DNA of 64,000 nucleotides, from positions 1 through 64,000 of the forward strand of contig JABCZR010000003.1 in assembly GCA_013289585.1 (NCBI GenBank). Direction: 5' to 3'. The DNA is from Acidobacteriota bacterium. Its GTDB lineage: Bacteria; Acidobacteriota; Terriglobia; Acidiferrales; UBA7541. Position 1 is the stretch's first letter. Every line of letters begins with the position of its first letter. Both the position numbers and the translations under genes were made by a program. The notes beneath the pieces were generated by a model that saw only the letters and a program-made list of their open reading frames with translations, did not search any database and was not told the origin of the DNA. This document shows, piece by piece, positions 1 through 64,000 of this stretch.

Positions 1-364
1 TCGCCTGAAAGCTCGGGTGATAATCTACTCCTATAATCATCATGTCTGGCTCCTTCCTCCCGGGCCTTGGTCGTCAACCAAAGTCTACTCGGGTCGGGGG
101 AGCCAGCATTGTTATGAAATCAAGTGAAATCTGCTCAGATCATCTCAATGGCTGGTAGTACGACTTACCAAGACGCAGCCCACGAGGTGTTATAAATTCA
201 GGAAGTACTGCGAAACAGCGACGACACAAGACCAATTAGCTTGAGTTGTGGGGGTTGTGCATTTTTTTTATTTTTTTTGTCGCCGAGGGCAAATCAATGT
301 GGTACGACTGTAACGAGCCCCTGCCCTCAACTCAGCCCACAAATTAAACTGAGGAGATTCGCAT
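1..364. other. Left-edge intergenic region
   Basis: I see no convincing coding region here. Both A/T-rich runs (two poly-T tracts near 261-279) and G/C-rich patches occur. The last bases before 365 carry a GAGGAG ribosome-binding site for the next gene. A promoter for that gene probably lies here, but no clear -35/-10 pair stands out. Confidence 0.4.
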
Positions 365-760
365 ATGAAGATCGAAAGAATATTAGGAGGATTGGTGTCG
401 TTGGGCTTAGTTGCGGCGCTGGCCGTACCGTTGGCTCTAGCGAAATCACAGGCTGCACCCGCACCCCAAGCCGCAGGTAAGGAAATGGGAATGCGCGGCG
501 GCCTACAGGCCGCAGTCGAGAGCTTGAATCTCACTGACGACCAGAAGGTAAAGGTGAAGGATATCTTTGCGGATGCGAAGACCAAGCGTCAGGCGGTATC
601 CAGCGATACTTCGCTCAGCGATGATCAGAAAAAGGCGAAGATGAAGGAACTCCACGAAGGCACGCTAGCTAAGTTGAATGAGGTGCTGACGCCTGAGCAG
701 CAGACAGAGTTGAAGAGCAAGTTGGAGGCTGCAAAGGCGAAACCACCTGCGCAGCAGTGA
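365..760 (+). CDS. Spy/CpxP-like periplasmic protein with LTxxQ-type repeats
   Basis: The 131-residue product has an N-terminal signal peptide (about residues 1-26, ending near ALA-K) and then an all-helical, charged body. Two helix-starting motifs, LNLTDDQK (about residues 55-62) and LTPEQQTEL (about 108-116), resemble the LTxxQ motif of the Spy/CpxP family. Members of that family act as periplasmic chaperones or envelope-stress modulators. The ATG is preceded by GAGGAG at good spacing. The gene stands alone, with no operon partner in view. The family assignment rests on motif pattern and length; the specific function is inferred. Confidence 0.7.
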   Translation: MKIERILGGLVSLGLVAALAVPLALAKSQAAPAPQAAGKEMGMRGGLQAAVESLNLTDDQKVKVKDIFADAKTKRQAVSSDTSLSDDQKKAKMKELHEGTLAKLNEVLTPEQQTELKSKLEAAKAKPPAQQ

Positions 761-1142
761 GCTAACAATCCTGCCGGTCAGCTAACGGCAACCACGAGAG
801 CGCCAAGTTCGGAAGAGCTGGGCGCTCTTGCTATATGCCGTGCGTCCAATATCTATTGCCGAGCCAACTTCTGAGCCATTAGCAGAACGAGGCGGGTGGG
901 CCATAGACCGAGCCCCCACAAAGATTTGGGTGCCGCATACGCCGGTTTTGCGTGTGCGGGTTTTGACGCTCCTTTTTCCCGTTTTCACCACCGTCTTCCA
1001 CATGCGGTTTGTGCATCCCGGTCGCTTTGCCGGGACGACTTGTTTTTGCATGAATGTGTAACTTGACCGCGGCGAGGTAAATTGCATCCACATAAACACA
1101 CTCCGGGGTGATAAAATGAATAGACAAAAGTGAGGCAATCCA
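761..1142. other. Intergenic region with two hairpins
   Basis: No gene is recognised. There are two inverted repeats: 796-804 with 821-829, and 933-941 with 951-959 (nine pairs, one of them G-T). The 12-mer GTAACTTGACCG at 1058-1069 recurs at 1439-1450, so copies flank the DUF433 locus. A GAGG at about 1131 serves the next gene. Confidence 0.4.
796..829 (+). terminator. Possible terminator hairpin after the Spy-like gene
   Basis: GAGAGCGCC (796-804) pairs with GGCGCTCTT (821-829) across a 16-base loop, 36 bases after the stop codon. No T-tract follows, so it may be only a 3'-end stabilising stem. Confidence 0.3.
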
Positions 1143-1406
1143 TTGAGCGGCCCAACTGGCAATCTGAAGAACTATGAAGACCGAATCGTCCGCGACCCAG
1201 CGGTCTGCGGGGGAGAGGCCGTCTTCAAAGGCACGCGCGTAACTCTGCGGACAATCCTGGCCAGCCTGGCTGACGGCGATTCTCCCGAAGAGATTCTGAA
1301 GGATTTTCCTGCCTTGAAGCCGGAGGACACTCAGGCCGCGATTACATTCGCCGCCGCTTCCGCTGAAGAGGACTTGCCGGTTCCGGCCGTTCCACACATT
1401 CGATGA
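1143..1406 (+). CDS. DUF433 family protein (antitoxin-like)
   Basis: The 87-residue product matches the DUF433 pattern: an N-terminal 'RIVRDPAVCGGEAVFKGTRV' strand-turn segment (about residues 14-33), then a helical part with 'DGDSPEEILKDFPALKPED'. DUF433 proteins have a winged-helix-like fold and are usually encoded directly upstream of a DUF5615 PIN-like protein, as an antitoxin-like partner. The start is TTG at 1143, with GAGG about eight bases upstream. The stop overlaps an ATG (ATGA at 1403-1406) that opens a truncated DUF5615-like frame, so the pair looks broken. Toxin-antitoxin activity is inferred from family context only. Confidence 0.75.
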   Translation: MSGPTGNLKNYEDRIVRDPAVCGGEAVFKGTRVTLRTILASLADGDSPEEILKDFPALKPEDTQAAITFAAASAEEDLPVPAVPHIR

Positions 1407-1447
1407 AAATCAAGCTTGATGAGAACAGTCACAAAGCCGTAACTTGA
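1403..1447 (+). pseudogene. Truncated DUF5615 (PIN-like toxin) remnant
   Basis: An ATG overlapping the DUF433 stop begins a frame reading MKIKLDEN, the characteristic first strand and acidic residues of DUF5615/PIN-like proteins, which normally run about 110-120 residues. The frame ends at TGA after 14 codons, and no continuation of the family is visible downstream in any frame. The ATGA coupling is what an intact antitoxin-toxin pair would show. I read this as the 5' stub of a deleted toxin partner. Confidence 0.55.
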
Positions 1448-1556
1448 CCGGGCCGGAGTGCTGCGCTAGGGTGGTATTAGTTTCTCCCCGTTGTGAACGA
1501 AGCAGGAGGATCCCATCGGCCACCCGGTTCCGGTAGCAGAAAAACCCACCAATTGG

Positions 1557-2594
1557 ATGCGACGTACCGTTCACATTTCCGGACAAATCGAACCCTTTTT
1601 TGGCACGCTGGACGAAAACGTGCGCCTGCTCGAAGACTCGCTGCGCGTGCGCACCCATCTGCACGACACGCGGCTGACCATCGAAGGCGAGCAGGACTGC
1701 GTGGACCAGGCGGTGAAAATCGTCGAGGAGTACAACCACTTGACGCGGCACGGGAAAACGCTCTCCGCCGCGGAGGTGAAATCGCTGGTGCGCGTGGCGA
1801 CGGATGAGCCGCACGAATCGCCGCGCGGGATGTTCGAACACGGGCGCACGCGCTCCTTCGGCAAGAAACAGGTCACGCCGAAAAACGCCAGCCAGAAGCG
1901 CTACATGGAAGAGATCGAAAAGCACGACATGATGTTCGGCATCGGGCCTGGCGGCACGGGAAAAACGTACATCGCGGTGGCGATGGCGGTAAGCGCGCTG
2001 CTGACCAAGCAGGTGAATCGCATTATTCTGGCGCGGCCCGCGGTGGAAGCGGGCGAGCGTCTCGGCTTTTTGCCCGGCACGCTGCAACAGAAAATCGATC
2101 CGTACATGCGTCCACTCTACGACGCGCTCTACGATATGCTGGACGCGGACAAGCTCGAGCGTTTCCTGGAAAAAGGAATCATCGAGGTTGCCCCGCTGGC
2201 ATTTATGCGCGGGCGTACACTGAATGATTCCTTCGTGATTCTGGACGAAGCGCAGAACACCACCAGCGAACAAATGAAGATGTTCCTGACGCGGCTGGGT
2301 TTCCATTCGAAAGCGGTGATCACCGGGGACATCACGCAGATCGATTTGCCACAAGGGAAAAAGTCCGGCTTGATCGAAGCGCTGGAAGTCTGCGGAAAAA
2401 TCGAAGGCATCGGCGTGCTCCAGTTCGGCGAGAAAGACGTGGTGCGCCACAACCTGGTGCAGCAGATTATCCGCGCCTATGAAGAGTATGATGTTAGCCA
2501 CCCGCAACGCGGGGGCAACGCCGGGAACGGCAAGCAGGGAGCTCCGGCACGCGAGTCCGGGAAAGAGCCAGACAAAGAAATCCAGCAAGGATGA
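1557..2594 (+). CDS. phoH: PhoH-like ATPase (YbeZ type)
   Basis: The 345-residue product has an N-terminal small domain (about residues 1-90) and a PhoH P-loop domain. Walker A GPGGTGKT lies at about 130-137 and the Walker B-type VILDEAQN at about 227-234. Family members are ATP-binding proteins linked to RNA metabolism and are often encoded beside ybeY. Here the stop overlaps the ybeY start by four bases (ATGA), so the two are translationally coupled. The start at 1557 lacks a close Shine-Dalgarno sequence; AGGAGGA at 1503-1509 is about 50 bases upstream and in another frame, so the N-terminus is less certain than the rest. Confidence 0.9.
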   Translation: MRRTVHISGQIEPFFGTLDENVRLLEDSLRVRTHLHDTRLTIEGEQDCVDQAVKIVEEYNHLTRHGKTLSAAEVKSLVRVATDEPHESPRGMFEHGRTRSFGKKQVTPKNASQKRYMEEIEKHDMMFGIGPGGTGKTYIAVAMAVSALLTKQVNRIILARPAVEAGERLGFLPGTLQQKIDPYMRPLYDALYDMLDADKLERFLEKGIIEVAPLAFMRGRTLNDSFVILDEAQNTTSEQMKMFLTRLGFHSKAVITGDITQIDLPQGKKSGLIEALEVCGKIEGIGVLQFGEKDVVRHNLVQQIIRAYEEYDVSHPQRGGNAGNGKQGAPARESGKEPDKEIQQG

Positions 2595-3070
2595 TCGTTA
2601 CCAAGCGTGACCGCGCAGCGGTCATCGAAAACCGCCAGCGGGCCGTGCGACTGGCGCGGCGTCCACTCGAAATGTTTCTGCGCCGCGTGCAAGACGAACT
2701 GGGCCTCCAGGAAGCCGGCGTCACGATTTGTCTGGTGAGCGATGCGGAGATCGCGCGGATGAACGAGACGTTTCGCAAAAAAAAGGGACCGACGGACGTG
2801 CTGTCCTTTCCCGCCGTCGCGCGGCGAAGACCGCCGCGGTTGCGGCGCATTGCCGACAAACTGAAAGCAGGAGAATATCTGGGTGACATTGCCATCTCTC
2901 CCGCCACCGCGCGGCGCTATGCAAGACAAAACGGGCGAAAACTCTCGAGCGAGCTTCGCGTGCTGATTCTTCACGGAGTCTTGCACCTGCTGGGCTACGA
3001 CCACGAAACCGATCGCGGCGAAATGGACCGCGTCGAGCGCAAGCTGCGCAAACGCTTCGGATTGGCGTGA
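2591..3070 (+). CDS. ybeY: Endoribonuclease / rRNA maturation factor YbeY
   Basis: The 159-residue protein carries the diagnostic zinc-binding motif H-x3-H-x5-H (His128, His132, His138 in HGVLHLLGYDH) and the upstream 'PTDVLSFP' segment (about 67-74). YbeY is a single-strand-specific RNase needed for 16S rRNA 3'-end maturation and ribosome quality control. It overlaps phoH by four bases at its start. Its TGA overlaps the ATG of the next gene, so phoH, ybeY and the CBS protein form one translational unit. The length is typical of the family. Confidence 0.95.
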   Translation: MIVTKRDRAAVIENRQRAVRLARRPLEMFLRRVQDELGLQEAGVTICLVSDAEIARMNETFRKKKGPTDVLSFPAVARRRPPRLRRIADKLKAGEYLGDIAISPATARRYARQNGRKLSSELRVLILHGVLHLLGYDHETDRGEMDRVERKLRKRFGLA

Positions 3071-4356
3071 TGACCCTAAGCTGGCTCTATGCTCTGAGCG
3101 TTATAGTCGTCGGCCTGACCCTGCCCGTTTTTTCCTATCTCACGCTGATCTACCGCGAATTGGGCCGCATGACTACCGGCCGCGTTCACGAACATCTCGA
3201 CATTTTCGAAGCGGAGATCGAGCCGAAACTGAAAATCAATCGCCGCAGTGGCGGACGCACGTTTCGAATCCTCGGACACTTCATGCTGGCCTTCCTGGTG
3301 CTGGAGACCACGCGCGGCGTGGTTTATTTTGTTCCGGGAACGTGGGAATCGTTCGTGGAGTTCTGCGTATTCCTGGTGCTCGAAGTTGTTTTCGCCATGC
3401 ACTTTATTCCAGACATGCTGCTGTATCGCACGACGGGACGATGGCTGCTGCCGCTTGTGCCTTTTATTCGCGGAGCGATGTGGCTGGTGTGGCCCGTGCG
3501 CGTTTTTCTGGAAGGCGCCGAGTCCATTGCGCGCATTTCGGAGCACGAAGCGGAAAAGTCCGAAGAACAGCGCACGGAAGAGGGCATCGAAGCGCTGGTG
3601 GAAGTCGCGGAAGAAGAAGGCATCATCGAACCGTCGCAAGGCGACCTGATCGAACAAGTCGTTGAGTTCAGCGACAAGCGCGTGCGCGAAGTGATGACGC
3701 CGCGCCCGGACATCGTGGCGATCGCGGCGGATGCCACGCTGGAAGATTTGCACGCAAAAGTGGTGGAAACAAAAATCAGCAAGATTCCTGTCTACGAAAA
3801 ATCGCTCGACGACACTTTCGGCGTTGTTTACGCGCAGGATCTGCTGCATGTTGCGGACCAGGACTTGCCAAAGCGGAAAGTGCGCGAATTGGCGAAGCCG
3901 GTGCTCTTCATTCCCGAGACGAAAGCCGGTTCTGAGTTGCTGCGTGAAATGCGACAAAAGGGCCAGCGGCTGGCGGTGGTCATCGACGAACACGGCACAG
4001 TTGCCGGTATCGCGACAGTGGAAGATCTGGTGGAAGAGATCGTCGGCGAAAGCGGCATCGACTGGAAACCGCCTGCTCCGGATGTGGTGCGCGAGCCGGA
4101 CGGCGGGCTGATTATGCGCGGCAGCCTTGCGATCAGCGACGTGGAAGAGCTGCTGGGAGTGAAATTCGGCGACCAGGCCGACGAAGCGGTGACCACGCTG
4201 GCGGGTTTGCTCAGCCACGCGTCGGGGAAAGTGCCCACGCCGGGGGACAAGATCGATCTGGAAGGCCATCGCTTCGAAGTTCTGGAAGCCAACCAGCGGA
4301 AAGTCTTGCGCGTGCGAATTCGCAAGCAGATGATGGCGGCTCCCACGAAGCACTAG
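3070..4356 (+). CDS. CNNM/DUF21 and CBS-domain membrane protein (hemolysin/CorC family)
   Basis: About 428 residues. The N-terminal part (about 1-130) has several hydrophobic segments. A linker 'EEGIIEPSQGDLIEQVVEFSDKRVREVMTPR' type region leads into a CBS pair (about 210-330; 'VMTPRPDIVAI', 'GTVAGIATVEDLVEEIVGE'), and a C-terminal CorC/HlyC domain occupies about 345-425. Relatives are implicated in divalent-metal (Mg/Co) efflux; 'hemolysin' is an old label. The ATG at 3070 overlaps the ybeY stop (TGATG), and GTG at 3067 is the alternative start. The position between ybeY and era is a recurrent arrangement in bacteria. Confidence 0.9.
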   Translation: MTLSWLYALSVIVVGLTLPVFSYLTLIYRELGRMTTGRVHEHLDIFEAEIEPKLKINRRSGGRTFRILGHFMLAFLVLETTRGVVYFVPGTWESFVEFCVFLVLEVVFAMHFIPDMLLYRTTGRWLLPLVPFIRGAMWLVWPVRVFLEGAESIARISEHEAEKSEEQRTEEGIEALVEVAEEEGIIEPSQGDLIEQVVEFSDKRVREVMTPRPDIVAIAADATLEDLHAKVVETKISKIPVYEKSLDDTFGVVYAQDLLHVADQDLPKRKVRELAKPVLFIPETKAGSELLREMRQKGQRLAVVIDEHGTVAGIATVEDLVEEIVGESGIDWKPPAPDVVREPDGGLIMRGSLAISDVEELLGVKFGDQADEAVTTLAGLLSHASGKVPTPGDKIDLEGHRFEVLEANQRKVLRVRIRKQMMAAPTKH

Positions 4357-4465
4357 AGATTCGGAAGACCGAGCGATCGCTCTCGGTGCACCTGTCACTA
4401 TCCAGCAGGTCAACGGGAAAAACAAATTAACGCAGAGACACAGAGAACGCAGAGAAGAGTCCGCC

Positions 4466-5416
4466 ATGGGAAGCAGTGAAAAAACAGAGAAGGCAAAATT
4501 TCGTTCCGGGTTTGTGGCCATCGTGGGGCGGCCGAACGCGGGGAAGTCCACGCTGGTCAACCGGCTGGTGGGGCAGAAAATTGCCATCGTCACTACGAAG
4601 CCGCAGACCACGCGCAACCGCATTCAGGGAATCGTCACCAAGCCGAATAGCCAGATTATTTTTATCGATACGCCGGGCCTGCACGAGGCGGATTCCGCGC
4701 TGGGGCGGCAAATGATGCAGGAGGTGGCCGCGGCGCTGGAAGGAATCGACGTTTTGCTATTGATGGTGGACGCGAGCAGCCAGCATCCGTACGCGGATGA
4801 GCTGATGCTGCAGAAGGCGCAGCGCTTTCGCGGAAAAACGATTCTGGCATTGAACAAAGTCGACCGCTTGCCCAAACCGAAGCTGCTGCCCTTGATCGAT
4901 TCCTTTTCCAAGGCGTTCGAATTCTCGGCCATTGTTCCCATTTCCGCTTTGAAAGGCGCGGGCTGCGAAGAGCTGCTCGGCGAAATCACCAAGCAATTAC
5001 CGGAAGGCGAGCCGTACTTTCCCGAAGATCAAATCACCGACCAGCCGGAGCGTTTTCTCGCCGCCGAAATCATCCGGGAAAAAGCCGTTCAATTGATGTA
5101 CCACGAAGTGCCCTACGCGCTCGCGGTGGTCGTTGAAAAATATGAAGAGACTCCCCGGCTGCTGCGGATCGAGGCCACCATGAACGTGGAGCGCGATTCG
5201 CAGAAAAAAATATTGATCGGCCACAAGGGCGAAATGCTGAAAAAAATCGGCACGGAAGCGCGCAAAGAGCTGGAAGCCCTGCTCGACACTCGAATCTACC
5301 TCGGACTATTCGTGAAAGTGGTTCCGGATTGGCGGGAGAGCCCGCAAAAAGTGCGCGAACTCGATTGGCATTTCCAATTGGAAGGCTTGAGCAAGGACCA
5401 GGGGGAAACGGAGTGA
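4466..5416 (+). CDS. era: GTPase Era
   Basis: The 316-residue protein shows all G motifs: G1 GRPNAGKS (21-28), the switch I KPQTTRN (about 45-51), G3 DTPG (68-71) and G4 NKVD (130-133). A C-terminal KH domain contains 'LIGHKGEMLKKIG' (about 249-261). Era binds the 3' end of 16S rRNA and assists 30S assembly, which fits its position after ybeY. The gap to the CBS gene is 109 bases and contains an A-rich CAGAGA-rich stretch before the ATG. Confidence 0.96.
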   Translation: MGSSEKTEKAKFRSGFVAIVGRPNAGKSTLVNRLVGQKIAIVTTKPQTTRNRIQGIVTKPNSQIIFIDTPGLHEADSALGRQMMQEVAAALEGIDVLLLMVDASSQHPYADELMLQKAQRFRGKTILALNKVDRLPKPKLLPLIDSFSKAFEFSAIVPISALKGAGCEELLGEITKQLPEGEPYFPEDQITDQPERFLAAEIIREKAVQLMYHEVPYALAVVVEKYEETPRLLRIEATMNVERDSQKKILIGHKGEMLKKIGTEARKELEALLDTRIYLGLFVKVVPDWRESPQKVRELDWHFQLEGLSKDQGETE

Positions 5417-5539
5417 GGGCGCCCTGCCGGTGCGAGTAGCAAGGGCTTCGCGTCGATTTCATCGGAATTGCGGCGGCGAATTTCAGGCGCGCTGCGGCAA
5501 CCTGGCAAATTCAGTTCAGGAAAATAGTTCTTATCTGCG

Positions 5540-6151
5540 TCACCAAGCCGAAGAAGCGCCCTGGCGGCCATAGCTGCCGAACGACCAACGAACGCCAAAT
5601 GTAGCATTGAGACCGTAAGGGCCGTTGGTGCCCAAATCCGCGGGGCCCAACTTGTTCGAATAGCGGCCCAAAAAATCCACCTGATGTTGTGTTGCGCGAA
5701 TCTGGAAATTCTTCGGCAATTGAAAGGCAATCCCGACGGAGCGATCGAACGAAATCGGTTCCATCGAAGCGGTGTAGAGAAGCTGCGGGATATTTCTGCC
5801 AAAAGTCATTTTGGGCTCGATGAAAACGAAGAAATGCCGGGCGAAGGTGCGGCCAAACGGCTGCAACTCGAGATAGCCGCTGAGGTAATACCGCCCATAC
5901 GCGGTGCACTGCGAATTGATGCCACCGGCGCTAGCTGGCTGAGGAAACGCGCAGCGGCCGAGGTCGGGCTCGTTATGCGAGGGCGCGACATCAAAATCCA
6001 CATAGCCGCGAATCCAGTTCTTCGGAAAAAAGGAGCGTGGCTCCGGCGTGCCCGCCGAAGTCTGCTCCGCGGCAAGAGTCGGCGCCTGCGCGCGCGCGGA
6101 GAGAGCAGAAACGCTCAAGAGGGCACTCAACGTGAGAAGAATCTTTTTCAT
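5540..6151 (-). CDS. Secreted or outer-membrane hypothetical protein
   Basis: The 203-residue product has a clear signal peptide (MKKILLTLSALLSVSALSARA-QA). The mature part is rich in aromatic residues and alternating polar/hydrophobic stretches ('GRYYLSGYLELQPFGRTF', 'FFVFIEPKMTFG') and ends in a short strand. This suggests a small beta-barrel or lipocalin-like envelope protein, but no named family is recognised. The ATG is preceded by AGGAA. It is a single gene, convergent with era and upstream of the ntrYX block on the same strand. Confidence 0.6.
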   Translation of the reverse strand: MKKILLTLSALLSVSALSARAQAPTLAAEQTSAGTPEPRSFFPKNWIRGYVDFDVAPSHNEPDLGRCAFPQPASAGGINSQCTAYGRYYLSGYLELQPFGRTFARHFFVFIEPKMTFGRNIPQLLYTASMEPISFDRSVGIAFQLPKNFQIRATQHQVDFLGRYSNKLGPADLGTNGPYGLNATFGVRWSFGSYGRQGASSAW

Positions 6152-6386
6152 TATCGTTCCTCGCGTTTCTGAACTTTCTTTTCGAGCGAATCGCAGACGT
6201 TACAAGGCTGGTCTGAGTCTCTGTGAAAGAAGCGGCGATTGGCCTGACGTTGCGCGTGAGAGCCGCTGTTTCAGTCAACTGTTCAAAAAGAGACCCGGGT
6301 TGCGTGGATTCTACACCAAATCGCGAAAGGCGCGGGGCGAATAGAACTTGATTCTTGTGGGTGGAAATGACGCTGATTCTAAAATC

Positions 6387-7745
6387 TCACTCGGGCGCGG
6401 CGATGCCCAGGGATTTCATCTTGCGGTAAAGATGACTGCGCTCCAGGCCCAGCGCCGTGGCCGTCTGGGTCATGTTCCAGCGATGCTCCTGCAACTTGCG
6501 CAGGATAAATTCGCGCTCATAGGCGCTTCTCGCTTCGTGCAGCGTCGAATAAGGCTGGTTGGGGCTTTCCGCGGCGCCGCGGAAAAGCTCCGGCGGGAGG
6601 TGGTGGGGCTCAATGCGCGGGTGCGGGCAGACGATCACCAGCCGCTCGACCAGATTGCGCAATTCCCGGACGTTGCCCGGCCAGGGATAACGCACAAGAA
6701 TTTCCATGGCGGAGTCACTCAGCTCGCGCGTATTTTTTCCATAAGCGGAGCTGAAATCCCGCAGAAAATATTTCGCCAGCGTGGGGATGTCCTCCTTGCG
6801 GTCGCGCAGCGGCGGCACGAAAAAAGGAATCACGTTGAGGCGGTAGAAAAGATCCTGGCGAAAAGAGCCGCGCGCGATCTCCTGTTCGAGGTTTTTGTTG
6901 GTGGCGGCGATCACGCGCACATCCACGTGCATGGTTTCATTCGAACCGACCGGTTCGAAGCGCTGCTCCTCGAGGACGCGCAACACTTTCGATTGCGTCC
7001 GCAAACTCATATCGCCGATTTCATCGAGGAAGAGCGTTCCGCTGTCGGCTTTTTCGAATTTGCCGGTCTTGTCCTCGGTGGCGCCGGTGAAACTTCCTTT
7101 CAAATGCCCGAACAGTTCGGATTCGATCAACTCTTCCGGAATGGCCGCGCAATTCACTTCGACAAACGGGCCCTTGGTGCGCAGGCTTGCGGCATGCAGC
7201 GCGTGAGCCACCAGCTCCTTGCCCGTGCCGCTTTCGCCGTAGATCAGCACGCGCCCATTGGTCGGCGCCGTCACGGCGATTTGCTGGCGCAGAGCCTTCA
7301 TCGGCACGCTGTTGCCAATAACCTGGTAGCGATGGCTCAGCTCGGTGCGCAATAAAAGATTTTCTTCCAGGAGCCGCCGCTGCTGGATGGCGTTGCGCAC
7401 CAGAACGATAATCTTTTCGAGTGAGAGCGGCTTCTCGATGAAGTCGAATGCGCCCAGCTTGGTGGCGCGAACGGCGGTTTCGATCGTGCCATGCCCGGAA
7501 ATCATAATCACCGCAGGCGGCCGCGGTGTCGCTTGCAGGCGGCTCAGCGCTTCGAGGCCATCCATTCCCGGAAGCCACACATCGAGAAGCATCAGCTCGA
7601 GGTCTCCGGCAGCGGCGCGATCCAGCGCTTCCTCGGCGGAACCGACCGCTTCCACGTGATAGCCCTCTTCCCGCAGAATCGAGGAAAGCGATTCGCGGAT
7701 GCCCGCTTCGTCATCCACGATCAGCAGATGCGCGCGAGGGGTCAT
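6387..7745 (-). CDS. ntrX: NtrX-like sigma-54-type response regulator
   Basis: About 452 residues: a receiver domain (phospho-acceptor Asp55 in LLLDVWLPG), an AAA+ sigma-54 activation domain (Walker A GESGTGKE, Walker B LFLDEIGD) and a C-terminal Fis-type helix-turn-helix ('NMTQTATALGLERSHLYRKM'). The sigma-54 contact loop reads GSFTGA rather than GAFTGA. The ATG (7745) overlaps the TGA of the upstream kinase gene, so the two are coupled. NtrYX systems respond to nitrogen, redox or envelope signals in other bacteria; the signal here is unknown. Confidence 0.88.
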   Translation of the reverse strand: MTPRAHLLIVDDEAGIRESLSSILREEGYHVEAVGSAEEALDRAAAGDLELMLLDVWLPGMDGLEALSRLQATPRPPAVIMISGHGTIETAVRATKLGAFDFIEKPLSLEKIIVLVRNAIQQRRLLEENLLLRTELSHRYQVIGNSVPMKALRQQIAVTAPTNGRVLIYGESGTGKELVAHALHAASLRTKGPFVEVNCAAIPEELIESELFGHLKGSFTGATEDKTGKFEKADSGTLFLDEIGDMSLRTQSKVLRVLEEQRFEPVGSNETMHVDVRVIAATNKNLEQEIARGSFRQDLFYRLNVIPFFVPPLRDRKEDIPTLAKYFLRDFSSAYGKNTRELSDSAMEILVRYPWPGNVRELRNLVERLVIVCPHPRIEPHHLPPELFRGAAESPNQPYSTLHEARSAYEREFILRKLQEHRWNMTQTATALGLERSHLYRKMKSLGIAAPE

Positions 7746-9982
7746 CAAGAGTTTTCCGCTCCATTCTGTTCGGCGATCGAAGCGGCGGTCAATTCCGTGA
7801 CGGGAAGTTCCACAAGAAAGCGCGAGCCTACGGGAAGATTGTCTTCCACGTGGATGCTGCCGCCGTGCTCGGCAACGATGCGGGCGGCGATGGCCAGGCC
7901 CAGTCCGGTGCCGCGATCCTTGGTGGAGAAGTGCGGAAGGAAAAGCTTGTCCTTGTCTTCCGGCGAAATTCCGTGCCCGGTGTCCGACACGCAGATTTCG
8001 ATGGTATCGGACTCCAGATGCGCGCGCGTGGAGACGACAATTTCCCTGTACTTGGAATTCTCCAGGGCCTCCGCCGCGTTATCGATGAGATTCACCACCA
8101 CGCTGCGAAGCAGGCCGCCGTCCGCGCGAATCGCGGGAAGATTCTCCGCCAGAACTGCCTTCAGCATGATGCCGTCGAGCCGCCCCGAAAATACTTCCAG
8201 CGCCTCATGCACGATCGTATTGGCATTGGTCGGCGCGAGCTTGGCGGTAGGGAAGCGCACGAATTGCGAGAATTCATTCACCAGCGAGGCAAGCGTGGAT
8301 ACTTCCCGCTCGATGAGGCGCGAACATTCCTGAACAAGACTGGTCAGTTCGGCGTCAGCGGAACTAGTAGGCCTTGACGCTTCGCGGCGATCCAGGAATC
8401 GCGACAGCCGCTGGGCCGAAAGCTGAATGGGAGTCAGCGGATTCTTGATTTCGTGGGCGATGCGGCGCGCTACTTCCTGCCACGCCGCCGATTTTTGCGC
8501 CCGCAGCATCTCCGTCAAATCGTCGAGGACCAGAACGTAGCCGGTGTTCGCCCGGCGCGGCCCGAGCGAACTGACAGTCACGGCGAGATGCAGCACGCGC
8601 CCGGAGACGACCGTTTCGATCTCGCGCGAAACCACCCCCATGCGGAGCGACCTGCGCATCAGGGAGTACACCGTGCGCGCCGCATCCGCTCCCAGGAGCC
8701 TTTCCAGGGAAAGCGCATCCGGGCCATCCCCGCCCAACATGCGCGTAACGGATTTATTCGCGCGGAGGATAGCACCGGTGGCATCCAGCGAAATGACGCC
8801 CGTCGGAATATTTTCCAGCACGGTTTCCATCAGTTGCCGCCGCCGTTCGAGCTCTTGCACGGCCTGCTGCAGGTTGGTGGTGAACTGATCGATTTGCGAC
8901 CGGCTGTCCCGCAACTGCGTGGTCATGGTGTTGAAGGAGCGCACCAGTATTCCCAGTTCGTCCTGCGATTGTTCTGGAACCTGATATTCGAAGTTACCTG
9001 TGGAGACCTCACGCGTTCCTTCCGCTAGCGCCTGAATGGGTACCGTGACCTGTTTGGCGAGAAACAACGCGATCCACATCACGGCAAAAACCAGCAGCAC
9101 CGTAAAGAGCAGCAGGATCAGCAGCAATTGGCGCTTCAGGGCACGCAGGTCCTGCTTTGCCTGGTAATACTCGCGGGTTTGGGACTGGATTGCGTCCAGG
9201 CTGGAAAGCAGGCCCGGGCTCGTGCGGTTTCCGGCAACTACAAATCCCGCAGGCTGCCCGGCTTCGAGAGCCGGAATCCTCGCGGCAATGTATTTCTTCC
9301 CGGCCGCTTCCCAAATCTCAACCCCGCTCGGCAAGGAACGAAGATACTTGCCGAGGACGCCCTGCTGCACGCAAATAGTTCCGCGCCGATCCTCCGGCTG
9401 GCTATCGCAGATGACTCCGCCGCGGATTGGGTTTCCCTCACGGTTCAGTACCCACAGCGCATCAGCACCACTGGCAAATGCCGGCTGTAAGAAGTCACTG
9501 CCGGGCCGCGCAGTATCTTCACTGGACCGTTCCGCGACCCCGCGAAGCCGAGGCAACTGTGCTCGCCCCAAATCGTTCAAGAGCTTTTGTGTTTCGTCCG
9601 AAGCGATTTCGAGCGGTTTGGGGAACCAGAGAAGCAAGCTGCGATTGATCAGCGAGTAGCTGACGATAAACATGAAGACGATGGGCAGGAGCGAGATCGC
9701 CATCGCCCCCACAACCATTTTCGTTTTGAAGCGCGCGCCAAGTTGTTCCCTGCTACGCTCCACCCACAGGCGAAGGGTGGTGCGTCCGAGGATGAGCAAG
9801 AAGACCAGGAATGCCGCGGTGATGAAACTCGAAACAGCAAACAGCACCATCCCCGCGCGCCAGCCCTTCGGTTCGAACGGCACGTTCAGCGACCCGAAGG
9901 TAAAAACAGCCGCGAGGAGCAGCGTCAGCAGAATTCCGCTGATCGCCAGACCCCAACTTTGCCGTTTGTTCAGATGGCTCAT
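7745..9982 (-). CDS. ntrY: NtrY-like membrane sensor histidine kinase
   Basis: The 745-residue protein has hydrophobic segments near residues 11-30, 44-66 and 90-112, an extracytoplasmic stretch to about 285, and another membrane segment at about 286-312. HAMP, PAS, HisKA (ARRIAHEIKNPLTPIQ; His in the H-box) and HATPase_c ('SDTGHGISPEDKDKLF') domains follow. This is the NtrY architecture. It is the first gene of the minus-strand pair and overlaps ntrX by one base. It diverges from pilB across a 309-base spacer. Confidence 0.88.
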   Translation of the reverse strand: MSHLNKRQSWGLAISGILLTLLLAAVFTFGSLNVPFEPKGWRAGMVLFAVSSFITAAFLVFLLILGRTTLRLWVERSREQLGARFKTKMVVGAMAISLLPIVFMFIVSYSLINRSLLLWFPKPLEIASDETQKLLNDLGRAQLPRLRGVAERSSEDTARPGSDFLQPAFASGADALWVLNREGNPIRGGVICDSQPEDRRGTICVQQGVLGKYLRSLPSGVEIWEAAGKKYIAARIPALEAGQPAGFVVAGNRTSPGLLSSLDAIQSQTREYYQAKQDLRALKRQLLLILLLFTVLLVFAVMWIALFLAKQVTVPIQALAEGTREVSTGNFEYQVPEQSQDELGILVRSFNTMTTQLRDSRSQIDQFTTNLQQAVQELERRRQLMETVLENIPTGVISLDATGAILRANKSVTRMLGGDGPDALSLERLLGADAARTVYSLMRRSLRMGVVSREIETVVSGRVLHLAVTVSSLGPRRANTGYVLVLDDLTEMLRAQKSAAWQEVARRIAHEIKNPLTPIQLSAQRLSRFLDRREASRPTSSADAELTSLVQECSRLIEREVSTLASLVNEFSQFVRFPTAKLAPTNANTIVHEALEVFSGRLDGIMLKAVLAENLPAIRADGGLLRSVVVNLIDNAAEALENSKYREIVVSTRAHLESDTIEICVSDTGHGISPEDKDKLFLPHFSTKDRGTGLGLAIAARIVAEHGGSIHVEDNLPVGSRFLVELPVTELTAASIAEQNGAENS

Positions 9983-10291
9983 AGTTGAATACGCGAAGAA
10001 GCGCGCCCCGGAAATCGGAAACGGTGCTTGCCACCGACCCCGCAGACAATTATCGTCAACAGTGCGGGAGCATGAGCAGAATTTGTCGAGATAGCTCCGG
10101 CAATCATCTATCTGGCACGATAGCCAGCGCGCCGGAGCAAGTCAAGATTTCTACCTGTCCTTTGGTTTTCGCACCTGACCTTGTGGGCAGGTATTAGCCA
10201 TTTCAGAACGAAGCCGCAAATTCTGGCTACTCTCGACTCCCGCATTTGTTAAGGTGGGCCCTGGGTGAAAACCCATCAGGGAGTATTGCGG
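9983..10291. other. Divergent spacer between ntrY and pilB
   Basis: No gene. The spacer must hold the promoters of both directions. It contains a nested inverted repeat (10094-10138) and a smaller hairpin ACCTGACC/GGGCAGGT (10173-10180 with 10185-10192, one mismatch). AGGGAG at 10278-10283 is the pilB ribosome-binding site. Confidence 0.5.
10094..10138. repeat. Nested inverted repeat (double stem)
   Basis: GCTCCGGC (10094-10101) is a perfect inverted match to GCCGGAGC (10131-10138). Inside it, CTGGC (10112-10116) pairs with GCCAG (10123-10127). No T-tract follows on either strand, so a simple terminator is unlikely. A regulatory DNA or leader-RNA structure is possible. Confidence 0.4.
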
Positions 10292-12010
10292 ATGTCCGTC
10301 CGTCTGGGCGAAATATTAGTCAAAGAAAGCCTGATCACGCAGGACCAGCTCCAGAAAGCGCTGGAGTTTCAGCGCGCCAATGGAGGCAAGCTGGGAAGTT
10401 GCCTGACGAAGATGGGCTTCATCACCGATGATGACATCACCGGCGTGCTCTCCCGTCAGTATGGCGTGCCTTCCATCAACCTGAAGTATTATGAAATCGA
10501 TCCCAACGTCATCAAACTGATTCCGCAGGACACCGCTTCCCGCTACCAGGTGATTCCGCTGTCGCGCGTCGGCTCCGTACTCACCATCGCCATGACGGAT
10601 CCCACCAACGTTTTCGCGATGGACGATATCAAGTTCATGACGGGATTCAACGTCGAGCCTGTGGTGGCTTCGGAATCCGCCATCGGCGAAGCCATCAGCC
10701 GGTTCTACGGCGGCTCGGCAACCAACCACGAAGAGCTTAGCAACTTGATGAAGGACCTCGTTGACGAAGACAACGAGCTGGAACTGGCGGCCGAAGAATC
10801 GGAGATGGACACCGCGTCGCTGGAAAAGGCCGCGGAAGAAGCTCCGATCATCAAGCTCGTCAACCTGATTTTGACGGATTCCGTAAAGCGCGGCGCGAGC
10901 GACATTCACATCGAGCCCTACGAGCTGGAGATGCGCGTACGCTTCCGCGTTGACGGCCAGCTGCAAACGGTGATGACCCCGCCGCTGCGCTTGAAAGATG
11001 CCATCACCAGCCGCTTGAAGATCATGGCCAAGCTGGACATCGCAGAAAAGCGCTTGCCGCAAGACGGCCGCATCATGATCAAGTACAAGGCCGACGGCAA
11101 GAAAAAGGAACTGGACTTCCGCGTTTCGACCGTCCCGACCCTGTATGGCGAAAAAGTCGTCATGCGTTTGCTGGACAAAGAAAATCTCCGGCTGGACATG
11201 ACCAAACTGGGCTTCGAACCGGAGTCGCTGAAAAAATTCGAACGCAACATTCTGAAGCCTTACGGCATGGTGCTGGTCACCGGCCCGACGGGTTCGGGAA
11301 AAACGAATACTTTGTATTCCTCCGTCGCGACCTTGAACACCGTGGATACCAACATCATGACCGCGGAAGATCCCGTCGAGTTTCAGTTGGCGGGCATCAA
11401 CCAGGTCCAGATGAAGGAACAGATCGGCTTGAACTTTGCCGCCGCCCTTCGCGCCTTTCTCCGGCAGGATCCCAACATCATCCTGGTTGGAGAGATCCGC
11501 GACTTTGAAACCGCAGAAATCGGCGTCAAGGCCGCGCTCACCGGCCACTTGGTTTTGTCCACGCTGCACACCAACGACGCGCCTTCCACCATCAGCCGTT
11601 TGATGAACATGGGTATCGAGCCATTTCTTGTGGCCACTTCGGTGAACTTGATTTGCGCGCAGCGCCTCGTGCGCCGCATCTGTTCGAATTGCAAGGAAGA
11701 GCTGGAAGTTCCGCAGCAGGCGCTCATTGATGCCGGCTATACCCCCGAGGAAGCGAAAACCACTAAAATTTATCATGGCAAGGGTTGCACGACTTGTAAC
11801 AAGCGCGGCTACAAAGGCCGCACCGGCCTTTATGAAGTGATGGAAATTAACGACGAGCTTCGCGAGTTGATCCTGGTCGGCGCTTCGGCGCTGGAACTGA
11901 AAAAGAAAGCCATCGAGCAGGGCATGTTGACCCTGCGGCGCAGCGGATTGACGAAAGTAGCTTTGGGGCAGACCACCATGGAAGAGGTTCTGCGCGAAAC
12001 AGTCTTATAG
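10292..12010 (+). CDS. pilB: Type IV pilus assembly ATPase PilB
   Basis: The 572-residue protein starts at the ATG at 10292, which has AGGGAG eight bases upstream; the GTG at 10265 would add nine residues and lacks such a site. It has an N-terminal MshEN-type domain, the 'ASDIHIEP' segment, Walker A GPTGSGKT (about 331-338), Asp box and Walker B regions, and a C-terminal zinc site with two CxxC pairs (CSNC, CTTC). PilB powers pilus extension at the inner membrane. It is the first gene of pilB-pilT-pilC-pilS-pilR. Confidence 0.95.
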   Translation: MSVRLGEILVKESLITQDQLQKALEFQRANGGKLGSCLTKMGFITDDDITGVLSRQYGVPSINLKYYEIDPNVIKLIPQDTASRYQVIPLSRVGSVLTIAMTDPTNVFAMDDIKFMTGFNVEPVVASESAIGEAISRFYGGSATNHEELSNLMKDLVDEDNELELAAEESEMDTASLEKAAEEAPIIKLVNLILTDSVKRGASDIHIEPYELEMRVRFRVDGQLQTVMTPPLRLKDAITSRLKIMAKLDIAEKRLPQDGRIMIKYKADGKKKELDFRVSTVPTLYGEKVVMRLLDKENLRLDMTKLGFEPESLKKFERNILKPYGMVLVTGPTGSGKTNTLYSSVATLNTVDTNIMTAEDPVEFQLAGINQVQMKEQIGLNFAAALRAFLRQDPNIILVGEIRDFETAEIGVKAALTGHLVLSTLHTNDAPSTISRLMNMGIEPFLVATSVNLICAQRLVRRICSNCKEELEVPQQALIDAGYTPEEAKTTKIYHGKGCTTCNKRGYKGRTGLYEVMEINDELRELILVGASALELKKKAIEQGMLTLRRSGLTKVALGQTTMEEVLRETVL

Positions 12011-12025
12011 AACAGAAGGTGAGCG

Positions 12026-13147
12026 ATGGCTGGAATCACGCTAAGTGAGTTGTTGAAAAAGATGATCGAAATGGGAGGCAGCGACCTCCATATCACCACG
12101 AACAGCGCGCCGCGCGTGCGCGTACACGGCCGCCTGCGGCCTCTCGATATGCCACCCCTGACAGCGGCGGACACGAAATCCCTGGCGTACAGCGTGCTGA
12201 CGGACGCGCAGAAGCACCGCTTCGAAGAAAACCTGGAACTGGACTTTTCTTTCGGCTTGAAGAATTTGGCGCGCTTCCGCGGCAACGTATTCAATCAGCG
12301 CGGCGCAGTCGGCGCAGTTTTCCGTACCATTCCCTGGGAAATCAAGGGCTTTGACGCTCTCGGCTTGCCGCTGGTCGTAAAGGGCTTGTGCGACAAACCG
12401 CGCGGCCTCGTGCTTGTCACGGGACCAACGGGCTCCGGCAAATCCACCACGCTCGCTGCCATGCTCGACAAGATCAACAGCGAACGTGAAGAGCACATGA
12501 TCACGATTGAAGACCCCATCGAGTTCCTTCACAACCACAAAAAGTGCCTGGTCAACCAGCGCGAAGTCCACGCGGACACACATTCTTTCGCGAACTCACT
12601 CCGCGCCGCGCTGCGCGAAGACCCCGACGTGGTGCTCATCGGCGAAATGCGCGATCTCGAAACCATTGAATCCGCGCTTCGAATCGCGGAGACGGGCCAT
12701 TTGACCTTTGCCACGCTGCACACGAACTCGGCGGCCTCCACCATCAACCGTATCATCGACGTTTTCCCTTCGCACCAGCAGCCGCAGATTCGCGCGCAGC
12801 TCTCCATGGTGCTGGAAGGCATCCTTTGCCAGGCGCTTCTCCCGCGTTCCGATGGCCGCGGCCGCGCGATGATCATGGAAGTTCTCATCCCCACTCCGGC
12901 GATCCGCAACCTGGTTCGCGAAGACAAGATTCACCAGATTTATTCCGCGATGCAAACGGGTACGGGGCAGACGGGCATGCAGACTTTTAACCAGGGCCTT
13001 GCCAACGCGTATTTCCAGAAAATGATCACGCTGGACATGGCTATTTCACGTTCATCGAACGCCGATGAGCTGCAGGACATGATCAATCGAGGAGTTTCCA
13101 CGACTTCGGGGGGCGGCAGCAAGACCCCGGTATCGAGCAAGCGGTAG
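12026..13147 (+). CDS. pilT: Type IV pilus retraction ATPase PilT
   Basis: 373 residues with Walker A GPTGSGKS (133-140), 'ITIEDPIEFLH', the HisBox 'GHLTFATLHTNSA' and the PilT signature AIRNLVREDK (near 290-300). The Ser/Gly-rich tail is short. PilT hydrolyses ATP to depolymerise pili, giving twitching motility. It starts 15 bases after pilB with AAGGTGAG upstream of the ATG. Confidence 0.96.
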   Translation: MAGITLSELLKKMIEMGGSDLHITTNSAPRVRVHGRLRPLDMPPLTAADTKSLAYSVLTDAQKHRFEENLELDFSFGLKNLARFRGNVFNQRGAVGAVFRTIPWEIKGFDALGLPLVVKGLCDKPRGLVLVTGPTGSGKSTTLAAMLDKINSEREEHMITIEDPIEFLHNHKKCLVNQREVHADTHSFANSLRAALREDPDVVLIGEMRDLETIESALRIAETGHLTFATLHTNSAASTINRIIDVFPSHQQPQIRAQLSMVLEGILCQALLPRSDGRGRAMIMEVLIPTPAIRNLVREDKIHQIYSAMQTGTGQTGMQTFNQGLANAYFQKMITLDMAISRSSNADELQDMINRGVSTTSGGGSKTPVSSKR

Positions 13148-13209
13148 AAGATTTTTGATTTAGGAATTGCCAGAGGGCAGAAAGTTTGCAGCATTGAGGA
13201 GGACGAATC

Positions 13210-14424
13210 ATGCCGGACTATAAATATCAAGGAACGAGCCGCGCCGGCGCCAGCGTTAGCGGTGTAATGACCGCGGCGAACAAGTCGGAACTGGCGACCC
13301 TGCTGAAGCGGCAGCAGATTACTGCGACGAAGATGACCGAGAAGGGCAAGGAATTCAACATGCCCACTTTCGGCGGCAGCGTGAAAGCCAAGGAACTGGC
13401 CATCTTCACGCGCCAGTTCTCGGTCATGATCGACGCCGGTCTGCCGCTCGTGCAGTGTCTCGAGATTCTGGCGAGCCAGCAGGAGAACAAGCTGTTTCAA
13501 AAAGTTCTGACCAACACGCGCAGCCAGGTCGAAGGCGGCGCCACGCTCTCGGCGTCCATGCGCAGTTCGCCCAAAGTGTTCGACGCTTTGTACGTGAACA
13601 TGGTCGAAGCCGGCGAAACGGGCGGTATTCTCGACACCATTTTGCAGCGCCTCTCGACGTACATCGAAAAGAACGTCAAGCTGCAGCGCGCCGTCAAGTC
13701 CGCCCTCGTTTACCCGGTGGGCGTGTTGACCGTTGCCGGCGGCGTCATCACCCTGCTGCTCTGGAAGGTCGTCCCGATTTTCGCCACCTTGTTTGCCGGC
13801 CTGGGCGTCGACCTGCCACTTCCGACGAAGATCGTCATCGCCTTGAGCAACTTTATCGGCAGCATTTTCGGACTCTTCATCCTGATTGGAATCGGCGCGG
13901 GGATTTTCGGCCTGAAAGTGTGGTATGCCACGCCCAAAGGCCGCTTCGTGCTCGATTCCGTCGTCCTGAAGCTCCCGGTCATTGGTATCCTGATGAGAAA
14001 GATTGCCGTGGCGCGCTTCACACGAACCCTGGGCACGCTGATCTCCAGCGGTGTTCCCATCCTCGAAGGTCTTGACATTACCGCCAAGACGGCCGGAAAC
14101 GCGGTCGTTGAAAGGGCATTGCAGCGGGTGAGAAAGTCCCTCGAAGAAGGCAAATCGCTCACCGAGCCGCTGCGCGATGCGGAAGTCTTTCCCGGCATGG
14201 TCACCCAGATGATCGCCGTTGGCGAACAAACGGGCGCCATGGACGCCATGCTCCAGAAGATCGCCGACTTCTATGAAGAAGAAGTAGACGCGGCAGTGAA
14301 AGACTTGCTGACTGCCCTTGAGCCCATCATGATCGTGTTTCTCGGCGTGGTGGTCGGCGGCGTGGTCATTTCCATGTACTTGCCGCTGTTCTCGCTCATC
14401 GGCAAACTGAGCTCGATGCACTAG
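13210..14424 (+). CDS. pilC: Type IV pilus inner-membrane platform PilC
   Basis: The 404-residue protein has two repeated GspF domains ('FTRQFSVMIDAGLPLVQCLEIL', about 72-93, and 'FTRTLGTLISSGVPILEGLDI', about 275-295) and three hydrophobic segments, the last at the C-terminus. It is the platform on which PilB and PilT act. A GAGGA box lies about ten bases before the ATG. A strong hairpin terminator follows at 14457. Confidence 0.95.
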   Translation: MPDYKYQGTSRAGASVSGVMTAANKSELATLLKRQQITATKMTEKGKEFNMPTFGGSVKAKELAIFTRQFSVMIDAGLPLVQCLEILASQQENKLFQKVLTNTRSQVEGGATLSASMRSSPKVFDALYVNMVEAGETGGILDTILQRLSTYIEKNVKLQRAVKSALVYPVGVLTVAGGVITLLLWKVVPIFATLFAGLGVDLPLPTKIVIALSNFIGSIFGLFILIGIGAGIFGLKVWYATPKGRFVLDSVVLKLPVIGILMRKIAVARFTRTLGTLISSGVPILEGLDITAKTAGNAVVERALQRVRKSLEEGKSLTEPLRDAEVFPGMVTQMIAVGEQTGAMDAMLQKIADFYEEEVDAAVKDLLTALEPIMIVFLGVVVGGVVISMYLPLFSLIGKLSSMH

Positions 14425-14456
14425 ATCGAGCCGGCGCGCGCGGCGTTTTCCTCTTT

Positions 14457-14494
14457 GCGGAGGGCAGAGAAGTTCTCTTTGCCCTCCGCTTTTC
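14457..14494 (+). terminator. Rho-independent terminator between pilC and pilS
   Basis: GCGGAGGGC (14457-14465) pairs with GCCCTCCGC (14481-14489). The inner GAGAA/TTCTC also pairs. TTTT follows. This would end the pilBTC message or attenuate read-through into pilSR. Confidence 0.7.
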
Positions 14495-14547
14495 CTGCCT
14501 GGACTTGAGAGTGCCCTGATGCCGGGGGATAAAGGCGCGGGCGAGCC

Positions 14548-16161
14548 ATGGACAAGAGTTTTGCTACGCGGGAATGGCTGGACTGGCTGACGCGTGTTCG
14601 TCTGCTGACGATCACCCTCATCCTCACTGTCGGGGTCGTCTGGCCGCAGTATATTCCGGGTTTCAGCACCAATCGTTTTTTCCTCCCGCTGATCATCTTT
14701 TGGATGACTCTCGGGATTCTTGATCTCATCCTGCTCCGCTGGCTGCCCCAGGCGCGCTGGCATGGCGCCCTGCAAGTCGCCGGCGATGTCCTCATGATTT
14801 CCTTGTTGGTCTATGCCACGGGCCTGCAGGAAAGCTACTTCATCTCGCTTTATCTGCTGGTGATCATCGTCGCCAGCATCTTGTTCTCACGCAGGATCGC
14901 TTTCCTCATCACCGCGGCCTGTTTCATTCTCCTCGCCGGCATGACCGTTCTTGCCTATACCGAGCGCATTCCCCATACCTATACCCTGGTCCCGACTCCC
15001 GAGAGCCTGCGCACGTGGCTGGTGATGAATCTTCTCGGCTTTCTCGCGGTCGCCTATCTGGCCAGCCTCCTCGCGCAATCGCTCCGCCGCAAGGGCTTCG
15101 AGCTGGAAGAAAAACGCGAAGAGCTCCTTAGCCTGCAGGATTTCACCGAAGACATCATCCACTCCATGCGCGGCGGACTGCTGACCACCGACCTCGCGGG
15201 GCGAATTCTGCTCCTTAACCGCACCGGCGAGGACATCCTCGGATACAGTTTCGCCGACCTTCGCGGCAAAAACCTGCAGGAGCTGAATCAGGAATTCTGG
15301 CTGCCTGGACACTATGCGAATTCCGAACGGCTGTCCTTGCGCCGGGAAATAGACTTTCGAACGCCAACCGGCGAACTGCGCTACCTCGGCATCAGCATTT
15401 CTCCTCTTCGTTCCCGCAACGCGCAGCGCAGCGGCTATGTTTTCAACTTTCAGGATTTGACCGATCTTCGCCGCCTGGAGCAGGAAGTTGCCACCAAGGA
15501 ACGCATGGCGGCGCTGGGACGTCTCTCGGCGGCCATCGCCCATGAAATCCGCCAGCCGCTCACGGCCATGGCCGGCGCGGTCAAGGAGCTGGCGCGCCTC
15601 GTCCCGCTTCAGGAAGATGAAAAGCGCCTGGTCAACATCGTGAGCAGGGAATCGGAACGCTTGAACGGCATCATCACGGACTTTCTCAACTATTCGCGCG
15701 AGAAATCCTACGAATTTCACGAGGCGGATGTCCGCGGGCTTCTTGATGAAACGCTGATGCTCATGGAGAAAAAACCGGAGATCGGCACGAAATACAACAT
15801 TCAGCGCGCGTTCAACGGCCACGAGCTGCGCGCACGCGTGGATGCCGACAAGATCAAGCAGGTCTTCTGGAATCTCTGCGACAACGCCCTGCGCGCCATG
15901 CCCGACGGCGGAACCCTCACCGTCAAGATGGAGACCCGTCCATTCTGGCTGCGCATTGGATTCCGGGACACGGGAATTGGGCTGGATGCCAAGCAGAAAG
16001 CCAAAATTTTTGAGCCTCTGCAATCGGGATTCGAAGGCGGGACCGGCTTGGGCTTGTCCATCGTCTACCAGATTGTTCAGGCTCACAGCGGGAAAATCAG
16101 CGTTATTTCGGAGAAAGACCGCGGCGCGGAGTTTATCGTCGAATTGCCGCGAGTTGCGTGA
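14548..16161 (+). CDS. pilS: PilS-like membrane sensor histidine kinase
   Basis: 537 residues. About six hydrophobic segments lie in the first 190 residues, followed by a PAS domain (about 205-310), HisKA ('[17 protein letters not shown]') and HATPase_c ('[19 protein letters not shown]'). This matches PilS, which senses pilin levels in the membrane and controls PilR. It precedes the response regulator by six bases. Linkage to the pil genes and to two pilin genes with sigma-54-like promoters supports the name. Confidence 0.85.
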
Positions 16162-16167
16162 GGCGCC

Positions 16168-17592
<1,425 letters not shown>

Positions 17593-17739
17593 CCGCGCAG
17601 CCGTTCGAAACGGTTGAATCACCCGATCTTTTGGGAAGTGCCGCATTGAATAAGCCGTTCCTAGTTTGAAGCTGTAGTCCGGTTATCCGTGTGGGATAAA
17701 GGAGTTGTGAGTCTCGGTGAACTTCAAAGGGCACAAACT

Positions 17740-19005
17740 GTGAATTCCATTCCTGCTCGGATTCTCCAGATTGCCCTGACCGTATTCTTCGTCGCCTGTG
17801 CATGTTTCGCCGCTCAGGACGCCTACTTTCTCCATCTCGCGAAGGCCGAATACTCCGTCTTTACCACCTTCTTGAGCATCACCGTTCTGCACCTCCGCGT
17901 CCGGCATACGCTCTCGGAACTCGGAATTCTGGCTCTTTCCACCATAGTTCTGATCGGGGTAGCCAGCCGCGCGGGGTACTTTCCGCCGGGAATCTCCGTC
18001 ACGCTGACGTTCCTCGGGATTGCGAGCTTGGCGATACTTGGCATTCGAACGCTCTGGGCGGGCAAGAGCAACCGCTCCGTTTTGTTCTGGGGATTTGTCG
18101 CCAGCCTTCTGCTCATAAGCCTCGGCTGGGTGATTCCTCCCGCATTGAGATGGACCGCCATCGCCAATCCGAAAGCCTTCGATCTTTATCTTTACTCGTT
18201 CGACGGCAGCCTGCACTTCCAGCCCAGTTTCTTCATGGGCATGCTGTACCTGAAATGGCCTTCGTTTCATTGGATTTCGATTCTGTTCTACATGGGAATT
18301 CCCATTGTTTGTACCGCCGTGTATGGCGAATATTTGATTCGAAATCAAAAAGCTTCCTACTCCGTTTTGGCGGCGTTTCTGCTCTCAGGGCCCATCGGCA
18401 TTGTGCTCTACAATTTTTTCCCGGCGCTCGGCCCCGTTTATCTGTTCAAGAGCGATTTTCCGCTGCACTCGCTCTCAACAAACGATGTCATGCATTTGCA
18501 TCTGGAGCCGATTGCGCTCTTCGGATTTCCCAATGCAATGCCATCGTTGCACATGACCTGGGCGCTGCTCGGACTGTGGTACTCGCGCGGCGCGGCCTGG
18601 TGGGTCCGACTCATCGCTATTGTGTTTCTTGTTTTCACCGTGTTGTCTACGCTGGGAACTGGAGAACACTACCTCGTCGATCTTGTGGTGGCCTTCCCGT
18701 TTGCGCTGTTGGTTTACGGAATTTTTTTATTCTCGACCCCGTGGCGAGATCCCTGGCGGCTCCGAGCCGTCATCTTCGGCACTGCGGTCACATTTTTGTG
18801 GCTCGCACTCTTGCGATTTGCTTCCCACTTCTTTTGGATCTCCATTGTCATTCCCTGGACGCTTATTGCCGTGACAATCGTCGCCACCGTGCTCCTTGAG
18901 CGCCACGTCGTGACCTGGAGGACAGGGGAGGAAGCCCTGCCCGTCCGTTCCAATGTACAGCTGGACCCCGTGGAGCCATTCCAGACTAACGTACGGGCCG
19001 AATGA
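17740..19005 (+). CDS. PAP2-superfamily (AUR1/IPC synthase-like) membrane protein
   Basis: The protein is about 421 residues from GTG 17740, which has AAGGG nine bases upstream; GTG at 17689 would lengthen it to 438. Many hydrophobic segments are present. The motifs 'GFPNAMPSLHMTWALL' and 'STLGTGEHYLVDLVVAFP' match the PSLH and H-x3-D catalytic blocks of PAP2_3/AUR1-type phosphotransferases, which handle lipid phosphates or phospholipid head groups. The substrate is unknown. It lies between pilR and the pilins but is not obviously part of the pilus machinery. Confidence 0.7.
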   Translation: MNSIPARILQIALTVFFVACACFAAQDAYFLHLAKAEYSVFTTFLSITVLHLRVRHTLSELGILALSTIVLIGVASRAGYFPPGISVTLTFLGIASLAILGIRTLWAGKSNRSVLFWGFVASLLLISLGWVIPPALRWTAIANPKAFDLYLYSFDGSLHFQPSFFMGMLYLKWPSFHWISILFYMGIPIVCTAVYGEYLIRNQKASYSVLAAFLLSGPIGIVLYNFFPALGPVYLFKSDFPLHSLSTNDVMHLHLEPIALFGFPNAMPSLHMTWALLGLWYSRGAAWWVRLIAIVFLVFTVLSTLGTGEHYLVDLVVAFPFALLVYGIFLFSTPWRDPWRLRAVIFGTAVTFLWLALLRFASHFFWISIVIPWTLIAVTIVATVLLERHVVTWRTGEEALPVRSNVQLDPVEPFQTNVRAE

Positions 19006-19211
19006 CGCCCCTTTTCGGACGCTGAAACAGAGGTTGGCAGGGTCTGAAAGACGTTTTTGGGCATCCAGAAACGACGAAAAAGGTCACAATTCAGGTGGAT
19101 CTGAGGAGCCATTTGGCCCAATCTTCATCCGGGATCCTTAGAAAGCGTGCTAAGTGTAACAAATGCAATGACATAACATTCTTTTGCCCGCGGTACCAAA
19201 GTTTGGCCGAG

Positions 19212-19226
19212 TGGCCTCCCCGTTGC
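19212..19226 (+). promoter_or_regulatory. Sigma-54 (-24/-12) promoter of pilin 1
   Basis: TGGCCTCCCCGTTGC has the exact GG-N10-GC spacing, with TGGC at 19212-19215 and TTGC at 19223-19226. Transcription would start near 19238, about 43 bases before the pilin ATG (19281). The PilR-like activator encoded 1.6 kb upstream is the likely regulator. Confidence 0.65.
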
Positions 19227-19280
19227 ACTATCTCAGGTGTGCTCTGGCACCATATAAAAACTCTCAAGGAGATAGCTAGC

Positions 19281-19766
19281 ATGAAGAAACAAAAGGGATT
19301 CTCTCTTATCGAGTTGCTGATCGTCGTGGCGATTATTCTGATCATCGCGGCCATCGCAATTCCGAACCTCCTCCGGTCTCGTATGGCCGCGAATGAGGCT
19401 TCGGCAGTAGGTTCTCTCCGCACGATTAATACCGCGGAAGTGACCTATTCGACCACGTATCCGTCGATCGGTTTCGCTGCTCTGGCCAGCCTTGGCGGCG
19501 CAGCTTCAACCTGCGCGACGACCACCGGTGCAACGTCCACGACAGCGTGCTTGATTGACAACGTTCTGTCATCCACGGCAGTGAAGAGCGGTTATACCTT
19601 CACAGCCTCGGCGGGCGCCACCGTTCCGGCAGTGACCTATACTTCACTGGCGGTTCCGAGCGCCCTTGGCCAGAGCGGCCAGCGTGCGTTCTGCTCCGAC
19701 CAGTCCGGCGTCATCCGCTACAACGCGGGCGGCACGGCCTGCACGAACGCGGACTCCGCGCTCTAA
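19281..19766 (+). CDS. pilA: Type IV pilin 1 (PilA-like)
   Basis: The 161-residue prepilin has a six-residue leader MKKQKG, cleaved before Phe, then the class-IVa signature FSLIELLIVVAIILIIAAIAIPN with Glu at mature position 5. A cysteine-containing globular part follows. The start is ATG 19281 with AAGGAG upstream; the reading frame stays open further 5', but the prepilin leader fixes the start. It is the probable major pilin or one of two paralogous pilins. It is followed by a strong terminator. Confidence 0.92.
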   Translation: MKKQKGFSLIELLIVVAIILIIAAIAIPNLLRSRMAANEASAVGSLRTINTAEVTYSTTYPSIGFAALASLGGAASTCATTTGATSTTACLIDNVLSSTAVKSGYTFTASAGATVPAVTYTSLAVPSALGQSGQRAFCSDQSGVIRYNAGGTACTNADSAL

Positions 19767-19811
19767 TAGCTTCACTCTTCAGCCCTTCACTGGGCTGCAG
19801 ACGTAATCGAG

Positions 19812-19841
19812 AAAGCACGGGACTAACCTCCCGTGCTTTTT
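19812..19841 (+). terminator. Rho-independent terminator of pilin 1
   Basis: AAAGCACGGGA (19812-19822) and TCCCGTGCTTT (19829-19839) form an 11-bp perfect stem with a six-base loop. A T-run follows. Confidence 0.88.
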
Positions 19842-20038
19842 CATTTTCACAGGCTTTGAATCACAGCTTCAAAATCGATCCGATCCACAGTTTTCGAATC
19901 GTCTGACAAATATTGTCGCGGACTCGGCAAAGCCGCCATTTTTTGTCATAGGTGATGCACTCACTGTGGAAATCCTGGTCTGGAGAGCTTCAAGTTATTC
20001 AAAACTAAGGAGTTTTTCCTCACCCACAAGCCTGAGAT

Positions 20039-20053
20039 TGGCCCATCAAATGC
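20039..20053 (+). promoter_or_regulatory. Candidate sigma-54 promoter of pilin 2
   Basis: TGGCCCATCAAATGC keeps the GG-N10-GC spacing (GG 20040-20041, GC 20052-20053) but has AT instead of TT at -12. It would initiate near 20065, about 57 bases before the ATG. It is weaker than the pilin 1 element. Confidence 0.45.
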
Positions 20054-20121
20054 TCCTTCAATGGTGACACATAGGTGAGCTGCATCCGCTCAGGAAAGGC
20101 GTCCGCAGTTGCGGACCTGTT

Positions 20122-20592
20122 ATGAAGAGAAAACAGACGGGGTTCTCTCTCATCGAGCTTCTTATCGTCGTGGCGATTATTCTCATAATCGCCGCCATCG
20201 CCATCCCCAATTTGATGGCCTCCAGGATGGCCGCCAACGAATCATCGGCGGTCCAGGAGACTCGGGCCATCACGACTGCTGAAGTCGTTTATTCAACGCA
20301 ATATAACATTGGCTTTGCGCAACAGCTTACGTATCTCGGCGACGGCGGCGCGATCAGTTCGACAGCTGCCGGCCTGATCGACTCGGTCCTGGCAGCCGGC
20401 ACGAAGAACGGATATACGTTCCTGTATTCACCCGCGAGCGTGGATTCCGCGGGCCACTACCAGGCGTTTGCGCTGAATGCCAATCCGCTGGCTCCAGGCT
20501 CGAGCGCTCGCAAATATTTCTTTACCGATCAAACGGCCGTGATTCGCGTCAACCTGACCGTTCCCGCGGCCCTAACGGATCCCCCGATATAG
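20122..20592 (+). CDS. Type IV pilin 2
   Basis: The 156-residue prepilin has a seven-residue leader MKRKQTG, cleaved before Phe, and the same FSLIELLIVVAIILIIAAIAIPN core as pilin 1. The first 40 mature residues are nearly identical to pilin 1. The globular part has diverged and lacks the cysteines seen in pilin 1. No Shine-Dalgarno sequence precedes the ATG; instead a short hairpin (20101-20116) sits five bases upstream. It is probably an alternative or minor pilin. Confidence 0.9.
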   Translation: MKRKQTGFSLIELLIVVAIILIIAAIAIPNLMASRMAANESSAVQETRAITTAEVVYSTQYNIGFAQQLTYLGDGGAISSTAAGLIDSVLAAGTKNGYTFLYSPASVDSAGHYQAFALNANPLAPGSSARKYFFTDQTAVIRVNLTVPAALTDPPI

Positions 20593-20697
20593 TAATGTGC
20601 AGCTGCTGCTGAACTTGAGAGCGCGAAACGCAAGCACTCGGAGCGCTCCGCTCTCTCTCCAGCGTCTGTGACAATTCTTTCCTGCTAAACTGACTGT

Positions 20698-21450
20698 GTG
20701 AACCGTCCCGTCGCGCGATTTGCTCTTTACCTCGTCCTCGCTTGCTCATTCGCCGGACCCTTTGCCTGGTGCGAAGTCAATCCAGATGTCAAGCAACTCG
20801 TAAGCCGGTTCGAATCGCGGTATCGCGCAGCCCACACACTGCAGGCCACGTTTCTCGAGCGCTACTTCGAAAACGGCCGTGTCGCTCGTGTGGAAGCAGG
20901 CACCGCCTATTTCCGCCGTCCCGGGAAAATGCGCTGGGAATACGAGTCTCCTGAAAGGAACCTGTTCCTCGTGGACGGCAAGTCCGCCTGGTTCTACGTT
21001 CCGGCAGACCACACCGCCACACGCGTTCCCGCAAAGGAGAGCAGTGATTGGAGGACGCCGCTATCCTTGCTGGCGGGCGAGATGAAGGTCTCGCGTGTCT
21101 GCGCTCGCGTCGAGGCGACCCTCAACGAGAAGCCCGAATCTCCTGAAAACGCCGTATTCTTCTGCCAACTCCGCGGAACCGAATCAGCTGCTGACAAGCC
21201 AGGGACCCACGAGGCCTCCGCTCAGGCCGGCGACGGAAGTGAAACGGTTTTCTTTGAGATCGTAAAAAACTCAGGTGAGTTGGTCCGCGTGTTGGTCCGG
21301 GAACCGGGCGGGGTCGGTGTCGAATTTCACTTCGCGAACTGGAAGACAGATCCCCCCGTCCCGGAATCCCTATTTCGTTTTGCAGCTCCCCCGGGGGTGG
21401 CCATCGTGAATGGCGAGTTACCCCATGACAACGCCCTCATGAATGAGTAG
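20698..21450 (+). CDS. lolA: LolA-like outer-membrane lipoprotein carrier
   Basis: 250 residues: a signal peptide (about 1-24, ending FAWC) and then a LolA-type fold pattern ('LQATFLERYFENGRVARVEAGTAYFRRPGKMRWEYESP' region, about 40-80, and 'LFLVDGKSAWFYVP', about 84-97). LolA shuttles lipoproteins across the periplasm. The region around residues 145-185 (PESPENAVFF...DGSETVF) looks like an insertion relative to typical LolA. The start is GTG 20698. It lies just before a second secretion-type gene set, and may belong to that transcript. Confidence 0.75.
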   Translation: MNRPVARFALYLVLACSFAGPFAWCEVNPDVKQLVSRFESRYRAAHTLQATFLERYFENGRVARVEAGTAYFRRPGKMRWEYESPERNLFLVDGKSAWFYVPADHTATRVPAKESSDWRTPLSLLAGEMKVSRVCARVEATLNEKPESPENAVFFCQLRGTESAADKPGTHEASAQAGDGSETVFFEIVKNSGELVRVLVREPGGVGVEFHFANWKTDPPVPESLFRFAAPPGVAIVNGELPHDNALMNE

Positions 21451-21543
21451 TTTTCAGGGTTTTAGGCTCTGATTTCCAGAAAAGCACGGCCAACCCCTGG
21501 GCGCTACCCCGCATATCATCCAGTTGAGGTAAACTGAAGGCCT

Positions 21544-22758
21544 ATGGGGGAATTTGTCTGCCGCGTGGCGGATGCCGAGGGACGTGTCTTTTCTCACGTC
21601 GAGGCTGCGGGCTCTCTGGACGAAGCGCGCCAGAAGCTCACAGACCGGGGTTTGTACATCTACTCCGTGGAATCCCGCGGTGGCCGGCTGGCCGGATTGG
21701 TTCGCCGCAGGAGTGACCGTCAGATTGGTGGTTCCGATTTCCTGATTCTCAACCAGCAATTCAATACTCTGATCAAAGCCGGGCTGCCGATTTTGCGGGC
21801 GCTGGACCTGCTTGCGGATCGCGCCAGCTCTCCCAAGCTTCGCCCGATCATTTCTCAGGTGCGCGACCGCGTCCGCGAAGGAAAGTCTCTTTCCGAAGCG
21901 GTGGCGGAAGCGGGTGTCTTTTCAAAAGTTTACTCGACAGCGATTCTAGCGGGAGAAAAGAGCGGAAATCTTCCCGGCGTCCTGGACTACTACATCGCTT
22001 ACCAGCGCGTGAGTACCGGCGTCCGCAAAAAAATTCTTGCTACTCTCGTCTATCCGGTCCTGCTGATCAGCGTCGCCATCATCATCGTTGCGTACCTCGT
22101 AACCGCGGTCATTCCCAAGTTCGCCCTGCTTTATCGGGATTTGAACGTGCAGCTCCCCACGCCCACGCGCTTATTGATTGCATTGACTGTGGACTACCGC
22201 CTGTTTGTTCTGGGCGCCATTGCATTGATGGCGGTGGCCGCCGTCGGAGTTTTCCTGTGGTCTCGGTCGGAAGACGGCGGAACCGCGTTCGATCGCTTCA
22301 AGTTCCGCCTACCCATCATCGGAGACACGCTACTCAAATTCCAGGTAGCCCAGTTTTCGCGCACCTTGGCGACGCTTCTCACCGGAGGCACGCCACTCGT
22401 CGCGGGCCTGCAAACCGCCACGGACGCTATTGCCAGCAAACTTTTGCGTTCCACGGTATCCCAGGCCACTCAGATGGTGCGCGAGGGAGAATCCCTTCAC
22501 GTCGCTCTGGCTTCCAAGGGCATCATGCCGGAAATGGCCCTGGACATGATCGAAGTGGGCGAATCGAGCGGCGCGCTTTCTCCCATGCTCACCAGCGTCG
22601 CCGAGTTTTACGAAGAAGAAGTCAACATCCGGCTGTCCGCCCTCGTTGCTGTCATCGAGCCGGTCCTTCTCATCTTCATGGGATTGTTTGTTGCTTTTAT
22701 TCTGATTTCACTCTATCTGCCGATTTTCTCGTTCTCCATGACGGGAACGACGGGCTAA
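21544..22758 (+). CDS. Type II secretion/type IV pilus platform protein, GspF/PilC family
   Basis: The 404-residue protein has two GspF repeats ('LNQQFNTLIKAGLPILRALDLLADR', about 69-93, and 'FSRTLATLLTGGTPLVAGLQTA') and three hydrophobic segments. It is a second paralogue of the pilC product above, but the N-terminal 60 residues differ. It is followed six bases later by a GspE/PilB-type ATPase, so the pair resembles gspF-gspE of a separate machine. Confidence 0.88.
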   Translation: MGEFVCRVADAEGRVFSHVEAAGSLDEARQKLTDRGLYIYSVESRGGRLAGLVRRRSDRQIGGSDFLILNQQFNTLIKAGLPILRALDLLADRASSPKLRPIISQVRDRVREGKSLSEAVAEAGVFSKVYSTAILAGEKSGNLPGVLDYYIAYQRVSTGVRKKILATLVYPVLLISVAIIIVAYLVTAVIPKFALLYRDLNVQLPTPTRLLIALTVDYRLFVLGAIALMAVAAVGVFLWSRSEDGGTAFDRFKFRLPIIGDTLLKFQVAQFSRTLATLLTGGTPLVAGLQTATDAIASKLLRSTVSQATQMVREGESLHVALASKGIMPEMALDMIEVGESSGALSPMLTSVAEFYEEEVNIRLSALVAVIEPVLLIFMGLFVAFILISLYLPIFSFSMTGTTG

Positions 22759-22764
22759 GGAATT

Positions 22765-24402
22765 ATGGCTACGACCGAACATCTACCTCCAGCGCCGGGA
22801 ATCCCGGGAGGCGCCGACGAGCAGCACGAACGCGAGTTCGCGCGCAAGCTGGCCGAACGCTATCGCCTCACGTTCATCGACTTGAAAGAACAGCGCATCG
22901 ACCCGGAACTCTTCCGCACCATTCAAGCCGACCTGATGTTCCGCTACAACTTCGTCCCACTCGAAGTCCAGAACAATCTCTTGTCCATCGCCGTCGCCGA
23001 CCCCAGCGTGCAGATGAGCGATGAGCTCCCACTCCTGCTTGGCAAGAAGCTGTCCATTAAAGTCGCCACCGCCCGCCAGATTGGCGACCTGCTGAAACGG
23101 ACGGAGCAGTCCCAGCGCGTTCTCGAACAAGCCACCGAAGCTTTCACCCTGCAGACCTCCAAGGAGGAAGAAGAGAGCGACGAGACCATCTCCGGCGACC
23201 GCCTGACGCGCGACAGCACCGCCAGCCCCGTCGTGCGCCTCGTCGAAACCATCATCTTCACCGCGCTCGAACGCCGCGCGAGTGACATTCACATCGAAGC
23301 GCGCGACACCGAAGTTGCCGTCAAATACCGCATTGACGGCGTCCTGCAACACGCCATGCAGCCCATCTCCAAGGAATGGCATTCCACCGTGCTCTCGCGC
23401 ATCAAAGTACTCAGCGATTTGGACATCGCCGAGCGGCGCATTCCGCAGGACGGGCGTTTCCGCGTAAAATACAAGGGCCGCTTCATCGATTTGCGCGTCT
23501 CCATCATGCCCGCCAGTCATGGCGAGGACGCCGTCCTCCGCGTGCTCGACAAGGAAACGCTTTCGGAGAAATTTCAGAGTTTGAGTCTGGATGTCGTTGG
23601 TTTTTCCGTCGAGGAGACGCGCCGTTTCCGCCGCTACATCCGCGAGCCCTACGGCATGGTCCTTGTCACGGGCCCAACAGGCTCGGGCAAGACCACCACG
23701 TTGTATGCCGCCATCAACGAAATCAAGACCGACGAGGACAAGATCATCACCATCGAAGATCCCGTCGAATACCAGCTTCGAGGTATCACGCAGATTCCCG
23801 TTAATGAAAAAAAAGGCCTCACCTTCGCGCGCGGCTTGCGCTCGATTTTGCGCCACGACCCAGACAAAATCATGGTGGGCGAAATCCGCGACCAGGAAAC
23901 CGCGCAGATCGCCATTCAATCCGCGCTCACGGGCCACCTGGTCTTCACCACGGTTCACGCCAACAACGTCACCGACGTCATCGGCCGCTTCATCAACATG
24001 GGTGTCGAGCCCTACAACTTCGTCTCCGCTCTCAACTGCATCATGGCCCAGCGCCTCGTCCGCGTGGTCTGTCCGAATTGCAAGAAGCCCAAGAGATTTT
24101 CTCCGGAAGAGCTGAAAGAGGCGAGCTTGGATCCCGCCGTGTGGTCCAACGTCGTCCTTGCCGAGGGCGCGGGTTGCCTGGAATGCTCAGGCACGGGCTA
24201 TCATGGACGCACTGCGATCTGTGAATTGCTCGACCTTACCGATCGCATTCGCGAAATGATTATTGACCGCAGGCCAACCTCGGAAATCAAGCGCGTCGCG
24301 CGCGAGGAAGGAATGATCACGCTGCGCGAAAGCGGTCTGGCCAAGATTCGCGCGGGAATCACGACGGTGAAAGAAATCAACAAGGTGACTTTCGTTGAGT
24401 AG
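22765..24402 (+). CDS. Type II secretion/type IV pilus ATPase, GspE/PilB family
   Basis: 545 residues with an N-terminal MshEN-like domain (about 20-115), 'ASDIHIEAR', Walker A GPTGSGKT (303-310), 'ITIEDPVEYQL', 'GHLVFTTVHANN' and a CxxC pair site (CPNC, CLEC). It is an extension or secretion motor for the second machine. Its last bases overlap the following gene. Confidence 0.9.
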   Translation: MATTEHLPPAPGIPGGADEQHEREFARKLAERYRLTFIDLKEQRIDPELFRTIQADLMFRYNFVPLEVQNNLLSIAVADPSVQMSDELPLLLGKKLSIKVATARQIGDLLKRTEQSQRVLEQATEAFTLQTSKEEEESDETISGDRLTRDSTASPVVRLVETIIFTALERRASDIHIEARDTEVAVKYRIDGVLQHAMQPISKEWHSTVLSRIKVLSDLDIAERRIPQDGRFRVKYKGRFIDLRVSIMPASHGEDAVLRVLDKETLSEKFQSLSLDVVGFSVEETRRFRRYIREPYGMVLVTGPTGSGKTTTLYAAINEIKTDEDKIITIEDPVEYQLRGITQIPVNEKKGLTFARGLRSILRHDPDKIMVGEIRDQETAQIAIQSALTGHLVFTTVHANNVTDVIGRFINMGVEPYNFVSALNCIMAQRLVRVVCPNCKKPKRFSPEELKEASLDPAVWSNVVLAEGAGCLECSGTGYHGRTAICELLDLTDRIREMIIDRRPTSEIKRVAREEGMITLRESGLAKIRAGITTVKEINKVTFVE

Positions 24403-25372
24403 CGTTACCACATTCCGGCAAGGCGTATACCAGAGCGATCTCGTGCGCCGTGTGGTCCGCTGGCTGGACGGGATGCCTCATCCTCCACTGGCCATCGAGA
24501 TTGCGCCCGAGCGCATCGCCGCCGCACGCTGGGGCCGCACTGGATCGCTGGATGGATTCGCTGTCGAAGCCTTGCCTGTGGGCGCCATCGTGCCGTCCGC
24601 GGTGGAAGCCAATATCATCAATCTGGCCGCCGTCAAATCCGCTGCCGCGAATGCCTGCGAGCGTCTTCGCGCGCGGAGCGAAGATGTCGCCCTGATTCTC
24701 CCCGATCCCGTCATCCGCGTCTTCGTCCAGCATTTCGAGGAGTTCCCGCGTTCCCCGCAGGAAGCCGTTCCCATGCTGCGCTGGAAACTAAAAAAGAGCG
24801 TGCCCTTTGAAGCCGATGAGACGCTGATCTCCTACATGCGCCAGGCGCCCCGCGAAAACGGCGTTGACGTTGTCACCGCACTCGCGCGCCTCCGCATCAT
24901 TCGCGAGTACGAATCTCTTGCTGAAAGCCTTGGCCTGCAGCCTGGCGTGGTGCTCAGCTCTTCGCTTGCCGCCACCGCGCTGCTCGAAGATGCCAAGCCG
25001 ACGCTGCTGGCCCGTGTTTCGGGCTCAGCACTTACCACCGTTATCGCGCGCAACGGCGTCCTCTGCGGCTTTCGCTGCACCGAACTGCCGGCCCACGGCG
25101 CAAGCTTGACTCCCGCCATGTTGTTGGAAGAGATTTTTCCAGTAGCGGCTTATTATCAGGACACCTGGCAAGAGGGAATCCAGTCCGTCCGCGTCGCCGG
25201 GCTCGGAGCGCGCCTGCCGGAATTTGTCTCGGCGCTCGAAGACGAGTTTCATTGCCAGGTGAGCTCCTTGTTGCACTCCGCGGTCTCCGAGGGACGCATC
25301 AAGGAAGATGCGCGTCCGCTCGCCGACCGGGAATTGGAAGGATTGATCGGCTGGATGCTGCAACGTGGCTGA
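24395..25372 (+). CDS. PilM-like (actin-fold) assembly protein
   Basis: The 325-residue product shows a PilM/GspL-cytoplasmic pattern: 'PPLAIEIAPERIAAARWG' (about 29-46), 'LILPDPVIRVFVQHFEEFP' (about 99-117) and 'MLRWKLKKSVPFEADE' (about 126-141), the last being typical of PilM. PilM recruits the PilNO complex at the inner membrane. The start is TTG at 24395, overlapping the ATPase stop by eight bases. The order F-E-M-N-O-P is consistent with a type IV filament machine. Confidence 0.7.
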   Translation: MSSVTTFRQGVYQSDLVRRVVRWLDGMPHPPLAIEIAPERIAAARWGRTGSLDGFAVEALPVGAIVPSAVEANIINLAAVKSAAANACERLRARSEDVALILPDPVIRVFVQHFEEFPRSPQEAVPMLRWKLKKSVPFEADETLISYMRQAPRENGVDVVTALARLRIIREYESLAESLGLQPGVVLSSSLAATALLEDAKPTLLARVSGSALTTVIARNGVLCGFRCTELPAHGASLTPAMLLEEIFPVAAYYQDTWQEGIQSVRVAGLGARLPEFVSALEDEFHCQVSSLLHSAVSEGRIKEDARPLADRELEGLIGWMLQRG

Positions 25373-25404
25373 AGGCATTGCTGAAGAATGAGGCACATGA
25401 AGGA

Positions 25405-25977
25405 ATGAGAGTTCGGCTCAATCTATCGACCAAGCCACTGGAAACACACCGCAAATTCCTAGCGGGCGCCGGTCTGACTGCTGTCGTCGCCGGTATCATT
25501 TTTCTGTTGCTGGGCTGGCACGTCTACTCCGTCAGGAAAATCGACGCTGAACTCCGCGCGCGCACAGAAAAGACCCGCCAGGAGATGGCAAAGCTGGAGC
25601 AGCAGCGTGGCGAGGTGGAACGCTATTTCGGGCAGAAAGATATCGCCGAGTTGAACGGCCGCGCTGCTTTCATGAACGGCATCCTTGACGCCCGCAGCTT
25701 CAATTGGACGCAGATGTTCATGGATCTGGAGCGCATCCTTCCACCGGGCGTTCACGTCGTCAGTATTGAACCCAAACAGGTCGAGGGGCACGTCGAAGTA
25801 AAGCTCACCGTCGGCGCCACTAGCGATGAGACGGAGTTGAAATTCATTCACGCGCTCGAAGAGTCGAAAGAGTTTACCGAAGTCCAGGTGCAAAACATTC
25901 ATAGGCCCAATCAAACCGGGAATCTGAGCGGTGATCAGCAAGTGATTCAGCTAACGACGGTGTATTCGAGAACCTGA
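25405..25977 (+). CDS. PilN-like inner-membrane protein
   Basis: 190 residues from ATG 25405 with GAGG 11 bases upstream. The N-terminus 'MRVRLNLSTKPLETHRKF' is the PilN 'INLLP'-type segment. One membrane helix (about 22-44) follows, then a coiled coil (about 47-75) and a periplasmic ferredoxin-like part ('FMDLERILPPGVHVVSIEP'). PilN pairs with PilO in the alignment complex. The stop overlaps the next ATG (TGATG). Confidence 0.7.
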   Translation: MRVRLNLSTKPLETHRKFLAGAGLTAVVAGIIFLLLGWHVYSVRKIDAELRARTEKTRQEMAKLEQQRGEVERYFGQKDIAELNGRAAFMNGILDARSFNWTQMFMDLERILPPGVHVVSIEPKQVEGHVEVKLTVGATSDETELKFIHALEESKEFTEVQVQNIHRPNQTGNLSGDQQVIQLTTVYSRT

Positions 25978-26534
25978 TGCAACACGACTTCACATTTCGC
26001 CGACAGGCCATCCTTGCCGGATTGGTGCTGCTCGTGCTTGCCGACATTGCCCTCGCTGTTTACAGCGGGGAACTCGCGTCCGCTCCGCAGACGCCCCAGC
26101 AGCAATTCACGCAGGAGACTACACAGCGCGATTTGCTCAAAGCAGACATCAAGCGCGCGCAGGAAATCCGGGACAGGATCCCAGCCATCCAAGCGAAATT
26201 TGACCAGATCGAGAAGTCCTTTCCTCCTGCTAGCTCCGGTTACTCCGCTGTACGTTCCGAGCTTGGTGAGATTGGCAAGAAATCCGGTATTCAGATGGAG
26301 GATGTCTCCTTCAAGCAGGCGGAGATCGCCAACCGGGGAATGACAGAAGTCCTCATCGATGCCACCATCAACGGCGATTACAAGAGCGTGATCCATTTCC
26401 TGAACGGCTTGCAACGCTCAACCAACTACCAGGTGGATAATCTTACGCTCGCATCGGATAACACGAACCAGGGCGCTTCCGGGATCATCAAAGTCACGCT
26501 GCACCTGAGAACTTATTTTCGGACTGCGGGATGA
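25977..26534 (+). CDS. PilO-like inner-membrane protein
   Basis: 185 residues: one N-terminal membrane helix (about 14-34), a coiled-coil stretch (about 45-80) and a C-terminal alpha/beta part ('VIHFLNGLQRSTNYQVDNLTL') as in PilO. It overlaps PilN by one base and the next gene by four bases (ATGA). It probably forms heterodimers with the PilN-like product. Confidence 0.68.
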   Translation: MQHDFTFRRQAILAGLVLLVLADIALAVYSGELASAPQTPQQQFTQETTQRDLLKADIKRAQEIRDRIPAIQAKFDQIEKSFPPASSGYSAVRSELGEIGKKSGIQMEDVSFKQAEIANRGMTEVLIDATINGDYKSVIHFLNGLQRSTNYQVDNLTLASDNTNQGASGIIKVTLHLRTYFRTAG

Positions 26535-27076
26535 AGCAAAAGAAAGAACTCCTCATTCTCATCGTGCTCCTCGTTATCGCGGGGAATGTCTGGTATTGGT
26601 TCTTCTTCCGCGAGCGGCCGGTTTCGACCGTTGGCACAGTTTCCGTGGCGCAAAGCTACAAGCCGCTTCCCGTGGAGAATCCGCAGCCTCATTGGCCCCA
26701 GCTTGAATCCGCCAGCAAGACCGAATACAAGAGCAATGGCCGTAATATTTTTAGTGTGATTGCGCCGCCTCCGCCGGAAGCCCAACGCATCGTTCCGAAA
26801 ACGAGTACTCCGATTGTCGTGCCGACACCACCCCCTCCGATGGTCGCGCCGCTTCCCGTGAAGTTCTTCGGCTATGGCACCGTGCCTAGCGGCTCGGGTC
26901 GCCGCGCTTTCTTCACCGACGGCGAAGATGTCTACATCGTCTCCGAAGGCGAAGTCCTGCTGAATCGTTTTCGCATTCTCAAGATCGGCAACGTCAATCT
27001 CGAATATGAAGAACTAGCTTCGGGCCTGCGTGGTATCGCCGCACTCGAAGAGCAAGCCGCGCCTCCATCCGCATGA
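26531..27076 (+). CDS. PilP/GspC-like single-pass protein
   Basis: The 181-residue protein has an N-terminal membrane helix (about 6-27, ending 'VWYWFFF'), a Pro-rich linker (about 78-110) and a C-terminal small beta domain ('VKFFGYGTVPSGSGRRAFFTDGEDVYIVSEGEVL'). The beta domain resembles the homology region of GspC/PilP, which contacts the secretin. The overlaps on both sides place it in the same operon. The assignment is by architecture and position. Confidence 0.55.
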   Translation: MKQKKELLILIVLLVIAGNVWYWFFFRERPVSTVGTVSVAQSYKPLPVENPQPHWPQLESASKTEYKSNGRNIFSVIAPPPPEAQRIVPKTSTPIVVPTPPPPMVAPLPVKFFGYGTVPSGSGRRAFFTDGEDVYIVSEGEVLLNRFRILKIGNVNLEYEELASGLRGIAALEEQAAPPSA

Positions 27077-27987
27077 TCACCAGACGCCAACCCGCAGCAA
27101 AGCCCGCCGAGAGCGGTTACGCGCTACTGGTGGTCGTCTTCCTCACCACCCTTCTACTCCTCGCGGTCGTCGCCGTCTCTCCCAACGTCCTCACCGAAGG
27201 GCGCCGCGAAAAAGAAAAAGAGATGGTCTGGCGCGGCAAACAGTACACTCGCGGCGTGAAGCTCTATTATCGCAAGCTGGGGCGCTTTCCGACATCGATG
27301 GACGATCTCACCAAGCCCAAGATCGGCTCCATTCGCTTTATGCGCCAGGCTTACAAAGATCCCATGAATGAGAAAGACGGGGCCTGGCGATTCATTTACG
27401 TCGGCGCCGCGGGCCAGCTCATTGGCAGTCTGAAGCCTCCGCAGACTTTGCAAATTCCTCAAGGGGGCGGCGTTGGAGCGCCCGCGAATTCCTTGACCGG
27501 AGCCGGCGCATCGCCTCAGCCCGCGATGAACGGCATTCTAAGCCAGCAGGGATTGCAGGCGGGAGGAACACCCTCTGGCTCTGCCACGAATCCTCCATCC
27601 GGCGCGAACCCGACTACGGGCGCCACGGGAACGAACACTGGGACGGGCCAGGACGATCCCATGGCCAATCCTTCTTCAGGCTCTCTTCCGGACACCTCGG
27701 GCATCGTCGGTGGCAACATCATCGGGGTTGGGAGCAAGATCAACAAACGCTCCGTGATGGTTTACGAAAAAGCTAAAAACTACAGGCTCTTCGAATTTAT
27801 CTGGGATCCCTCGAAGGATAACGTGGGGGTAGGACAGCCGGGAATGCAGACGGGGACAGGCTTCGGCCAGACTCCAGGGCAAACACCATTTGGCCAGCAG
27901 CCCGGTCAGAATCCAGGCACTCCCCCGGGGCAGAATCCCCCGCAAAATCCTCAGCCGCCACCGCAGAATCCGCCACCGCAACAGTAA
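27073..27987 (+). CDS. Pseudopilin-like protein with Pro/Gln-rich tail
   Basis: 304 residues. Near the N-terminus, 'ESGYALLVVVFLTTLLLLAVVAVSP' resembles a prepilin helix but lacks the Glu at position 5. The segment 'EKEMVWRGKQYTRGVKLYYRKLGRFPTSMDDL' (about 50-82) is a GspG-like or general pseudopilin pattern. The last third is low-complexity (PGQNP-type repeats, Pro/Gln/Asn/Gly). It overlaps the previous gene by four bases and closes the operon. The Pro-rich tail is unusual for a pseudopilin. Confidence 0.6.
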   Translation: MITRRQPAAKPAESGYALLVVVFLTTLLLLAVVAVSPNVLTEGRREKEKEMVWRGKQYTRGVKLYYRKLGRFPTSMDDLTKPKIGSIRFMRQAYKDPMNEKDGAWRFIYVGAAGQLIGSLKPPQTLQIPQGGGVGAPANSLTGAGASPQPAMNGILSQQGLQAGGTPSGSATNPPSGANPTTGATGTNTGTGQDDPMANPSSGSLPDTSGIVGGNIIGVGSKINKRSVMVYEKAKNYRLFEFIWDPSKDNVGVGQPGMQTGTGFGQTPGQTPFGQQPGQNPGTPPGQNPPQNPQPPPQNPPPQQ

Positions 27988-27990
27988 TTC

Positions 27991-28689
27991 TTATTGCGTC
28001 TGGACCGTCCGGGGAAGGGAAGCCGCCGCCATCGGTCCCGATGGCGTCTCACTCTTTTTGGCTGCGTTTGCTTTGTTCTTCTCATAGCCGCGCTTCACGC
28101 GGCGCACGTAGGAAATTGTCTCGGCATACGGCGGCACGCGGCCATACTGCTGCACGCGCTCCGGTCCCGCGTTGTAAGCCGCCAGCGCAAGCACCAGATC
28201 ATTGTTGTACTTTTGCAGCAGGTCGCGCAGATAACGCGTCCCCGCATCGATATTTTCCTGCGGATCTTCGACGTTGCGCACTCCCAACTTCGCCGCGGTT
28301 TCCGGCAGCAGTTGCATCAGCCCGCGCGCATTCTTCCGCGACCTGGCTTTCGGATCAAAGTTGGATTCCACGGCGATAACGCTGGCAATCAGGCTGGCGT
28401 CCACGCTGTAGCGCGCCGCGGCCGCTTCTACCAGCTCACGATAAGGTGGCTGCACCACCGGCTGCACTGGCGCTGGCTTGAACACTTCTTCCGGTTCGAT
28501 GGACACGACTTCTTCGGCCGGAACTTCGACGGAACCTCCCGCCATCTGCAGGCGGTACTTATCATCCACGAGCTGATAGCCCGTCACTGTAAGCCGCTGG
28601 CCGCTGCGCAACACGACGTACTCCGCTCGAAGCGCGGGCGCTGCAAACAGCGCGATCGCCAACAGCAGCATGTGTTGCTTCAGGCGCAA
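27991..28689 (-). CDS. Lytic transglycosylase (SLT domain)
   Basis: 232 residues: a signal peptide (about 1-22), a short N-terminal domain ('VVLRSGQRLTVTGYQL') and an SLT goose-lysozyme-like domain. In the latter, 'IASVIAVESNFDPKARSRKNARGLMQLLPETA' carries the catalytic Glu and 'ALAAYNAGP' is also present. It cleaves peptidoglycan between MurNAc and GlcNAc. It is convergent with the secretion operon and may open the wall for the machine, but this is inference. Its start overlaps the HAD gene by ten bases. Confidence 0.85.
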   Translation of the reverse strand: MRLKQHMLLLAIALFAAPALRAEYVVLRSGQRLTVTGYQLVDDKYRLQMAGGSVEVPAEEVVSIEPEEVFKPAPVQPVVQPPYRELVEAAAARYSVDASLIASVIAVESNFDPKARSRKNARGLMQLLPETAAKLGVRNVEDPQENIDAGTRYLRDLLQKYNNDLVLALAAYNAGPERVQQYGRVPPYAETISYVRRVKRGYEKNKANAAKKSETPSGPMAAASLPRTVQTQ

Positions 28690-29531
28690 GACGCGGCCTC
28701 CCGCAAGGCAAAGTGCTCGATGGCCGTGGCCACACCGTTTTCGTCGTTCGTGCCGGTTTCATGCCAGCCGAACGCTTTCAATTCCGGCACGCTGTTGCCC
28801 ATCACCACGGGAATCCCCGCGAACGAAAGCATCTCCAGATCGTTGTGGTTGTCGCCGATGGCCATGACCTCTTCGCGTTCAAATCCCCGCAGCGCCGCCC
28901 ATTCCGCGAGCGTCGATCCTTTCGAACAAGTCGGATGAATTACGTCAATCATCGCGAAATCCTTGCTCGGGTACGAAGTCACCGCCAGCGTAAACTCCCC
29001 CACGAAGTCTGCGCCACGCAAAGCCGCCTCTGCTTCCCGCATGGGCTGGACGTTTCCGGAAAGCATCACCTGGATGGGGTCTTCTGTCAGGCAGCTTTCC
29101 AGAGGCTTCGCCAGCCCGATAAATTCCCTGTTGCGCGAGTAGTAGGCATACCGCAGAGAATCGTCCGGGTCCAGCGCTTCCAACATCACCTGGTTTTCCC
29201 TTGGCCGGTCGAACACCACAGCCGCGCCTTCTCGCCAGGGCCTCGTGAGTTCCAACACGCTTTCCGCAGTGCTTTGCGGCAGGAGATGCCGCAAATGCGT
29301 TTGCCCCTCTTTCGAACGAATCAGCGCGCCATTGTTCACAATCATGGTCAGCGGCGAATCCAGCTGCCGCGCCACCGGCATGGCAAAGTCATACCGCCTC
29401 CCGGTCACCAGCGCCACCTCAATGCCCCGGCGCGCCGCTTCTACGATCGCTGCCCGGTTGGCCTCCGGCAGTTGCCAGCGGCTGTCCAGCAGCGTGCCAT
29501 CAATATCCAGCGCAATCAGACGCACACTCAT
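28680..29531 (-). CDS. Cof-type HAD-superfamily phosphatase
   Basis: The 283-residue protein begins MSVRLIALDIDGTLL, containing the HAD motif I DxDGT (DIDGTLLDS). Motif II/III regions and 'GDNHNDLEML' (motif IV) follow, as in Cof/YidA-type phosphatases acting on sugar phosphates or nucleotides. The cap domain lies between about residues 80 and 190. It is the first gene of the minus-strand pair with the transglycosylase and diverges from thrC across 122 bases. Confidence 0.85.
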   Translation of the reverse strand: MSVRLIALDIDGTLLDSRWQLPEANRAAIVEAARRGIEVALVTGRRYDFAMPVARQLDSPLTMIVNNGALIRSKEGQTHLRHLLPQSTAESVLELTRPWREGAAVVFDRPRENQVMLEALDPDDSLRYAYYSRNREFIGLAKPLESCLTEDPIQVMLSGNVQPMREAEAALRGADFVGEFTLAVTSYPSKDFAMIDVIHPTCSKGSTLAEWAALRGFEREEVMAIGDNHNDLEMLSFAGIPVVMGNSVPELKAFGWHETGTNDENGVATAIEHFALREAASCA

Positions 29532-29656
29532 GGCTCAGTCGGCCGCCTCGCTTGCCTAGCCTCCATTGTAGCGTGAAATGAGATGCGCTTTCGGCTGTCC
29601 TGACGGCCAGGGTGCCCCAAAATAGCCAAAAAGGCCTGTGCTAGAATTTCACGGTG

Positions 29657-30847
29657 ATGAATAAACCCTTAAACGTCCTTGAACTGGAATGCTCGGCTTG
29701 CGGCAAAAAATACGATGCAAATGTCGAACAGCATCTGTGTACGTGCGGGAAGCCTCTCCTGGCGCGCTACGACCTGCGCCGTGCTGCCACCACACTGACC
29801 CTCGAGAATCTAAAAGCCCGCCCGCGGACCCTTTGGCGCTACGCGGAGGTGCTTCCCAACGACCCTCCCGTCTCTCTCGGCGAAGGCATGACCGCCCTGG
29901 TGCCCGTGCCGCGTTTAGGTGCCTCCATGGGCTTGCAGCGCCTCTATGTGAAAGACGAAGGCCTGAATCCCACTGGCTCATTTAAAGCCCGTGGAATGAC
30001 CGCCGCCGTCACCCGCGCGAAACAGCTCGGCGCAAAGGCTTTGGCCGCTCCCACGGCGGGCAACGCCGGAGGCGCGCTCGCTGCCTATGCCGCAGCTGCC
30101 GGCCTCCCCGCGGTAATTGTGATGCCTGCGGATACTCCCGTAGCCAATGTCATGGAATGCCAGGCTTTCGGCGCAAAGGTCGTGAAGCTGAACGGTCTGA
30201 TCTCCGATTGTGGCAAGTACGTGGCCGAACACAAAGACCGTGAAGGCTGGTACGACGTCTCCACGCTGAAAGAGCCGTATCGCATCGAAGGCAAAAAAAC
30301 CATGGGTTACGAACTGTGGGAGCAATTCGAAGGAAAACTTCCCGACGTCATTCTCTATCCTACTGGCGGCGGCGTGGGACTGATCGGCATGTGCAAAGCC
30401 TTCGACGAAATGCAGGAGATGGGTTGGATCGGCGCCGCGCGACCGCGCATGGTGGCTGTGCAGGCCGAAGGTTGCGCTCCTATCGTCAGAGCCTGGGAAG
30501 CGCACCAGGATTCGGCTGAGTTCTTCAAGAACGCCGCGACCATCGCTTCCGGCTTGCGCGTTCCCGGCCCGCTGGGCGATCTTCTGATCCTGAGCAAGCT
30601 TCGCCAAACCAAAGGCACCGCCCTCACAGTCAGCGACGAAGAGATGCTCCACGCCGGCAGGGAACTGGCTTCGCTCGAAGGCATATTTGCCGCGCCGGAG
30701 GGAGCCGCAACGGTGATCGCTGCGCGCAAACTCGCAGCATCCGGCTGGATTGCGCCACACGAATCCGTGGTCCTCTTCAACACCGGCACCGGCTACAAAT
30801 ACGCGGAGGCCTGGCAGCGCGCGTTGCAGTCCGCGCAACCGGTCTAA
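29657..30847 (+). CDS. thrC: Threonine synthase
   Basis: About 396 residues. The N-terminal 'LECSACGKKYDANVEQHLCTCGKPL' carries a CxxC/CxC zinc-ribbon-like part seen in one ThrC class. The PLP lysine sits in 'NPTGSFKARGM' and 'TAGNAGGALAAYAA' binds the phosphate. ThrC makes threonine from O-phosphohomoserine. The ATG at 29657 is preferred over GTG 29654. The next gene begins four bases after its stop. Confidence 0.9.
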   Translation: MNKPLNVLELECSACGKKYDANVEQHLCTCGKPLLARYDLRRAATTLTLENLKARPRTLWRYAEVLPNDPPVSLGEGMTALVPVPRLGASMGLQRLYVKDEGLNPTGSFKARGMTAAVTRAKQLGAKALAAPTAGNAGGALAAYAAAAGLPAVIVMPADTPVANVMECQAFGAKVVKLNGLISDCGKYVAEHKDREGWYDVSTLKEPYRIEGKKTMGYELWEQFEGKLPDVILYPTGGGVGLIGMCKAFDEMQEMGWIGAARPRMVAVQAEGCAPIVRAWEAHQDSAEFFKNAATIASGLRVPGPLGDLLILSKLRQTKGTALTVSDEEMLHAGRELASLEGIFAAPEGAATVIAARKLAASGWIAPHESVVLFNTGTGYKYAEAWQRALQSAQPV

Positions 30848-30851
30848 AAAC

Positions 30852-32063
30852 ATGGCTACACACAGACTGTATTACGACGACTCGTTCGAAAAGGAATTCA
30901 CCGCAAAGGTGCTCGCTTGTGATCCGGCGTTGATCCTGCCATCCCCGGAAGCCAAAGCCCCGGCTTGGGAGGTCGTTCTTGATCGCACCGCCTTTTACCC
31001 TACTTCCGGCGGACAGCCACACGACATCGGCAAGCTTGGCGACGCCAACGTTTTCGACGTCCGTGATGATGGAGATGAAGTCGTCCACCTTGTCGACCAG
31101 CCGCTCGAACCCGGAGGAGTACAAGGTTGCATTCACTGGCCCCGCCGCTTCGACCACATGCAGCAGCACACCGGCCAGCATCTGCTTTCCGCGATGTTTT
31201 TGGAACGCTTCGGCCTTCCCACGGTTTCCTTCCATCTTGGAAATGAAATTTGCACCATCGACTTGCGTGGCCCCGAGCCCACCGAGCTGATGCTGGAAGG
31301 CGCTGAGCGTGCCGCGAACCAAGTCATTTTCGAAGACCGTCCCGTCGCCGTGCGCTATGGCACCGCGGACCAGTTGTCTCAGCTTGGCGTTCGAAAGGAA
31401 GTCGAGCGCGAGGGCATCCTGCGTGCCATTGAAATCGAAGCCGCGGACTTGCAGCCCTGCGGCGGAACGCACGTTAAACGCACGGGCCAGATCGGCACGC
31501 TCCTCGTTCGCCGCTGCGCCAAAGTCCGGCAAGATTGGCGCGTCGAATTTTTCTGCGGTGGCCGCGCCGAACGCAGCGCTCGCCACGATTTTTTGCAATT
31601 GCGCCAGGCGGCGGAAAAATTGAGTTGCGCCCCCGATGAGGTCCTCTCCGCCGCCGCGCGCGCCCTCTCCGAGCGTGACGCGAACTTCAAAAGTCTCCGT
31701 GCAATGCTGGAGCGCCTGGCTAAAGTAGAAGCCACCCTCACGCTACAAGCCACCTCATTCGGCCCTCAAGGCATCCGCATCATCGCGCGCGTATTCGAGG
31801 GCGTGCCGGCCGAATATCTCACCTTCTTCGCCGCGGAAATCACAAAATCCGAAAAAACAGTCGCGGTCCTCGCCGGAACCGATGAAGGCAATTTGCACTT
31901 CGCTCAGCATCCTTCCGCAGGAAAAGATATGAGTGCTCTCCTCAAGCAGGTCCTCGAAAAACTCGGCGGTAAAGGCGGCGGTACACGCGATTTCGCCCGA
32001 GGAAAACTAGCCAATCCCACGAGTGCCCAACAAGCTCTCGATGCCGCCAAGTCCCTCGTCTAG
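30852..32063 (+). CDS. Alanyl-tRNA editing protein (AlaX-like) with DHHA1 domain
   Basis: 403 residues: 'FYPTSGGQPHD' (about 48-58), the zinc site 'HTGQHLLSA' (His106, His110) and 'CGGTHVKRTGQIG', which are the AlaRS editing-domain hallmarks. A C-terminal DHHA1-like Gly-rich segment 'GGKGGGTRDFARG' follows. It would deacylate mischarged Ser-tRNA(Ala). Coupling to thrC is by position only (four-base gap, no Shine-Dalgarno sequence). Full AlaRS is ruled out by the missing catalytic domain. Confidence 0.88.
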   Translation: MATHRLYYDDSFEKEFTAKVLACDPALILPSPEAKAPAWEVVLDRTAFYPTSGGQPHDIGKLGDANVFDVRDDGDEVVHLVDQPLEPGGVQGCIHWPRRFDHMQQHTGQHLLSAMFLERFGLPTVSFHLGNEICTIDLRGPEPTELMLEGAERAANQVIFEDRPVAVRYGTADQLSQLGVRKEVEREGILRAIEIEAADLQPCGGTHVKRTGQIGTLLVRRCAKVRQDWRVEFFCGGRAERSARHDFLQLRQAAEKLSCAPDEVLSAAARALSERDANFKSLRAMLERLAKVEATLTLQATSFGPQGIRIIARVFEGVPAEYLTFFAAEITKSEKTVAVLAGTDEGNLHFAQHPSAGKDMSALLKQVLEKLGGKGGGTRDFARGKLANPTSAQQALDAAKSLV

Positions 32064-32242
32064 GAATACCGGGGAATATATTCTGCCCTGGCGCGTCAAA
32101 ACCGGGAGAGAACCGCGTAAATCCCCACGGATTTCCGTTCTTGTAGGCCGAATATTGACGACATGACCGGTTTTCTGACTTTCTGCGATTTCGCTTCGGA
32201 GAGTGTCTCACGTGGGGAATTCGACGCTGGCCTTGCCGGCAT

Positions 32243-34105
32243 TCACGGCTGCAAGAGGGGCACACATGCCTCGATCCTCGTCCCCTTCCCAGGTTCTGAA
32301 TGAATCTCGAATTGCCCACCTACCAGGCGTACACGTTCTCTCATGCCTCGGATACCCAAACCCACTTTATTTCCCGTCTCCTTCGCATCGAATCCAGCGC
32401 CATCGTCACACACCGAGAGAAACAATCTGTCACCGGTCTTGTGCAAATTCACTTGTGCCCGTGCCGCTCCGCTATGCTTCTTCAAATTCTGAAGGCTTTC
32501 CTGGACGATACGGAATAAACACAGAGCCACGTTGGGATGCACGCCAGGTGGAATGTTCTCGGAACAAAATGCAATTTCAATACCCTGTCGAGCGGCAAAT
32601 TCCTTACATAACCCACTGACTCCCGGGACAAGTCCCAGGCTCTTTAGCGCGGATGGATGCAGGCGATGGGATACTGTGTGTAAATCGGCGCCCAGCTCGC
32701 TGGCTGAATTGTAAAGCTCGTCTAGTTGTCGCTTCGCAGCTTGTGTTGAGTCCGGTAATGTTTCCGAAACATTTTCCAAACCTAGCGCGAGTAGCGCCAG
32801 ACGCTGGCTAAAGTCGTCGTGGAGTTCCGATGCCAGTCGGCTTCGCTCCATTTCCTGCGCGTTAATCAACAGGCCGCTGAGCTGTAACTGAGCATCTCTC
32901 GCCTGCTTGAGTCGTCGTCGGCTAAACTGAAGGTGGGCGGCGAGGGCGGATAAACTGAGGATGGTGATCAGGCCACTGATCCAAATCCATTTGGTGCGTT
33001 CCCATATGGACAATTCACGGAAAATCACGATGCTGCCGGATGGAAGGTCGCTTTCCCTGAATCCCCACCGACGTAGAGCTCGCCAATCGAACAGATAGAC
33101 GTTGTTATTCCGCACGATGGGGATTTCCTGTGGCTTTGCTCCGTCGAGTATCCGCACAGCCATCCCCGCAGCAACCTGGCCGTCTGCGGCCCAGCTCAAC
33201 ACATTGCCACCCACCGTTCCTTTCCCGACATCTACGTCATCTACAACAAAGACGGGTGCATTTGCAGCGCCGACAACCATGGGAACGGACTGGGCTGCGT
33301 CAATGAAGTATGCTCCTGAAGCATCCTCCATAATCGACGTGTGATAGACGATGGTTTTGCTCGGCAACCGCCTCAGTCGCTCAAGGAGCGCAGGCATGGC
33401 CAGGTTCGTGAGGTATGTAAACTCAAATTGCGACTCGTACTTACGCAAACTTTCCTTGGTGACGGCCTCAAGGCCCCGGTCAAACGGTCCTACCCCACCT
33501 ACAACAACCACGTGCTTGGTGTCGGGTTGCAAGTGTAGCGCCGCAATCAAGGTCTTTTCTGGCTGTGCAACTCCCCAAACACCGGTAAAGTGAGAGTCCG
33601 GCTTTAACTCGTCTAGCATTTCCTGTGTACTTCCGCAGAAGATGATCGGAATATTCGGAAACGCACTTTCATGCGATTCAACCATGAACTTGAGAGACGC
33701 TGGTCCGACAGTGATGATCACGTCGGGCTTACGGTCTGAGTATTTGCGAATGAACCATTCACGAAACCGGTGCTGGGAAGCTTCGTCTGGAAAGAGAGTG
33801 GCTTCAAGATTCTCGTTGTAAAGTTCGATGTGGTATGGAGAGCTCTCTAGACCAATAGCAATCGCCCGATCCAGGAGAGCAATTCCAGGCGACGAAATAG
33901 AACCAAAGTCATTGAAAATGAGGACGCGCCGGACTGCTCTTGTTGGCTGCGCCAGGATCGATTGTGGAAAGAGAAAAGCGGCAACGAAAACTAGAATCAG
34001 GGCAAACCTTGCTCCTTCTGGTCGCCCTTGCGGACAACACCCAGAATTGCACCCACTACGGGCTCTAGATTCACCCGCCAAGCAATGCTCCACTGGAGCC
34101 GACAC
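32243..34105 (-). CDS. NarL-type sensor kinase with ABC-substrate-binding-like sensor domain
   Basis: About 620 residues from GTG 34105, which has GGAG seven bases upstream; TTG 34123 is the alternative and there is no ATG. The protein has a signal/anchor at about 34-53, then an ABC_sub_bind-like periplasmic domain ('VLIFNDFGS', 'PDVIITVGPASLKFM', 'TKHVVVVGGVGPFDR'), a membrane helix ('WIWISGLITILSLSALAAHL'), a HisKA_3 H-box ('ASELHDDFSQRLALLA') and HATPase ('LGIRGMRERV'). Its partner is the regulator just upstream. A paralogue lies at 63073. Confidence 0.85.
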   Translation of the reverse strand: MSAPVEHCLAGESRARSGCNSGCCPQGRPEGARFALILVFVAAFLFPQSILAQPTRAVRRVLIFNDFGSISSPGIALLDRAIAIGLESSPYHIELYNENLEATLFPDEASQHRFREWFIRKYSDRKPDVIITVGPASLKFMVESHESAFPNIPIIFCGSTQEMLDELKPDSHFTGVWGVAQPEKTLIAALHLQPDTKHVVVVGGVGPFDRGLEAVTKESLRKYESQFEFTYLTNLAMPALLERLRRLPSKTIVYHTSIMEDASGAYFIDAAQSVPMVVGAANAPVFVVDDVDVGKGTVGGNVLSWAADGQVAAGMAVRILDGAKPQEIPIVRNNNVYLFDWRALRRWGFRESDLPSGSIVIFRELSIWERTKWIWISGLITILSLSALAAHLQFSRRRLKQARDAQLQLSGLLINAQEMERSRLASELHDDFSQRLALLALGLENVSETLPDSTQAAKRQLDELYNSASELGADLHTVSHRLHPSALKSLGLVPGVSGLCKEFAARQGIEIAFCSENIPPGVHPNVALCLFRIVQESLQNLKKHSGAARAQVNLHKTGDRLFLSVCDDGAGFDAKETGNKVGLGIRGMRERVRLVGGQFEIHSEPGKGTRIEACVPLLQP

Positions 34106-34146
34106 AAGCAATCTCCACGGCAATTCTCAACGAAGCAAGGCTAACA

Positions 34147-34365
34147 CTAACACTGACTGAAGAATGTTGTCTCTAATTCCTGTGTTCCGAGTAAAGCCAC
34201 TAACTGACGGCCTAATGTCTGCTCCTGGAAGGACTTAGCGCTGGAAAGCCACATAGAATTGAAACGCCGAGCTGGAGGCACGAGTGCTATGGCCTTTGCC
34301 TCACGGGGACACGTGGTGGCGTGACCGGGGATACAGAACTTGTAGGTCCTGTGTGCAGCATTCAC
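34147..34365 (-). CDS. Possible small protein between regulator and kinase
   Basis: A 72-residue reading frame spans almost exactly the gap between the response-regulator and kinase genes, in the same direction. It holds several Cys/His residues ('FCIPGHATTCPREAK') and no recognised domain. No convincing ribosome-binding site is seen, and other frames in this gap have stops, so it could be a chance frame. Confidence 0.25.
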   Translation of the reverse strand: MNAAHRTYKFCIPGHATTCPREAKAIALVPPARRFNSMWLSSAKSFQEQTLGRQLVALLGTQELETTFFSQC

Positions 34366-34374
34366 GCAGGGCGG

Positions 34375-35034
34375 TTAGGGCCTGAGCGAGATCAATCTCT
34401 TCTTTAAGGCAAATAAGACCAGGTCGGCGTTGCTCCGAAGGTTGAAAGCCACCATGATGTGGTGCTTATGGAATTCCACAGTCTTTTCACTCAAGTTGAG
34501 CAACCCCGCGATTTGCTTCATGGGCTGGCCTTCGGCAAACATCTGTACGATTTCCCGCTGTCGTGGAGTCATTTCCCTGGAATACTGTCGCGCCCGAGCT
34601 TTTGTAGCAACCCAATCATCTGCTCTCAACTTGGGAGTCAAATAGGATTTCCGGTGCAACACATGATCAATCGCCTTTAGCAGTTCCGTCCCAGCCGCGT
34701 GCTTGAGGACAAATCCGATCGACCCAAGTTCGAGAGCCGCTGCGGCAAGATTGGGGTCGTCTTGCATCGTCAGGAAGACGAACTTGATGTTGGGAAGTTG
34801 TGACTTGATTGTCCGCGCAGCATCTATTCCATTCAGGAGCGGCATGCCGACGTCCACAATAATCAAGTCCGGCTGGAGTCGTATGGTTTCCGCCACCAGA
34901 GCACGACCGTCCAGCACTACCCCTATAACGGTATAAGTCTTTTCCAGATAGAGCCGCAACGTCTCAGCGAAGATGGCGTGGTCATCCGCGATTAAGAGGC
35001 GCGGAACTGTCCCATGAGCAGACACATTTTCCAT
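34375..35034 (-). CDS. NarL/LuxR-family response regulator
   Basis: 219 residues: receiver (acidic pair DD in IADDHA, phospho-acceptor Asp61 in IIVDVGMP) and a C-terminal LuxR helix-turn-helix ('MTPRQREIVQMFAEGQPMKQIAGLLNLSEKTVEFHKHHIM'-type segment; about 155-195). AAGGA precedes the ATG. A 16-bp palindrome lies 234 bases upstream of its start, suggesting autoregulation. It is the best candidate to bind the nine CTAGGG...CCCTAG sites of this region; that link is inferred. Confidence 0.9.
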   Translation of the reverse strand: MENVSAHGTVPRLLIADDHAIFAETLRLYLEKTYTVIGVVLDGRALVAETIRLQPDLIIVDVGMPLLNGIDAARTIKSQLPNIKFVFLTMQDDPNLAAAALELGSIGFVLKHAAGTELLKAIDHVLHRKSYLTPKLRADDWVATKARARQYSREMTPRQREIVQMFAEGQPMKQIAGLLNLSEKTVEFHKHHIMVAFNLRSNADLVLFALKKRLISLRP

Positions 35035-35623
35035 GAGGTGTCCTTGCGTCCTACTGGTATGTCACGACCAGTAAGGACTTGGTGACAGAATTCAGCCTTG
35101 GAAAACAACGGGGTCAGGGTCGGGGGTACCGAGCTCCGGGCCCGCCTACAAATCGGAGTAACCATACAGCGCCTCTGGCCACTGTCTACTGTCAAAAGTA
35201 ACAGCAAATCACATGGTTACTTATGGCAACCTTGCCATTTTTGTCCGAACTTCCTCAGTGCACCATGGTTAGGGGTTTCCCTAGTTGGAGATATGAAAAC
35301 CGTACTCTAATCTATAGCTGGCTGCGGGCACATTTCGGCCCGGATCGCCTGCGAACGCTTACAAGGGTGTGGTTCATTGCATCAGGCCTAACTGGACTAT
35401 GGCTCTAGCTGATTGAGGATGAAGTGAAACCACCGCGCGTCATTTTGGACGATGAACCGCGAACCATCGCATTTCATAAGTACCGCGCGATGGAGGAATG
35501 GGAAGACCAATGCAGGGCCGGTCCAATTCGCCATCAAGAACCATTCCCAGTCGACACGCTCCAACTACCAGATTCAGCGTTTTTAGCTATGAGCAGTACT
35601 GGGCGCTAGAAAGGGTGATACAA
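35035..35623. other. Divergent spacer between response regulator and SYLF gene
   Basis: This 589-base spacer contains the palindrome at 35269-35284. A 61-codon frame from GTG 35424 to 35609 (beginning KPPRVILDDEPRT after the start) has a GAGGA just upstream but no recognised family, so it is a doubtful small gene. No other coding signal was found. Confidence 0.4.
35269..35284. promoter_or_regulatory. Palindromic operator, site 1
   Basis: TTAGGGGTTTCCCTAG matches CTAGGGATTTCCCTAG at 14 of 16 positions. It lies 234 bases before the response-regulator start and 339 before the SYLF ATG. Confidence 0.6.
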
Positions 35624-36301
35624 ATGAAAAACAATTTGATCGCAGTCTTGCTCTGTTTGGCAGCGGCGGCTCCGGCTCATGGCCAGAAGGCGGATAAGCG
35701 GCTCGCAGAGTCAACCGCGGTCCTGAAAACAATCTTGGCCAAGAACGACATACCCAATGGACTGCTGAACAAAGCGGAGTGTGTCATGGTTTATCCCAGC
35801 GTGAAGAAGGTGGGTCTGGGCATCAGTGGTAGGGGCTATGGTCGTGGTGTGCTGGTGTGCCGTACCGGACCCAAAATGGAAGGCAAATGGGGAGCACCAA
35901 TCATGTACACGCTGGACACTCATAGCTTTGGTGCACAAATAGGGTCCTCCTCCACCGACTACGTTCTTCTAGTGATGAGCCAGCGAGGCGCCGAAAAGGT
36001 CCTGTCCGGCAAGCTGAAGCTCGGCGCAGGCGCCTCTGCTGTGGCAGGGCCGTCGGGAGCGAACGCCAGCGACTTCAACGATCCGAATGTGGACATCTTG
36101 TCGTATTCGCGGTCGGAAGGACTATTTGCAGGTGCTTCCCTCGGAACTGCTTCGATGGAGGCCGACGATGATATAAATAAGGAGCTCTATGGAAAGGAAA
36201 TCGATGCCGCTCAGATGGTGCGTGATGGCCAAACGCCCGTACCGCCTGGCGCCCAGCCATTGATCGCCGTGCTGCGAAAGGCGTCGCCGAAGCACATGTA
36301 A
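35624..36301 (+). CDS. SYLF-domain (YSC84-like) lipid-binding protein
   Basis: 225 residues: a signal peptide (MKNNLIAVLLCLAAAAPAHG-QK), then the SYLF pattern 'AECVMVYPSVKKVGLGISGRGYGRGVLVCR' and 'SFGAQIGSSSTDYVLLVMSQRGAEKVLSGKLKLGAGASAVAGP'. SYLF proteins bind phosphoinositides or other lipids in eukaryotes and are common secreted proteins of unknown role in Acidobacteriota. The ATG at 35624 is chosen because the signal peptide and AGGG box fit. The stop is three bases from a decayed MEDS frame. Confidence 0.88.
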   Translation: MKNNLIAVLLCLAAAAPAHGQKADKRLAESTAVLKTILAKNDIPNGLLNKAECVMVYPSVKKVGLGISGRGYGRGVLVCRTGPKMEGKWGAPIMYTLDTHSFGAQIGSSSTDYVLLVMSQRGAEKVLSGKLKLGAGASAVAGPSGANASDFNDPNVDILSYSRSEGLFAGASLGTASMEADDDINKELYGKEIDAAQMVRDGQTPVPPGAQPLIAVLRKASPKHM

Positions 36302-36304
36302 GGT

Positions 36305-36655
36305 TTGTTCGCAAGCGCAACCCGTGAGCTGGTGGATACACTTTCCACATTCATGGTCAATGACTGGCCTGACGCGTATCGGTTTTTTGAGGTCTTCGGA
36401 AATCTCATACAGTCAACATCGAATGCGGCAAAGGCAGAACATCCCCGGCTGCGATTTGCGGCGAAGGTGTTGCTCTCTTGTGGGCAGGAGGTAAAAGGGA
36501 GGCGGCGATTCGCGTCGAACAGCTCAGCAAACATTCTTACGGAAACCTACAAAGTGGACATTCTTTGTGCGTATCCGTTCAACCTTCTCATCCAAGAAGA
36601 TGGACATGCGTTCGGAACCATCTGTTCAGAACTTTCAGCGGTTTATTCGGCGTGA
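36305..36655 (+). pseudogene. Decayed MEDS-domain (DcmR-type sensory) gene fragment
   Basis: The frame from 36305 reads 'ELVDTLSTFMVNDWPDAYRF' and later 'YKVDILCAYPFNLLIQEDGH'. Between them, the family's 'LLWAGGKREAAIRVEQL' appears only in the next frame (about 36470-36540). Two offsetting frameshifts are therefore needed to read one MEDS domain. The N-terminal half of the domain is missing. MEDS proteins are sensory or regulatory. This is a remnant. Confidence 0.7.
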
Positions 36656-36714
36656 GTCTGCATTTCCCTAACGATTTAACGAGAGTTTGGTACAGGCGTC
36701 AAAGCCTTCGAGGC

Positions 36715-37011
36715 TTAATCTTTCTCTTTTTTTTGCATCGCCTCTCTAGCTTTTTCAAGTTTGTCTTCAAGGGCGGCTGCTTTTTCCACAGCCTCACGAA
36801 GTGCTCTGCGCCATTCGTCCGGAGAGTAGGCAGGTTCGCCGCTACCACGGCGTCCCACTTCCATGCCGAAGGTGGCTCCGGCAGAAAAAATTTCGACAAT
36901 TTCCGGGTCCGCGACAACCCACGCTTCGCTCAGGCGGCCTTCTGCTTTCCAACTCGCGGTCATTTTTGCCTGCTCAGCTTTCATTTCTGCGAAGCTGCTT
37001 CTTTGTGCCAT
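36715..37011 (-). CDS. Small charged hypothetical protein
   Basis: 98 residues from ATG 37011, with GGAGG seven bases upstream. The sequence is hydrophilic with a C-terminal coiled-coil-like stretch ('ALREAVEKAAALEDKLEKAREAMQKKEK') and ends in lysines. No family is recognised. It lies downstream of the YceI gene on the same strand, 75 bases away, and may share its transcript. Confidence 0.55.
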   Translation of the reverse strand: MAQRSSFAEMKAEQAKMTASWKAEGRLSEAWVVADPEIVEIFSAGATFGMEVGRRGSGEPAYSPDEWRRALREAVEKAAALEDKLEKAREAMQKKEKD

Positions 37012-37086
37012 TCTCAAGCCTCCGGAGTATCTTTCGCAGTGTGGAAGGTATCCCCCAGCGGGCCCACGGGAAAGGGCAAGCTTGTT

Positions 37087-37692
37087 CTATAGGTTCAGCT
37101 GAGGCCCGCTGACGCGCTTCCCTTTGAGGTGGAAATCTACTTCAACATGGTCGGCGATCTTGATGAACGGAATGCCCTTGTTCATCCCGTAGTCCTTGCG
37201 GTTGAAGACCATTTTTCCTTTAATCTCGCCTGAGCCCGTGCCCTTGCCGGAAACCGTTAGCGTCAGCTTCTCGGCGTTTGATACTCCGCGGATCGTAAAG
37301 TCGCCATCCACTTCATAGGTTTCGTGACCCGTCTTCACAATTTTCGTTGATTTAAATGTGATCACCGGATTCTGCTCGACGTCGAAGAAGTCCTTGCTCT
37401 TGAGCTTGCCGTTCTTCATGCCGCTTCCGGTATCCACGCTGGCTGCCTGAATTGTGATCACTAAGACGCCCGTCGTTTCGTCAGGTGACGTAAACGTCAA
37501 GCTGGCGTCCCACTTGTCGAATTTGCCGGCGATATCCACCGACGCCTTCACGTCGAACTTAATCGAGCTGTGCACTGGGGTAATTTCGAAAACTGGAGCC
37601 TGCGCTCGACTCAAGGATGGAACCACAGCTAACCCCAGGAAGCAGAGGATTGTTCCTCGCATGTCGTTGAGTTTGGGTCTAATCCAATTCAT
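37087..37692 (-). CDS. YceI-family periplasmic protein
   Basis: About 201 residues: a signal peptide ending near 'SLSRAQA', then a YceI lipocalin-like barrel ('HSSIKFDVKASVDIAGKFDKWDASLTF', 'NPVITFKSTKI', 'GDFTIRGVSNAEKLTLTV'). YceI proteins bind isoprenoid-type lipids and are often base- or stress-induced. TTG 37698 has a better-spaced GAGG; ATG 37692 is also possible. A palindromic operator lies about 240 bases upstream. Confidence 0.88.
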   Translation of the reverse strand: MNWIRPKLNDMRGTILCFLGLAVVPSLSRAQAPVFEITPVHSSIKFDVKASVDIAGKFDKWDASLTFTSPDETTGVLVITIQAASVDTGSGMKNGKLKSKDFFDVEQNPVITFKSTKIVKTGHETYEVDGDFTIRGVSNAEKLTLTVSGKGTGSGEIKGKMVFNRKDYGMNKGIPFIKIADHVEVDFHLKGKRVSGPQLNL

Positions 37693-37808
37693 CGTCAATG
37701 ACAGACCTCAGTTCGTAACAAGCAGTCCCTGTAAAACCCGTGAACTAACGTGAAGACTCGAATAATCCGGAGCTGCGTGACGCGATCCCGGCAAATCAGC
37801 ACACTTGA

Positions 37809-37953
37809 GGCCAGAACTCGGAGAGGCATTGGGGGCAATGGCGGCTCCCCGAGTCCTGCTTTGCATTCCAGGTCGCGGGGCTGTACCAACCACTCGCACC
37901 CGTGCTTAACTGTTTAGCCGTGCCCCTTCTCCGACAACTAGGGATTCCCCTAG
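37809..37953 (-). repeat. Leader-like repeat, copy A
   Basis: This copy aligns over about 145 bases with 40151-40302. Shared blocks are CTCCCCGAGTCC (37845-37856), GTGCTTAACT (37902-37911) and the terminal palindrome. GAACTCGG (37814-37821) can pair with CCGAGTCC (37849-37856), seven of eight pairs. Read on the minus strand, the order is operator, then stem-loop, then the YceI gene. Confidence 0.55.
37938..37953. promoter_or_regulatory. Palindromic operator, site 2
   Basis: CTAGGGATTCCCCTAG, 15 of 16 matches to the consensus, about 240 bases before the YceI start. Confidence 0.62.
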
Positions 37954-38375
37954 CAAGATGTCCGTGGGCTTCTCAATTGCCATATGCCTAATTTACCAGG
38001 AGTGCCACGGTCGCTGGGCCAATTGTGAGTCCTTACTATGCTATCACCGACGAATCTAAGAACTTCCCAGTTGAACGCTGGCGGAGTACGCCAAACCCTT
38101 GATGGTCCTCCTTCAAGGCTTCCAATCTTTCTTCACTATCAGCGAACGAGCGTGCGATCGTGTCTTTCAATCGCGCATCAGTATTCGAGGCTCGGACGGC
38201 GTTCTTCCGGGATACCTTGCCGGCAGATTCTCGAGACTTGCTAAAAGTGGAATTCCTCAACGCAGGCGCAAGATTGGTGGGAACGGTTTGCAACATTGCC
38301 ATTGGGTAGGTCCGGATTCTCGCTTGAGACACAGTCTCTGGCCTGCCGCACGAGTTCATCCAAACGGCAATCGCC

Positions 38376-39461
38376 TCAGGCCGTGTCTGGCGCCAGCTCG
38401 ATGTCTTCGTCCAACCAGGCCAGGAACAACTTGTACCCAACCGACAAAACAATGGGGCCGACGAAAAGGCCGATAATGCCTATCGCCAAAAAGCCACCGA
38501 TTGCGCCCAAGAAAACAACAACGATGGGAACGGGGACGCCCCGCCCGAGAAGCAACGGCTTCAAAACGTTGTCCATAAGGGCGACGACAATACACCAAAT
38601 CAAAAAGGCCACGGCCTTGGCAGTGCTCGCAGTCGCAAAAACGTAGATCACAGCGGGGATTAGCGCCAAGCTTCCCACTTGAAGCACAGCGGCAATGAGG
38701 AACAACAACGCCCACAGGCCTGCTCCTGGGAGCCGAACCACCAGAAAACCGAGACCGGCGAGTAGAGATTGGATTAAAGCTACACCAAGAATTCCGGTGG
38801 TAACGCTGCGAATAGTCGCGCCGGCGAGCGCTTCATACTCGGCGCCTTTATTGCCGAAAAGATGGATTGCAAACTTTCTAGAAACTCGCGCACCCTGGCC
38901 AGAGCTGGCGAGAAGGAATCCCGCAACCAGAATCGAAACCAAAAACTGCAGCACGCCCAAGCCAACTCCGGCAGCCGCCGAGAGTAGTCCGTTGACAGCC
39001 TCTTTAAGCTGCGGAGCCAGGCTCCGAAGTGCGGCAGGAATATTGTTCGAAGCTAAGCTCCAGAGGTCGCTCAACGGTCTACCGACGATGGGCCAGGTTG
39101 CGATAGTCGGTGGGGGCGGCGGAATCGTCAGGGTTTCATTGTGAAGTGCTACTGCGAGCGTTTGGATGCCATCAACCAGGGTTTGAGCGAGCAGCGCAAT
39201 CGGCACGATCAAGACGCCGAGGAGCAGGATGGTAAACAAAATGGACGCAAAGCCGTCTCGTCCGCCCAGCAGCTTCTGCAGCCAGCAGTACCCTGGATAA
39301 CCGGCAATGGCGATGATCAGTCCCCATGCCACCACGGCGATGAATGGTTTCAGAATACTGAAGCAGGACGCGACAAGCAGGAAGATGAGCCCGAGGTGAA
39401 TGGAGACTTCGACGGCTCTATTCAGATGGGACTTTTCGGGCGTCGCTCGTTCAGCGGTCAC
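38376..39461 (-). CDS. AI-2E transporter family (PerM-like) membrane protein
   Basis: 361 residues from GTG 39461, with GGAGGA six bases upstream; GTG 39476 is a longer alternative. About eight hydrophobic segments and the family pattern 'GVALIQSLLAGLGFLVVRLPGAGLWALLFLIAAVLQVG' followed by 'GRGVPVPIVVVFLGAIGGFLAIGIIGLFVGPIVLSV' are present. The family includes the AI-2 exporter TqsA and sodium/proton antiporters, so the substrate is open. It lies 90 bases downstream of a K+-channel-like gene on the same strand. Confidence 0.88.
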   Translation of the reverse strand: MTAERATPEKSHLNRAVEVSIHLGLIFLLVASCFSILKPFIAVVAWGLIIAIAGYPGYCWLQKLLGGRDGFASILFTILLLGVLIVPIALLAQTLVDGIQTLAVALHNETLTIPPPPPTIATWPIVGRPLSDLWSLASNNIPAALRSLAPQLKEAVNGLLSAAAGVGLGVLQFLVSILVAGFLLASSGQGARVSRKFAIHLFGNKGAEYEALAGATIRSVTTGILGVALIQSLLAGLGFLVVRLPGAGLWALLFLIAAVLQVGSLALIPAVIYVFATASTAKAVAFLIWCIVVALMDNVLKPLLLGRGVPVPIVVVFLGAIGGFLAIGIIGLFVGPIVLSVGYKLFLAWLDEDIELAPDTA

Positions 39462-39551
39462 GATGCATCCTCCCACTCACATCAGATGTGCTCTTTGGTC
39501 GATCGCTACCTTTGTGCCCCGGCCTGCAAGAAGCGCAGGTTGCCCAGGATC

Positions 39552-39884
39552 TCAGCTTCTGTTCCAGGCCTTTGTTGCGGCCAGTACACCCAATGCGATG
39601 ATGATGCCCGTAGTCAGCAATCCCAGCACGGCTATGAGAACGGCAATGACCCTGGATTTTCTCCTGGTTGGACGGAAATCACCGTAGCCGACCGTCGTTG
39701 CTGTAACGAATGCCCAATAGAAACTATCCGGGGGCGACCAGCCCTCGTCCTTGCCGGCAAGATACCCAAGCAGCAAGATTCCCAGGACCAAGGCGAACAA
39801 GAGAGGTGAAAAGAGCCAGAGTCCGATAGCTAGCTCCTTAAGGAATCTGAAAGTCAGCCCCCACGGAAACACAATGATTACCAC
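39552..39884 (-). CDS. Two-helix potassium-channel-like protein
   Basis: 110 residues: two hydrophobic helices flank a pore loop with the selectivity-filter signature TVGYGDFRP ('WAFVTATTVGYGDFRP'). This is an Ion_trans_2-type minimal channel without a regulatory domain. GTG 39884 is almost fused to AAAGGG; GTG 39872 has better spacing to GGTGG and may be the true start. It is upstream of the AI-2E gene on the same strand. The second leader-like repeat starts 266 bases upstream. Confidence 0.82.
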   Translation of the reverse strand: MVIIVFPWGLTFRFLKELAIGLWLFSPLLFALVLGILLLGYLAGKDEGWSPPDSFYWAFVTATTVGYGDFRPTRRKSRVIAVLIAVLGLLTTGIIIALGVLAATKAWNRS

Positions 39885-40150
39885 CCTTTTCAGTCATATA
39901 GGACTGCTAATCTTGGCTACCGGTCTGAACCTTCAGAGGCGACGGTCGCTTAAGCAAAAAACTGTAATTAGTGCGAGCTCCAATCTTTGGCATGGCTTCT
40001 CCTTGCGATTAACTAAACCTGGTTGCCATTACAACCGTTTCGTTCCATTTCGCTTTCCCAACTATTCAGCGAGCGCCGCACTCCTCTTCCCCTCAATTGT
40101 TGATTGGACCTCAAGGTGATGCCTAGACCAGGCAAATTTGGTTCACTGGA

Positions 40151-40302
40151 GGTCAGGACTCGGGTAAGCATCGGAGGCAATCGCGTCTCCCCGAGTCCAG
40201 ACGTACGTTTTAGGTCGGCGGGGTTGGATCGCTCGCCCCGTTTGACCTGTGCTTAACTTTTTAGACGTCCACCCGTTCCCGAACAACTGGGGGATTCCCT
40301 AG
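40151..40302 (-). repeat. Leader-like repeat, copy B
   Basis: This copy aligns with 37809-37953. CTCCCCGAGTCC (40187-40198), GTGCTTAACT (40249-40258) and the terminal palindrome recur at nearly the same spacing. GGACTCGGG (40156-40164) pairs perfectly with CCCGAGTCC (40190-40198) over a 25-base loop. On the minus strand it would be the leader of the channel/AI-2E unit. Confidence 0.55.
40287..40302. promoter_or_regulatory. Palindromic operator, site 3 (degenerate)
   Basis: CTGGGGGATTCCCTAG, 13 of 16 matches. It sits at the end of leader-like repeat B, as site 2 does in copy A. Confidence 0.45.
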
Positions 40303-40427
40303 TGAGGCGGATCGGGATTTTTCGTTTGTAAACTGCCTGACAAACCGCAAACCGTAAAGTGGCGATCAGGGATTCCACACGTCTGGTAATCCGACCATCG
40401 GAAGTTAGACCGCCCATCCGGGTATTC

Positions 40428-40443
40428 TTAGGGATTTCCCTAG
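40428..40443. promoter_or_regulatory. Palindromic operator, site 4
   Basis: TTAGGGATTTCCCTAG, 15 of 16 matches, 188 bases before the lipoprotein/DASS unit. Confidence 0.62.
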
Positions 40444-40631
40444 TTGAGCACACATCGAGTCAAACATAGGATCGCTTTGAAAATAGACTCTGGGCAAGTT
40501 TTGTGTAATCGCCTTGTACTACGACTCGGTCGCTAACGGGTCTTGACCAACAAGGTCCAGCCAGTCAGGGTCGTCTTGTGCTCCGCGGGGCACGCGTCGG
40601 AGCCACGGTCTGATTCTAAGGAGATGCGCAA

Positions 40632-41204
40632 GTGTTTTTTCGAGCAGGCTTGGTTGTGTCGCTGGAGCGAGGATCGTTGGCGCTCGCTCTGCTGCTGTTC
40701 CCGGCCGGATGCAGTCAACCGACTGTTTCCCCGGCTGAGATTGCTTCACCCAGCGAGTGGCGCGCGTTCAAAGGCACTTGGACCGCCTCAGGAACTCGGC
40801 AGACGCTCAAGCTGGAGGCAGATCACCGCGCTTCCATTTTTGATTTGAGTGGGTCGCTGCTACTAACAGGAGATCGTGGAATGGGAGTAGGGTTCCGTGC
40901 GAAGGCGATCGGCTTCTCCGACAATCTTGGCGGAATGCAGGGCCGCTGTGTTTGGACTGACGAGCGCGGGGATAAGGTTTACAGCGAATTAAAGGGTGAG
41001 TGGGTGGGAGCCGGAAATAGCATCGTCGGTACTTTTCTGGGAGGAACCGGCCGATTCGCCGGTATCACTGGGGAGTATTCCTTTCAGTGGAAGTACGTTG
41101 TTGAGTCCGAGGATGGCGCAGTCAGCGGGAGGGCCGTCAACCTTCAGGGCCGCGCCCGGTTTGGTTCAACAGCTGCCGCACCTGGCGGAGAACAATCCAA
41201 ATGA
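40632..41204 (+). CDS. Putative lipoprotein of unknown function
   Basis: 190 residues: a signal peptide ending 'LLLFPAGC-SQ', a lipobox with Cys at about 27. The mature part is beta-rich and Gly-rich ('GMGVGFRAKAIGFSDN', 'NSIVGTFLGGTGRFAGITGEYSFQWKY'), resembling allene-oxide-cyclase-like barrels, but this is only a resemblance. The start is GTG 40632 with AAGGAG about nine bases upstream. Its TGA overlaps the ATG of the DASS gene, so the two are coupled. Confidence 0.65.
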   Translation: MFFRAGLVVSLERGSLALALLLFPAGCSQPTVSPAEIASPSEWRAFKGTWTASGTRQTLKLEADHRASIFDLSGSLLLTGDRGMGVGFRAKAIGFSDNLGGMQGRCVWTDERGDKVYSELKGEWVGAGNSIVGTFLGGTGRFAGITGEYSFQWKYVVESEDGAVSGRAVNLQGRARFGSTAAAPGGEQSK

Positions 41205-42616
41205 GCACCGCCAAGACCTCCTCCCGCCGACAGCTTATGCGAGCCGTCCCGTTGGCCCTGTCGCTTGCCATTTGGTTCTGGCCGATACCAGCCGGGCTGA
41301 CGCGAGAGGCTTGGCATCTCTTCGCGATATTTGCAGCGGCTATCTTCGCTGTCATTCTGAACTCATTTCCGCTCTTGACAGCCTCAATACTGGCGGTCTC
41401 GGCTGCAGTGCTTACTCGCACGGTCGACCCCGCTAAGGCTTTCGCTGGTTTTGCCAATCAGAGCGTGCTTCTCGTTATAGTAGCTTTTCTCGTCGCGAAT
41501 GCAGTTGTGAAATCGGGGCTCGGAAGGCGCATCAGCCTTCTAGTGGTAAGTGCATTCGGGAGATCCACACTGGGCTTGGGCTATAGCATTTTTGTCACTG
41601 ACGCGATGATTGCACCCGCGTTTCCAAGCAACACAGCTCGTGGTGGCGTGCTCTACCCCATCATCCTTTCTTTGGCCCAAAGTTCCGGCTCCATGCCGGA
41701 CGATCAGAGAAGCCGACGGATGGGTGGTTATCTTATGTTTTGCGGGATGGCCAGCCTGAGTGTTTCGTCAGCCCTCTGGCTAACCGCAACTTCGGGGAAT
41801 CCAATTGCGGTTTCGTTGGCAGAACACTATGGCGTGAAGATCAACTTTGGCTCGTGGCTTCTCGCAGCATCGATTCCAGTGTTGACGATGATCGCTTTGC
41901 TTCCACTTTTCCTCTACAAATTGTTTCCGCCCGGCGTGACCGACACCCCCGACGCGCCAAAGGCCGCACGCGAAGCTCTAAGCACGATGGGATCTCTCAC
42001 GCGGGATGAATGGATCGTTGCAGTGGCTTTCGCCCTCATGGTGACCGGGTGGGTGATGGCGGGCACGCTGAACTTGAGTCTCGCTGCCGTAGCCTTTGCC
42101 GGTCTGGGCGCGCTCCTTGCCACCAATGTCCTCACCCTCGAGGACATCAACTTGCAGGGAGGTACCCTGGTCACGTTTATCTGGCTGGCAGTGCTCTTTG
42201 CTTTGAGCGGCCAATTGAACGAGCTAGGCTTCATGGGCTACGTCGGAGCACGGCTGACGTCGCTACTCGGAGGAATCACCTGGCCCATTGCCTACGTCAT
42301 ACTCGTGGTGCTCTACGTGTTGATGCACTACATGTTTGTCAGCCAGACGGCGCAGATATTGGCTCTCTTCGATGTCTTTCTGGGCGTCGGCGTGAAGACC
42401 GGTGTTCCCGCACCCTTAATGGCTTTTGCCCTGCTCTTTGCAAGCAGCTATTTCTCGACGATTACTCCGCAGGGAGGCAGCCAAAATGTCATCTTCGTCG
42501 GGAGTAGCTATCTCACTCAAGGTGAACTCTACCGGCTTGGCCTGCTGACTACAGTCTTCTGTCTGCTCGTGTTCCTGGTGGTTGGAACGCCGTGGCTCCT
42601 CTTTGTCGTTCGGTGA
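41201..42616 (+). CDS. DASS/SLC13-family anion:sodium symporter
   Basis: 471 residues with about 11-12 hydrophobic segments and the SLC13 features 'FVTDAMIAPAFPSNTARGGVLYPI' (first SNT-type motif) and 'SSYFSTITPQGGSQNVIFVGSSY' (second). Relatives import C4-dicarboxylates, citrate or sulfate, or exchange dicarboxylates (malate/oxoglutarate type). Dicarboxylate use would fit the aspartate genes further on; the substrate is inferred. It overlaps the lipoprotein gene by four bases. Confidence 0.88.
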   Translation: MSTAKTSSRRQLMRAVPLALSLAIWFWPIPAGLTREAWHLFAIFAAAIFAVILNSFPLLTASILAVSAAVLTRTVDPAKAFAGFANQSVLLVIVAFLVANAVVKSGLGRRISLLVVSAFGRSTLGLGYSIFVTDAMIAPAFPSNTARGGVLYPIILSLAQSSGSMPDDQRSRRMGGYLMFCGMASLSVSSALWLTATSGNPIAVSLAEHYGVKINFGSWLLAASIPVLTMIALLPLFLYKLFPPGVTDTPDAPKAAREALSTMGSLTRDEWIVAVAFALMVTGWVMAGTLNLSLAAVAFAGLGALLATNVLTLEDINLQGGTLVTFIWLAVLFALSGQLNELGFMGYVGARLTSLLGGITWPIAYVILVVLYVLMHYMFVSQTAQILALFDVFLGVGVKTGVPAPLMAFALLFASSYFSTITPQGGSQNVIFVGSSYLTQGELYRLGLLTTVFCLLVFLVVGTPWLLFVVR

Positions 42617-42981
42617 TGCCACTAGCGAATACTCCGGAAGCCACAAGTTCTGCCCCTACTCCAACGCATAACGCGGTCAAGACTAAAACGAAGTAGTTCC
42701 ATCTGTCCGCAGTCTCATTCAAAGGTACTCGGGAGGCAATCGCCTCTGTTCTCATACGGGCAATTTTCTGAATCGTCAGGACCCTAGTTCAAAAGTAGAG
42801 CCGCGTAAGGAGTCCCGGAGCAATCGGCACTGGTTCACATGCGTTAAGGAACAGCACCAAAGTTCAGTTTAGCCTTGAGCACACCTGTACCTTCGGGCTA
42901 TTCAAGCTTCGCAGAAAGAACTGCAGACTTAAGAACATTGAGCCTTCGACCATTCGACGAACACGTTGTGAGGAGACAGCA
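42617..42981. other. Spacer before lipoprotein gene
   Basis: 365 bases without a convincing gene. A half operator CCCTAG lies at 42782-42787. GGTACTCGGGAGGCAATCGC (about 42724-42743) resembles part of the leader-like repeat. GAGGAG precedes the ATG at 42982. Confidence 0.35.
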
Positions 42982-43686
42982 ATGAAGAAGGTCTTTTTAT
43001 TGATGTTAACAGGCCTCCTGTTCACCATTTTAGGTTGCTCAGGAAATTCCCAGAACGCCGTCTCAAAGAGCGCACCGACAGTAGTGCAGGCATCGGCTGC
43101 CCCAGCTAGCGCACCTCCCGTTGTCGAGCCGGCGGCCGCGCTGCCCGTACCGTCGGTCGGACACGTGAATCAGCAAGCCTGGCGTTCTGAAAATGTCAAC
43201 GACCCCCTCGGCAGCGCCGTTGCTCTGCGCAGAACTTCGTTAGACGGCAAGTTCGATTTAGTCATCCTCCAGAGGGGAACGGATTCTTTCTTGTCTTTCG
43301 TCAGGCACGCGCGTTGGGAGTCTGTCCGTCACCAGCCTGCGAAAGGCAAAATAATGGATCTCCGCGTGAAATTTGAGGACGGACAAGAGCAACGCATCGA
43401 GTGGGACGAACTAGGGTTCGGCACGGAGAACCTGTACAGCGTCTTGTGGTCATACCCCGCCAAGGCGGATGCTCCCATCGGTCCGGTCCTGGAAGGCCCC
43501 AAAGGTGATTCTGTCGGGGGCGACCAACTCCTTATTCAAGACATGATGAAGCACAAGACAATGCTCTTAGAAGTCGCACCTGGGGTCACGACACAATTCG
43601 ACATGACCGGGCTTGCGCACGAAATAGAGAAAGTTCGTACTCCCAAAGCGCAGCCTGTCCTTGAAGCTAGCCAAATCGCGGAGTAG
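42982..43686 (+). CDS. Putative lipoprotein of unknown function
   Basis: 234 residues: a signal peptide and lipobox ('LLFTILGC-SG', Cys at about 19), an Ala/Pro-rich linker (about 28-60), and a C-terminal globular part with no recognised family ('LDGKFDLVILQRGTDSFLSFVRHARWESV'). GAGGAG lies well placed before the ATG. It appears monocistronic and is convergent with the next gene. Confidence 0.7.
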   Translation: MKKVFLLMLTGLLFTILGCSGNSQNAVSKSAPTVVQASAAPASAPPVVEPAAALPVPSVGHVNQQAWRSENVNDPLGSAVALRRTSLDGKFDLVILQRGTDSFLSFVRHARWESVRHQPAKGKIMDLRVKFEDGQEQRIEWDELGFGTENLYSVLWSYPAKADAPIGPVLEGPKGDSVGGDQLLIQDMMKHKTMLLEVAPGVTTQFDMTGLAHEIEKVRTPKAQPVLEASQIAE

Positions 43687-43851
43687 CTCAACCCAATCAG
43701 AAGTAAGACTGTCACTTCTTTGGAATTAGCTCTCACGTCCGATTGGAGTCGTGTACTGCCGACCCATAACCTCGACTGATAGTAGGAGTTGAGGGCTAAA
43801 ATCCCTGGCAAAACAGAATCCCCCTCAGTTCAATGCTGTTTTCACGCGCAC

Positions 43852-44571
43852 TTAATGGCATGAGCCATTATCGGAGAATTGCCCGGCCGCTGCCATTGTT
43901 CCAAGCGCACGGCCGCAAGCTATGATCCGCTTGTTTAGATCGTCGTTCTGGATGGCGTCCGGGGCAATGTAAGTCAAGCTGGCCCGTAGTTTGAGGTATT
44001 TGTCGCTCAGTTTCGCCATGTTCTGAAATTCGTTGCTCAAAAGCTGGTAAGCACTGTGATCAGAAGGCGTACTGGCTGCGACCGAAGCTATGCGCAGGTT
44101 TGTTGTAGCTTGCGCGCGATACGGCGCGAGCAAACCGGAGGACAGAGGGATCCCATTTTGAATAGCAGTCTCGAGTGCGGTGTGCCATTCGCGCAGAGTA
44201 GACATCTGCTCTATTCCCGCGTTCAAAAAGGCTTTCGAAAATTCTGGACTGGATGACGCACCCTGGTCCGACGCAGGTGAGGACGCCGGCAAAGGAGTTG
44301 AGACGGTCGCGGCCGGAGCATTGTTCGCCGAACAGACAGGCATGTTTAGAGCGAACATCTTCCCAGAAAAGCCAAGCGAGCCTTTTAGGGCTTCCGCTAA
44401 TGCTTCCAGGCCAACGTAGGCGTGACCATTCACCTGAATCAGGGGAACATCCGTCGATCGGCCATTTATAATAAGTGTGTGTTTAGGGGTAGAGCTCTGC
44501 GAAAACAAGACCGCAGGAATAGTTAGCAGCAGGGCTAAAAGACATGACGCGACGGATGGTTTTCCAATCAT
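43852..44571 (-). CDS. Secreted hypothetical protein
   Basis: 239 residues from ATG 44571, with GGGGAG eight bases upstream (TTG 44586 is the alternative). There is a signal peptide (about 1-23, ending 'AVLFSQ'), then 'TLIINGRSTDVPLIQVNGHAYVGLEALAEALKGSLGF', which resembles a copper-amine-oxidase N-terminal-like (stalk) domain. A Pro/Ala/Ser linker and a helical C-terminal half follow. The function is unknown. Confidence 0.65.
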   Translation of the reverse strand: MIGKPSVASCLLALLLTIPAVLFSQSSTPKHTLIINGRSTDVPLIQVNGHAYVGLEALAEALKGSLGFSGKMFALNMPVCSANNAPAATVSTPLPASSPASDQGASSSPEFSKAFLNAGIEQMSTLREWHTALETAIQNGIPLSSGLLAPYRAQATTNLRIASVAASTPSDHSAYQLLSNEFQNMAKLSDKYLKLRASLTYIAPDAIQNDDLNKRIIACGRALGTMAAAGQFSDNGSCH

Positions 44572-44752
44572 AGGTCGACTCCCCAAATAAGCATTTCTAA
44601 TTCTAAACAGCTACATTCTTGGCGATGGCCTCCAAACTCCAGATCAGATCGTTAAAACCGCGATCAAGAGTCCGAGTGGCGCGCTGACCGGATAAATGAA
44701 GTCTTTCTTCAACTGCCCAATTGTCTGGGCTGAGGTTCCGGACGATGCTAAA

Positions 44753-45322
44753 TCACTTCTTCGGGGGAAAACTCTTCATTGTCTTTTGTATGAATTTGTC
44801 CACGTTCTCTTTGAGCTTGTTGCCGAATTTGTTGGTGTCCCTAATCTTCTGCGAAGCCATCGCCTGCCACAATTGGCTCTTTGTTGCGGCATCTGTTACG
44901 GTAATCTGCATTTTCGCCAGACTATAGACCCACACATCGGATGAAATTCCTCCAAGGTTGCCCCAAGACCAGTTGACCAAGTCGGTGGCGTATAAATCCC
45001 TCTGCGCACCCACATCGGCTTTGGGGAGCCCTCCCGCTTCGTAAGTAATCCTAAAGTCCGGATTCTTATCATCCTCTACGAAACCCGCGGCTTGTAGATT
45101 CCGGTTAATCGAATCGACGATCGCCATGTTGATGCGTTCTTGATCTTCCTTAGTCTGGCGAGTCAACAGGTAATTCGACCCCCACGCATATTTCTTGTAT
45201 TTCTTGAAATCCGCGGATTTGTCAAAAGTCGACTTTACATTTTGTGCGACGGCGTTATCCGGCGGATGCAGCAAGCTAACACAAAGCAAAACCAAGACTA
45301 CCAGTCGTCTTCCAGGCACCAT
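44753..45322 (-). CDS. DUF4136-family secreted protein
   Basis: 189 residues: a signal peptide (about 1-26), then the DUF4136 pattern 'STFDKSADFKKYKKYAWG', 'INRNLQAAGFVEDDKNPDFRITYEAG' and 'WSWGNLGGISSDVWVYSLAKMQITVTDAATKSQLWQAMA'. Members are small envelope lipoproteins or secreted proteins of unknown role. There is no lipobox here. A 13-bp stem-loop (45368-45417) lies just upstream. Confidence 0.85.
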   Translation of the reverse strand: MVPGRRLVVLVLLCVSLLHPPDNAVAQNVKSTFDKSADFKKYKKYAWGSNYLLTRQTKEDQERINMAIVDSINRNLQAAGFVEDDKNPDFRITYEAGGLPKADVGAQRDLYATDLVNWSWGNLGGISSDVWVYSLAKMQITVTDAATKSQLWQAMASQKIRDTNKFGNKLKENVDKFIQKTMKSFPPKK

Positions 45323-45367
45323 GAGCTCCTCGGTACGGCGCGATTTCCTGTTCAGTTACGAACGCCA

Positions 45368-45417
45368 GACTCTTAGGCGCTTTCGTATTCGGCATTAACG
45401 CAGGGCGTTTAAGAGTC
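45368..45417. repeat. Long stem-loop upstream of the DUF4136 gene
   Basis: GACTCTTAGGCGC (45368-45380) can pair with GCGTTTAAGAGTC (45405-45417) over 13 positions, two of them G-U, around a 24-base loop. The loop and right arm contain GCATTAACGCAGGGCG (45392-45407), a near copy of 34358-34373 at the end of the response-regulator gene. Confidence 0.4.
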
Positions 45418-45507
45418 AATCAAGATCAATCTCTCTGCGAGCTCCTTCGTTCGCTGGGAACTAAGCAATTTGCAGATGGTTCATGCCAATTCGCCTAGTA
45501 ATAGCAT

Positions 45508-47004
45508 TCATTTAGGGTCAGGATCCACTTTCACGAAGCTGTACTTCGCACTGAATTGGATGCGGGGCGCATTTGCCTTTTGGCCGTTTTGCTCCATTGT
45601 CCAGCCATAAAGAAATTCAGCACCAAGGTTGAGTGATCCGGCGGGATTCCAAATCAGATTGGCGCCCGTGTAAGTGGCATGATTGTAAGTTGTTGGGGCC
45701 GCCAAATCGGTATTGTTCACCGCTGCGTAAGAGTAGATTGCGCTGGAACGCAGTCTCTTCATCCAATAATGCTGGTAGGCAGCCTCGATTCCCACCGCTG
45801 GAGTCGCCACTAAATGCGTGTTAACGCCTGTCGCTGGTTCTGCATCAATTCCTAATCCGGAGGTGTCCTGAATGTATCGCGAGATCCCATGCCCAGCAGC
45901 CACTGCAAAGATTAGATTGTCCCTATCAAAGGTCTTGAAGCCGAGTGACGCATTTATGCCCCAACCAAAAACGGAATCTGTCTTCTGGGTCGGAGTTGTC
46001 GTGACGAATGCTCCGATGGAACGAAACAGAGCGGCAATTTGAAAGTGTCCGCGTTCGAATTCCTGGCGCAAGCGAATTGCCCCATCAGGAGCCGGAGCTT
46101 CAGGCTGACTTGTGAATTGCGCCGTTTTGAAGATAACGTCTGAACTGGGCTTTTCCACGGAAAAGTAGAGGGTTGTGCTGGGAGTGAGTGCGAACCCATA
46201 GCGAAACTGCGGATTTCGGAGGCTTACCATTCCATTGGGTCCTTGAAAGTCCAGACCGTCTGGGAAAGCATCCGGATCCATAAAGTTTGTAAAAGTCTGT
46301 CCGATCAGGAGGTTTCTCGCTTGTGCATAGGCATGGCGAAGTCTCGGCGTGGTTGAATTCGTCCCGAAGAAGTCTCCTTCCACATAAAAGCGCACTTCTC
46401 CAACCTGCGAATAGGGAATCCTGAAGTCCAGGCTCAAGCGTGTCGGGCGAATGGAAATGGTCGTGTTATTTATGCTCATCGGTTGGGGAATCGGAAACGA
46501 AGAAGGGATGAACGAATCAGGGTTTCCCGCGGGTTTCAGATCGTAGATGAAATCTGTCTTAAAGTACCCACCGATTTTCAGGATGGTTTGTGTTCCCGGC
46601 AACTGAAAAAAGCCGTGGTACTTCGGGTCAAGAGGCACGTTATTGAAGCGAGCGGCTGCGACGGTGTCTTCAGAGAATTCCCGGTAGTCGGCCGTGGCTT
46701 CTCCAACATGCCGGGAGGTGGGGCCCACGCGCGGTGGTTCTGCCGTTTGAATGGTGCCATTTTGCCTAGTTGGAGGAGTCGTAGGAGCAGTTGCGGCCTG
46801 ACTCGGTGGCGCGGCAGCTTTCGTGCCCTTAAGTTCATCGATCTCCGCCTGCATCTTGCTCATTTGTGCGCTCATTGATTCCAGTAGTTTGCGCAATTCT
46901 TGAGCTTCAGACGAGGAAGTCTGAGATTGCGGCAGGGCCCTCGCGGGCAGCATCGCTACAGCCAAGAACATAATTGCAAAAAGATACGGCAGCCGAATTT
47001 TCAT
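45508..47004 (-). CDS. DcaP-family outer-membrane porin
   Basis: 498 residues: a signal peptide (about 1-23), an N-terminal coiled coil ('EAQELRKLLESMSAQMSKMQAEIDELKG', about 33-60), a Pro/Thr linker, then a porin barrel starting 'TILKIGGYFKTDFIYDLKPAG' and ending 'FSAKYSFVKVDPDPK'. DcaP-type trimeric porins take up dicarboxylic acids in other bacteria, which fits a DASS symporter nearby. GAGGAG precedes the ATG. It diverges from the decarboxylase across 528 bases containing two operators. Confidence 0.85.
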   Translation of the reverse strand: MKIRLPYLFAIMFLAVAMLPARALPQSQTSSSEAQELRKLLESMSAQMSKMQAEIDELKGTKAAAPPSQAATAPTTPPTRQNGTIQTAEPPRVGPTSRHVGEATADYREFSEDTVAAARFNNVPLDPKYHGFFQLPGTQTILKIGGYFKTDFIYDLKPAGNPDSFIPSSFPIPQPMSINNTTISIRPTRLSLDFRIPYSQVGEVRFYVEGDFFGTNSTTPRLRHAYAQARNLLIGQTFTNFMDPDAFPDGLDFQGPNGMVSLRNPQFRYGFALTPSTTLYFSVEKPSSDVIFKTAQFTSQPEAPAPDGAIRLRQEFERGHFQIAALFRSIGAFVTTTPTQKTDSVFGWGINASLGFKTFDRDNLIFAVAAGHGISRYIQDTSGLGIDAEPATGVNTHLVATPAVGIEAAYQHYWMKRLRSSAIYSYAAVNNTDLAAPTTYNHATYTGANLIWNPAGSLNLGAEFLYGWTMEQNGQKANAPRIQFSAKYSFVKVDPDPK

Positions 47005-47139
47005 CGTTCTTCTCCTCGCATTTGTTCAAGCCACACGCGAAAACAACCTTCTGCTCAGCCGAATACGAACTACCCCAGCTAGTCCAACTCGACGAACTAG
47101 GGTCTCGCTTCTTTTAGCCTTGGCGTGCAAGGGAGACAA

Positions 47140-47155
47140 CTAGGGAAATCCCTAA
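47140..47155. promoter_or_regulatory. Palindromic operator, site 5
   Basis: CTAGGGAAATCCCTAA, 15 of 16 to the reverse-complement form of the consensus, 135 bases before the porin ATG. Confidence 0.62.
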
Positions 47156-47251
47156 ACCCGGTGCCCGCAATCTTGCCGAAACATTCAAAATGCAAATCGA
47201 TACGCCACATAACCGTATTTCAACCCGAGGATTGATATCCAGCAGACGAGC

Positions 47252-47267
47252 CTAGGGATTTCCCTAG
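47252..47267. promoter_or_regulatory. Palindromic operator, site 6 (perfect)
   Basis: CTAGGGATTTCCCTAG, 16 of 16. It lies 247 bases before the porin ATG and 265 before the decarboxylase ATG. Confidence 0.7.
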
Positions 47268-47532
47268 TTGTCGCGATTCTTCAACGTTGTTAAATGTCAC
47301 GTGAGATTGGAATTGCATTCGCATGAGAAAGCGAAAACCGGCCGCCTGAAGCCGAGGTTGAGTTGTCAGGAGGTCCATAGCCAGATTTATTTGAGGCAGT
47401 GGCCTAGCAATCTTTTGTTGGCGGGCTTGTTCAACAGAACTGATTGCGCCGTCCGCACCCGATCTTAGATTTCAATTGCCAGGCGAAGCTCCTTCAGTAG
47501 CAAAAGTCGGCGAGAGTAAATGGAGGGAAATC

Positions 47533-50349
47533 ATGAGTGCATCAGCAAATCCGGAGGCTCCTCGAGTGGACCAATTCTTAATGGCGGCGGAAGTAAGGTT
47601 CGATCGCTGGCGAGCATTGCTGCAGGCCGCTCGTACGTGGGAAAAATCACCGAGCCAACTGAGTCGGAACAAGGACGAGAATCATGCGGCTTTGATCCAG
47701 GCCTTTGCGGAGTTGCGTCAGCTGGAAGATTTCTTTGCCTATCCGGGACAATCACTGCTGAAGTCCCTGGAGGAGCGCATTGCATCGAATGACGCTGCTG
47801 GAACGGCTCGCGTGGTGCAATCGATCAGCAACGCGCTGGTGACACATTCTTATCGGTCCAGCGTCGCAGACTGGGAAAGTGCGGAACAAACCCCCGTAAG
47901 TTTTGGCGAACGGGTGCCTGGTATAGGGGAAGAGCCAGCGGCACACCGGCCCTATTTCGAAGTGCTCGTGGTGAGTCCGGCGCGTCCGACCACATGGCAG
48001 GAACTGTCGCAGGATCTCCGGAGGTTGCGCAGACCCCAAGATAAATTCGTATATGAACCGGTGTTTGTAGGCTCATTTGAAGACGCGGTATTGGCAACGA
48101 TTCTGAACGGCAGCTTTGAGGCAGTGATTATTTATGAGGGAATTCCTCTTGCCTCATCTCACAACAGCCCGGTTCTGCGCGAATTCCTGGCAAGCCATCT
48201 TGCCGCCAGCGGAATCGGAACAAATCAAGCCGACTACAGTCTGGCGCTTGCTCAGGGCTTGAAGCAGCTGCGCCCCGAGCTCGATATCTATTACCTGAGT
48301 GACCGGCAGGTGGAAAAATTGGCGGGTGATGTCACGGCGGATTGCATCCGCCGGATTTTCTACCAAGTCGAAGAGCCGTTGGAGCTGCATCTCAGCATTC
48401 TTGATGGAGTTGCGGACCGATTCGACACGCCGTATTTCGACAACCTGCAGAAATATGCGCAGCGCCCTATCGGAACATTTCACGCGCTGCCAATTGCTCG
48501 AGGCAAATCCATCTTTAAATCGAACTGGATCAGCGACATGGGCAAGTTTTACGGGATAAATCTGTTTCTTGCAGAGTCTTCAGCTACGACCGGCGGATTG
48601 GATAGTCTGCTGGAGCCCACAGGCAACATCAAAGTGGCTCAGGAAAAGGCTGCCAGAGCTTTCGGAGCGGATCATGTTTTCTTTGTGACTAACGGAACTT
48701 CGACTTCGAACAAGATCGTGGAGCAGGCGCTGCTGGCACCCGGTGACATCATGTTGGTCGACCGGAACTGTCATAAGTCGCACCACTATGGCGCGGTGCT
48801 TTCTGGGGCCTATCCTCTCTACGTCGAAGCTTATCCACTCACACAGTACTCGATGTATGGCGCGGTTCCGCTGCGCACGATCAAGAAAGCGCTGCTTGAT
48901 TTGAAGGCCGAGGGCCGACTAGATCGCGCACGGCTTCTGGTGCTCACAAACTGCACATTTGATGGCCATATCTATAACGCCGAGCGCGTCATGGAAGAGT
49001 GTCTCGCGATCAAGCCAGATCTTATTTTCCTTTGGGATGAAGCTTGGTTTGGTTTCGCCAGGTGGACCCCGTTCTACCGTCGGAGAACGGCCATGGGGGC
49101 GGCTGCGATTCTGGAGAAAAAGTTCAGAGATCCCGCGTACCGCGCGGCCTACAAAGAGCAAGAAAAAAAACTGGGAGCCGACCTTAAAGCCGGTGAGAAA
49201 ACACTGCTGGAGACCAGATTGATTCCAGACCCCGAGAAAGTGCGCCTTCGGGTCTATCAAACAAACTCGACCCACAAGTCCATGTCGTGTCTCCGGCAGG
49301 GTTCCATGGTGCTCGTCAAAGACCAGGACTATCACACGGTGGAGGAACAATTCCACGAGGCGGTTTTCACACACGCTTCCACTTCACCCAACCTTCAGAT
49401 TATTGCCACCTTGGACGTTGCGCGTCGCCAGATGGAATTAGAAGGCTACGAGCTAGTGAATCGCGCGATCCAGTTAGCGCTGGATTTCCGGCGCGAGGTG
49501 AACTCGCATCCACTCATATCAAAGTATTTTCGTGTGCTTGGCGCCGACGAACTGATTCCTGCTGAGTTTCGTAATTCTGGATTTGTCGACTATCTGACGC
49601 CCGGTGCGAATTGGGCCACAGCAGTCAAGGCCCTAAGGGATGACGAAGTCGCACTCGACGTTACACGACTCACGCTAGTGTGCGGTTCTGCTGGATTTGA
49701 CGGCACACAATTCAAGAGTTTGCTCGCCGCAGACTTTGACATCCAGTTGAACAAAACTTCGCGCAACAGCGTCTTGCTTCAAACCAACATTAACAACACA
49801 CGCAGTGACATCGCTCAACTGATTAAGGTGCTCGTCCAGATCTCGCAGGGGATCGAGAAGAAGCTTGGGGAGGGTGGCAGCGCCGCTAAGCAAGTATTTG
49901 AAGCGCGCGTGAAATCGCTAATGACCGATGTACCGGACCTTCCAAATTTCAGTTGCTTCTTCGAGCAGTTCCGCGAAGATCCTTCCAGCAAGACCAGCGA
50001 AGGCGATATGCGCTCTGCATTCTTCGCGGCCTATCGCCAGCAGCAGTGCGAACACATAAAGCTTTCCAGCCCGGAAATCGATAAGCGCTTGAAGAGTGGG
50101 CCGGAGTTGATTTCGGCAAACTTCGTGATCCCGTACCCTCCGGGATTCCCGATTATGGTTCCCGGCCAAGTCATCAATGGGGAAACGATTGAGTTCATGC
50201 GCAAGCTGGACGTCAAGGAAATCCACGGCTACAACGCCTCGCTCGGGCTAAAGCTGCTCAATCCCGCGTCTATGCAGTCGGCTAAAACACCCAGCGGGAA
50301 AGCTGCGCATGCGGCAAGGAATCTCAGGCACAAGTCAGCGGCAGGCTAG
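47533..50349 (+). CDS. Large Orn/Lys/Arg-type PLP decarboxylase
   Basis: 938 residues from ATG 47533, with GGAGGG upstream. An N-terminal region (about 1-300) includes a flavodoxin/receiver-like stretch ('EVLVVSPARP', 'FEAVIIYEGIPLAS'). The fold-type I PLP domain follows ('FFVTNGTSTSNKIVEQALLAPGDIMLVDRNCHKS'), with the Schiff-base lysine at Lys582 in NSTHKSMSCL. It ends in a C-terminal domain ('VIPYPPGFPIMVPGQVI'). Typical biosynthetic or acid-inducible members have about 710-760 residues, so this one is long. The substrate cannot be fixed from sequence. The aspT-aspD-aspT genes follow. Confidence 0.85.
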   Translation: MSASANPEAPRVDQFLMAAEVRFDRWRALLQAARTWEKSPSQLSRNKDENHAALIQAFAELRQLEDFFAYPGQSLLKSLEERIASNDAAGTARVVQSISNALVTHSYRSSVADWESAEQTPVSFGERVPGIGEEPAAHRPYFEVLVVSPARPTTWQELSQDLRRLRRPQDKFVYEPVFVGSFEDAVLATILNGSFEAVIIYEGIPLASSHNSPVLREFLASHLAASGIGTNQADYSLALAQGLKQLRPELDIYYLSDRQVEKLAGDVTADCIRRIFYQVEEPLELHLSILDGVADRFDTPYFDNLQKYAQRPIGTFHALPIARGKSIFKSNWISDMGKFYGINLFLAESSATTGGLDSLLEPTGNIKVAQEKAARAFGADHVFFVTNGTSTSNKIVEQALLAPGDIMLVDRNCHKSHHYGAVLSGAYPLYVEAYPLTQYSMYGAVPLRTIKKALLDLKAEGRLDRARLLVLTNCTFDGHIYNAERVMEECLAIKPDLIFLWDEAWFGFARWTPFYRRRTAMGAAAILEKKFRDPAYRAAYKEQEKKLGADLKAGEKTLLETRLIPDPEKVRLRVYQTNSTHKSMSCLRQGSMVLVKDQDYHTVEEQFHEAVFTHASTSPNLQIIATLDVARRQMELEGYELVNRAIQLALDFRREVNSHPLISKYFRVLGADELIPAEFRNSGFVDYLTPGANWATAVKALRDDEVALDVTRLTLVCGSAGFDGTQFKSLLAADFDIQLNKTSRNSVLLQTNINNTRSDIAQLIKVLVQISQGIEKKLGEGGSAAKQVFEARVKSLMTDVPDLPNFSCFFEQFREDPSSKTSEGDMRSAFFAAYRQQQCEHIKLSSPEIDKRLKSGPELISANFVIPYPPGFPIMVPGQVINGETIEFMRKLDVKEIHGYNASLGLKLLNPASMQSAKTPSGKAAHAARNLRHKSAAG

Positions 50350-50490
50350 CTTATCGCGTCGAGTGGGGGAATAAGCTGGCGCTTACGAAGGGATGAATGC
50401 GTAGTGGGGTTGACCCGGCGGAGGCAGCGGCAAGCATGTCGTCAGAACCCGGTGCTCAATTAACATCGGGCAATTACAAGGAGTCAAACG

Positions 50491-52188
50491 ATGGGCATAT
50501 TAGCATGGTTCGCTGCTACCCTCCGGCAGTACCCGGAGATCGCCATCTTCCTTACGCTTGCCATCGGATATTATTTCGGTAAGTTCACCTTCAAGGGAAT
50601 TGGCTTGGGGTCCGTCACGGCGACTCTGCTGGCCGGCGTCTTGATCGGGCAGATCGGAATTACCATTTCTCAGCCTCTCAAGGCGACAGTCTTCCTCCTG
50701 TTTCTCTTTGCCGTCGGCTACGGCGTGGGTCCGCAGTTCGTCCGCGGTGTCGCAAAGGACGGGGTGCCTCAAGCCCTCTTCACAGTGGTCCAGTGCGTGT
50801 TGAGCCTTGTGGTCCCTGTAGCGATCGTCAAGTTTGTCGGCTACAACCTCGGCTACGCGGCGGGGTTTTACTCCGGGTCGCAAACGCTCTCGGCGGCGAT
50901 GGGCCTCTCGACCGACGCCATCAACCGACTTGGTCTGGCCGCCGACCAGGCTAAGCAACTGATCGATTCTATGCCGGTCGCCTACGCTGTGACCTACATG
51001 TTTGGAACAATGGGATCGGCGATCGTAATTGCATTGCTTGGTCCGAAACTGCTCCGCATTAATTTAGAGGCGGCGTGCGAAGAGTACGAGGAGAAGAATG
51101 GAGGCAGTAAGGAGCTTGGTGGGCCAGGCACAGCCTGGCACCGCTGGGAAGTGCGTGCGTTTCGAGTGCAACCAGGCGGGAAGGCTGTTGGCCTCCGGGT
51201 AACCGAGGCCGAATCGCTCGTTCCCGACGCACGAGTATTTATTCTGCGCTTACGTCGCGGGGGAACGATTGAGGATGCGGCCGCAGACGCTGTGCTGCAA
51301 GAGGGCGACGTGCTAGCGGTAGTTGGTGCGCGCGAAGTGATCGTGAGTCTGACCGGGGCAGGCGCGAAGGAGGTGGACGACCCAGAACTGCTGAGCGTGC
51401 CTGTAGAAGGTGTCGACGTTTATGTGACTAACAAGGCTGTCGATGGCAAGACTTTGGCCGAACTGGCTGGGCTGCCTGGAGCGCGCGGCGTGTTCCTGCG
51501 AAAAATCACGCGGGGTGCAACCGCCACTTCGATACCGATCCTACCGAACACACAGATTCAGCGTGGCGACATCCTCACGTTGGTGGGTCGCACGCAGGAC
51601 ACTACCGGCGCAGCCAAGCTAGTGGGAGTCGCGGACAGGCCAACGGATGTTGCCGACGTCGCGTTCATGGGCGCCGGAATTGTGATTGGTGCGCTGATCG
51701 GCGCGCTAGTCTGGAAAGTAGGTGGTGTGCCGCTGACGCTCTCAACCGCCGGCGGCGCGCTCGTCTCGGGGCTCATTTGCGGGTGGTTGCGCTCGGTGCA
51801 TCCCAAGTTCGGCCGCATTCCTACGCCAACCCTCTGGTTCATGAACTCCGTCGGTCTTAACATCTTCATCGCCATAGTTGGCATCTCGGCCGGTCCGGGC
51901 TTCGTAAATGGCTTGCGGACACAAGGCATTGGGCTGTTCCTATGGGGAGCCGTGGCAACGACGGTGCCTCTCGTCTTGGGGATGTTCATCGGCAAGTACC
52001 TCTTCCGCTTCCACGATGCGCTTCTACTCGGCATTGTTTCCGGAGCGCGCACGACGACGGCTTCGCTCGGCTTGGTCTGCGATATAGGCAAGAGCCAGGT
52101 GCCCGCTTTAGGTTATAGCGTGACCTACGCCGTCGGTAACACTCTGCTCACGATCTGGGGCATGGTCGTCATCATGCTTCTGTCGTGA
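50491..52188 (+). CDS. aspT: Aspartate:alanine antiporter (AspT family), copy 1
   Basis: 565 residues with the AAEx architecture: N-terminal membrane half ('[27 protein letters not shown]', '[10 protein letters not shown]'), two TrkA-C-type cytosolic domains (about 205-385) and a C-terminal membrane half ('[19 protein letters not shown]', '[17 protein letters not shown]'). AspT exchanges external aspartate for internal alanine and, with AspD, generates proton-motive force. AAGGAG lies before the ATG. It is 141 bases after the decarboxylase and 22 bases before aspD. Confidence 0.9.
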
Positions 52189-52210
52189 CATTCTTTGAAA
52201 GGTGAAAATC

Positions 52211-53842
52211 ATGGACCTCGTAAAGCTCCGTAAATTCGAAACGTTGGGCCCGTTTGAGATTAAAGATGAGCTGATCAAGCTCGCCAAGAAAACCTCGCGT
52301 ACGACGCAGTCGGCATTCCTCAATGCGGGGCGTGGCAACCCCAACTGGATCGCCACCACTCCGCGAGAAGGATTCTTCCTTCTCGGTCAGTTCGCGGTCA
52401 CCGAAAGCAAGCGGGTGATGGAGCATCCTGCAGGTGTCGGTGGAATGCCGCAGCCGCAAGGCATCGCGAGCCGTTTCGAAGTATGGCTCGCAAAACATTC
52501 CGACATGCCCGGTGCGTCCTTTCTCTCGGCGATGGTGCCGTTTGCAATAAAGACGTTCGGGTTCGAACCGGACGCCTTCGTCCACGAGCTCGTGGACTCG
52601 ATCATCGGCGACAATTATCCGGTCCCCGATCGCATGCTGGTTCACAACGAGCGCATCGTGCACGAGTACTTGGCGTGGGCGATGTGCGGCAATCCGCGGC
52701 CGGCGGGCAAGTTCGACCTCTATGCGGTCGAGGGCGGCACGGCTGCGATGTGCTACATCTTCAAATCAATGAAAGCCAACCGCCTGCTGCACCCAGGAGA
52801 CACAATCGCGCTGGGCACGCCGATTTTTACGCCGTACCTCGAACTGCCGCACCTCGAAGACTACGGGCTGCATTTCATTACCATCCAAGCCCCGCAAGAG
52901 AATCGCTTTCAGTTCACGGACGCAGAGCTCAAGAAGCTGGAAGATCCCAAGGTCAAGGCGTTCTTCCTCGTCAATCCCGGCAATCCGACAGGCGTGGCAA
53001 TCAGCAGGGAAGTGATCGGCAAGATCGCAAATCTAGTGAAGACGAAGCGCCCCGACCTCATGATTCTGACCGACGACGTTTACGGAACGTTTGTCCACGA
53101 TTTCCGATCTCTGCTTGGCGAGCTACCGTACAACACCATTGGTGTCTACTCCTATTCCAAATATGTCGGCTGCACCGGGTGGCGCCTCGGTGTCATCGCG
53201 GTCCATGAAGACAACATTTTCGACAAGATGATCGCGAAGCTCTCGGATGTCGATCTGAAAGCGCTCGACAAACGGTATGGCACACTGGTCCTCGAGCCGC
53301 GCAAAATCAAGTTCATCGACCGCATTGTGGCCGACAGCCGGGATGTGGCCCTCAATCACACAGCCGGCCTCGCACTGCCCCAGCAGGTCATGATGAGCCT
53401 GTTCTCCCTTGCTGAAATGATGGATGGAGCCAAGCTGTATCAGAAGGCCTGCATGGAGATCGTGCACCGGCGCGCCAAGGCCATGATTGAAGGCCTCGGC
53501 ATCGAAGTCACTCCGAACACGCTGTACAACGCCTACTACGGTTTGATCGACTTCGAATTTTTTGCACGCAAGAACATCGGCGAAGACGCCGTCGAATACC
53601 TTAAGAAAAATGTCCACCCGCTCGACCTCGCCTTCTGTCTCGCCGAGGATCACGGGATCGTGCTGCTGAATGGCGGAGGCTTCGAGGCGCCAGACTGGTC
53701 GCTGCGCGTGTCCCTGGCCAATCTGCCCGACGAAGCGTATGAGGAAATCGGACGCGGCGTTCGAGCGATCGCGCGCGGCTACCGCGATGCTTTCGAGGCT
53801 TCGAAGGGCACGAAAAAATCCGGACAAGCGGCAGCGCGATAG
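52211..53842 (+). CDS. aspD: Aspartate 4-decarboxylase / transaminase
   Basis: 543 residues from ATG 52211 with AAGGTGA upstream (GTG 52202 is an alternative). It has the AspD-specific N-terminal region and the aminotransferase fold: 'AVEGGTAAMCYIF', 'FFLVNPGNPTGVAIS', 'DDVYGTF' and the PLP lysine Lys317 in SYSKYVGCTGWRLG. It converts aspartate to alanine and CO2, consuming a cytosolic proton. Its position between two AspT copies supports this role strongly. Confidence 0.93.
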   Translation: MDLVKLRKFETLGPFEIKDELIKLAKKTSRTTQSAFLNAGRGNPNWIATTPREGFFLLGQFAVTESKRVMEHPAGVGGMPQPQGIASRFEVWLAKHSDMPGASFLSAMVPFAIKTFGFEPDAFVHELVDSIIGDNYPVPDRMLVHNERIVHEYLAWAMCGNPRPAGKFDLYAVEGGTAAMCYIFKSMKANRLLHPGDTIALGTPIFTPYLELPHLEDYGLHFITIQAPQENRFQFTDAELKKLEDPKVKAFFLVNPGNPTGVAISREVIGKIANLVKTKRPDLMILTDDVYGTFVHDFRSLLGELPYNTIGVYSYSKYVGCTGWRLGVIAVHEDNIFDKMIAKLSDVDLKALDKRYGTLVLEPRKIKFIDRIVADSRDVALNHTAGLALPQQVMMSLFSLAEMMDGAKLYQKACMEIVHRRAKAMIEGLGIEVTPNTLYNAYYGLIDFEFFARKNIGEDAVEYLKKNVHPLDLAFCLAEDHGIVLLNGGGFEAPDWSLRVSLANLPDEAYEEIGRGVRAIARGYRDAFEASKGTKKSGQAAAR

Positions 53843-54015
53843 TGCACCGCGGCTTTCCGGGATCACGAGAAGAAAAACGCCAGAATTCTGCTGAACGATT
53901 TCAGCGCGGCCAGTAGGAAATAGAATGGATACCTCGTTGGGCGGCCTCCACAACTCTCACCCGAAAATCAGGTGGTGGGTCCTCAAGAGGGAGGCCGCCG
54001 TAAAAGGAATGGCCT

Positions 54016-55707
54016 ATGGAGTGGCTGGCGAAACTCTTTACAAAGTATCCCGAAATGGCAGTCTACCTGGCAGTAGGCCTAGGGTACTTGATCGGTCGGT
54101 TGAAGTTTCGTGGTGTCGGACTTGGTGTGGTGACAGGGTCCTTGTTGGGAGGGATTTTTATTGGGAATTTCTTTCACGTGCCCGTATCCGACCAAGCTAA
54201 ATCGATCGTATTCCTTCTGTTCCTTTTCGGAATCGGTTACTCGGTGGGACCTAGTTTTTTTCAGAATCTTAAAGGGGAAGGCTGGCGCTGGGCCGTGCTC
54301 GGCGTATTTGTTCCTGTAATAGGCCTTTTGACGGCTTACGCTGTCGCTCATTTTCTGAAACTTGACCCAGGCTATTCCGCCGGTTTGCTATCCGGAGCCT
54401 TGACAGAGTCCCCTGCAATCGGCACTGCAAGCGAAGCAATACGTTCCTTATCATTGCCCGACGAACTGAAACAGCAATGGATCGCACACATCGCTGTCGC
54501 GGATGCAATCTGCTACGTCTTCGGTACCTTGGGCGTGATCTGGTGCTGTAGCAGCCTTGGACCGAAACTCCTTGGCTTTGACCTTCGTGCCGAGTCCAAG
54601 AAAGTGGAAGCCAACCTAGGAATCCAACGCTCGAAGCTCGGCGTTTATTCCGCATGGCAACCTATCGGTTTTCGCGTCTATACAATTCCTCAAGACGGCC
54701 TCGTCGTTGGCAAAACAGTCGCGGAAGCCGAGCAGTCTGTGCCCGGTGTCCGCCTCTTTGTAGAACGAATTCGACGTAATGGGAAGATCTTCTCACCCCT
54801 AGGCACCAGCGTCCTGGAGGCAAATGATACGGTCGCTGTGCTCGGGCGTACGGAAATCATGATCAAAGCACTTGGTCCGCTGGCCAGAGAGGTCGCTGAC
54901 CCTGAACTGCTGGAGATTCCAGTAGCATCCTACGATCTATACACCACCAGTAAGACGATTGCTGGCAAGACTCTCCAGGAGATTGTAGATGATGTCGAGG
55001 AAGCTCGTGGCGTTTTGCTGAAAGGCATCTCGCGCGGTGGCCATGAGATTCCAATCGGAACAAATACAGTGATCGAACGCGGCGACTTACTACGTGTAAG
55101 TGGATCTGAATCTGCAGTCGAGGAACTGGCCCCTGTAGTTGGCCGCGTGATTCACCCAACGGATGAGACCGATTTTGCTGTGCTCGGAATAGCCATATCC
55201 ATCGGCGTATTGGTGGGGGCCGTGCTCACAATACCCATAGGGCATCTGAGAATAGCGTTGGGCACTAGCGTTGGAACTCTTCTCGCCGGCGTGACCGTTG
55301 GATGGATGCGGTCTGTGCGTCCGTGGTTCGGAATAATTCCAGATGCCGCGATTTTGTTCATGCGGTCGCTTGGACTGGCAGCGTTTGTGGCAATGATCGG
55401 CCTAAAAGCTGGGCCGATCTTTGTGCAGGCAGTGAGAGAATTTGGCTACATCCTCTTCCTTGGAGGAATTGCGGTAACGCTTACACCACTCATTGCAGGT
55501 CTTTTCTTCGGCCGCTACGTTCTTGGACTCAACCCGGCACTCTTGCTTGGAGGCATCGCTGGAGCACAGACGATGATCGCGGGCGTCGCCGCGGTGCAGG
55601 AGAAATCAGACAGCCAAGTTGCCACATTAGGCTATTCGTACACGGTGGCATTTGGACATATCTTTTTGACTATCTGGGGAACCATTATCGTTTCCCTAAT
55701 GACTTAG
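54016..55707 (+). CDS. Aspartate:alanine antiporter (AspT family), copy 2
   Basis: 563 residues with the same two membrane halves and central TrkA-C pair as copy 1 ('YPEMAVYLAVGLGYLIGRLKFRGVGLG', 'GGIAGAQTMIAGVAAV'). The sequence has clearly diverged, and the conserved C-terminal motif differs (AGAQTMI versus SGARTTT). It starts 173 bases after aspD with AAGGA upstream. It may exchange a different amino-acid pair, for example for the large decarboxylase upstream, or be a paralogue of AspT. Confidence 0.88.
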   Translation: MEWLAKLFTKYPEMAVYLAVGLGYLIGRLKFRGVGLGVVTGSLLGGIFIGNFFHVPVSDQAKSIVFLLFLFGIGYSVGPSFFQNLKGEGWRWAVLGVFVPVIGLLTAYAVAHFLKLDPGYSAGLLSGALTESPAIGTASEAIRSLSLPDELKQQWIAHIAVADAICYVFGTLGVIWCCSSLGPKLLGFDLRAESKKVEANLGIQRSKLGVYSAWQPIGFRVYTIPQDGLVVGKTVAEAEQSVPGVRLFVERIRRNGKIFSPLGTSVLEANDTVAVLGRTEIMIKALGPLAREVADPELLEIPVASYDLYTTSKTIAGKTLQEIVDDVEEARGVLLKGISRGGHEIPIGTNTVIERGDLLRVSGSESAVEELAPVVGRVIHPTDETDFAVLGIAISIGVLVGAVLTIPIGHLRIALGTSVGTLLAGVTVGWMRSVRPWFGIIPDAAILFMRSLGLAAFVAMIGLKAGPIFVQAVREFGYILFLGGIAVTLTPLIAGLFFGRYVLGLNPALLLGGIAGAQTMIAGVAAVQEKSDSQVATLGYSYTVAFGHIFLTIWGTIIVSLMT

Positions 55708-55754
55708 CTTGAGACACCCTGGCGGAATAAGCAGGACTGAAGGCTCATATAGCG

Positions 55755-58406
55755 TCACGCGCGGACGCTCCGTTCCTTCACATCGCCCGAAGACGTAGGA
55801 CTCAGACCAGTGTCCGCCACGCTTTCTGCGACTGATCCATCAACGCTGCGAACATGGATATCTCGCTGAGGGAACGGGATTTCGATACTGGCCTCTTTCA
55901 AGGCTGTGGCGACGGCGACAGTGACATCGCTCTGTAGCTGAAACCAGGTGTCCTGCTGACCACACCAAAAGCGCAGCTCAAACTTCAGTGCGCTTTCGCC
56001 AAATCCCAGGAAGAAAGCCATGGGCGGGCGCTCGCGCAAGACTCCCGGATGTGATCCCGCCACTCCCTCGAGCAGCTTGATCACTCGGGCGGGATCGGTC
56101 CCATAAGCCACTCCGACGGGCACGTCCACGCGCCGCCATTGTGACGACAGGGTCCAATTGATGACCTGGTTCGAAATCAGGTTGCTATTCGGTACGATCA
56201 CCTCCGCACCCTGGAAGGTCAGGATTGTGCTGGATCGCGCCCCGATCCTCCGAACGATGCCCACCAATCCCCCGACGTCCACGGTATCGCCGACGTGGAT
56301 GGGACGCTCGAAGAGCAAGATCAGTCCAGAAACAAAATTGTTCACGATATTTTGTAGGCCGAAGCCGAGACCAACGCCTAGCGCGCCTGTGAGCACCGTA
56401 AACTTGTTTAGCTCGACACCGGCTGCCGCTAGAGCGGCTCCAGCAACCACCAGCATAAGGACGTAATAGGCGATCGTTGAGATGGCGTAGGGCACGCCGC
56501 GGTCAAGAGACAATTTTGGAAGCACAACCTTTTTTAATAGAAACGTGAACGCATTCGCGAGCGCGTAACCAACCAGCAAGACCAGCGCAACGCCGAGCGC
56601 GCCTCCAAGGGTGAAATGCACCCGATCAAAGCCGATAGGGCGTTGCGACAGACTGGATAGGGCAGTCATCACGCTTTCATAGATGGTCAGTAGCCGCAAC
56701 ATGGCTTTCAACCACAACAACGAAGCCACAAGGCCCAAGAGGCGGCCGCCCCAGCGTTCTACGGCATCAGTCCGCATTTCGAGTAGCGCGCGCGCCCAGC
56801 TCGTGTGCAGGACGGTGTTGAGAATTAGGGTCAATACGCGCACGCCGCAGATAAGAGCAGTAGCAACAAAGGTTCCAACCAAGGCGCTCAGACCTAGAAC
56901 CTGAGCCAGCGAAACATATCCGACCACATTCGCCACGAGAGATACGGCCATCAGCACAAGACCCGCGCGGATCCCGATCAAGTAAATTCGCACCTTTCGA
57001 TTCTGACTCATTAACGGGCCTATTCTCGATGGGCGCGCCAGCCAGCCAATACTGAGCAAGGCGGCGAGAACAAGTAGGGCGTAAAGCTCACGCCTGAAAA
57101 ATGATGGGAGTTGAATGAGCAGGTACACGCCGCCAAGTGCGTAGAACGCGGCCAGGACATACAGAAAAATCCGAAGCCTGGGCTCGGTTAATAGCACCAA
57201 TAGTCGCAACACGGGAAAGAGATAAAGCAGGTAAAAGGCGAAGGCGATGCCGATGGGTGCCGAAGCGATGTATTGTCCCGTTCCGATCAGCGCCACCAAT
57301 AGCGCTACTGAAAACGGCCGGGCCAATAACTCCAAGAGCTCGTTTGGAACTTCGGGTCGCGCCGCCTGCTCAACGTAGAGCCTAAACTTGAAAACGCCGA
57401 GAAGCGCCAGAAGGTACAACATCGCGAAAATAAACATGGCGGGCATATGTGTACTCAGGAACTCCTTAGCGCTTGTAAATGACCTGTCAAAAGAGCTGTG
57501 GAAGGAAGGTCCGAAGTTTTGCTCGACTGCTTCCGAATCGCGGGCTTCCCAGAGAGGACGGCCATCCAGCTCTAGCAGACGACCCCGTTCGAGCTCGCGC
57601 GCTTGACGCACCCGCAGCAATATGTCCGAGATTTGCTGGTCTTGCTGAGAAACCTGATTTTGTATAGTGAGCAGCACATTTAGCTGTTCCTGTGCTTCCG
57701 ATTTTGCAGCACGAATCTTGTCCAATTGCTGCTTAATGCGGTCGACAATGGCTCCTATTCCTGGGGATTGATGAATCTGGTTCCAGGTAGCCACCCACTC
57801 CGCCTGTTGAGCCTCTAGCGTTTGAATCTGCTCTTCCAGTTTCCCTGCACGCAGCGTCAGGTGTCTACGTTCTGCGGCATATTCGAGGCTCCGGGAGTAC
57901 CAGTATCGCTGTTCGTCTTCCAGGTCCAGCGATGTGGGGTCGCCAGCCAGGAGGTCCCTGGTTTGTAGCGTTCGCCGACGAAGCTCAGCGGCTCGTTCTT
58001 CCGCTTTTCGCTGGGACTCCAGCAACTCAGACTTAGGTATCAGTTGACTGCTGATTTCTCGCAGCAGCTGGTCTAGCTCCACCGCGCGGTCGGCAATCTG
58101 AGGCAGAGGAATAGTTTGTTCTACGGATTGAGCTGCAGGAACTGCCGGAACTTCGTTCACCTGCGACTGCTTAGCGCTGTTCGAAAATGCAGACTGTGAG
58201 GGCGGCGTCTGGGACTGAATCCCGCGAATGAAGGGAGAGAAGGAAGTGAAGAAAAATGCGGTGGCAATAAGGCAGGGACGAAGCCAGTCAAGGCTTCCCC
58301 GGATGACTGCTCCTACGGTGATGCGATGAGATGAACTTTGTTGGGTCAAAGGTCTATAACCTCTTCTTCCTAGATTTAGACCGGCTGGGGGGATACTGAG
58401 AGACAT
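55755..58406 (-). CDS. MscS-family mechanosensitive channel (large, KefA/MscK-like)
   Basis: 883 residues: an N-terminal signal/anchor, a periplasmic coiled-coil region (about 90-300), about ten hydrophobic segments and a C-terminal MscS core. The core has a TM3-type Ala/Gly-rich helix ('GALGVGLGFGLQNIVNNFVSGLILLFERPIHVGDTVDVGG'). Such channels release solutes during osmotic downshock. It is convergent with aspT copy 2, separated by 47 bases. No operator is seen directly in front of it. Confidence 0.88.
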   Translation of the reverse strand: MSLSIPPAGLNLGRRGYRPLTQQSSSHRITVGAVIRGSLDWLRPCLIATAFFFTSFSPFIRGIQSQTPPSQSAFSNSAKQSQVNEVPAVPAAQSVEQTIPLPQIADRAVELDQLLREISSQLIPKSELLESQRKAEERAAELRRRTLQTRDLLAGDPTSLDLEDEQRYWYSRSLEYAAERRHLTLRAGKLEEQIQTLEAQQAEWVATWNQIHQSPGIGAIVDRIKQQLDKIRAAKSEAQEQLNVLLTIQNQVSQQDQQISDILLRVRQARELERGRLLELDGRPLWEARDSEAVEQNFGPSFHSSFDRSFTSAKEFLSTHMPAMFIFAMLYLLALLGVFKFRLYVEQAARPEVPNELLELLARPFSVALLVALIGTGQYIASAPIGIAFAFYLLYLFPVLRLLVLLTEPRLRIFLYVLAAFYALGGVYLLIQLPSFFRRELYALLVLAALLSIGWLARPSRIGPLMSQNRKVRIYLIGIRAGLVLMAVSLVANVVGYVSLAQVLGLSALVGTFVATALICGVRVLTLILNTVLHTSWARALLEMRTDAVERWGGRLLGLVASLLWLKAMLRLLTIYESVMTALSSLSQRPIGFDRVHFTLGGALGVALVLLVGYALANAFTFLLKKVVLPKLSLDRGVPYAISTIAYYVLMLVVAGAALAAAGVELNKFTVLTGALGVGLGFGLQNIVNNFVSGLILLFERPIHVGDTVDVGGLVGIVRRIGARSSTILTFQGAEVIVPNSNLISNQVINWTLSSQWRRVDVPVGVAYGTDPARVIKLLEGVAGSHPGVLRERPPMAFFLGFGESALKFELRFWCGQQDTWFQLQSDVTVAVATALKEASIEIPFPQRDIHVRSVDGSVAESVADTGLSPTSSGDVKERSVRA

Positions 58407-58538
58407 TCTGTTCCGTGGCGTCTATGCCTCACTTCGGCAGAAGTGGCAGAAACCCTCCGAGACTCCCAAATCAAACCAATGTCGTTCTCGGGTAGTAGGT
58501 AGCGTCAAATCTACACCGCCTGAACGTTCGAATCATTT

Positions 58539-59159
58539 CTACTGAGGAGTGCCGGCCTTGTTCCAATCAAGAATGTTAACGAGCTTCCAAGGATTCTTGT
58601 TGAGCTGGAACTCGAGCTGACCCTCTTTGTTAATGACCAGCTGGGCTGCTGGGTAGAGAACACCAGCGCTCTTATCTTTATCGGAATCATTAATTTCAAT
58701 TTCACCTGCCGTCAGGTTGTATGCGGTGGTTTGGGTGTTGTAATAAGCTTCACCGAATCTGAGCAAGCGGTTGGTGACGAAGCGAATCTTGCGGCCGGTG
58801 GGAGTGGGAACCAGCCGAATGTAGCTGAGGTCATAGCCAACAGTGCCAGTGATTGCAATGCGGCCCACGGACTTCATCTTCGTGAGCGCATTTACCAAAC
58901 CTTGATTTTGGCCCTTCTTGAACGACTCGATGAGGATTTGTCTATCCTCATCTGTCGAGTACTCGTAGATGGTTACTTTCACGCTAACCACTCTACCCAT
59001 CTGAGTGCTGGTGCCCGTTGCGGTGGCGTCGATAGTCTCTACTTTTCGGTCATCCGCCGCAAAGGCGAGCGCGGCCGCCGTCAGTAGTAGCGATGCCAGT
59101 AGCAGTCCGCCGTAGCTGAAGCCGCGAGTCCTGCACTTGCCTACATTGTTTCGCGTCAT
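58539..59159 (-). CDS. Secreted hypothetical protein
   Basis: 206 residues from ATG 59159, with AAGGAG seven bases upstream; the frame stays open further 5', but the signal peptide ('GGLLLASLLLTAAALAFA-AD') fixes the start. The mature part is beta-rich with no recognised family ('TGTSTQMGRVVSVKVTIYEYSTDEDRQILIESFKKG'). Operator site 7 lies 137 bases upstream. Confidence 0.7.
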   Translation of the reverse strand: MTRNNVGKCRTRGFSYGGLLLASLLLTAAALAFAADDRKVETIDATATGTSTQMGRVVSVKVTIYEYSTDEDRQILIESFKKGQNQGLVNALTKMKSVGRIAITGTVGYDLSYIRLVPTPTGRKIRFVTNRLLRFGEAYYNTQTTAYNLTAGEIEINDSDKDKSAGVLYPAAQLVINKEGQLEFQLNKNPWKLVNILDWNKAGTPQ

Positions 59160-59296
59160 CGTTTTCTCCTTTTCTGTGCCCGTTGAACGTACCTGCGAGC
59201 AAAATCCGTTTGGTGCCTGCTCCAGCCTCGCAAGCGCAATTGACCCCGCTAGTGTCCATAGCTGAAACGCTAAATCTTGTATCTGGAGCATGTCGA

Positions 59297-59312
59297 CTAG
59301 GAAAACCCCTAG
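59297..59312. promoter_or_regulatory. Palindromic operator, site 7
   Basis: CTAGGAAAACCCCTAG, 14 of 16 to the consensus in reverse-complement form, 137 bases before the start of the secreted protein gene. Confidence 0.55.
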
Positions 59313-59653
59313 TTACCCCTTTCGAGCACATTGTGGGCTCACCTGCCCCACTCCTGTCGAGGAAAGCGGAGCCGAGGTCGATTAACGGGTAGTTGGACCC
59401 ACTAAACGAATACGCCCAACTTGCAACGACAGAAAAACGCTCACAAAAGTGCGGAAGGAAAGATGGCGATAGAGGCAGATCGGATCAAATGCAAAAATCT
59501 CCAACAGGACGGGGAAAGAAAAACCGACTTGGCTCTAGCCGACCTTCCCAAAGAAGGACTTGAAGTCACACCCTTACGGTACGGTCTCAACGAGACTACG
59601 CGGCCCACAGTGATACCCGCCCTTGCGACTCATTTCCCGGTAGCCTGGGCCAC

Positions 59654-59669
59654 CTAGGACTTTCCCTAG
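59654..59669. promoter_or_regulatory. Palindromic operator, site 8
   Basis: CTAGGACTTTCCCTAG, 14 of 16. It sits about 100 bases before the decayed glucosidase fragment and 573 bases before the 60243 gene. Confidence 0.55.
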
Positions 59670-59769
59670 GTGTGCCAGTGCCTGTGCGGTGCTAGGTTCA
59701 AGTCAAGCCGAAAACCTTATATACAGACATCGGACTGTCCATGGAGCTCCATACCGGATTTCGAGATTC

Positions 59770-60182
59770 GCGGAACTCGGAGTGGTTCCATATGCTGAAC
59801 CGCGATATCACTTCTATTTGTATTACGGCGACAACTTCAAAATCGAATGCCCCACGGGATCCGGGAAACTCATGAACCTCTTCGGTGTGAGTAAGGAGAT
59901 CTCGACCGTCTCATTCGCATCTTCTTGCGCGATGAACATGGTCGGCGGCCTGTCTATAGCAGCACGGAAAAGTTCCAGAGTGATCCATTCTGGCGCGACA
60001 ACATCTACTTCTTTGAATACTTTCATGGCGACAATGGCGCTGGGTTGGGCGCCAGTCACCAAACCGGCTGGACCGGACTCGTCGCTAAACTCATCGAGCT
60101 CTGCGGCTTTCTCGATGCTAAGCGAGTGCCGGAAGTGGGCCGTTCAGCCGCGTTCACTGAGAAAGCCCGCGCCGCTGGGTAG
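59770..60182 (+). pseudogene. Decayed C-terminal fragment of a GH63/MGH1-like glucosidase
   Basis: One frame reads 'YHFYLYYGDNFKIECPTGSG' (about 59795-59865). After a frameshift near 59903, the next frame reads '[20 protein letters not shown]', then '[20 protein letters not shown]' and '[15 protein letters not shown]', ending at a stop at 60180. These blocks are the conserved C-terminus of large GH63-like (mannosylglycerate hydrolase-type) proteins. Everything N-terminal is missing, so this is a remnant. Confidence 0.72.
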
Positions 60183-60242
60183 AGAGGACGGGGGCATGAG
60201 CCGAGCGGTGGGCAGGGCGGCCCGTTCCCTGAGATCAAGAAC

Positions 60243-60728
60243 TTGACGCTGCGGCGCGACACTATCGTGATGGTGCTGGCGTTTCTTGTGATCGTCATTG
60301 CATTGCCGTTTGCGATTATAGATACCATCGAAACGGGTCGCGTGTACCTGTTCTCGAGGCAGTTCCTTGAAGAATTGCCACAGCGCTTCACTGGGCCCGG
60401 ACGCTTACGCTTCATCCTACAGCCTACGGTGGCCATCATCCTTGGGATTCGCGGAGGTCTTGCCGATGCCAGGGCAGGAAATCCGCCCTACCTGTTCGGG
60501 TTGATCTTAGGTGCTGGACGTCGAAGAGAACTGCTGCGAAGCGGAGTGGTCGCCGTGCGCAACCTGGTGGCCTTGGGGATCATGATGGACGTCGTCTTTC
60601 AACTGGTCCTCTACCGCTCTGTGCATCCAGGCGCGGCCTTGGTGGTTGGGTCGATTCTTATTTGCCTCCCCTATGCAGTCTCCAGAGCGCTAACGTCGCG
60701 CGTGACGCAGGCGATGGCGAAGACCTAA
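60243..60728 (+). CDS. Hypothetical membrane protein
   Basis: 161 residues with hydrophobic segments at about 9-27, 58-70, 103-121 and 128-147, and a central basic loop ('GLADARAGNPPYLFGLILGAGRRRELLRSG'). No family is named. TTG 60243 has no clear ribosome site; ATG 60270 is possible. It is convergent with the SulP gene. Confidence 0.6.
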   Translation: MTLRRDTIVMVLAFLVIVIALPFAIIDTIETGRVYLFSRQFLEELPQRFTGPGRLRFILQPTVAIILGIRGGLADARAGNPPYLFGLILGAGRRRELLRSGVVAVRNLVALGIMMDVVFQLVLYRSVHPGAALVVGSILICLPYAVSRALTSRVTQAMAKT

Positions 60729-60929
60729 GGAACGCCGCGTATCTGCGGGGCAGGAAGAGCGGCGGGAAGGAACAGTCGTTCACTGTTGCGTATTCCTCGC
60801 GTTGGCCGCAACCTGTTAGTGGCGTCACCATAGTGGAGCCACTCGTATTCTTAATTGCGACTCTCATGACTTCGCGCATTCCGACGCAGGTTAGGGGATA
60901 CTTTGTGAATGGTTATTACTTGCTCCCGC

Positions 60930-62630
60930 TCACGAGGACAATTCACCGTATTTCGCAACCGCCAGCTCGAGAGTAAACTGCATCTTCTCACGTCCGAGGG
61001 CGATGCCTAGCGGCGATCGCTGGACCATTTGCAGTACTCCGGGGTTGAGCCCCACTAACCAAGTGGCCACTCCAAGATCACGTTGTCGTTTCTCGCCCTC
61101 GTTCAGGGCTTTCAATGCCGAGTATTCGAGATCGAACACAGCACTGAGATCGAGCACAACTACCTTGGGTTGCGCTTCATTCACCAACAGTCTTATCTTC
61201 TGTCCGATAAGCTCGGCATTGGCAAAAAAAACGCGTCCCTCAAGTCGCAGCAACAACAGACCTGGAAAAGTTTCGTCCTCTGGATGCTCCCCAGAACGTG
61301 GCCGAAACACATTTGTCCCTGGCTTGCGCCCTAGAACGTACACCGGTGGATCGGCAACCTGAGATGCCAGCGCCACCAGCGACACCAGGATGGCGACAAT
61401 GATCCCCTTCAAAGTCCCCAACAGAACCACCCCGGCTAAGGCGGTCAAAGCCCAGGTAAACTCAGTTCGGCGGATATTTAGGATCGCACGGAACTCTGTC
61501 GGTTGAATCAATCCGATCGAGTAGACGATAACGATGGCTGCGAGAGTCGCTTGAGGCATGAGCGCTAGAAGGGGCGCGAGCAATAGAATTGTGGCCAATG
61601 CAACGATAGCTGTAACTATCTCTGCGAGCTGCGTGCGCGCACCCGCGCGGCGGTTCACCGCGGTCTGGGAGGTGCCTCCACCGGCAGGCATTGTTCCCGC
61701 GAACGCGCCTCCCGCATTTGCGATCCCCGTCGCAAGCAACTCCCGATTTGGTCGGAGAGGTGGTTCCTCACTCTTGGCGAACGCTCGACCGGCGGCAATC
61801 GTCTCGGTAAAACTCATCAGCGCTATGCCTAAGGCCCCAGGCCAGAGCTCTCCCACGAGAGAGAATTCCGGGAAAGTGATTGAGGGTAGACCCTGAGGAA
61901 TCCGTCCGACTAACTCCACTCCGTGTGCCTGCAACCCCAGGAAGCGTGCACCGATGATTCCCGTAGCCACGGCGATCAGCGGAGCCGGCGTTCGCGGAAG
62001 CAATCGTTCGATCCCAACCAACAAGACGATCATTGCTATCCCGACGGCTAATGTCGTCAGCTTGGCCTCTGGAGTTCCACGCACGATAGCCAACACGTTA
62101 TGGAAAAAAGAGGCCCTGGGAATATGAATGCCGAGGATCTTTGGAATCTGATCTAGCACGATGACAGTACCAATACCCGCCTTAAAGCCGACCAATACTG
62201 GTTCGGAAATGAAATTAGCGATAAAGCCCAACCGCAACAACGAAGCAAGAACGAGGATGCCTCCAACCAATAGTGTCAACATTGCTGAAGCCTTAAGGAG
62301 GGATGACGGATCTCCACCAGGCACGACTTGGCCGAGTTCTGTTGCGGTGAGAACTGCGATGGTGGTGGTGGTGCTTACACTCAGTGGGCGAGAGGTTCCC
62401 AGCACAGCGTAAATCGCCAAGGGGACTAAGGCAGTGTATAGCCCCACCTGTACCGGAAGTCCTGCAATCGTTGCATATGCCATTGCCTTGGGAATGACCA
62501 CGGCGGCCGTGGTCAGGCCGGCGATCAGATCCGGCCGCAACCACTCCTTCTGGTAACCGAATAACCAGTCTGCAATCGGTAGGTTGCTGTGGCTGGTATG
62601 CCCTGTCGACAAGTCTTTCCCCAAACGCAT
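60930..62630 (-). CDS. SulP-family anion transporter with STAS domain
   Basis: About 566 residues from ATG 62630 (TTG 62696 would add 22). There are about 12-14 hydrophobic segments with SulP patterns ('DLIAGLTTAAVVIPKAMAYATIAGLP', 'NRELLATGIANAGGAFAGTMPAGGGTSQTAVN') and a C-terminal STAS domain ('VVVLDLSAVFDLEYSALKAL'). The family imports sulfate, bicarbonate or other anions, or dicarboxylates. It is one of the units next to an operator (site 9, 141 bases upstream of ATG 62630). Confidence 0.9.
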   Translation of the reverse strand: MRLGKDLSTGHTSHSNLPIADWLFGYQKEWLRPDLIAGLTTAAVVIPKAMAYATIAGLPVQVGLYTALVPLAIYAVLGTSRPLSVSTTTTIAVLTATELGQVVPGGDPSSLLKASAMLTLLVGGILVLASLLRLGFIANFISEPVLVGFKAGIGTVIVLDQIPKILGIHIPRASFFHNVLAIVRGTPEAKLTTLAVGIAMIVLLVGIERLLPRTPAPLIAVATGIIGARFLGLQAHGVELVGRIPQGLPSITFPEFSLVGELWPGALGIALMSFTETIAAGRAFAKSEEPPLRPNRELLATGIANAGGAFAGTMPAGGGTSQTAVNRRAGARTQLAEIVTAIVALATILLLAPLLALMPQATLAAIVIVYSIGLIQPTEFRAILNIRRTEFTWALTALAGVVLLGTLKGIIVAILVSLVALASQVADPPVYVLGRKPGTNVFRPRSGEHPEDETFPGLLLLRLEGRVFFANAELIGQKIRLLVNEAQPKVVVLDLSAVFDLEYSALKALNEGEKRQRDLGVATWLVGLNPGVLQMVQRSPLGIALGREKMQFTLELAVAKYGELSS

Positions 62631-62696
62631 CTGCTGGGTTCGTCCATCAGCGCAGTTCACCGATATTCGATCAACGCCAAATCCGACGGGTGACAA

Positions 62697-63072
62697 ACTC
62701 AGCGGCGCTGGCTGAGCCTTGATGAAGCTGCCAAGATGCGAATGCTAGCAACCCAATATTTCTCTCAGCACCTAGGGATTTGCCTAGTGGCGCTCCGACG
62801 CCCGAGTTGAACCCGCTCGACCAAAGAGGCCACAGCGACCGATGCCTGTGGTCACATTTTTGAATTCGGACTACAATTCAAGACTTCCGCCGGTGTTCTG
62901 GAAGAACTAAGGCAAGTCTTCGAAGGGGTAGTTCGTGTAGGGGAATCGTCATTCATTTACGGTATCGATTCGAAAAAATGCGATCAATTTAGGAGCTCGA
63001 AAGAATTGGTCCACTCCCGTTGTATCGCGATGATTCCCAGGTTCAATTGCCTGAAAGCCCGGTAATTGGCAG
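62697..63072. other. Divergent spacer between SulP and sensor kinase 2
   Basis: 376 bases without a gene. It contains operator site 9 (62772-62787), positioned to serve both directions. No clear Shine-Dalgarno sequence is seen before the ATG at 63073. Confidence 0.55.
62772..62787. promoter_or_regulatory. Palindromic operator, site 9
   Basis: CTAGGGATTTGCCTAG, 15 of 16. It lies 75-141 bases before SulP (depending on start) and 285 bases before the sensor kinase at 63073. Confidence 0.62.
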
Positions 63073-64000
63073 ATGAATCTTGAAAATAGCTGGCTCCCCA
63101 GCCAGTCAAAACGTCTTGTCGGAAATGCGCGCCGGATCTCCCTGCTGCTGGTTCTGATTTCCTTGCACTTGGTGGGTGAGCCTAGGGGGAGTGCTCAAAC
63201 TCCCGCAAAGAAGAATATTCTAATTCTGAACGAGGTGGGCCCATCGCACGCTCTGACCAAGATAGTGGCCCAAGAACTTTTCACCGGAGTGCCTGATACG
63301 CCCGGTCGTCACGTCGAAATTTATTCAGAAAGCTTCGACATGCTCTCTTTTCCGGACAGCCTCTCCCCCTCGGAATTGCAGGAGTCGCTTGTTAAGCAAT
63401 ATGGCAGGCAAAAATTTGACGTTGTCGTAGCTGTGGGACCAGACACTATTAAGTTTCTCGGGGAACATGCCCAGTCTCTGTTCGTCAACGTTCCCATTGT
63501 CATTTGTGGAAGTTCCGCCGACCAGGCAGGCCATCCCAAGTTAGACTCCAGGTTCACGGGAACTTGGCAAAAGCTTGAATCAACGAAAACAATGGAGGTG
63601 GCCCTACGCCTTTTCCCGGCCACTCGGCATGTGTTTATAGTGGGAGGCACCTCTGATTTCGACCGGACCGTCATGTCATTGACAAGAAATTCCATGAGTT
63701 CCTTTGCGGCGAACGCAGATATTGTCTACCTGACAGACATGGCTATGGGAGAACTACTCGAAAAACTACAGAACCTACCTGAGAACTCGGTTGTCCTTTA
63801 TGTCTCCCTTTTTCAGGATACCGCCGGCCACAGTTTCCTCAATGCGACCAAGGCCCTCCCCATGGTTGCGTCGGCCGTGAATGTCCCCGTATTTGGAATG
63901 TCAGATACGTATTTGGGGCGTGGAATCGTCGGCGGGGATCTGATGAACTTTCAGGAACAGGGGAATGTCACGGCTCGGATCGTTTCGGAACTCCTCGATG
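63073..64000 (+). CDS. Partial sensor protein with ABC-substrate-binding-like domain
   Basis: The frame is open from ATG 63073 to the window end (309 codons, incomplete). It has a signal segment ('ISLLLVLISLHLVGEPRGSAQ', about 22-42) and then a periplasmic domain homologous to that of the kinase at 32243-34105. Compare 'KNILILNEVGP', 'FDVVVAVGPDTIKFL', 'RHVFIVGGTSDFDR' and 'GRGIVGGDLM' with that kinase's matching blocks. The missing C-terminus is presumably a HisKA_3/HATPase kinase, but that lies beyond the window. Confidence 0.75.
   Translation, partial: MNLENSWLPSQSKRLVGNARRISLLLVLISLHLVGEPRGSAQTPAKKNILILNEVGPSHALTKIVAQELFTGVPDTPGRHVEIYSESFDMLSFPDSLSPSELQESLVKQYGRQKFDVVVAVGPDTIKFLGEHAQSLFVNVPIVICGSSADQAGHPKLDSRFTGTWQKLESTKTMEVALRLFPATRHVFIVGGTSDFDRTVMSLTRNSMSSFAANADIVYLTDMAMGELLEKLQNLPENSVVLYVSLFQDTAGHSFLNATKALPMVASAVNVPVFGMSDTYLGRGIVGGDLMNFQEQGNVTARIVSELLD

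What the first reader, a model, noticed from the sequence alone, without database searches (positions are those of the whole stretch)
47533..55707. Decarboxylase followed by aspT-aspD-aspT: a candidate acid-resistance or energy module
AspD with AspT is a known proton-motive cycle (aspartate in, alanine and CO2 out). Here AspD is flanked by two diverged AspT paralogues and preceded by a 938-residue Orn/Lys/Arg-type decarboxylase. The only perfect operator lies just upstream. The second antiporter may serve the large decarboxylase, which would couple two amino-acid cycles under one regulator. The DcaP porin and DASS transporter could supply substrate.
Basis: partly seen in the sequence, partly recalled or inferred. 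Interest (0 to 1): 0.65.

Follow-up and report, generated by a model that had tools for sequence, protein, structure and literature searches.

The report
Second decarboxylase–antiporter pair beside AspD/AspT
A soil bacterium carries, next to a textbook aspartate-to-alanine energy cycle, a second amino-acid decarboxylase of unknown substrate whose close relatives mostly sit beside the same kind of membrane exchanger, which points to an undescribed acid-resistance or energy-saving pair.

Summary
Confirmed: a 938-aa decarboxylase (DEC), aspT1, aspD and aspT2 lie in that order after the only perfect 16-nt copy of a palindromic operator. DEC is a long Orn/Lys/Arg-fold enzyme like M. tuberculosis Rv2531c (activity unknown). 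Among its 80 best-matching loci in a set of 84,980 species genomes, an AspT-family gene lies within 2.5 kb in 69, and 46 of those stretches show no AspD. Of 45 genomes without AspD near DEC, searched whole, 36 have none above cut-off. AspT2 falls in an AspT clade with DEC in the stretch for 26 of 27 members (sampling is DEC-biased). Catalytic residues are kept, but the glutamate proposed to hold a basic side chain is Asn in 86 of 86 close relatives, so I infer a non-basic, perhaps acidic substrate (glutamate or aspartate). All nine genome copies of the operator core (≤1 mismatch) lie in one 36-kb island with a NarL-type regulator. Substrate, transport and pH response are untested. A new variant of decarboxylase–antiporter cycles.

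The parts
47533..50349 (+). DEC: 938-aa Orn/Lys/Arg-fold PLP decarboxylase of the long Rv2531c type; PLP lysine K582
50491..52188 (+). AspT1: aspartate-alanine antiporter family, clade I (both AspD-linked and DEC-linked relatives)
52202..53842 (+). AspD: aspartate 4-decarboxylase
54016..55707 (+). AspT2: aspartate-alanine antiporter family, clade III (relatives mostly near DEC)
47140..47155 (.). operator copy, 1 mismatch in the 16-mer, in the DcaP/DEC divergent region
47252..47267 (.). perfect operator CTAGGGATTTCCCTAG upstream of DEC
45508..47004 (-). DcaP-type outer-membrane porin, divergent from DEC; relatives lie in other acidobacterial DEC regions
32243..34123 (-). histidine kinase (HisKA_3) with ABC_sub_bind-like part; one end of the island
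34375..35034 (-). NarL/LuxR-type response regulator, candidate for the operator
35269..35284 (.). operator copy (2 mismatches) between the response regulator and a Ysc84 gene
37938..37953 (.). operator copy (1 mismatch)
40287..40302 (.). operator copy (2 mismatches) upstream of the 40632/DASS unit
40428..40443 (.). operator copy (1 mismatch) upstream of the 40632/DASS unit
41201..42616 (+). DASS-family (Na_sulph_symp) transporter in the island
55755..58406 (-). MscK-like mechanosensitive channel in the island
59297..59312 (.). operator copy (2 mismatches)
59654..59669 (.). operator copy (2 mismatches)
60930..62696 (-). SulP-family transporter with STAS domain; SulP relatives lie in 24 of the 80 DEC loci
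62772..62787 (.). operator copy (1 mismatch) upstream of SulP

Best explanation
The four genes are probably one stress-induced transcription unit that encodes two decarboxylase:antiporter couples. AspT1/AspD would run the known cycle (Asp(1-) in, decarboxylation to Ala with use of a proton, Ala out). DEC with AspT2 (possibly also AspT1) would run a parallel cycle of the same logic: an anionic amino acid enters, DEC removes CO2 and takes up a cytoplasmic proton, and the neutral product leaves, so the cell is de-acidified and proton-motive force is made. SHOWN: gene content and order, intact frames, the operator array confined to one island, the association of DEC's close relatives with AspT independent of AspD, and loss of the proposed basic-side-chain-binding residue. 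INFERRED: that AspT2 is DEC's partner here, that the substrate is acidic (glutamate to GABA, or aspartate to beta-alanine), that the local NarL-type system reads the operators, and that the trigger is acid or a related envelope/energy stress.
For: AspT within 2.5 kb of DEC in 69 of 80 loci, same-strand directly downstream in 65 of 80. Of the 11 without, four are cut contigs; of the other seven genomes, six carry two AspT genes outside the stretch read. AspD is absent above cut-off in 15 of 19 and 21 of 26 DEC genomes picked for lacking AspD near DEC. In the window's own family DEC occurs in 3 of 61 genomes, and AspT matches over cut-off occur in the same 3 of 61. AspT clade III, which holds window AspT2: 26 of 27 with DEC in the stretch; clade VI: 25 of 25 abut DEC with no AspD in the stretch. 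Starting from AspT2 instead of DEC: 11 of the 12 plasmid records at 45% identity or more also hold a DEC of about 65% identity, though nine of the 11 are Ensifer adhaerens. DEC active site: PLP lysine and partners kept; CadA E526/SpeF E532 is N740 in 86 of 86 close relatives, and R323, K325, R744 are 86 of 86. DcaP lies divergently from DEC with two operators between. All nine operator cores at <=1 mismatch lie in 36 kb of a 4.73-Mb genome.
Against: No substrate was tested, and the structure paper of the nearest solved enzyme is reported not to have clarified its activity (passages of PMC12910592). In the window AspT2 abuts AspD, not DEC. Tandem AspT with AspD occurs without DEC in the stretch read (L111, L115). 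AspT1-type antiporters abut both AspD and DEC, so AspT2 need not be DEC's sole partner. DEC relatives of 42-48% identity without AspT in the stretch keep the same pocket residues in 5 of 5 and mostly sit in a CN-hydrolase-DEC-ATP-grasp cassette, so those residues do not mark an AspT cycle as such; in a class-wide sample 11 of 385 genomes had a DEC-type match, and of the nine looked at three have AspT beside it and six the cassette. AspT clade counts are DEC-biased, since most loci were gathered by DEC. No expression data.
Confidence: 0.52

Rival explanations
1. DEC decarboxylates a basic amino acid (Lys, Arg or Orn) for acid defence or polyamine/amine metabolism; AspT1 and AspT2 both serve AspD, and DEC is merely a neighbour in a stress island.
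For: OKR_DC_1 fold. A more distant DEC relative lies about 7 kb from an arginase gene in Roseateles. CN-hydrolase next to DEC in relatives without AspT recalls amine pathways. aspT-aspT-aspD without DEC in the stretch read exists.
Against: AspT beside DEC with no AspD above cut-off in the genome in many lineages. The proposed distal-amine residue (E526/E532) is Asn, and new Arg/Lys residues are invariant. No amino-acid permease family appears among the nine window proteins scanned around DEC.
Confidence: 0.27
2. DEC and AspD act on the same imported aspartate: DEC makes beta-alanine, AspD makes alanine, and both antiporters are Asp:neutral exchangers of different affinity or pH optimum.
For: DEC and AspD lie with a single AspT in Rhizobium sp. 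T136. AspT clade I holds both AspD-only and DEC-only neighbourhoods. panD is missing from the window's genome.
Against: The panD loss carries no weight: 58 of 61 family genomes have no panD match, with or without DEC. Sixteen clade I antiporters near DEC and not near AspD form their own subclade, which suggests specialisation.
Confidence: 0.2
3. The island serves general dicarboxylate/amino-acid use or envelope stress, and the decarboxylases supply CO2/bicarbonate or alanine rather than pH or energy homeostasis.
For: SulP, DASS, MscK-like, DUF3300, DUF2950 and PPK2 genes in the same island.
Against: The characterised member of the antiporter family does electrogenic precursor:product exchange (PMC9508256, abstract start and passages); an HdeA/HdeB-family gene occurs near DEC in Rhizobium sp. 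T136, though such genes were seen in only 2 of the loci searched.
Confidence: 0.2

Closest known systems
AspD/AspT proton-motive cycle (asp operon, Tetragenococcus halophilus)
   Same: AspD and both AspT pass the curated family cut-offs; adjacent genes; solved chains named aspartate/alanine antiporter match both copies
   Different: two AspT of different clades and a third gene, DEC, whose close relatives pair with AspT also where AspD is absent
Long OKR-fold decarboxylase Rv2531c (PDB 9n0n/9n0o)
   Same: homology over nearly the whole chain, E in the 1e-230 range; N740 and Q879 positions shared
   Different: K325 and R744 are Ala and Ile in Rv2531c (read from the alignment); the window enzyme stands beside AspT genes
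CadA/CadB, AdiA/AdiC, SpeF/PotE acid-resistance pairs
   Same: PLP fold and catalytic residues; gene pair of decarboxylase plus antiporter
   Different: proposed basic-substrate residue replaced, PGHxGG replaced by PxARGKS, antiporter of the AspT family instead of APC (APC membership of CadB/AdiC/PotE is recalled)
GadB/GadC glutamate-dependent acid resistance
   Same: would be the same logic if DEC turns glutamate into GABA
   Different: GAD-family decarboxylase not in the window genome above cut-off; enzyme and antiporter are of unrelated families (recalled)

Membership tests
AspD/AspT cycle | aspartate 4-decarboxylase (TIGR03801) | tested here: met
   780.7 bits against cut-off 435.1
AspD/AspT cycle | aspartate:alanine antiporter (TIGR03802) next to it | tested here: met
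   648.5 and 554.0 bits against 546.95; AspT2 passes by 7 bits only
AspD/AspT cycle | electrogenic Asp/Ala exchange | not testable with these tools
   needs transport assay
Orn/Lys/Arg decarboxylases (CadA/AdiA/SpeF) | OKR_DC_1 domain and PLP lysine with partners | tested here: met
   K582, H581, S579, D502, W505, H414 in 86 of 86 close relatives
Orn/Lys/Arg decarboxylases (CadA/AdiA/SpeF) | Glu proposed to bind the distal amine (CadA E526, SpeF E532; AdiA has Thr) | tested here: not met
   Asn in the window enzyme, in 86 of 86 close and 5 of 5 more distant relatives; role from docking and a cited proposal only (PMC5607190 passages)
Orn/Lys/Arg decarboxylases (CadA/AdiA/SpeF) | NCBIfam cut-off of a named enzyme | tested here: not met
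   best 197.6 bits against 968
Rv2531c-type long decarboxylases | homology over the whole ~940-aa chain | tested here: met
   residues 21-916 aligned, 768.9 bits
GadB/GadC system | GAD-family decarboxylase | tested here: not met
   window genome: only a partial match of 36.7 bits against 380.4
Acid-resistance system | induction and protection at low pH | not testable with these tools
   no expression or phenotype data

The most novel reading that the evidence does not exclude
DEC is an acidic-amino-acid decarboxylase of the Orn/Lys/Arg fold, most simply glutamate to GABA. With its own AspT-type antiporter it forms a GadB/GadC-like acid-resistance and energy system built from unrelated parts, spread across Alpha-, Beta- and Gammaproteobacteria and Acidobacteriota and sometimes stacked with AspD/AspT, here under one island-specific regulator.
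Probability: 0.35. Interest if true: 0.75.

Novelty: new variant of a known kind. Interest (0 to 1): 0.57.

Why it matters
Rv2531c, the solved relative, has no assigned substrate according to the review passages seen. The recurrent pairing of DEC's close relatives with an AspT-family antiporter gives a concrete hypothesis (charge, direction and product class) and simple tests in harmless hosts. It also warns that genes named 'aspartate-alanine antiporter' because they pass TIGR03802 may serve another decarboxylase: 5 of 9 AspT proteins from DEC loci that I tested pass it, and 36 of 45 DEC genomes checked hold no AspD above cut-off. The operator array shows one island with its own likely regulon, which makes the inducing signal testable.

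Tried and rejected
PanD test: DEC genomes often lack aspartate 1-decarboxylase (13 of 39 have it over cut-off), but 58 of 61 family genomes have no match regardless of DEC, so this says nothing about beta-alanine. GabT/SSADH neighbours as a pointer to GABA: gabT over its cut-off stands in G277, in an overlapping operon with an SSADH-like gene that is itself below its family cut-off, and in Roseobacter ponti; a partial gabT match lies at the edge of L156. The other relatives of this group show CN-hydrolase-DEC-ATP-grasp, mostly with C45/AAT, and no gabT in the stretch read, so I keep it as weak support only. Carbonic anhydrase and HdeA/B: 2 loci each among those searched, too few to use. The residue at AspT position 76 (R76 of the characterised AspT, seen as a reference title) varies within clades and does not separate AspD-linked from DEC-linked copies. 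Operator in relatives: not found with up to 2 mismatches in the stretches read of G051 and G007 or in L024 and L098; in the other loci held at that time 2 matches against 6 in shuffles; no other repeated perfect palindrome in G051 or G007. Rfam and tRNA searches of the window: none. Promoter and terminator scans: fewer than in shuffles. Structure prediction was not run: the tool returns no coordinates for the pocket, and a homologue is already solved. Literature: no paper describing a DEC-AspT pair appeared in the listings of searches (no paper found; open-access library only). The DUF3300/DUF2950 search led to PMC4653623 (passages), which says that gene neighbourhood gave no hint of their function. 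Passages of PMC6297170, PMC5472864 and PMC6691051 were seen and not used. The cryo-EM paper on Rv2531c is not held.

Full report
CHECK OF THE OBSERVATION. Pfam and NCBIfam agree with the names; AspT2 passes the antiporter cut-off by only 7 bits. The two antiporters share 40% identity. The genome (4.73 Mb in 32 contigs) has only these two AspT matches, and a search with DEC finds no second match in it at E ≤ 0.001.

THE DECARBOXYLASE. DEC matches the OKR_DC_1 domain, but over nearly its whole length its only solved relatives are 9n0n/9n0o, named 'Probable amino acid decarboxylase' (E about 1e-230). A review lists 9N0O as M. tuberculosis Rv2531c and says that the structural study did not clarify its activity (PMC12910592, passages). 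I aligned DEC relatives with CadA, LdcC, AdiA and SpeF of E. coli. One search used 86 close relatives (the 80 loci and six more, one of them the split G007 gene; 11 of the 80 have no AspT of over 420 aa within 2.5 kb) and five more distant ones. The PLP lysine (K582) and H581, S579, D502, W505 and H414 are kept in 86 of 86 and 5 of 5. CadA E526 (SpeF E532), proposed from docking and an earlier suggestion to bind the substrate amine (PMC5607190, passages), is Asn 740 in all 91. AdiA has Thr there, so the position is not invariant even among basic-substrate enzymes. PGHxGG is replaced by PxARGKS, and R323, K325 and R744 are invariant (91 of 91). In Rv2531c, K325 and R744 correspond to Ala and Ile (read from the alignment). 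I infer that the pocket no longer suits a basic side chain and may suit a carboxylate; whether these residues line the pocket was not tested.

THE COMPANY IT KEEPS. An AspT-family gene of more than 420 aa lies within 2.5 kb of DEC in 69 of 80, and on the same strand directly downstream (under 400 nt) in 65 of 80. The 11 without comprise four cut contigs (L024, L069, L073, L090; L090 holds a partial AspT) and seven full loci; six of those seven genomes carry two AspT genes outside the stretch and one (Ignatzschineria, L099) has none at E ≤ 1e-40. In 46 of the 69 no AspD lies in the fetched stretch; stretches vary in length. I then searched whole genomes for AspD, choosing those without AspD in the stretch: 15 of 19 (L061 could not be searched) and 21 of 26 have none above cut-off. 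One of these 45, L099, also lacks AspT. In Acetobacter fabarum and Gluconobacter kondonii a separate AspT-AspD pair of another AspT clade lies elsewhere in the genome. In the window's own family DEC occurs in 3 of 61 genomes and AspT over cut-off in the same 3, own genome included; one further genome (G052) has a partial AspT match with a stop. In a sample of the phylum DEC matches at E ≤ 1e-100 in 2 of 297, the window's genome and G277, the latter of the more distant type without AspT in the stretch read. DEC and AspT are thus rare and co-occur there.

THE MORE DISTANT RELATIVES. Five plasmid relatives of 42-48% identity (L016, L019-L022) have no AspT in the stretch read. Starting from one of them (L016), 11 of 385 genomes of the class of G078 match at E ≤ 1e-100. 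I fetched eight and already held G078 (L103); two (G612, G481) were not read. Six of these nine show a CN-hydrolase-DEC-ATP-grasp cassette without AspT, three (G078, G601, G778) have AspT beside DEC. Coupling to AspT is therefore a trait of the window's branch, not of the whole family, and the cassette branch keeps the same pocket residues in the five proteins checked.

WHICH ANTIPORTER GOES WITH WHICH ENZYME. A FastTree of 139 AspT-family proteins, with E. coli YbjL as outgroup (counts), puts AspT1 in clade I (51 members, support 0.998: 26 abut DEC only, 18 abut both, 6 abut AspD only, 1 neither; 'abut' means under 300 nt) and AspT2 in clade III (27 members, support 0.999: 16 abut DEC, 3 abut AspD, 8 neither; 26 have DEC in the stretch). 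Clade VI (25) abuts DEC in all cases with no AspD in the stretch. Clade V is mostly AspD-linked (7 of 10 abut AspD). Two lactobacillal AspD-linked AspT fall outside these clades with weak support. Loci were mostly gathered by DEC, so these counts are biased toward DEC. A check that starts from AspT2: of the 12 plasmid records at 45% identity or more to AspT2, 11 hold a DEC of about 65% identity, but nine of the 11 are Ensifer adhaerens; one of those 11 records, NZ_CP083374, appears among the 60 best AspD records listed. In Ensifer canadensis the order is aspT1-DEC-aspT2-porin-aspD; in Rhodobacter sp. CZR27 DEC-aspT-aspT without AspD in the stretch. A Solibacteraceae genome has a DcaP-like stretch of 287 aa, DEC and an AspT of clade III, and no AspD match at E ≤ 1e-60. 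The order DEC-aspT-aspD-aspT recurs on one strand in 8 of the 80 loci (L032, L033, L037, L040, L043, L085, L086, L092), besides the window and G051; only in L085 and L092 is the last antiporter of AspT2's clade. Results against the pairing: AspT2 abuts AspD in the window; single AspT1-type genes stand in loci that have both enzymes; aspT-aspT-aspD without DEC in the stretch exists in Burkholderia savannae and Caballeronia sp. NK8.

REGULATION AND ISLAND. TAGGGANNTCCCTA with up to one mismatch occurs at nine places in the genome, all between 35.3 and 71.3 kb of one contig; the reversed control pattern gives five, whose places are not told. Two copies lie between the divergent DcaP and DEC genes. 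The island starts with a histidine kinase and a NarL/LuxR-type regulator, has somewhat lower G+C (0.52-0.56 against 0.56-0.60 before 32 kb), and continues beyond the window with a second kinase of the same build, DUF3300, DUF2950, PPK2 and DUF2254. SulP, DUF3300, DUF2950, PPK2 and AI-2E relatives lie in 24, 26, 20, 24 and 15 of the 80 DEC loci, many of them Bradyrhizobium, so these are not independent counts. The operator itself was not found in the relatives' stretches. That the NarL-type regulator reads the operator is inference.

MECHANISM AND CONFIDENCE. I consider a functional DEC-AspT couple in this branch likely (about 0.8), AspT2 as DEC's partner in this window fairly likely (0.6), an acidic substrate plausible (0.45), with glutamate somewhat ahead of aspartate. 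The slight lean to glutamate rests on gabT and an SSADH-like gene in an overlapping operon with a DEC relative in G277, gabT near DEC in Roseobacter ponti, and an SSADH-like gene near DEC in Phyllobacterium; both SSADH-like proteins are below their family cut-offs, and other relatives of the distant group lack gabT in the stretch read. The acid or energy role follows from the known AspT/AspD cycle (PMC9508256, abstract start and passages) and is otherwise untested here.

NOVELTY. Decarboxylase-antiporter cycles are known; a long Orn/Lys/Arg-fold enzyme coupled to an AspT-family antiporter was not found in the listings of searches of an open-access library, which does not prove it unpublished. 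I therefore call it a new variant of a known kind.

Noticed in passing
window 35269-62787 and C3:65042, 65691, 71283 (L132): All nine genome copies (<=1 mismatch) of a 14-nt palindrome lie in one 36-kb island that holds two ABC_sub_bind/HisKA_3 kinases and a NarL-type regulator; not found with <=2 mismatches in the stretches read of G051 and G007.
   Followed up: partly
L016, L020, L156, L157, L159, L160, L161: DEC relatives without AspT sit in a conserved cassette CN_hydrolase-DEC-ATP-grasp (PRK06524-like)-C45/AAT acyltransferase, function unknown; L022, L116 and L158 (cut contig) hold parts of it.
   Followed up: partly
L111 and L115: Tandem aspT-aspT-aspD without DEC in the stretch read (Burkholderia savannae, Caballeronia sp. 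NK8 plasmids).
   Followed up: no
L015 9320-9336 region: In G007 DEC is split over two frames near residues 174-191, a frame break or assembly error.
   Followed up: no
L099: Ignatzschineria ureiclastica carries DEC with no AspT (E <= 1e-40) and no AspD (E <= 1e-60) in the genome.
   Followed up: no
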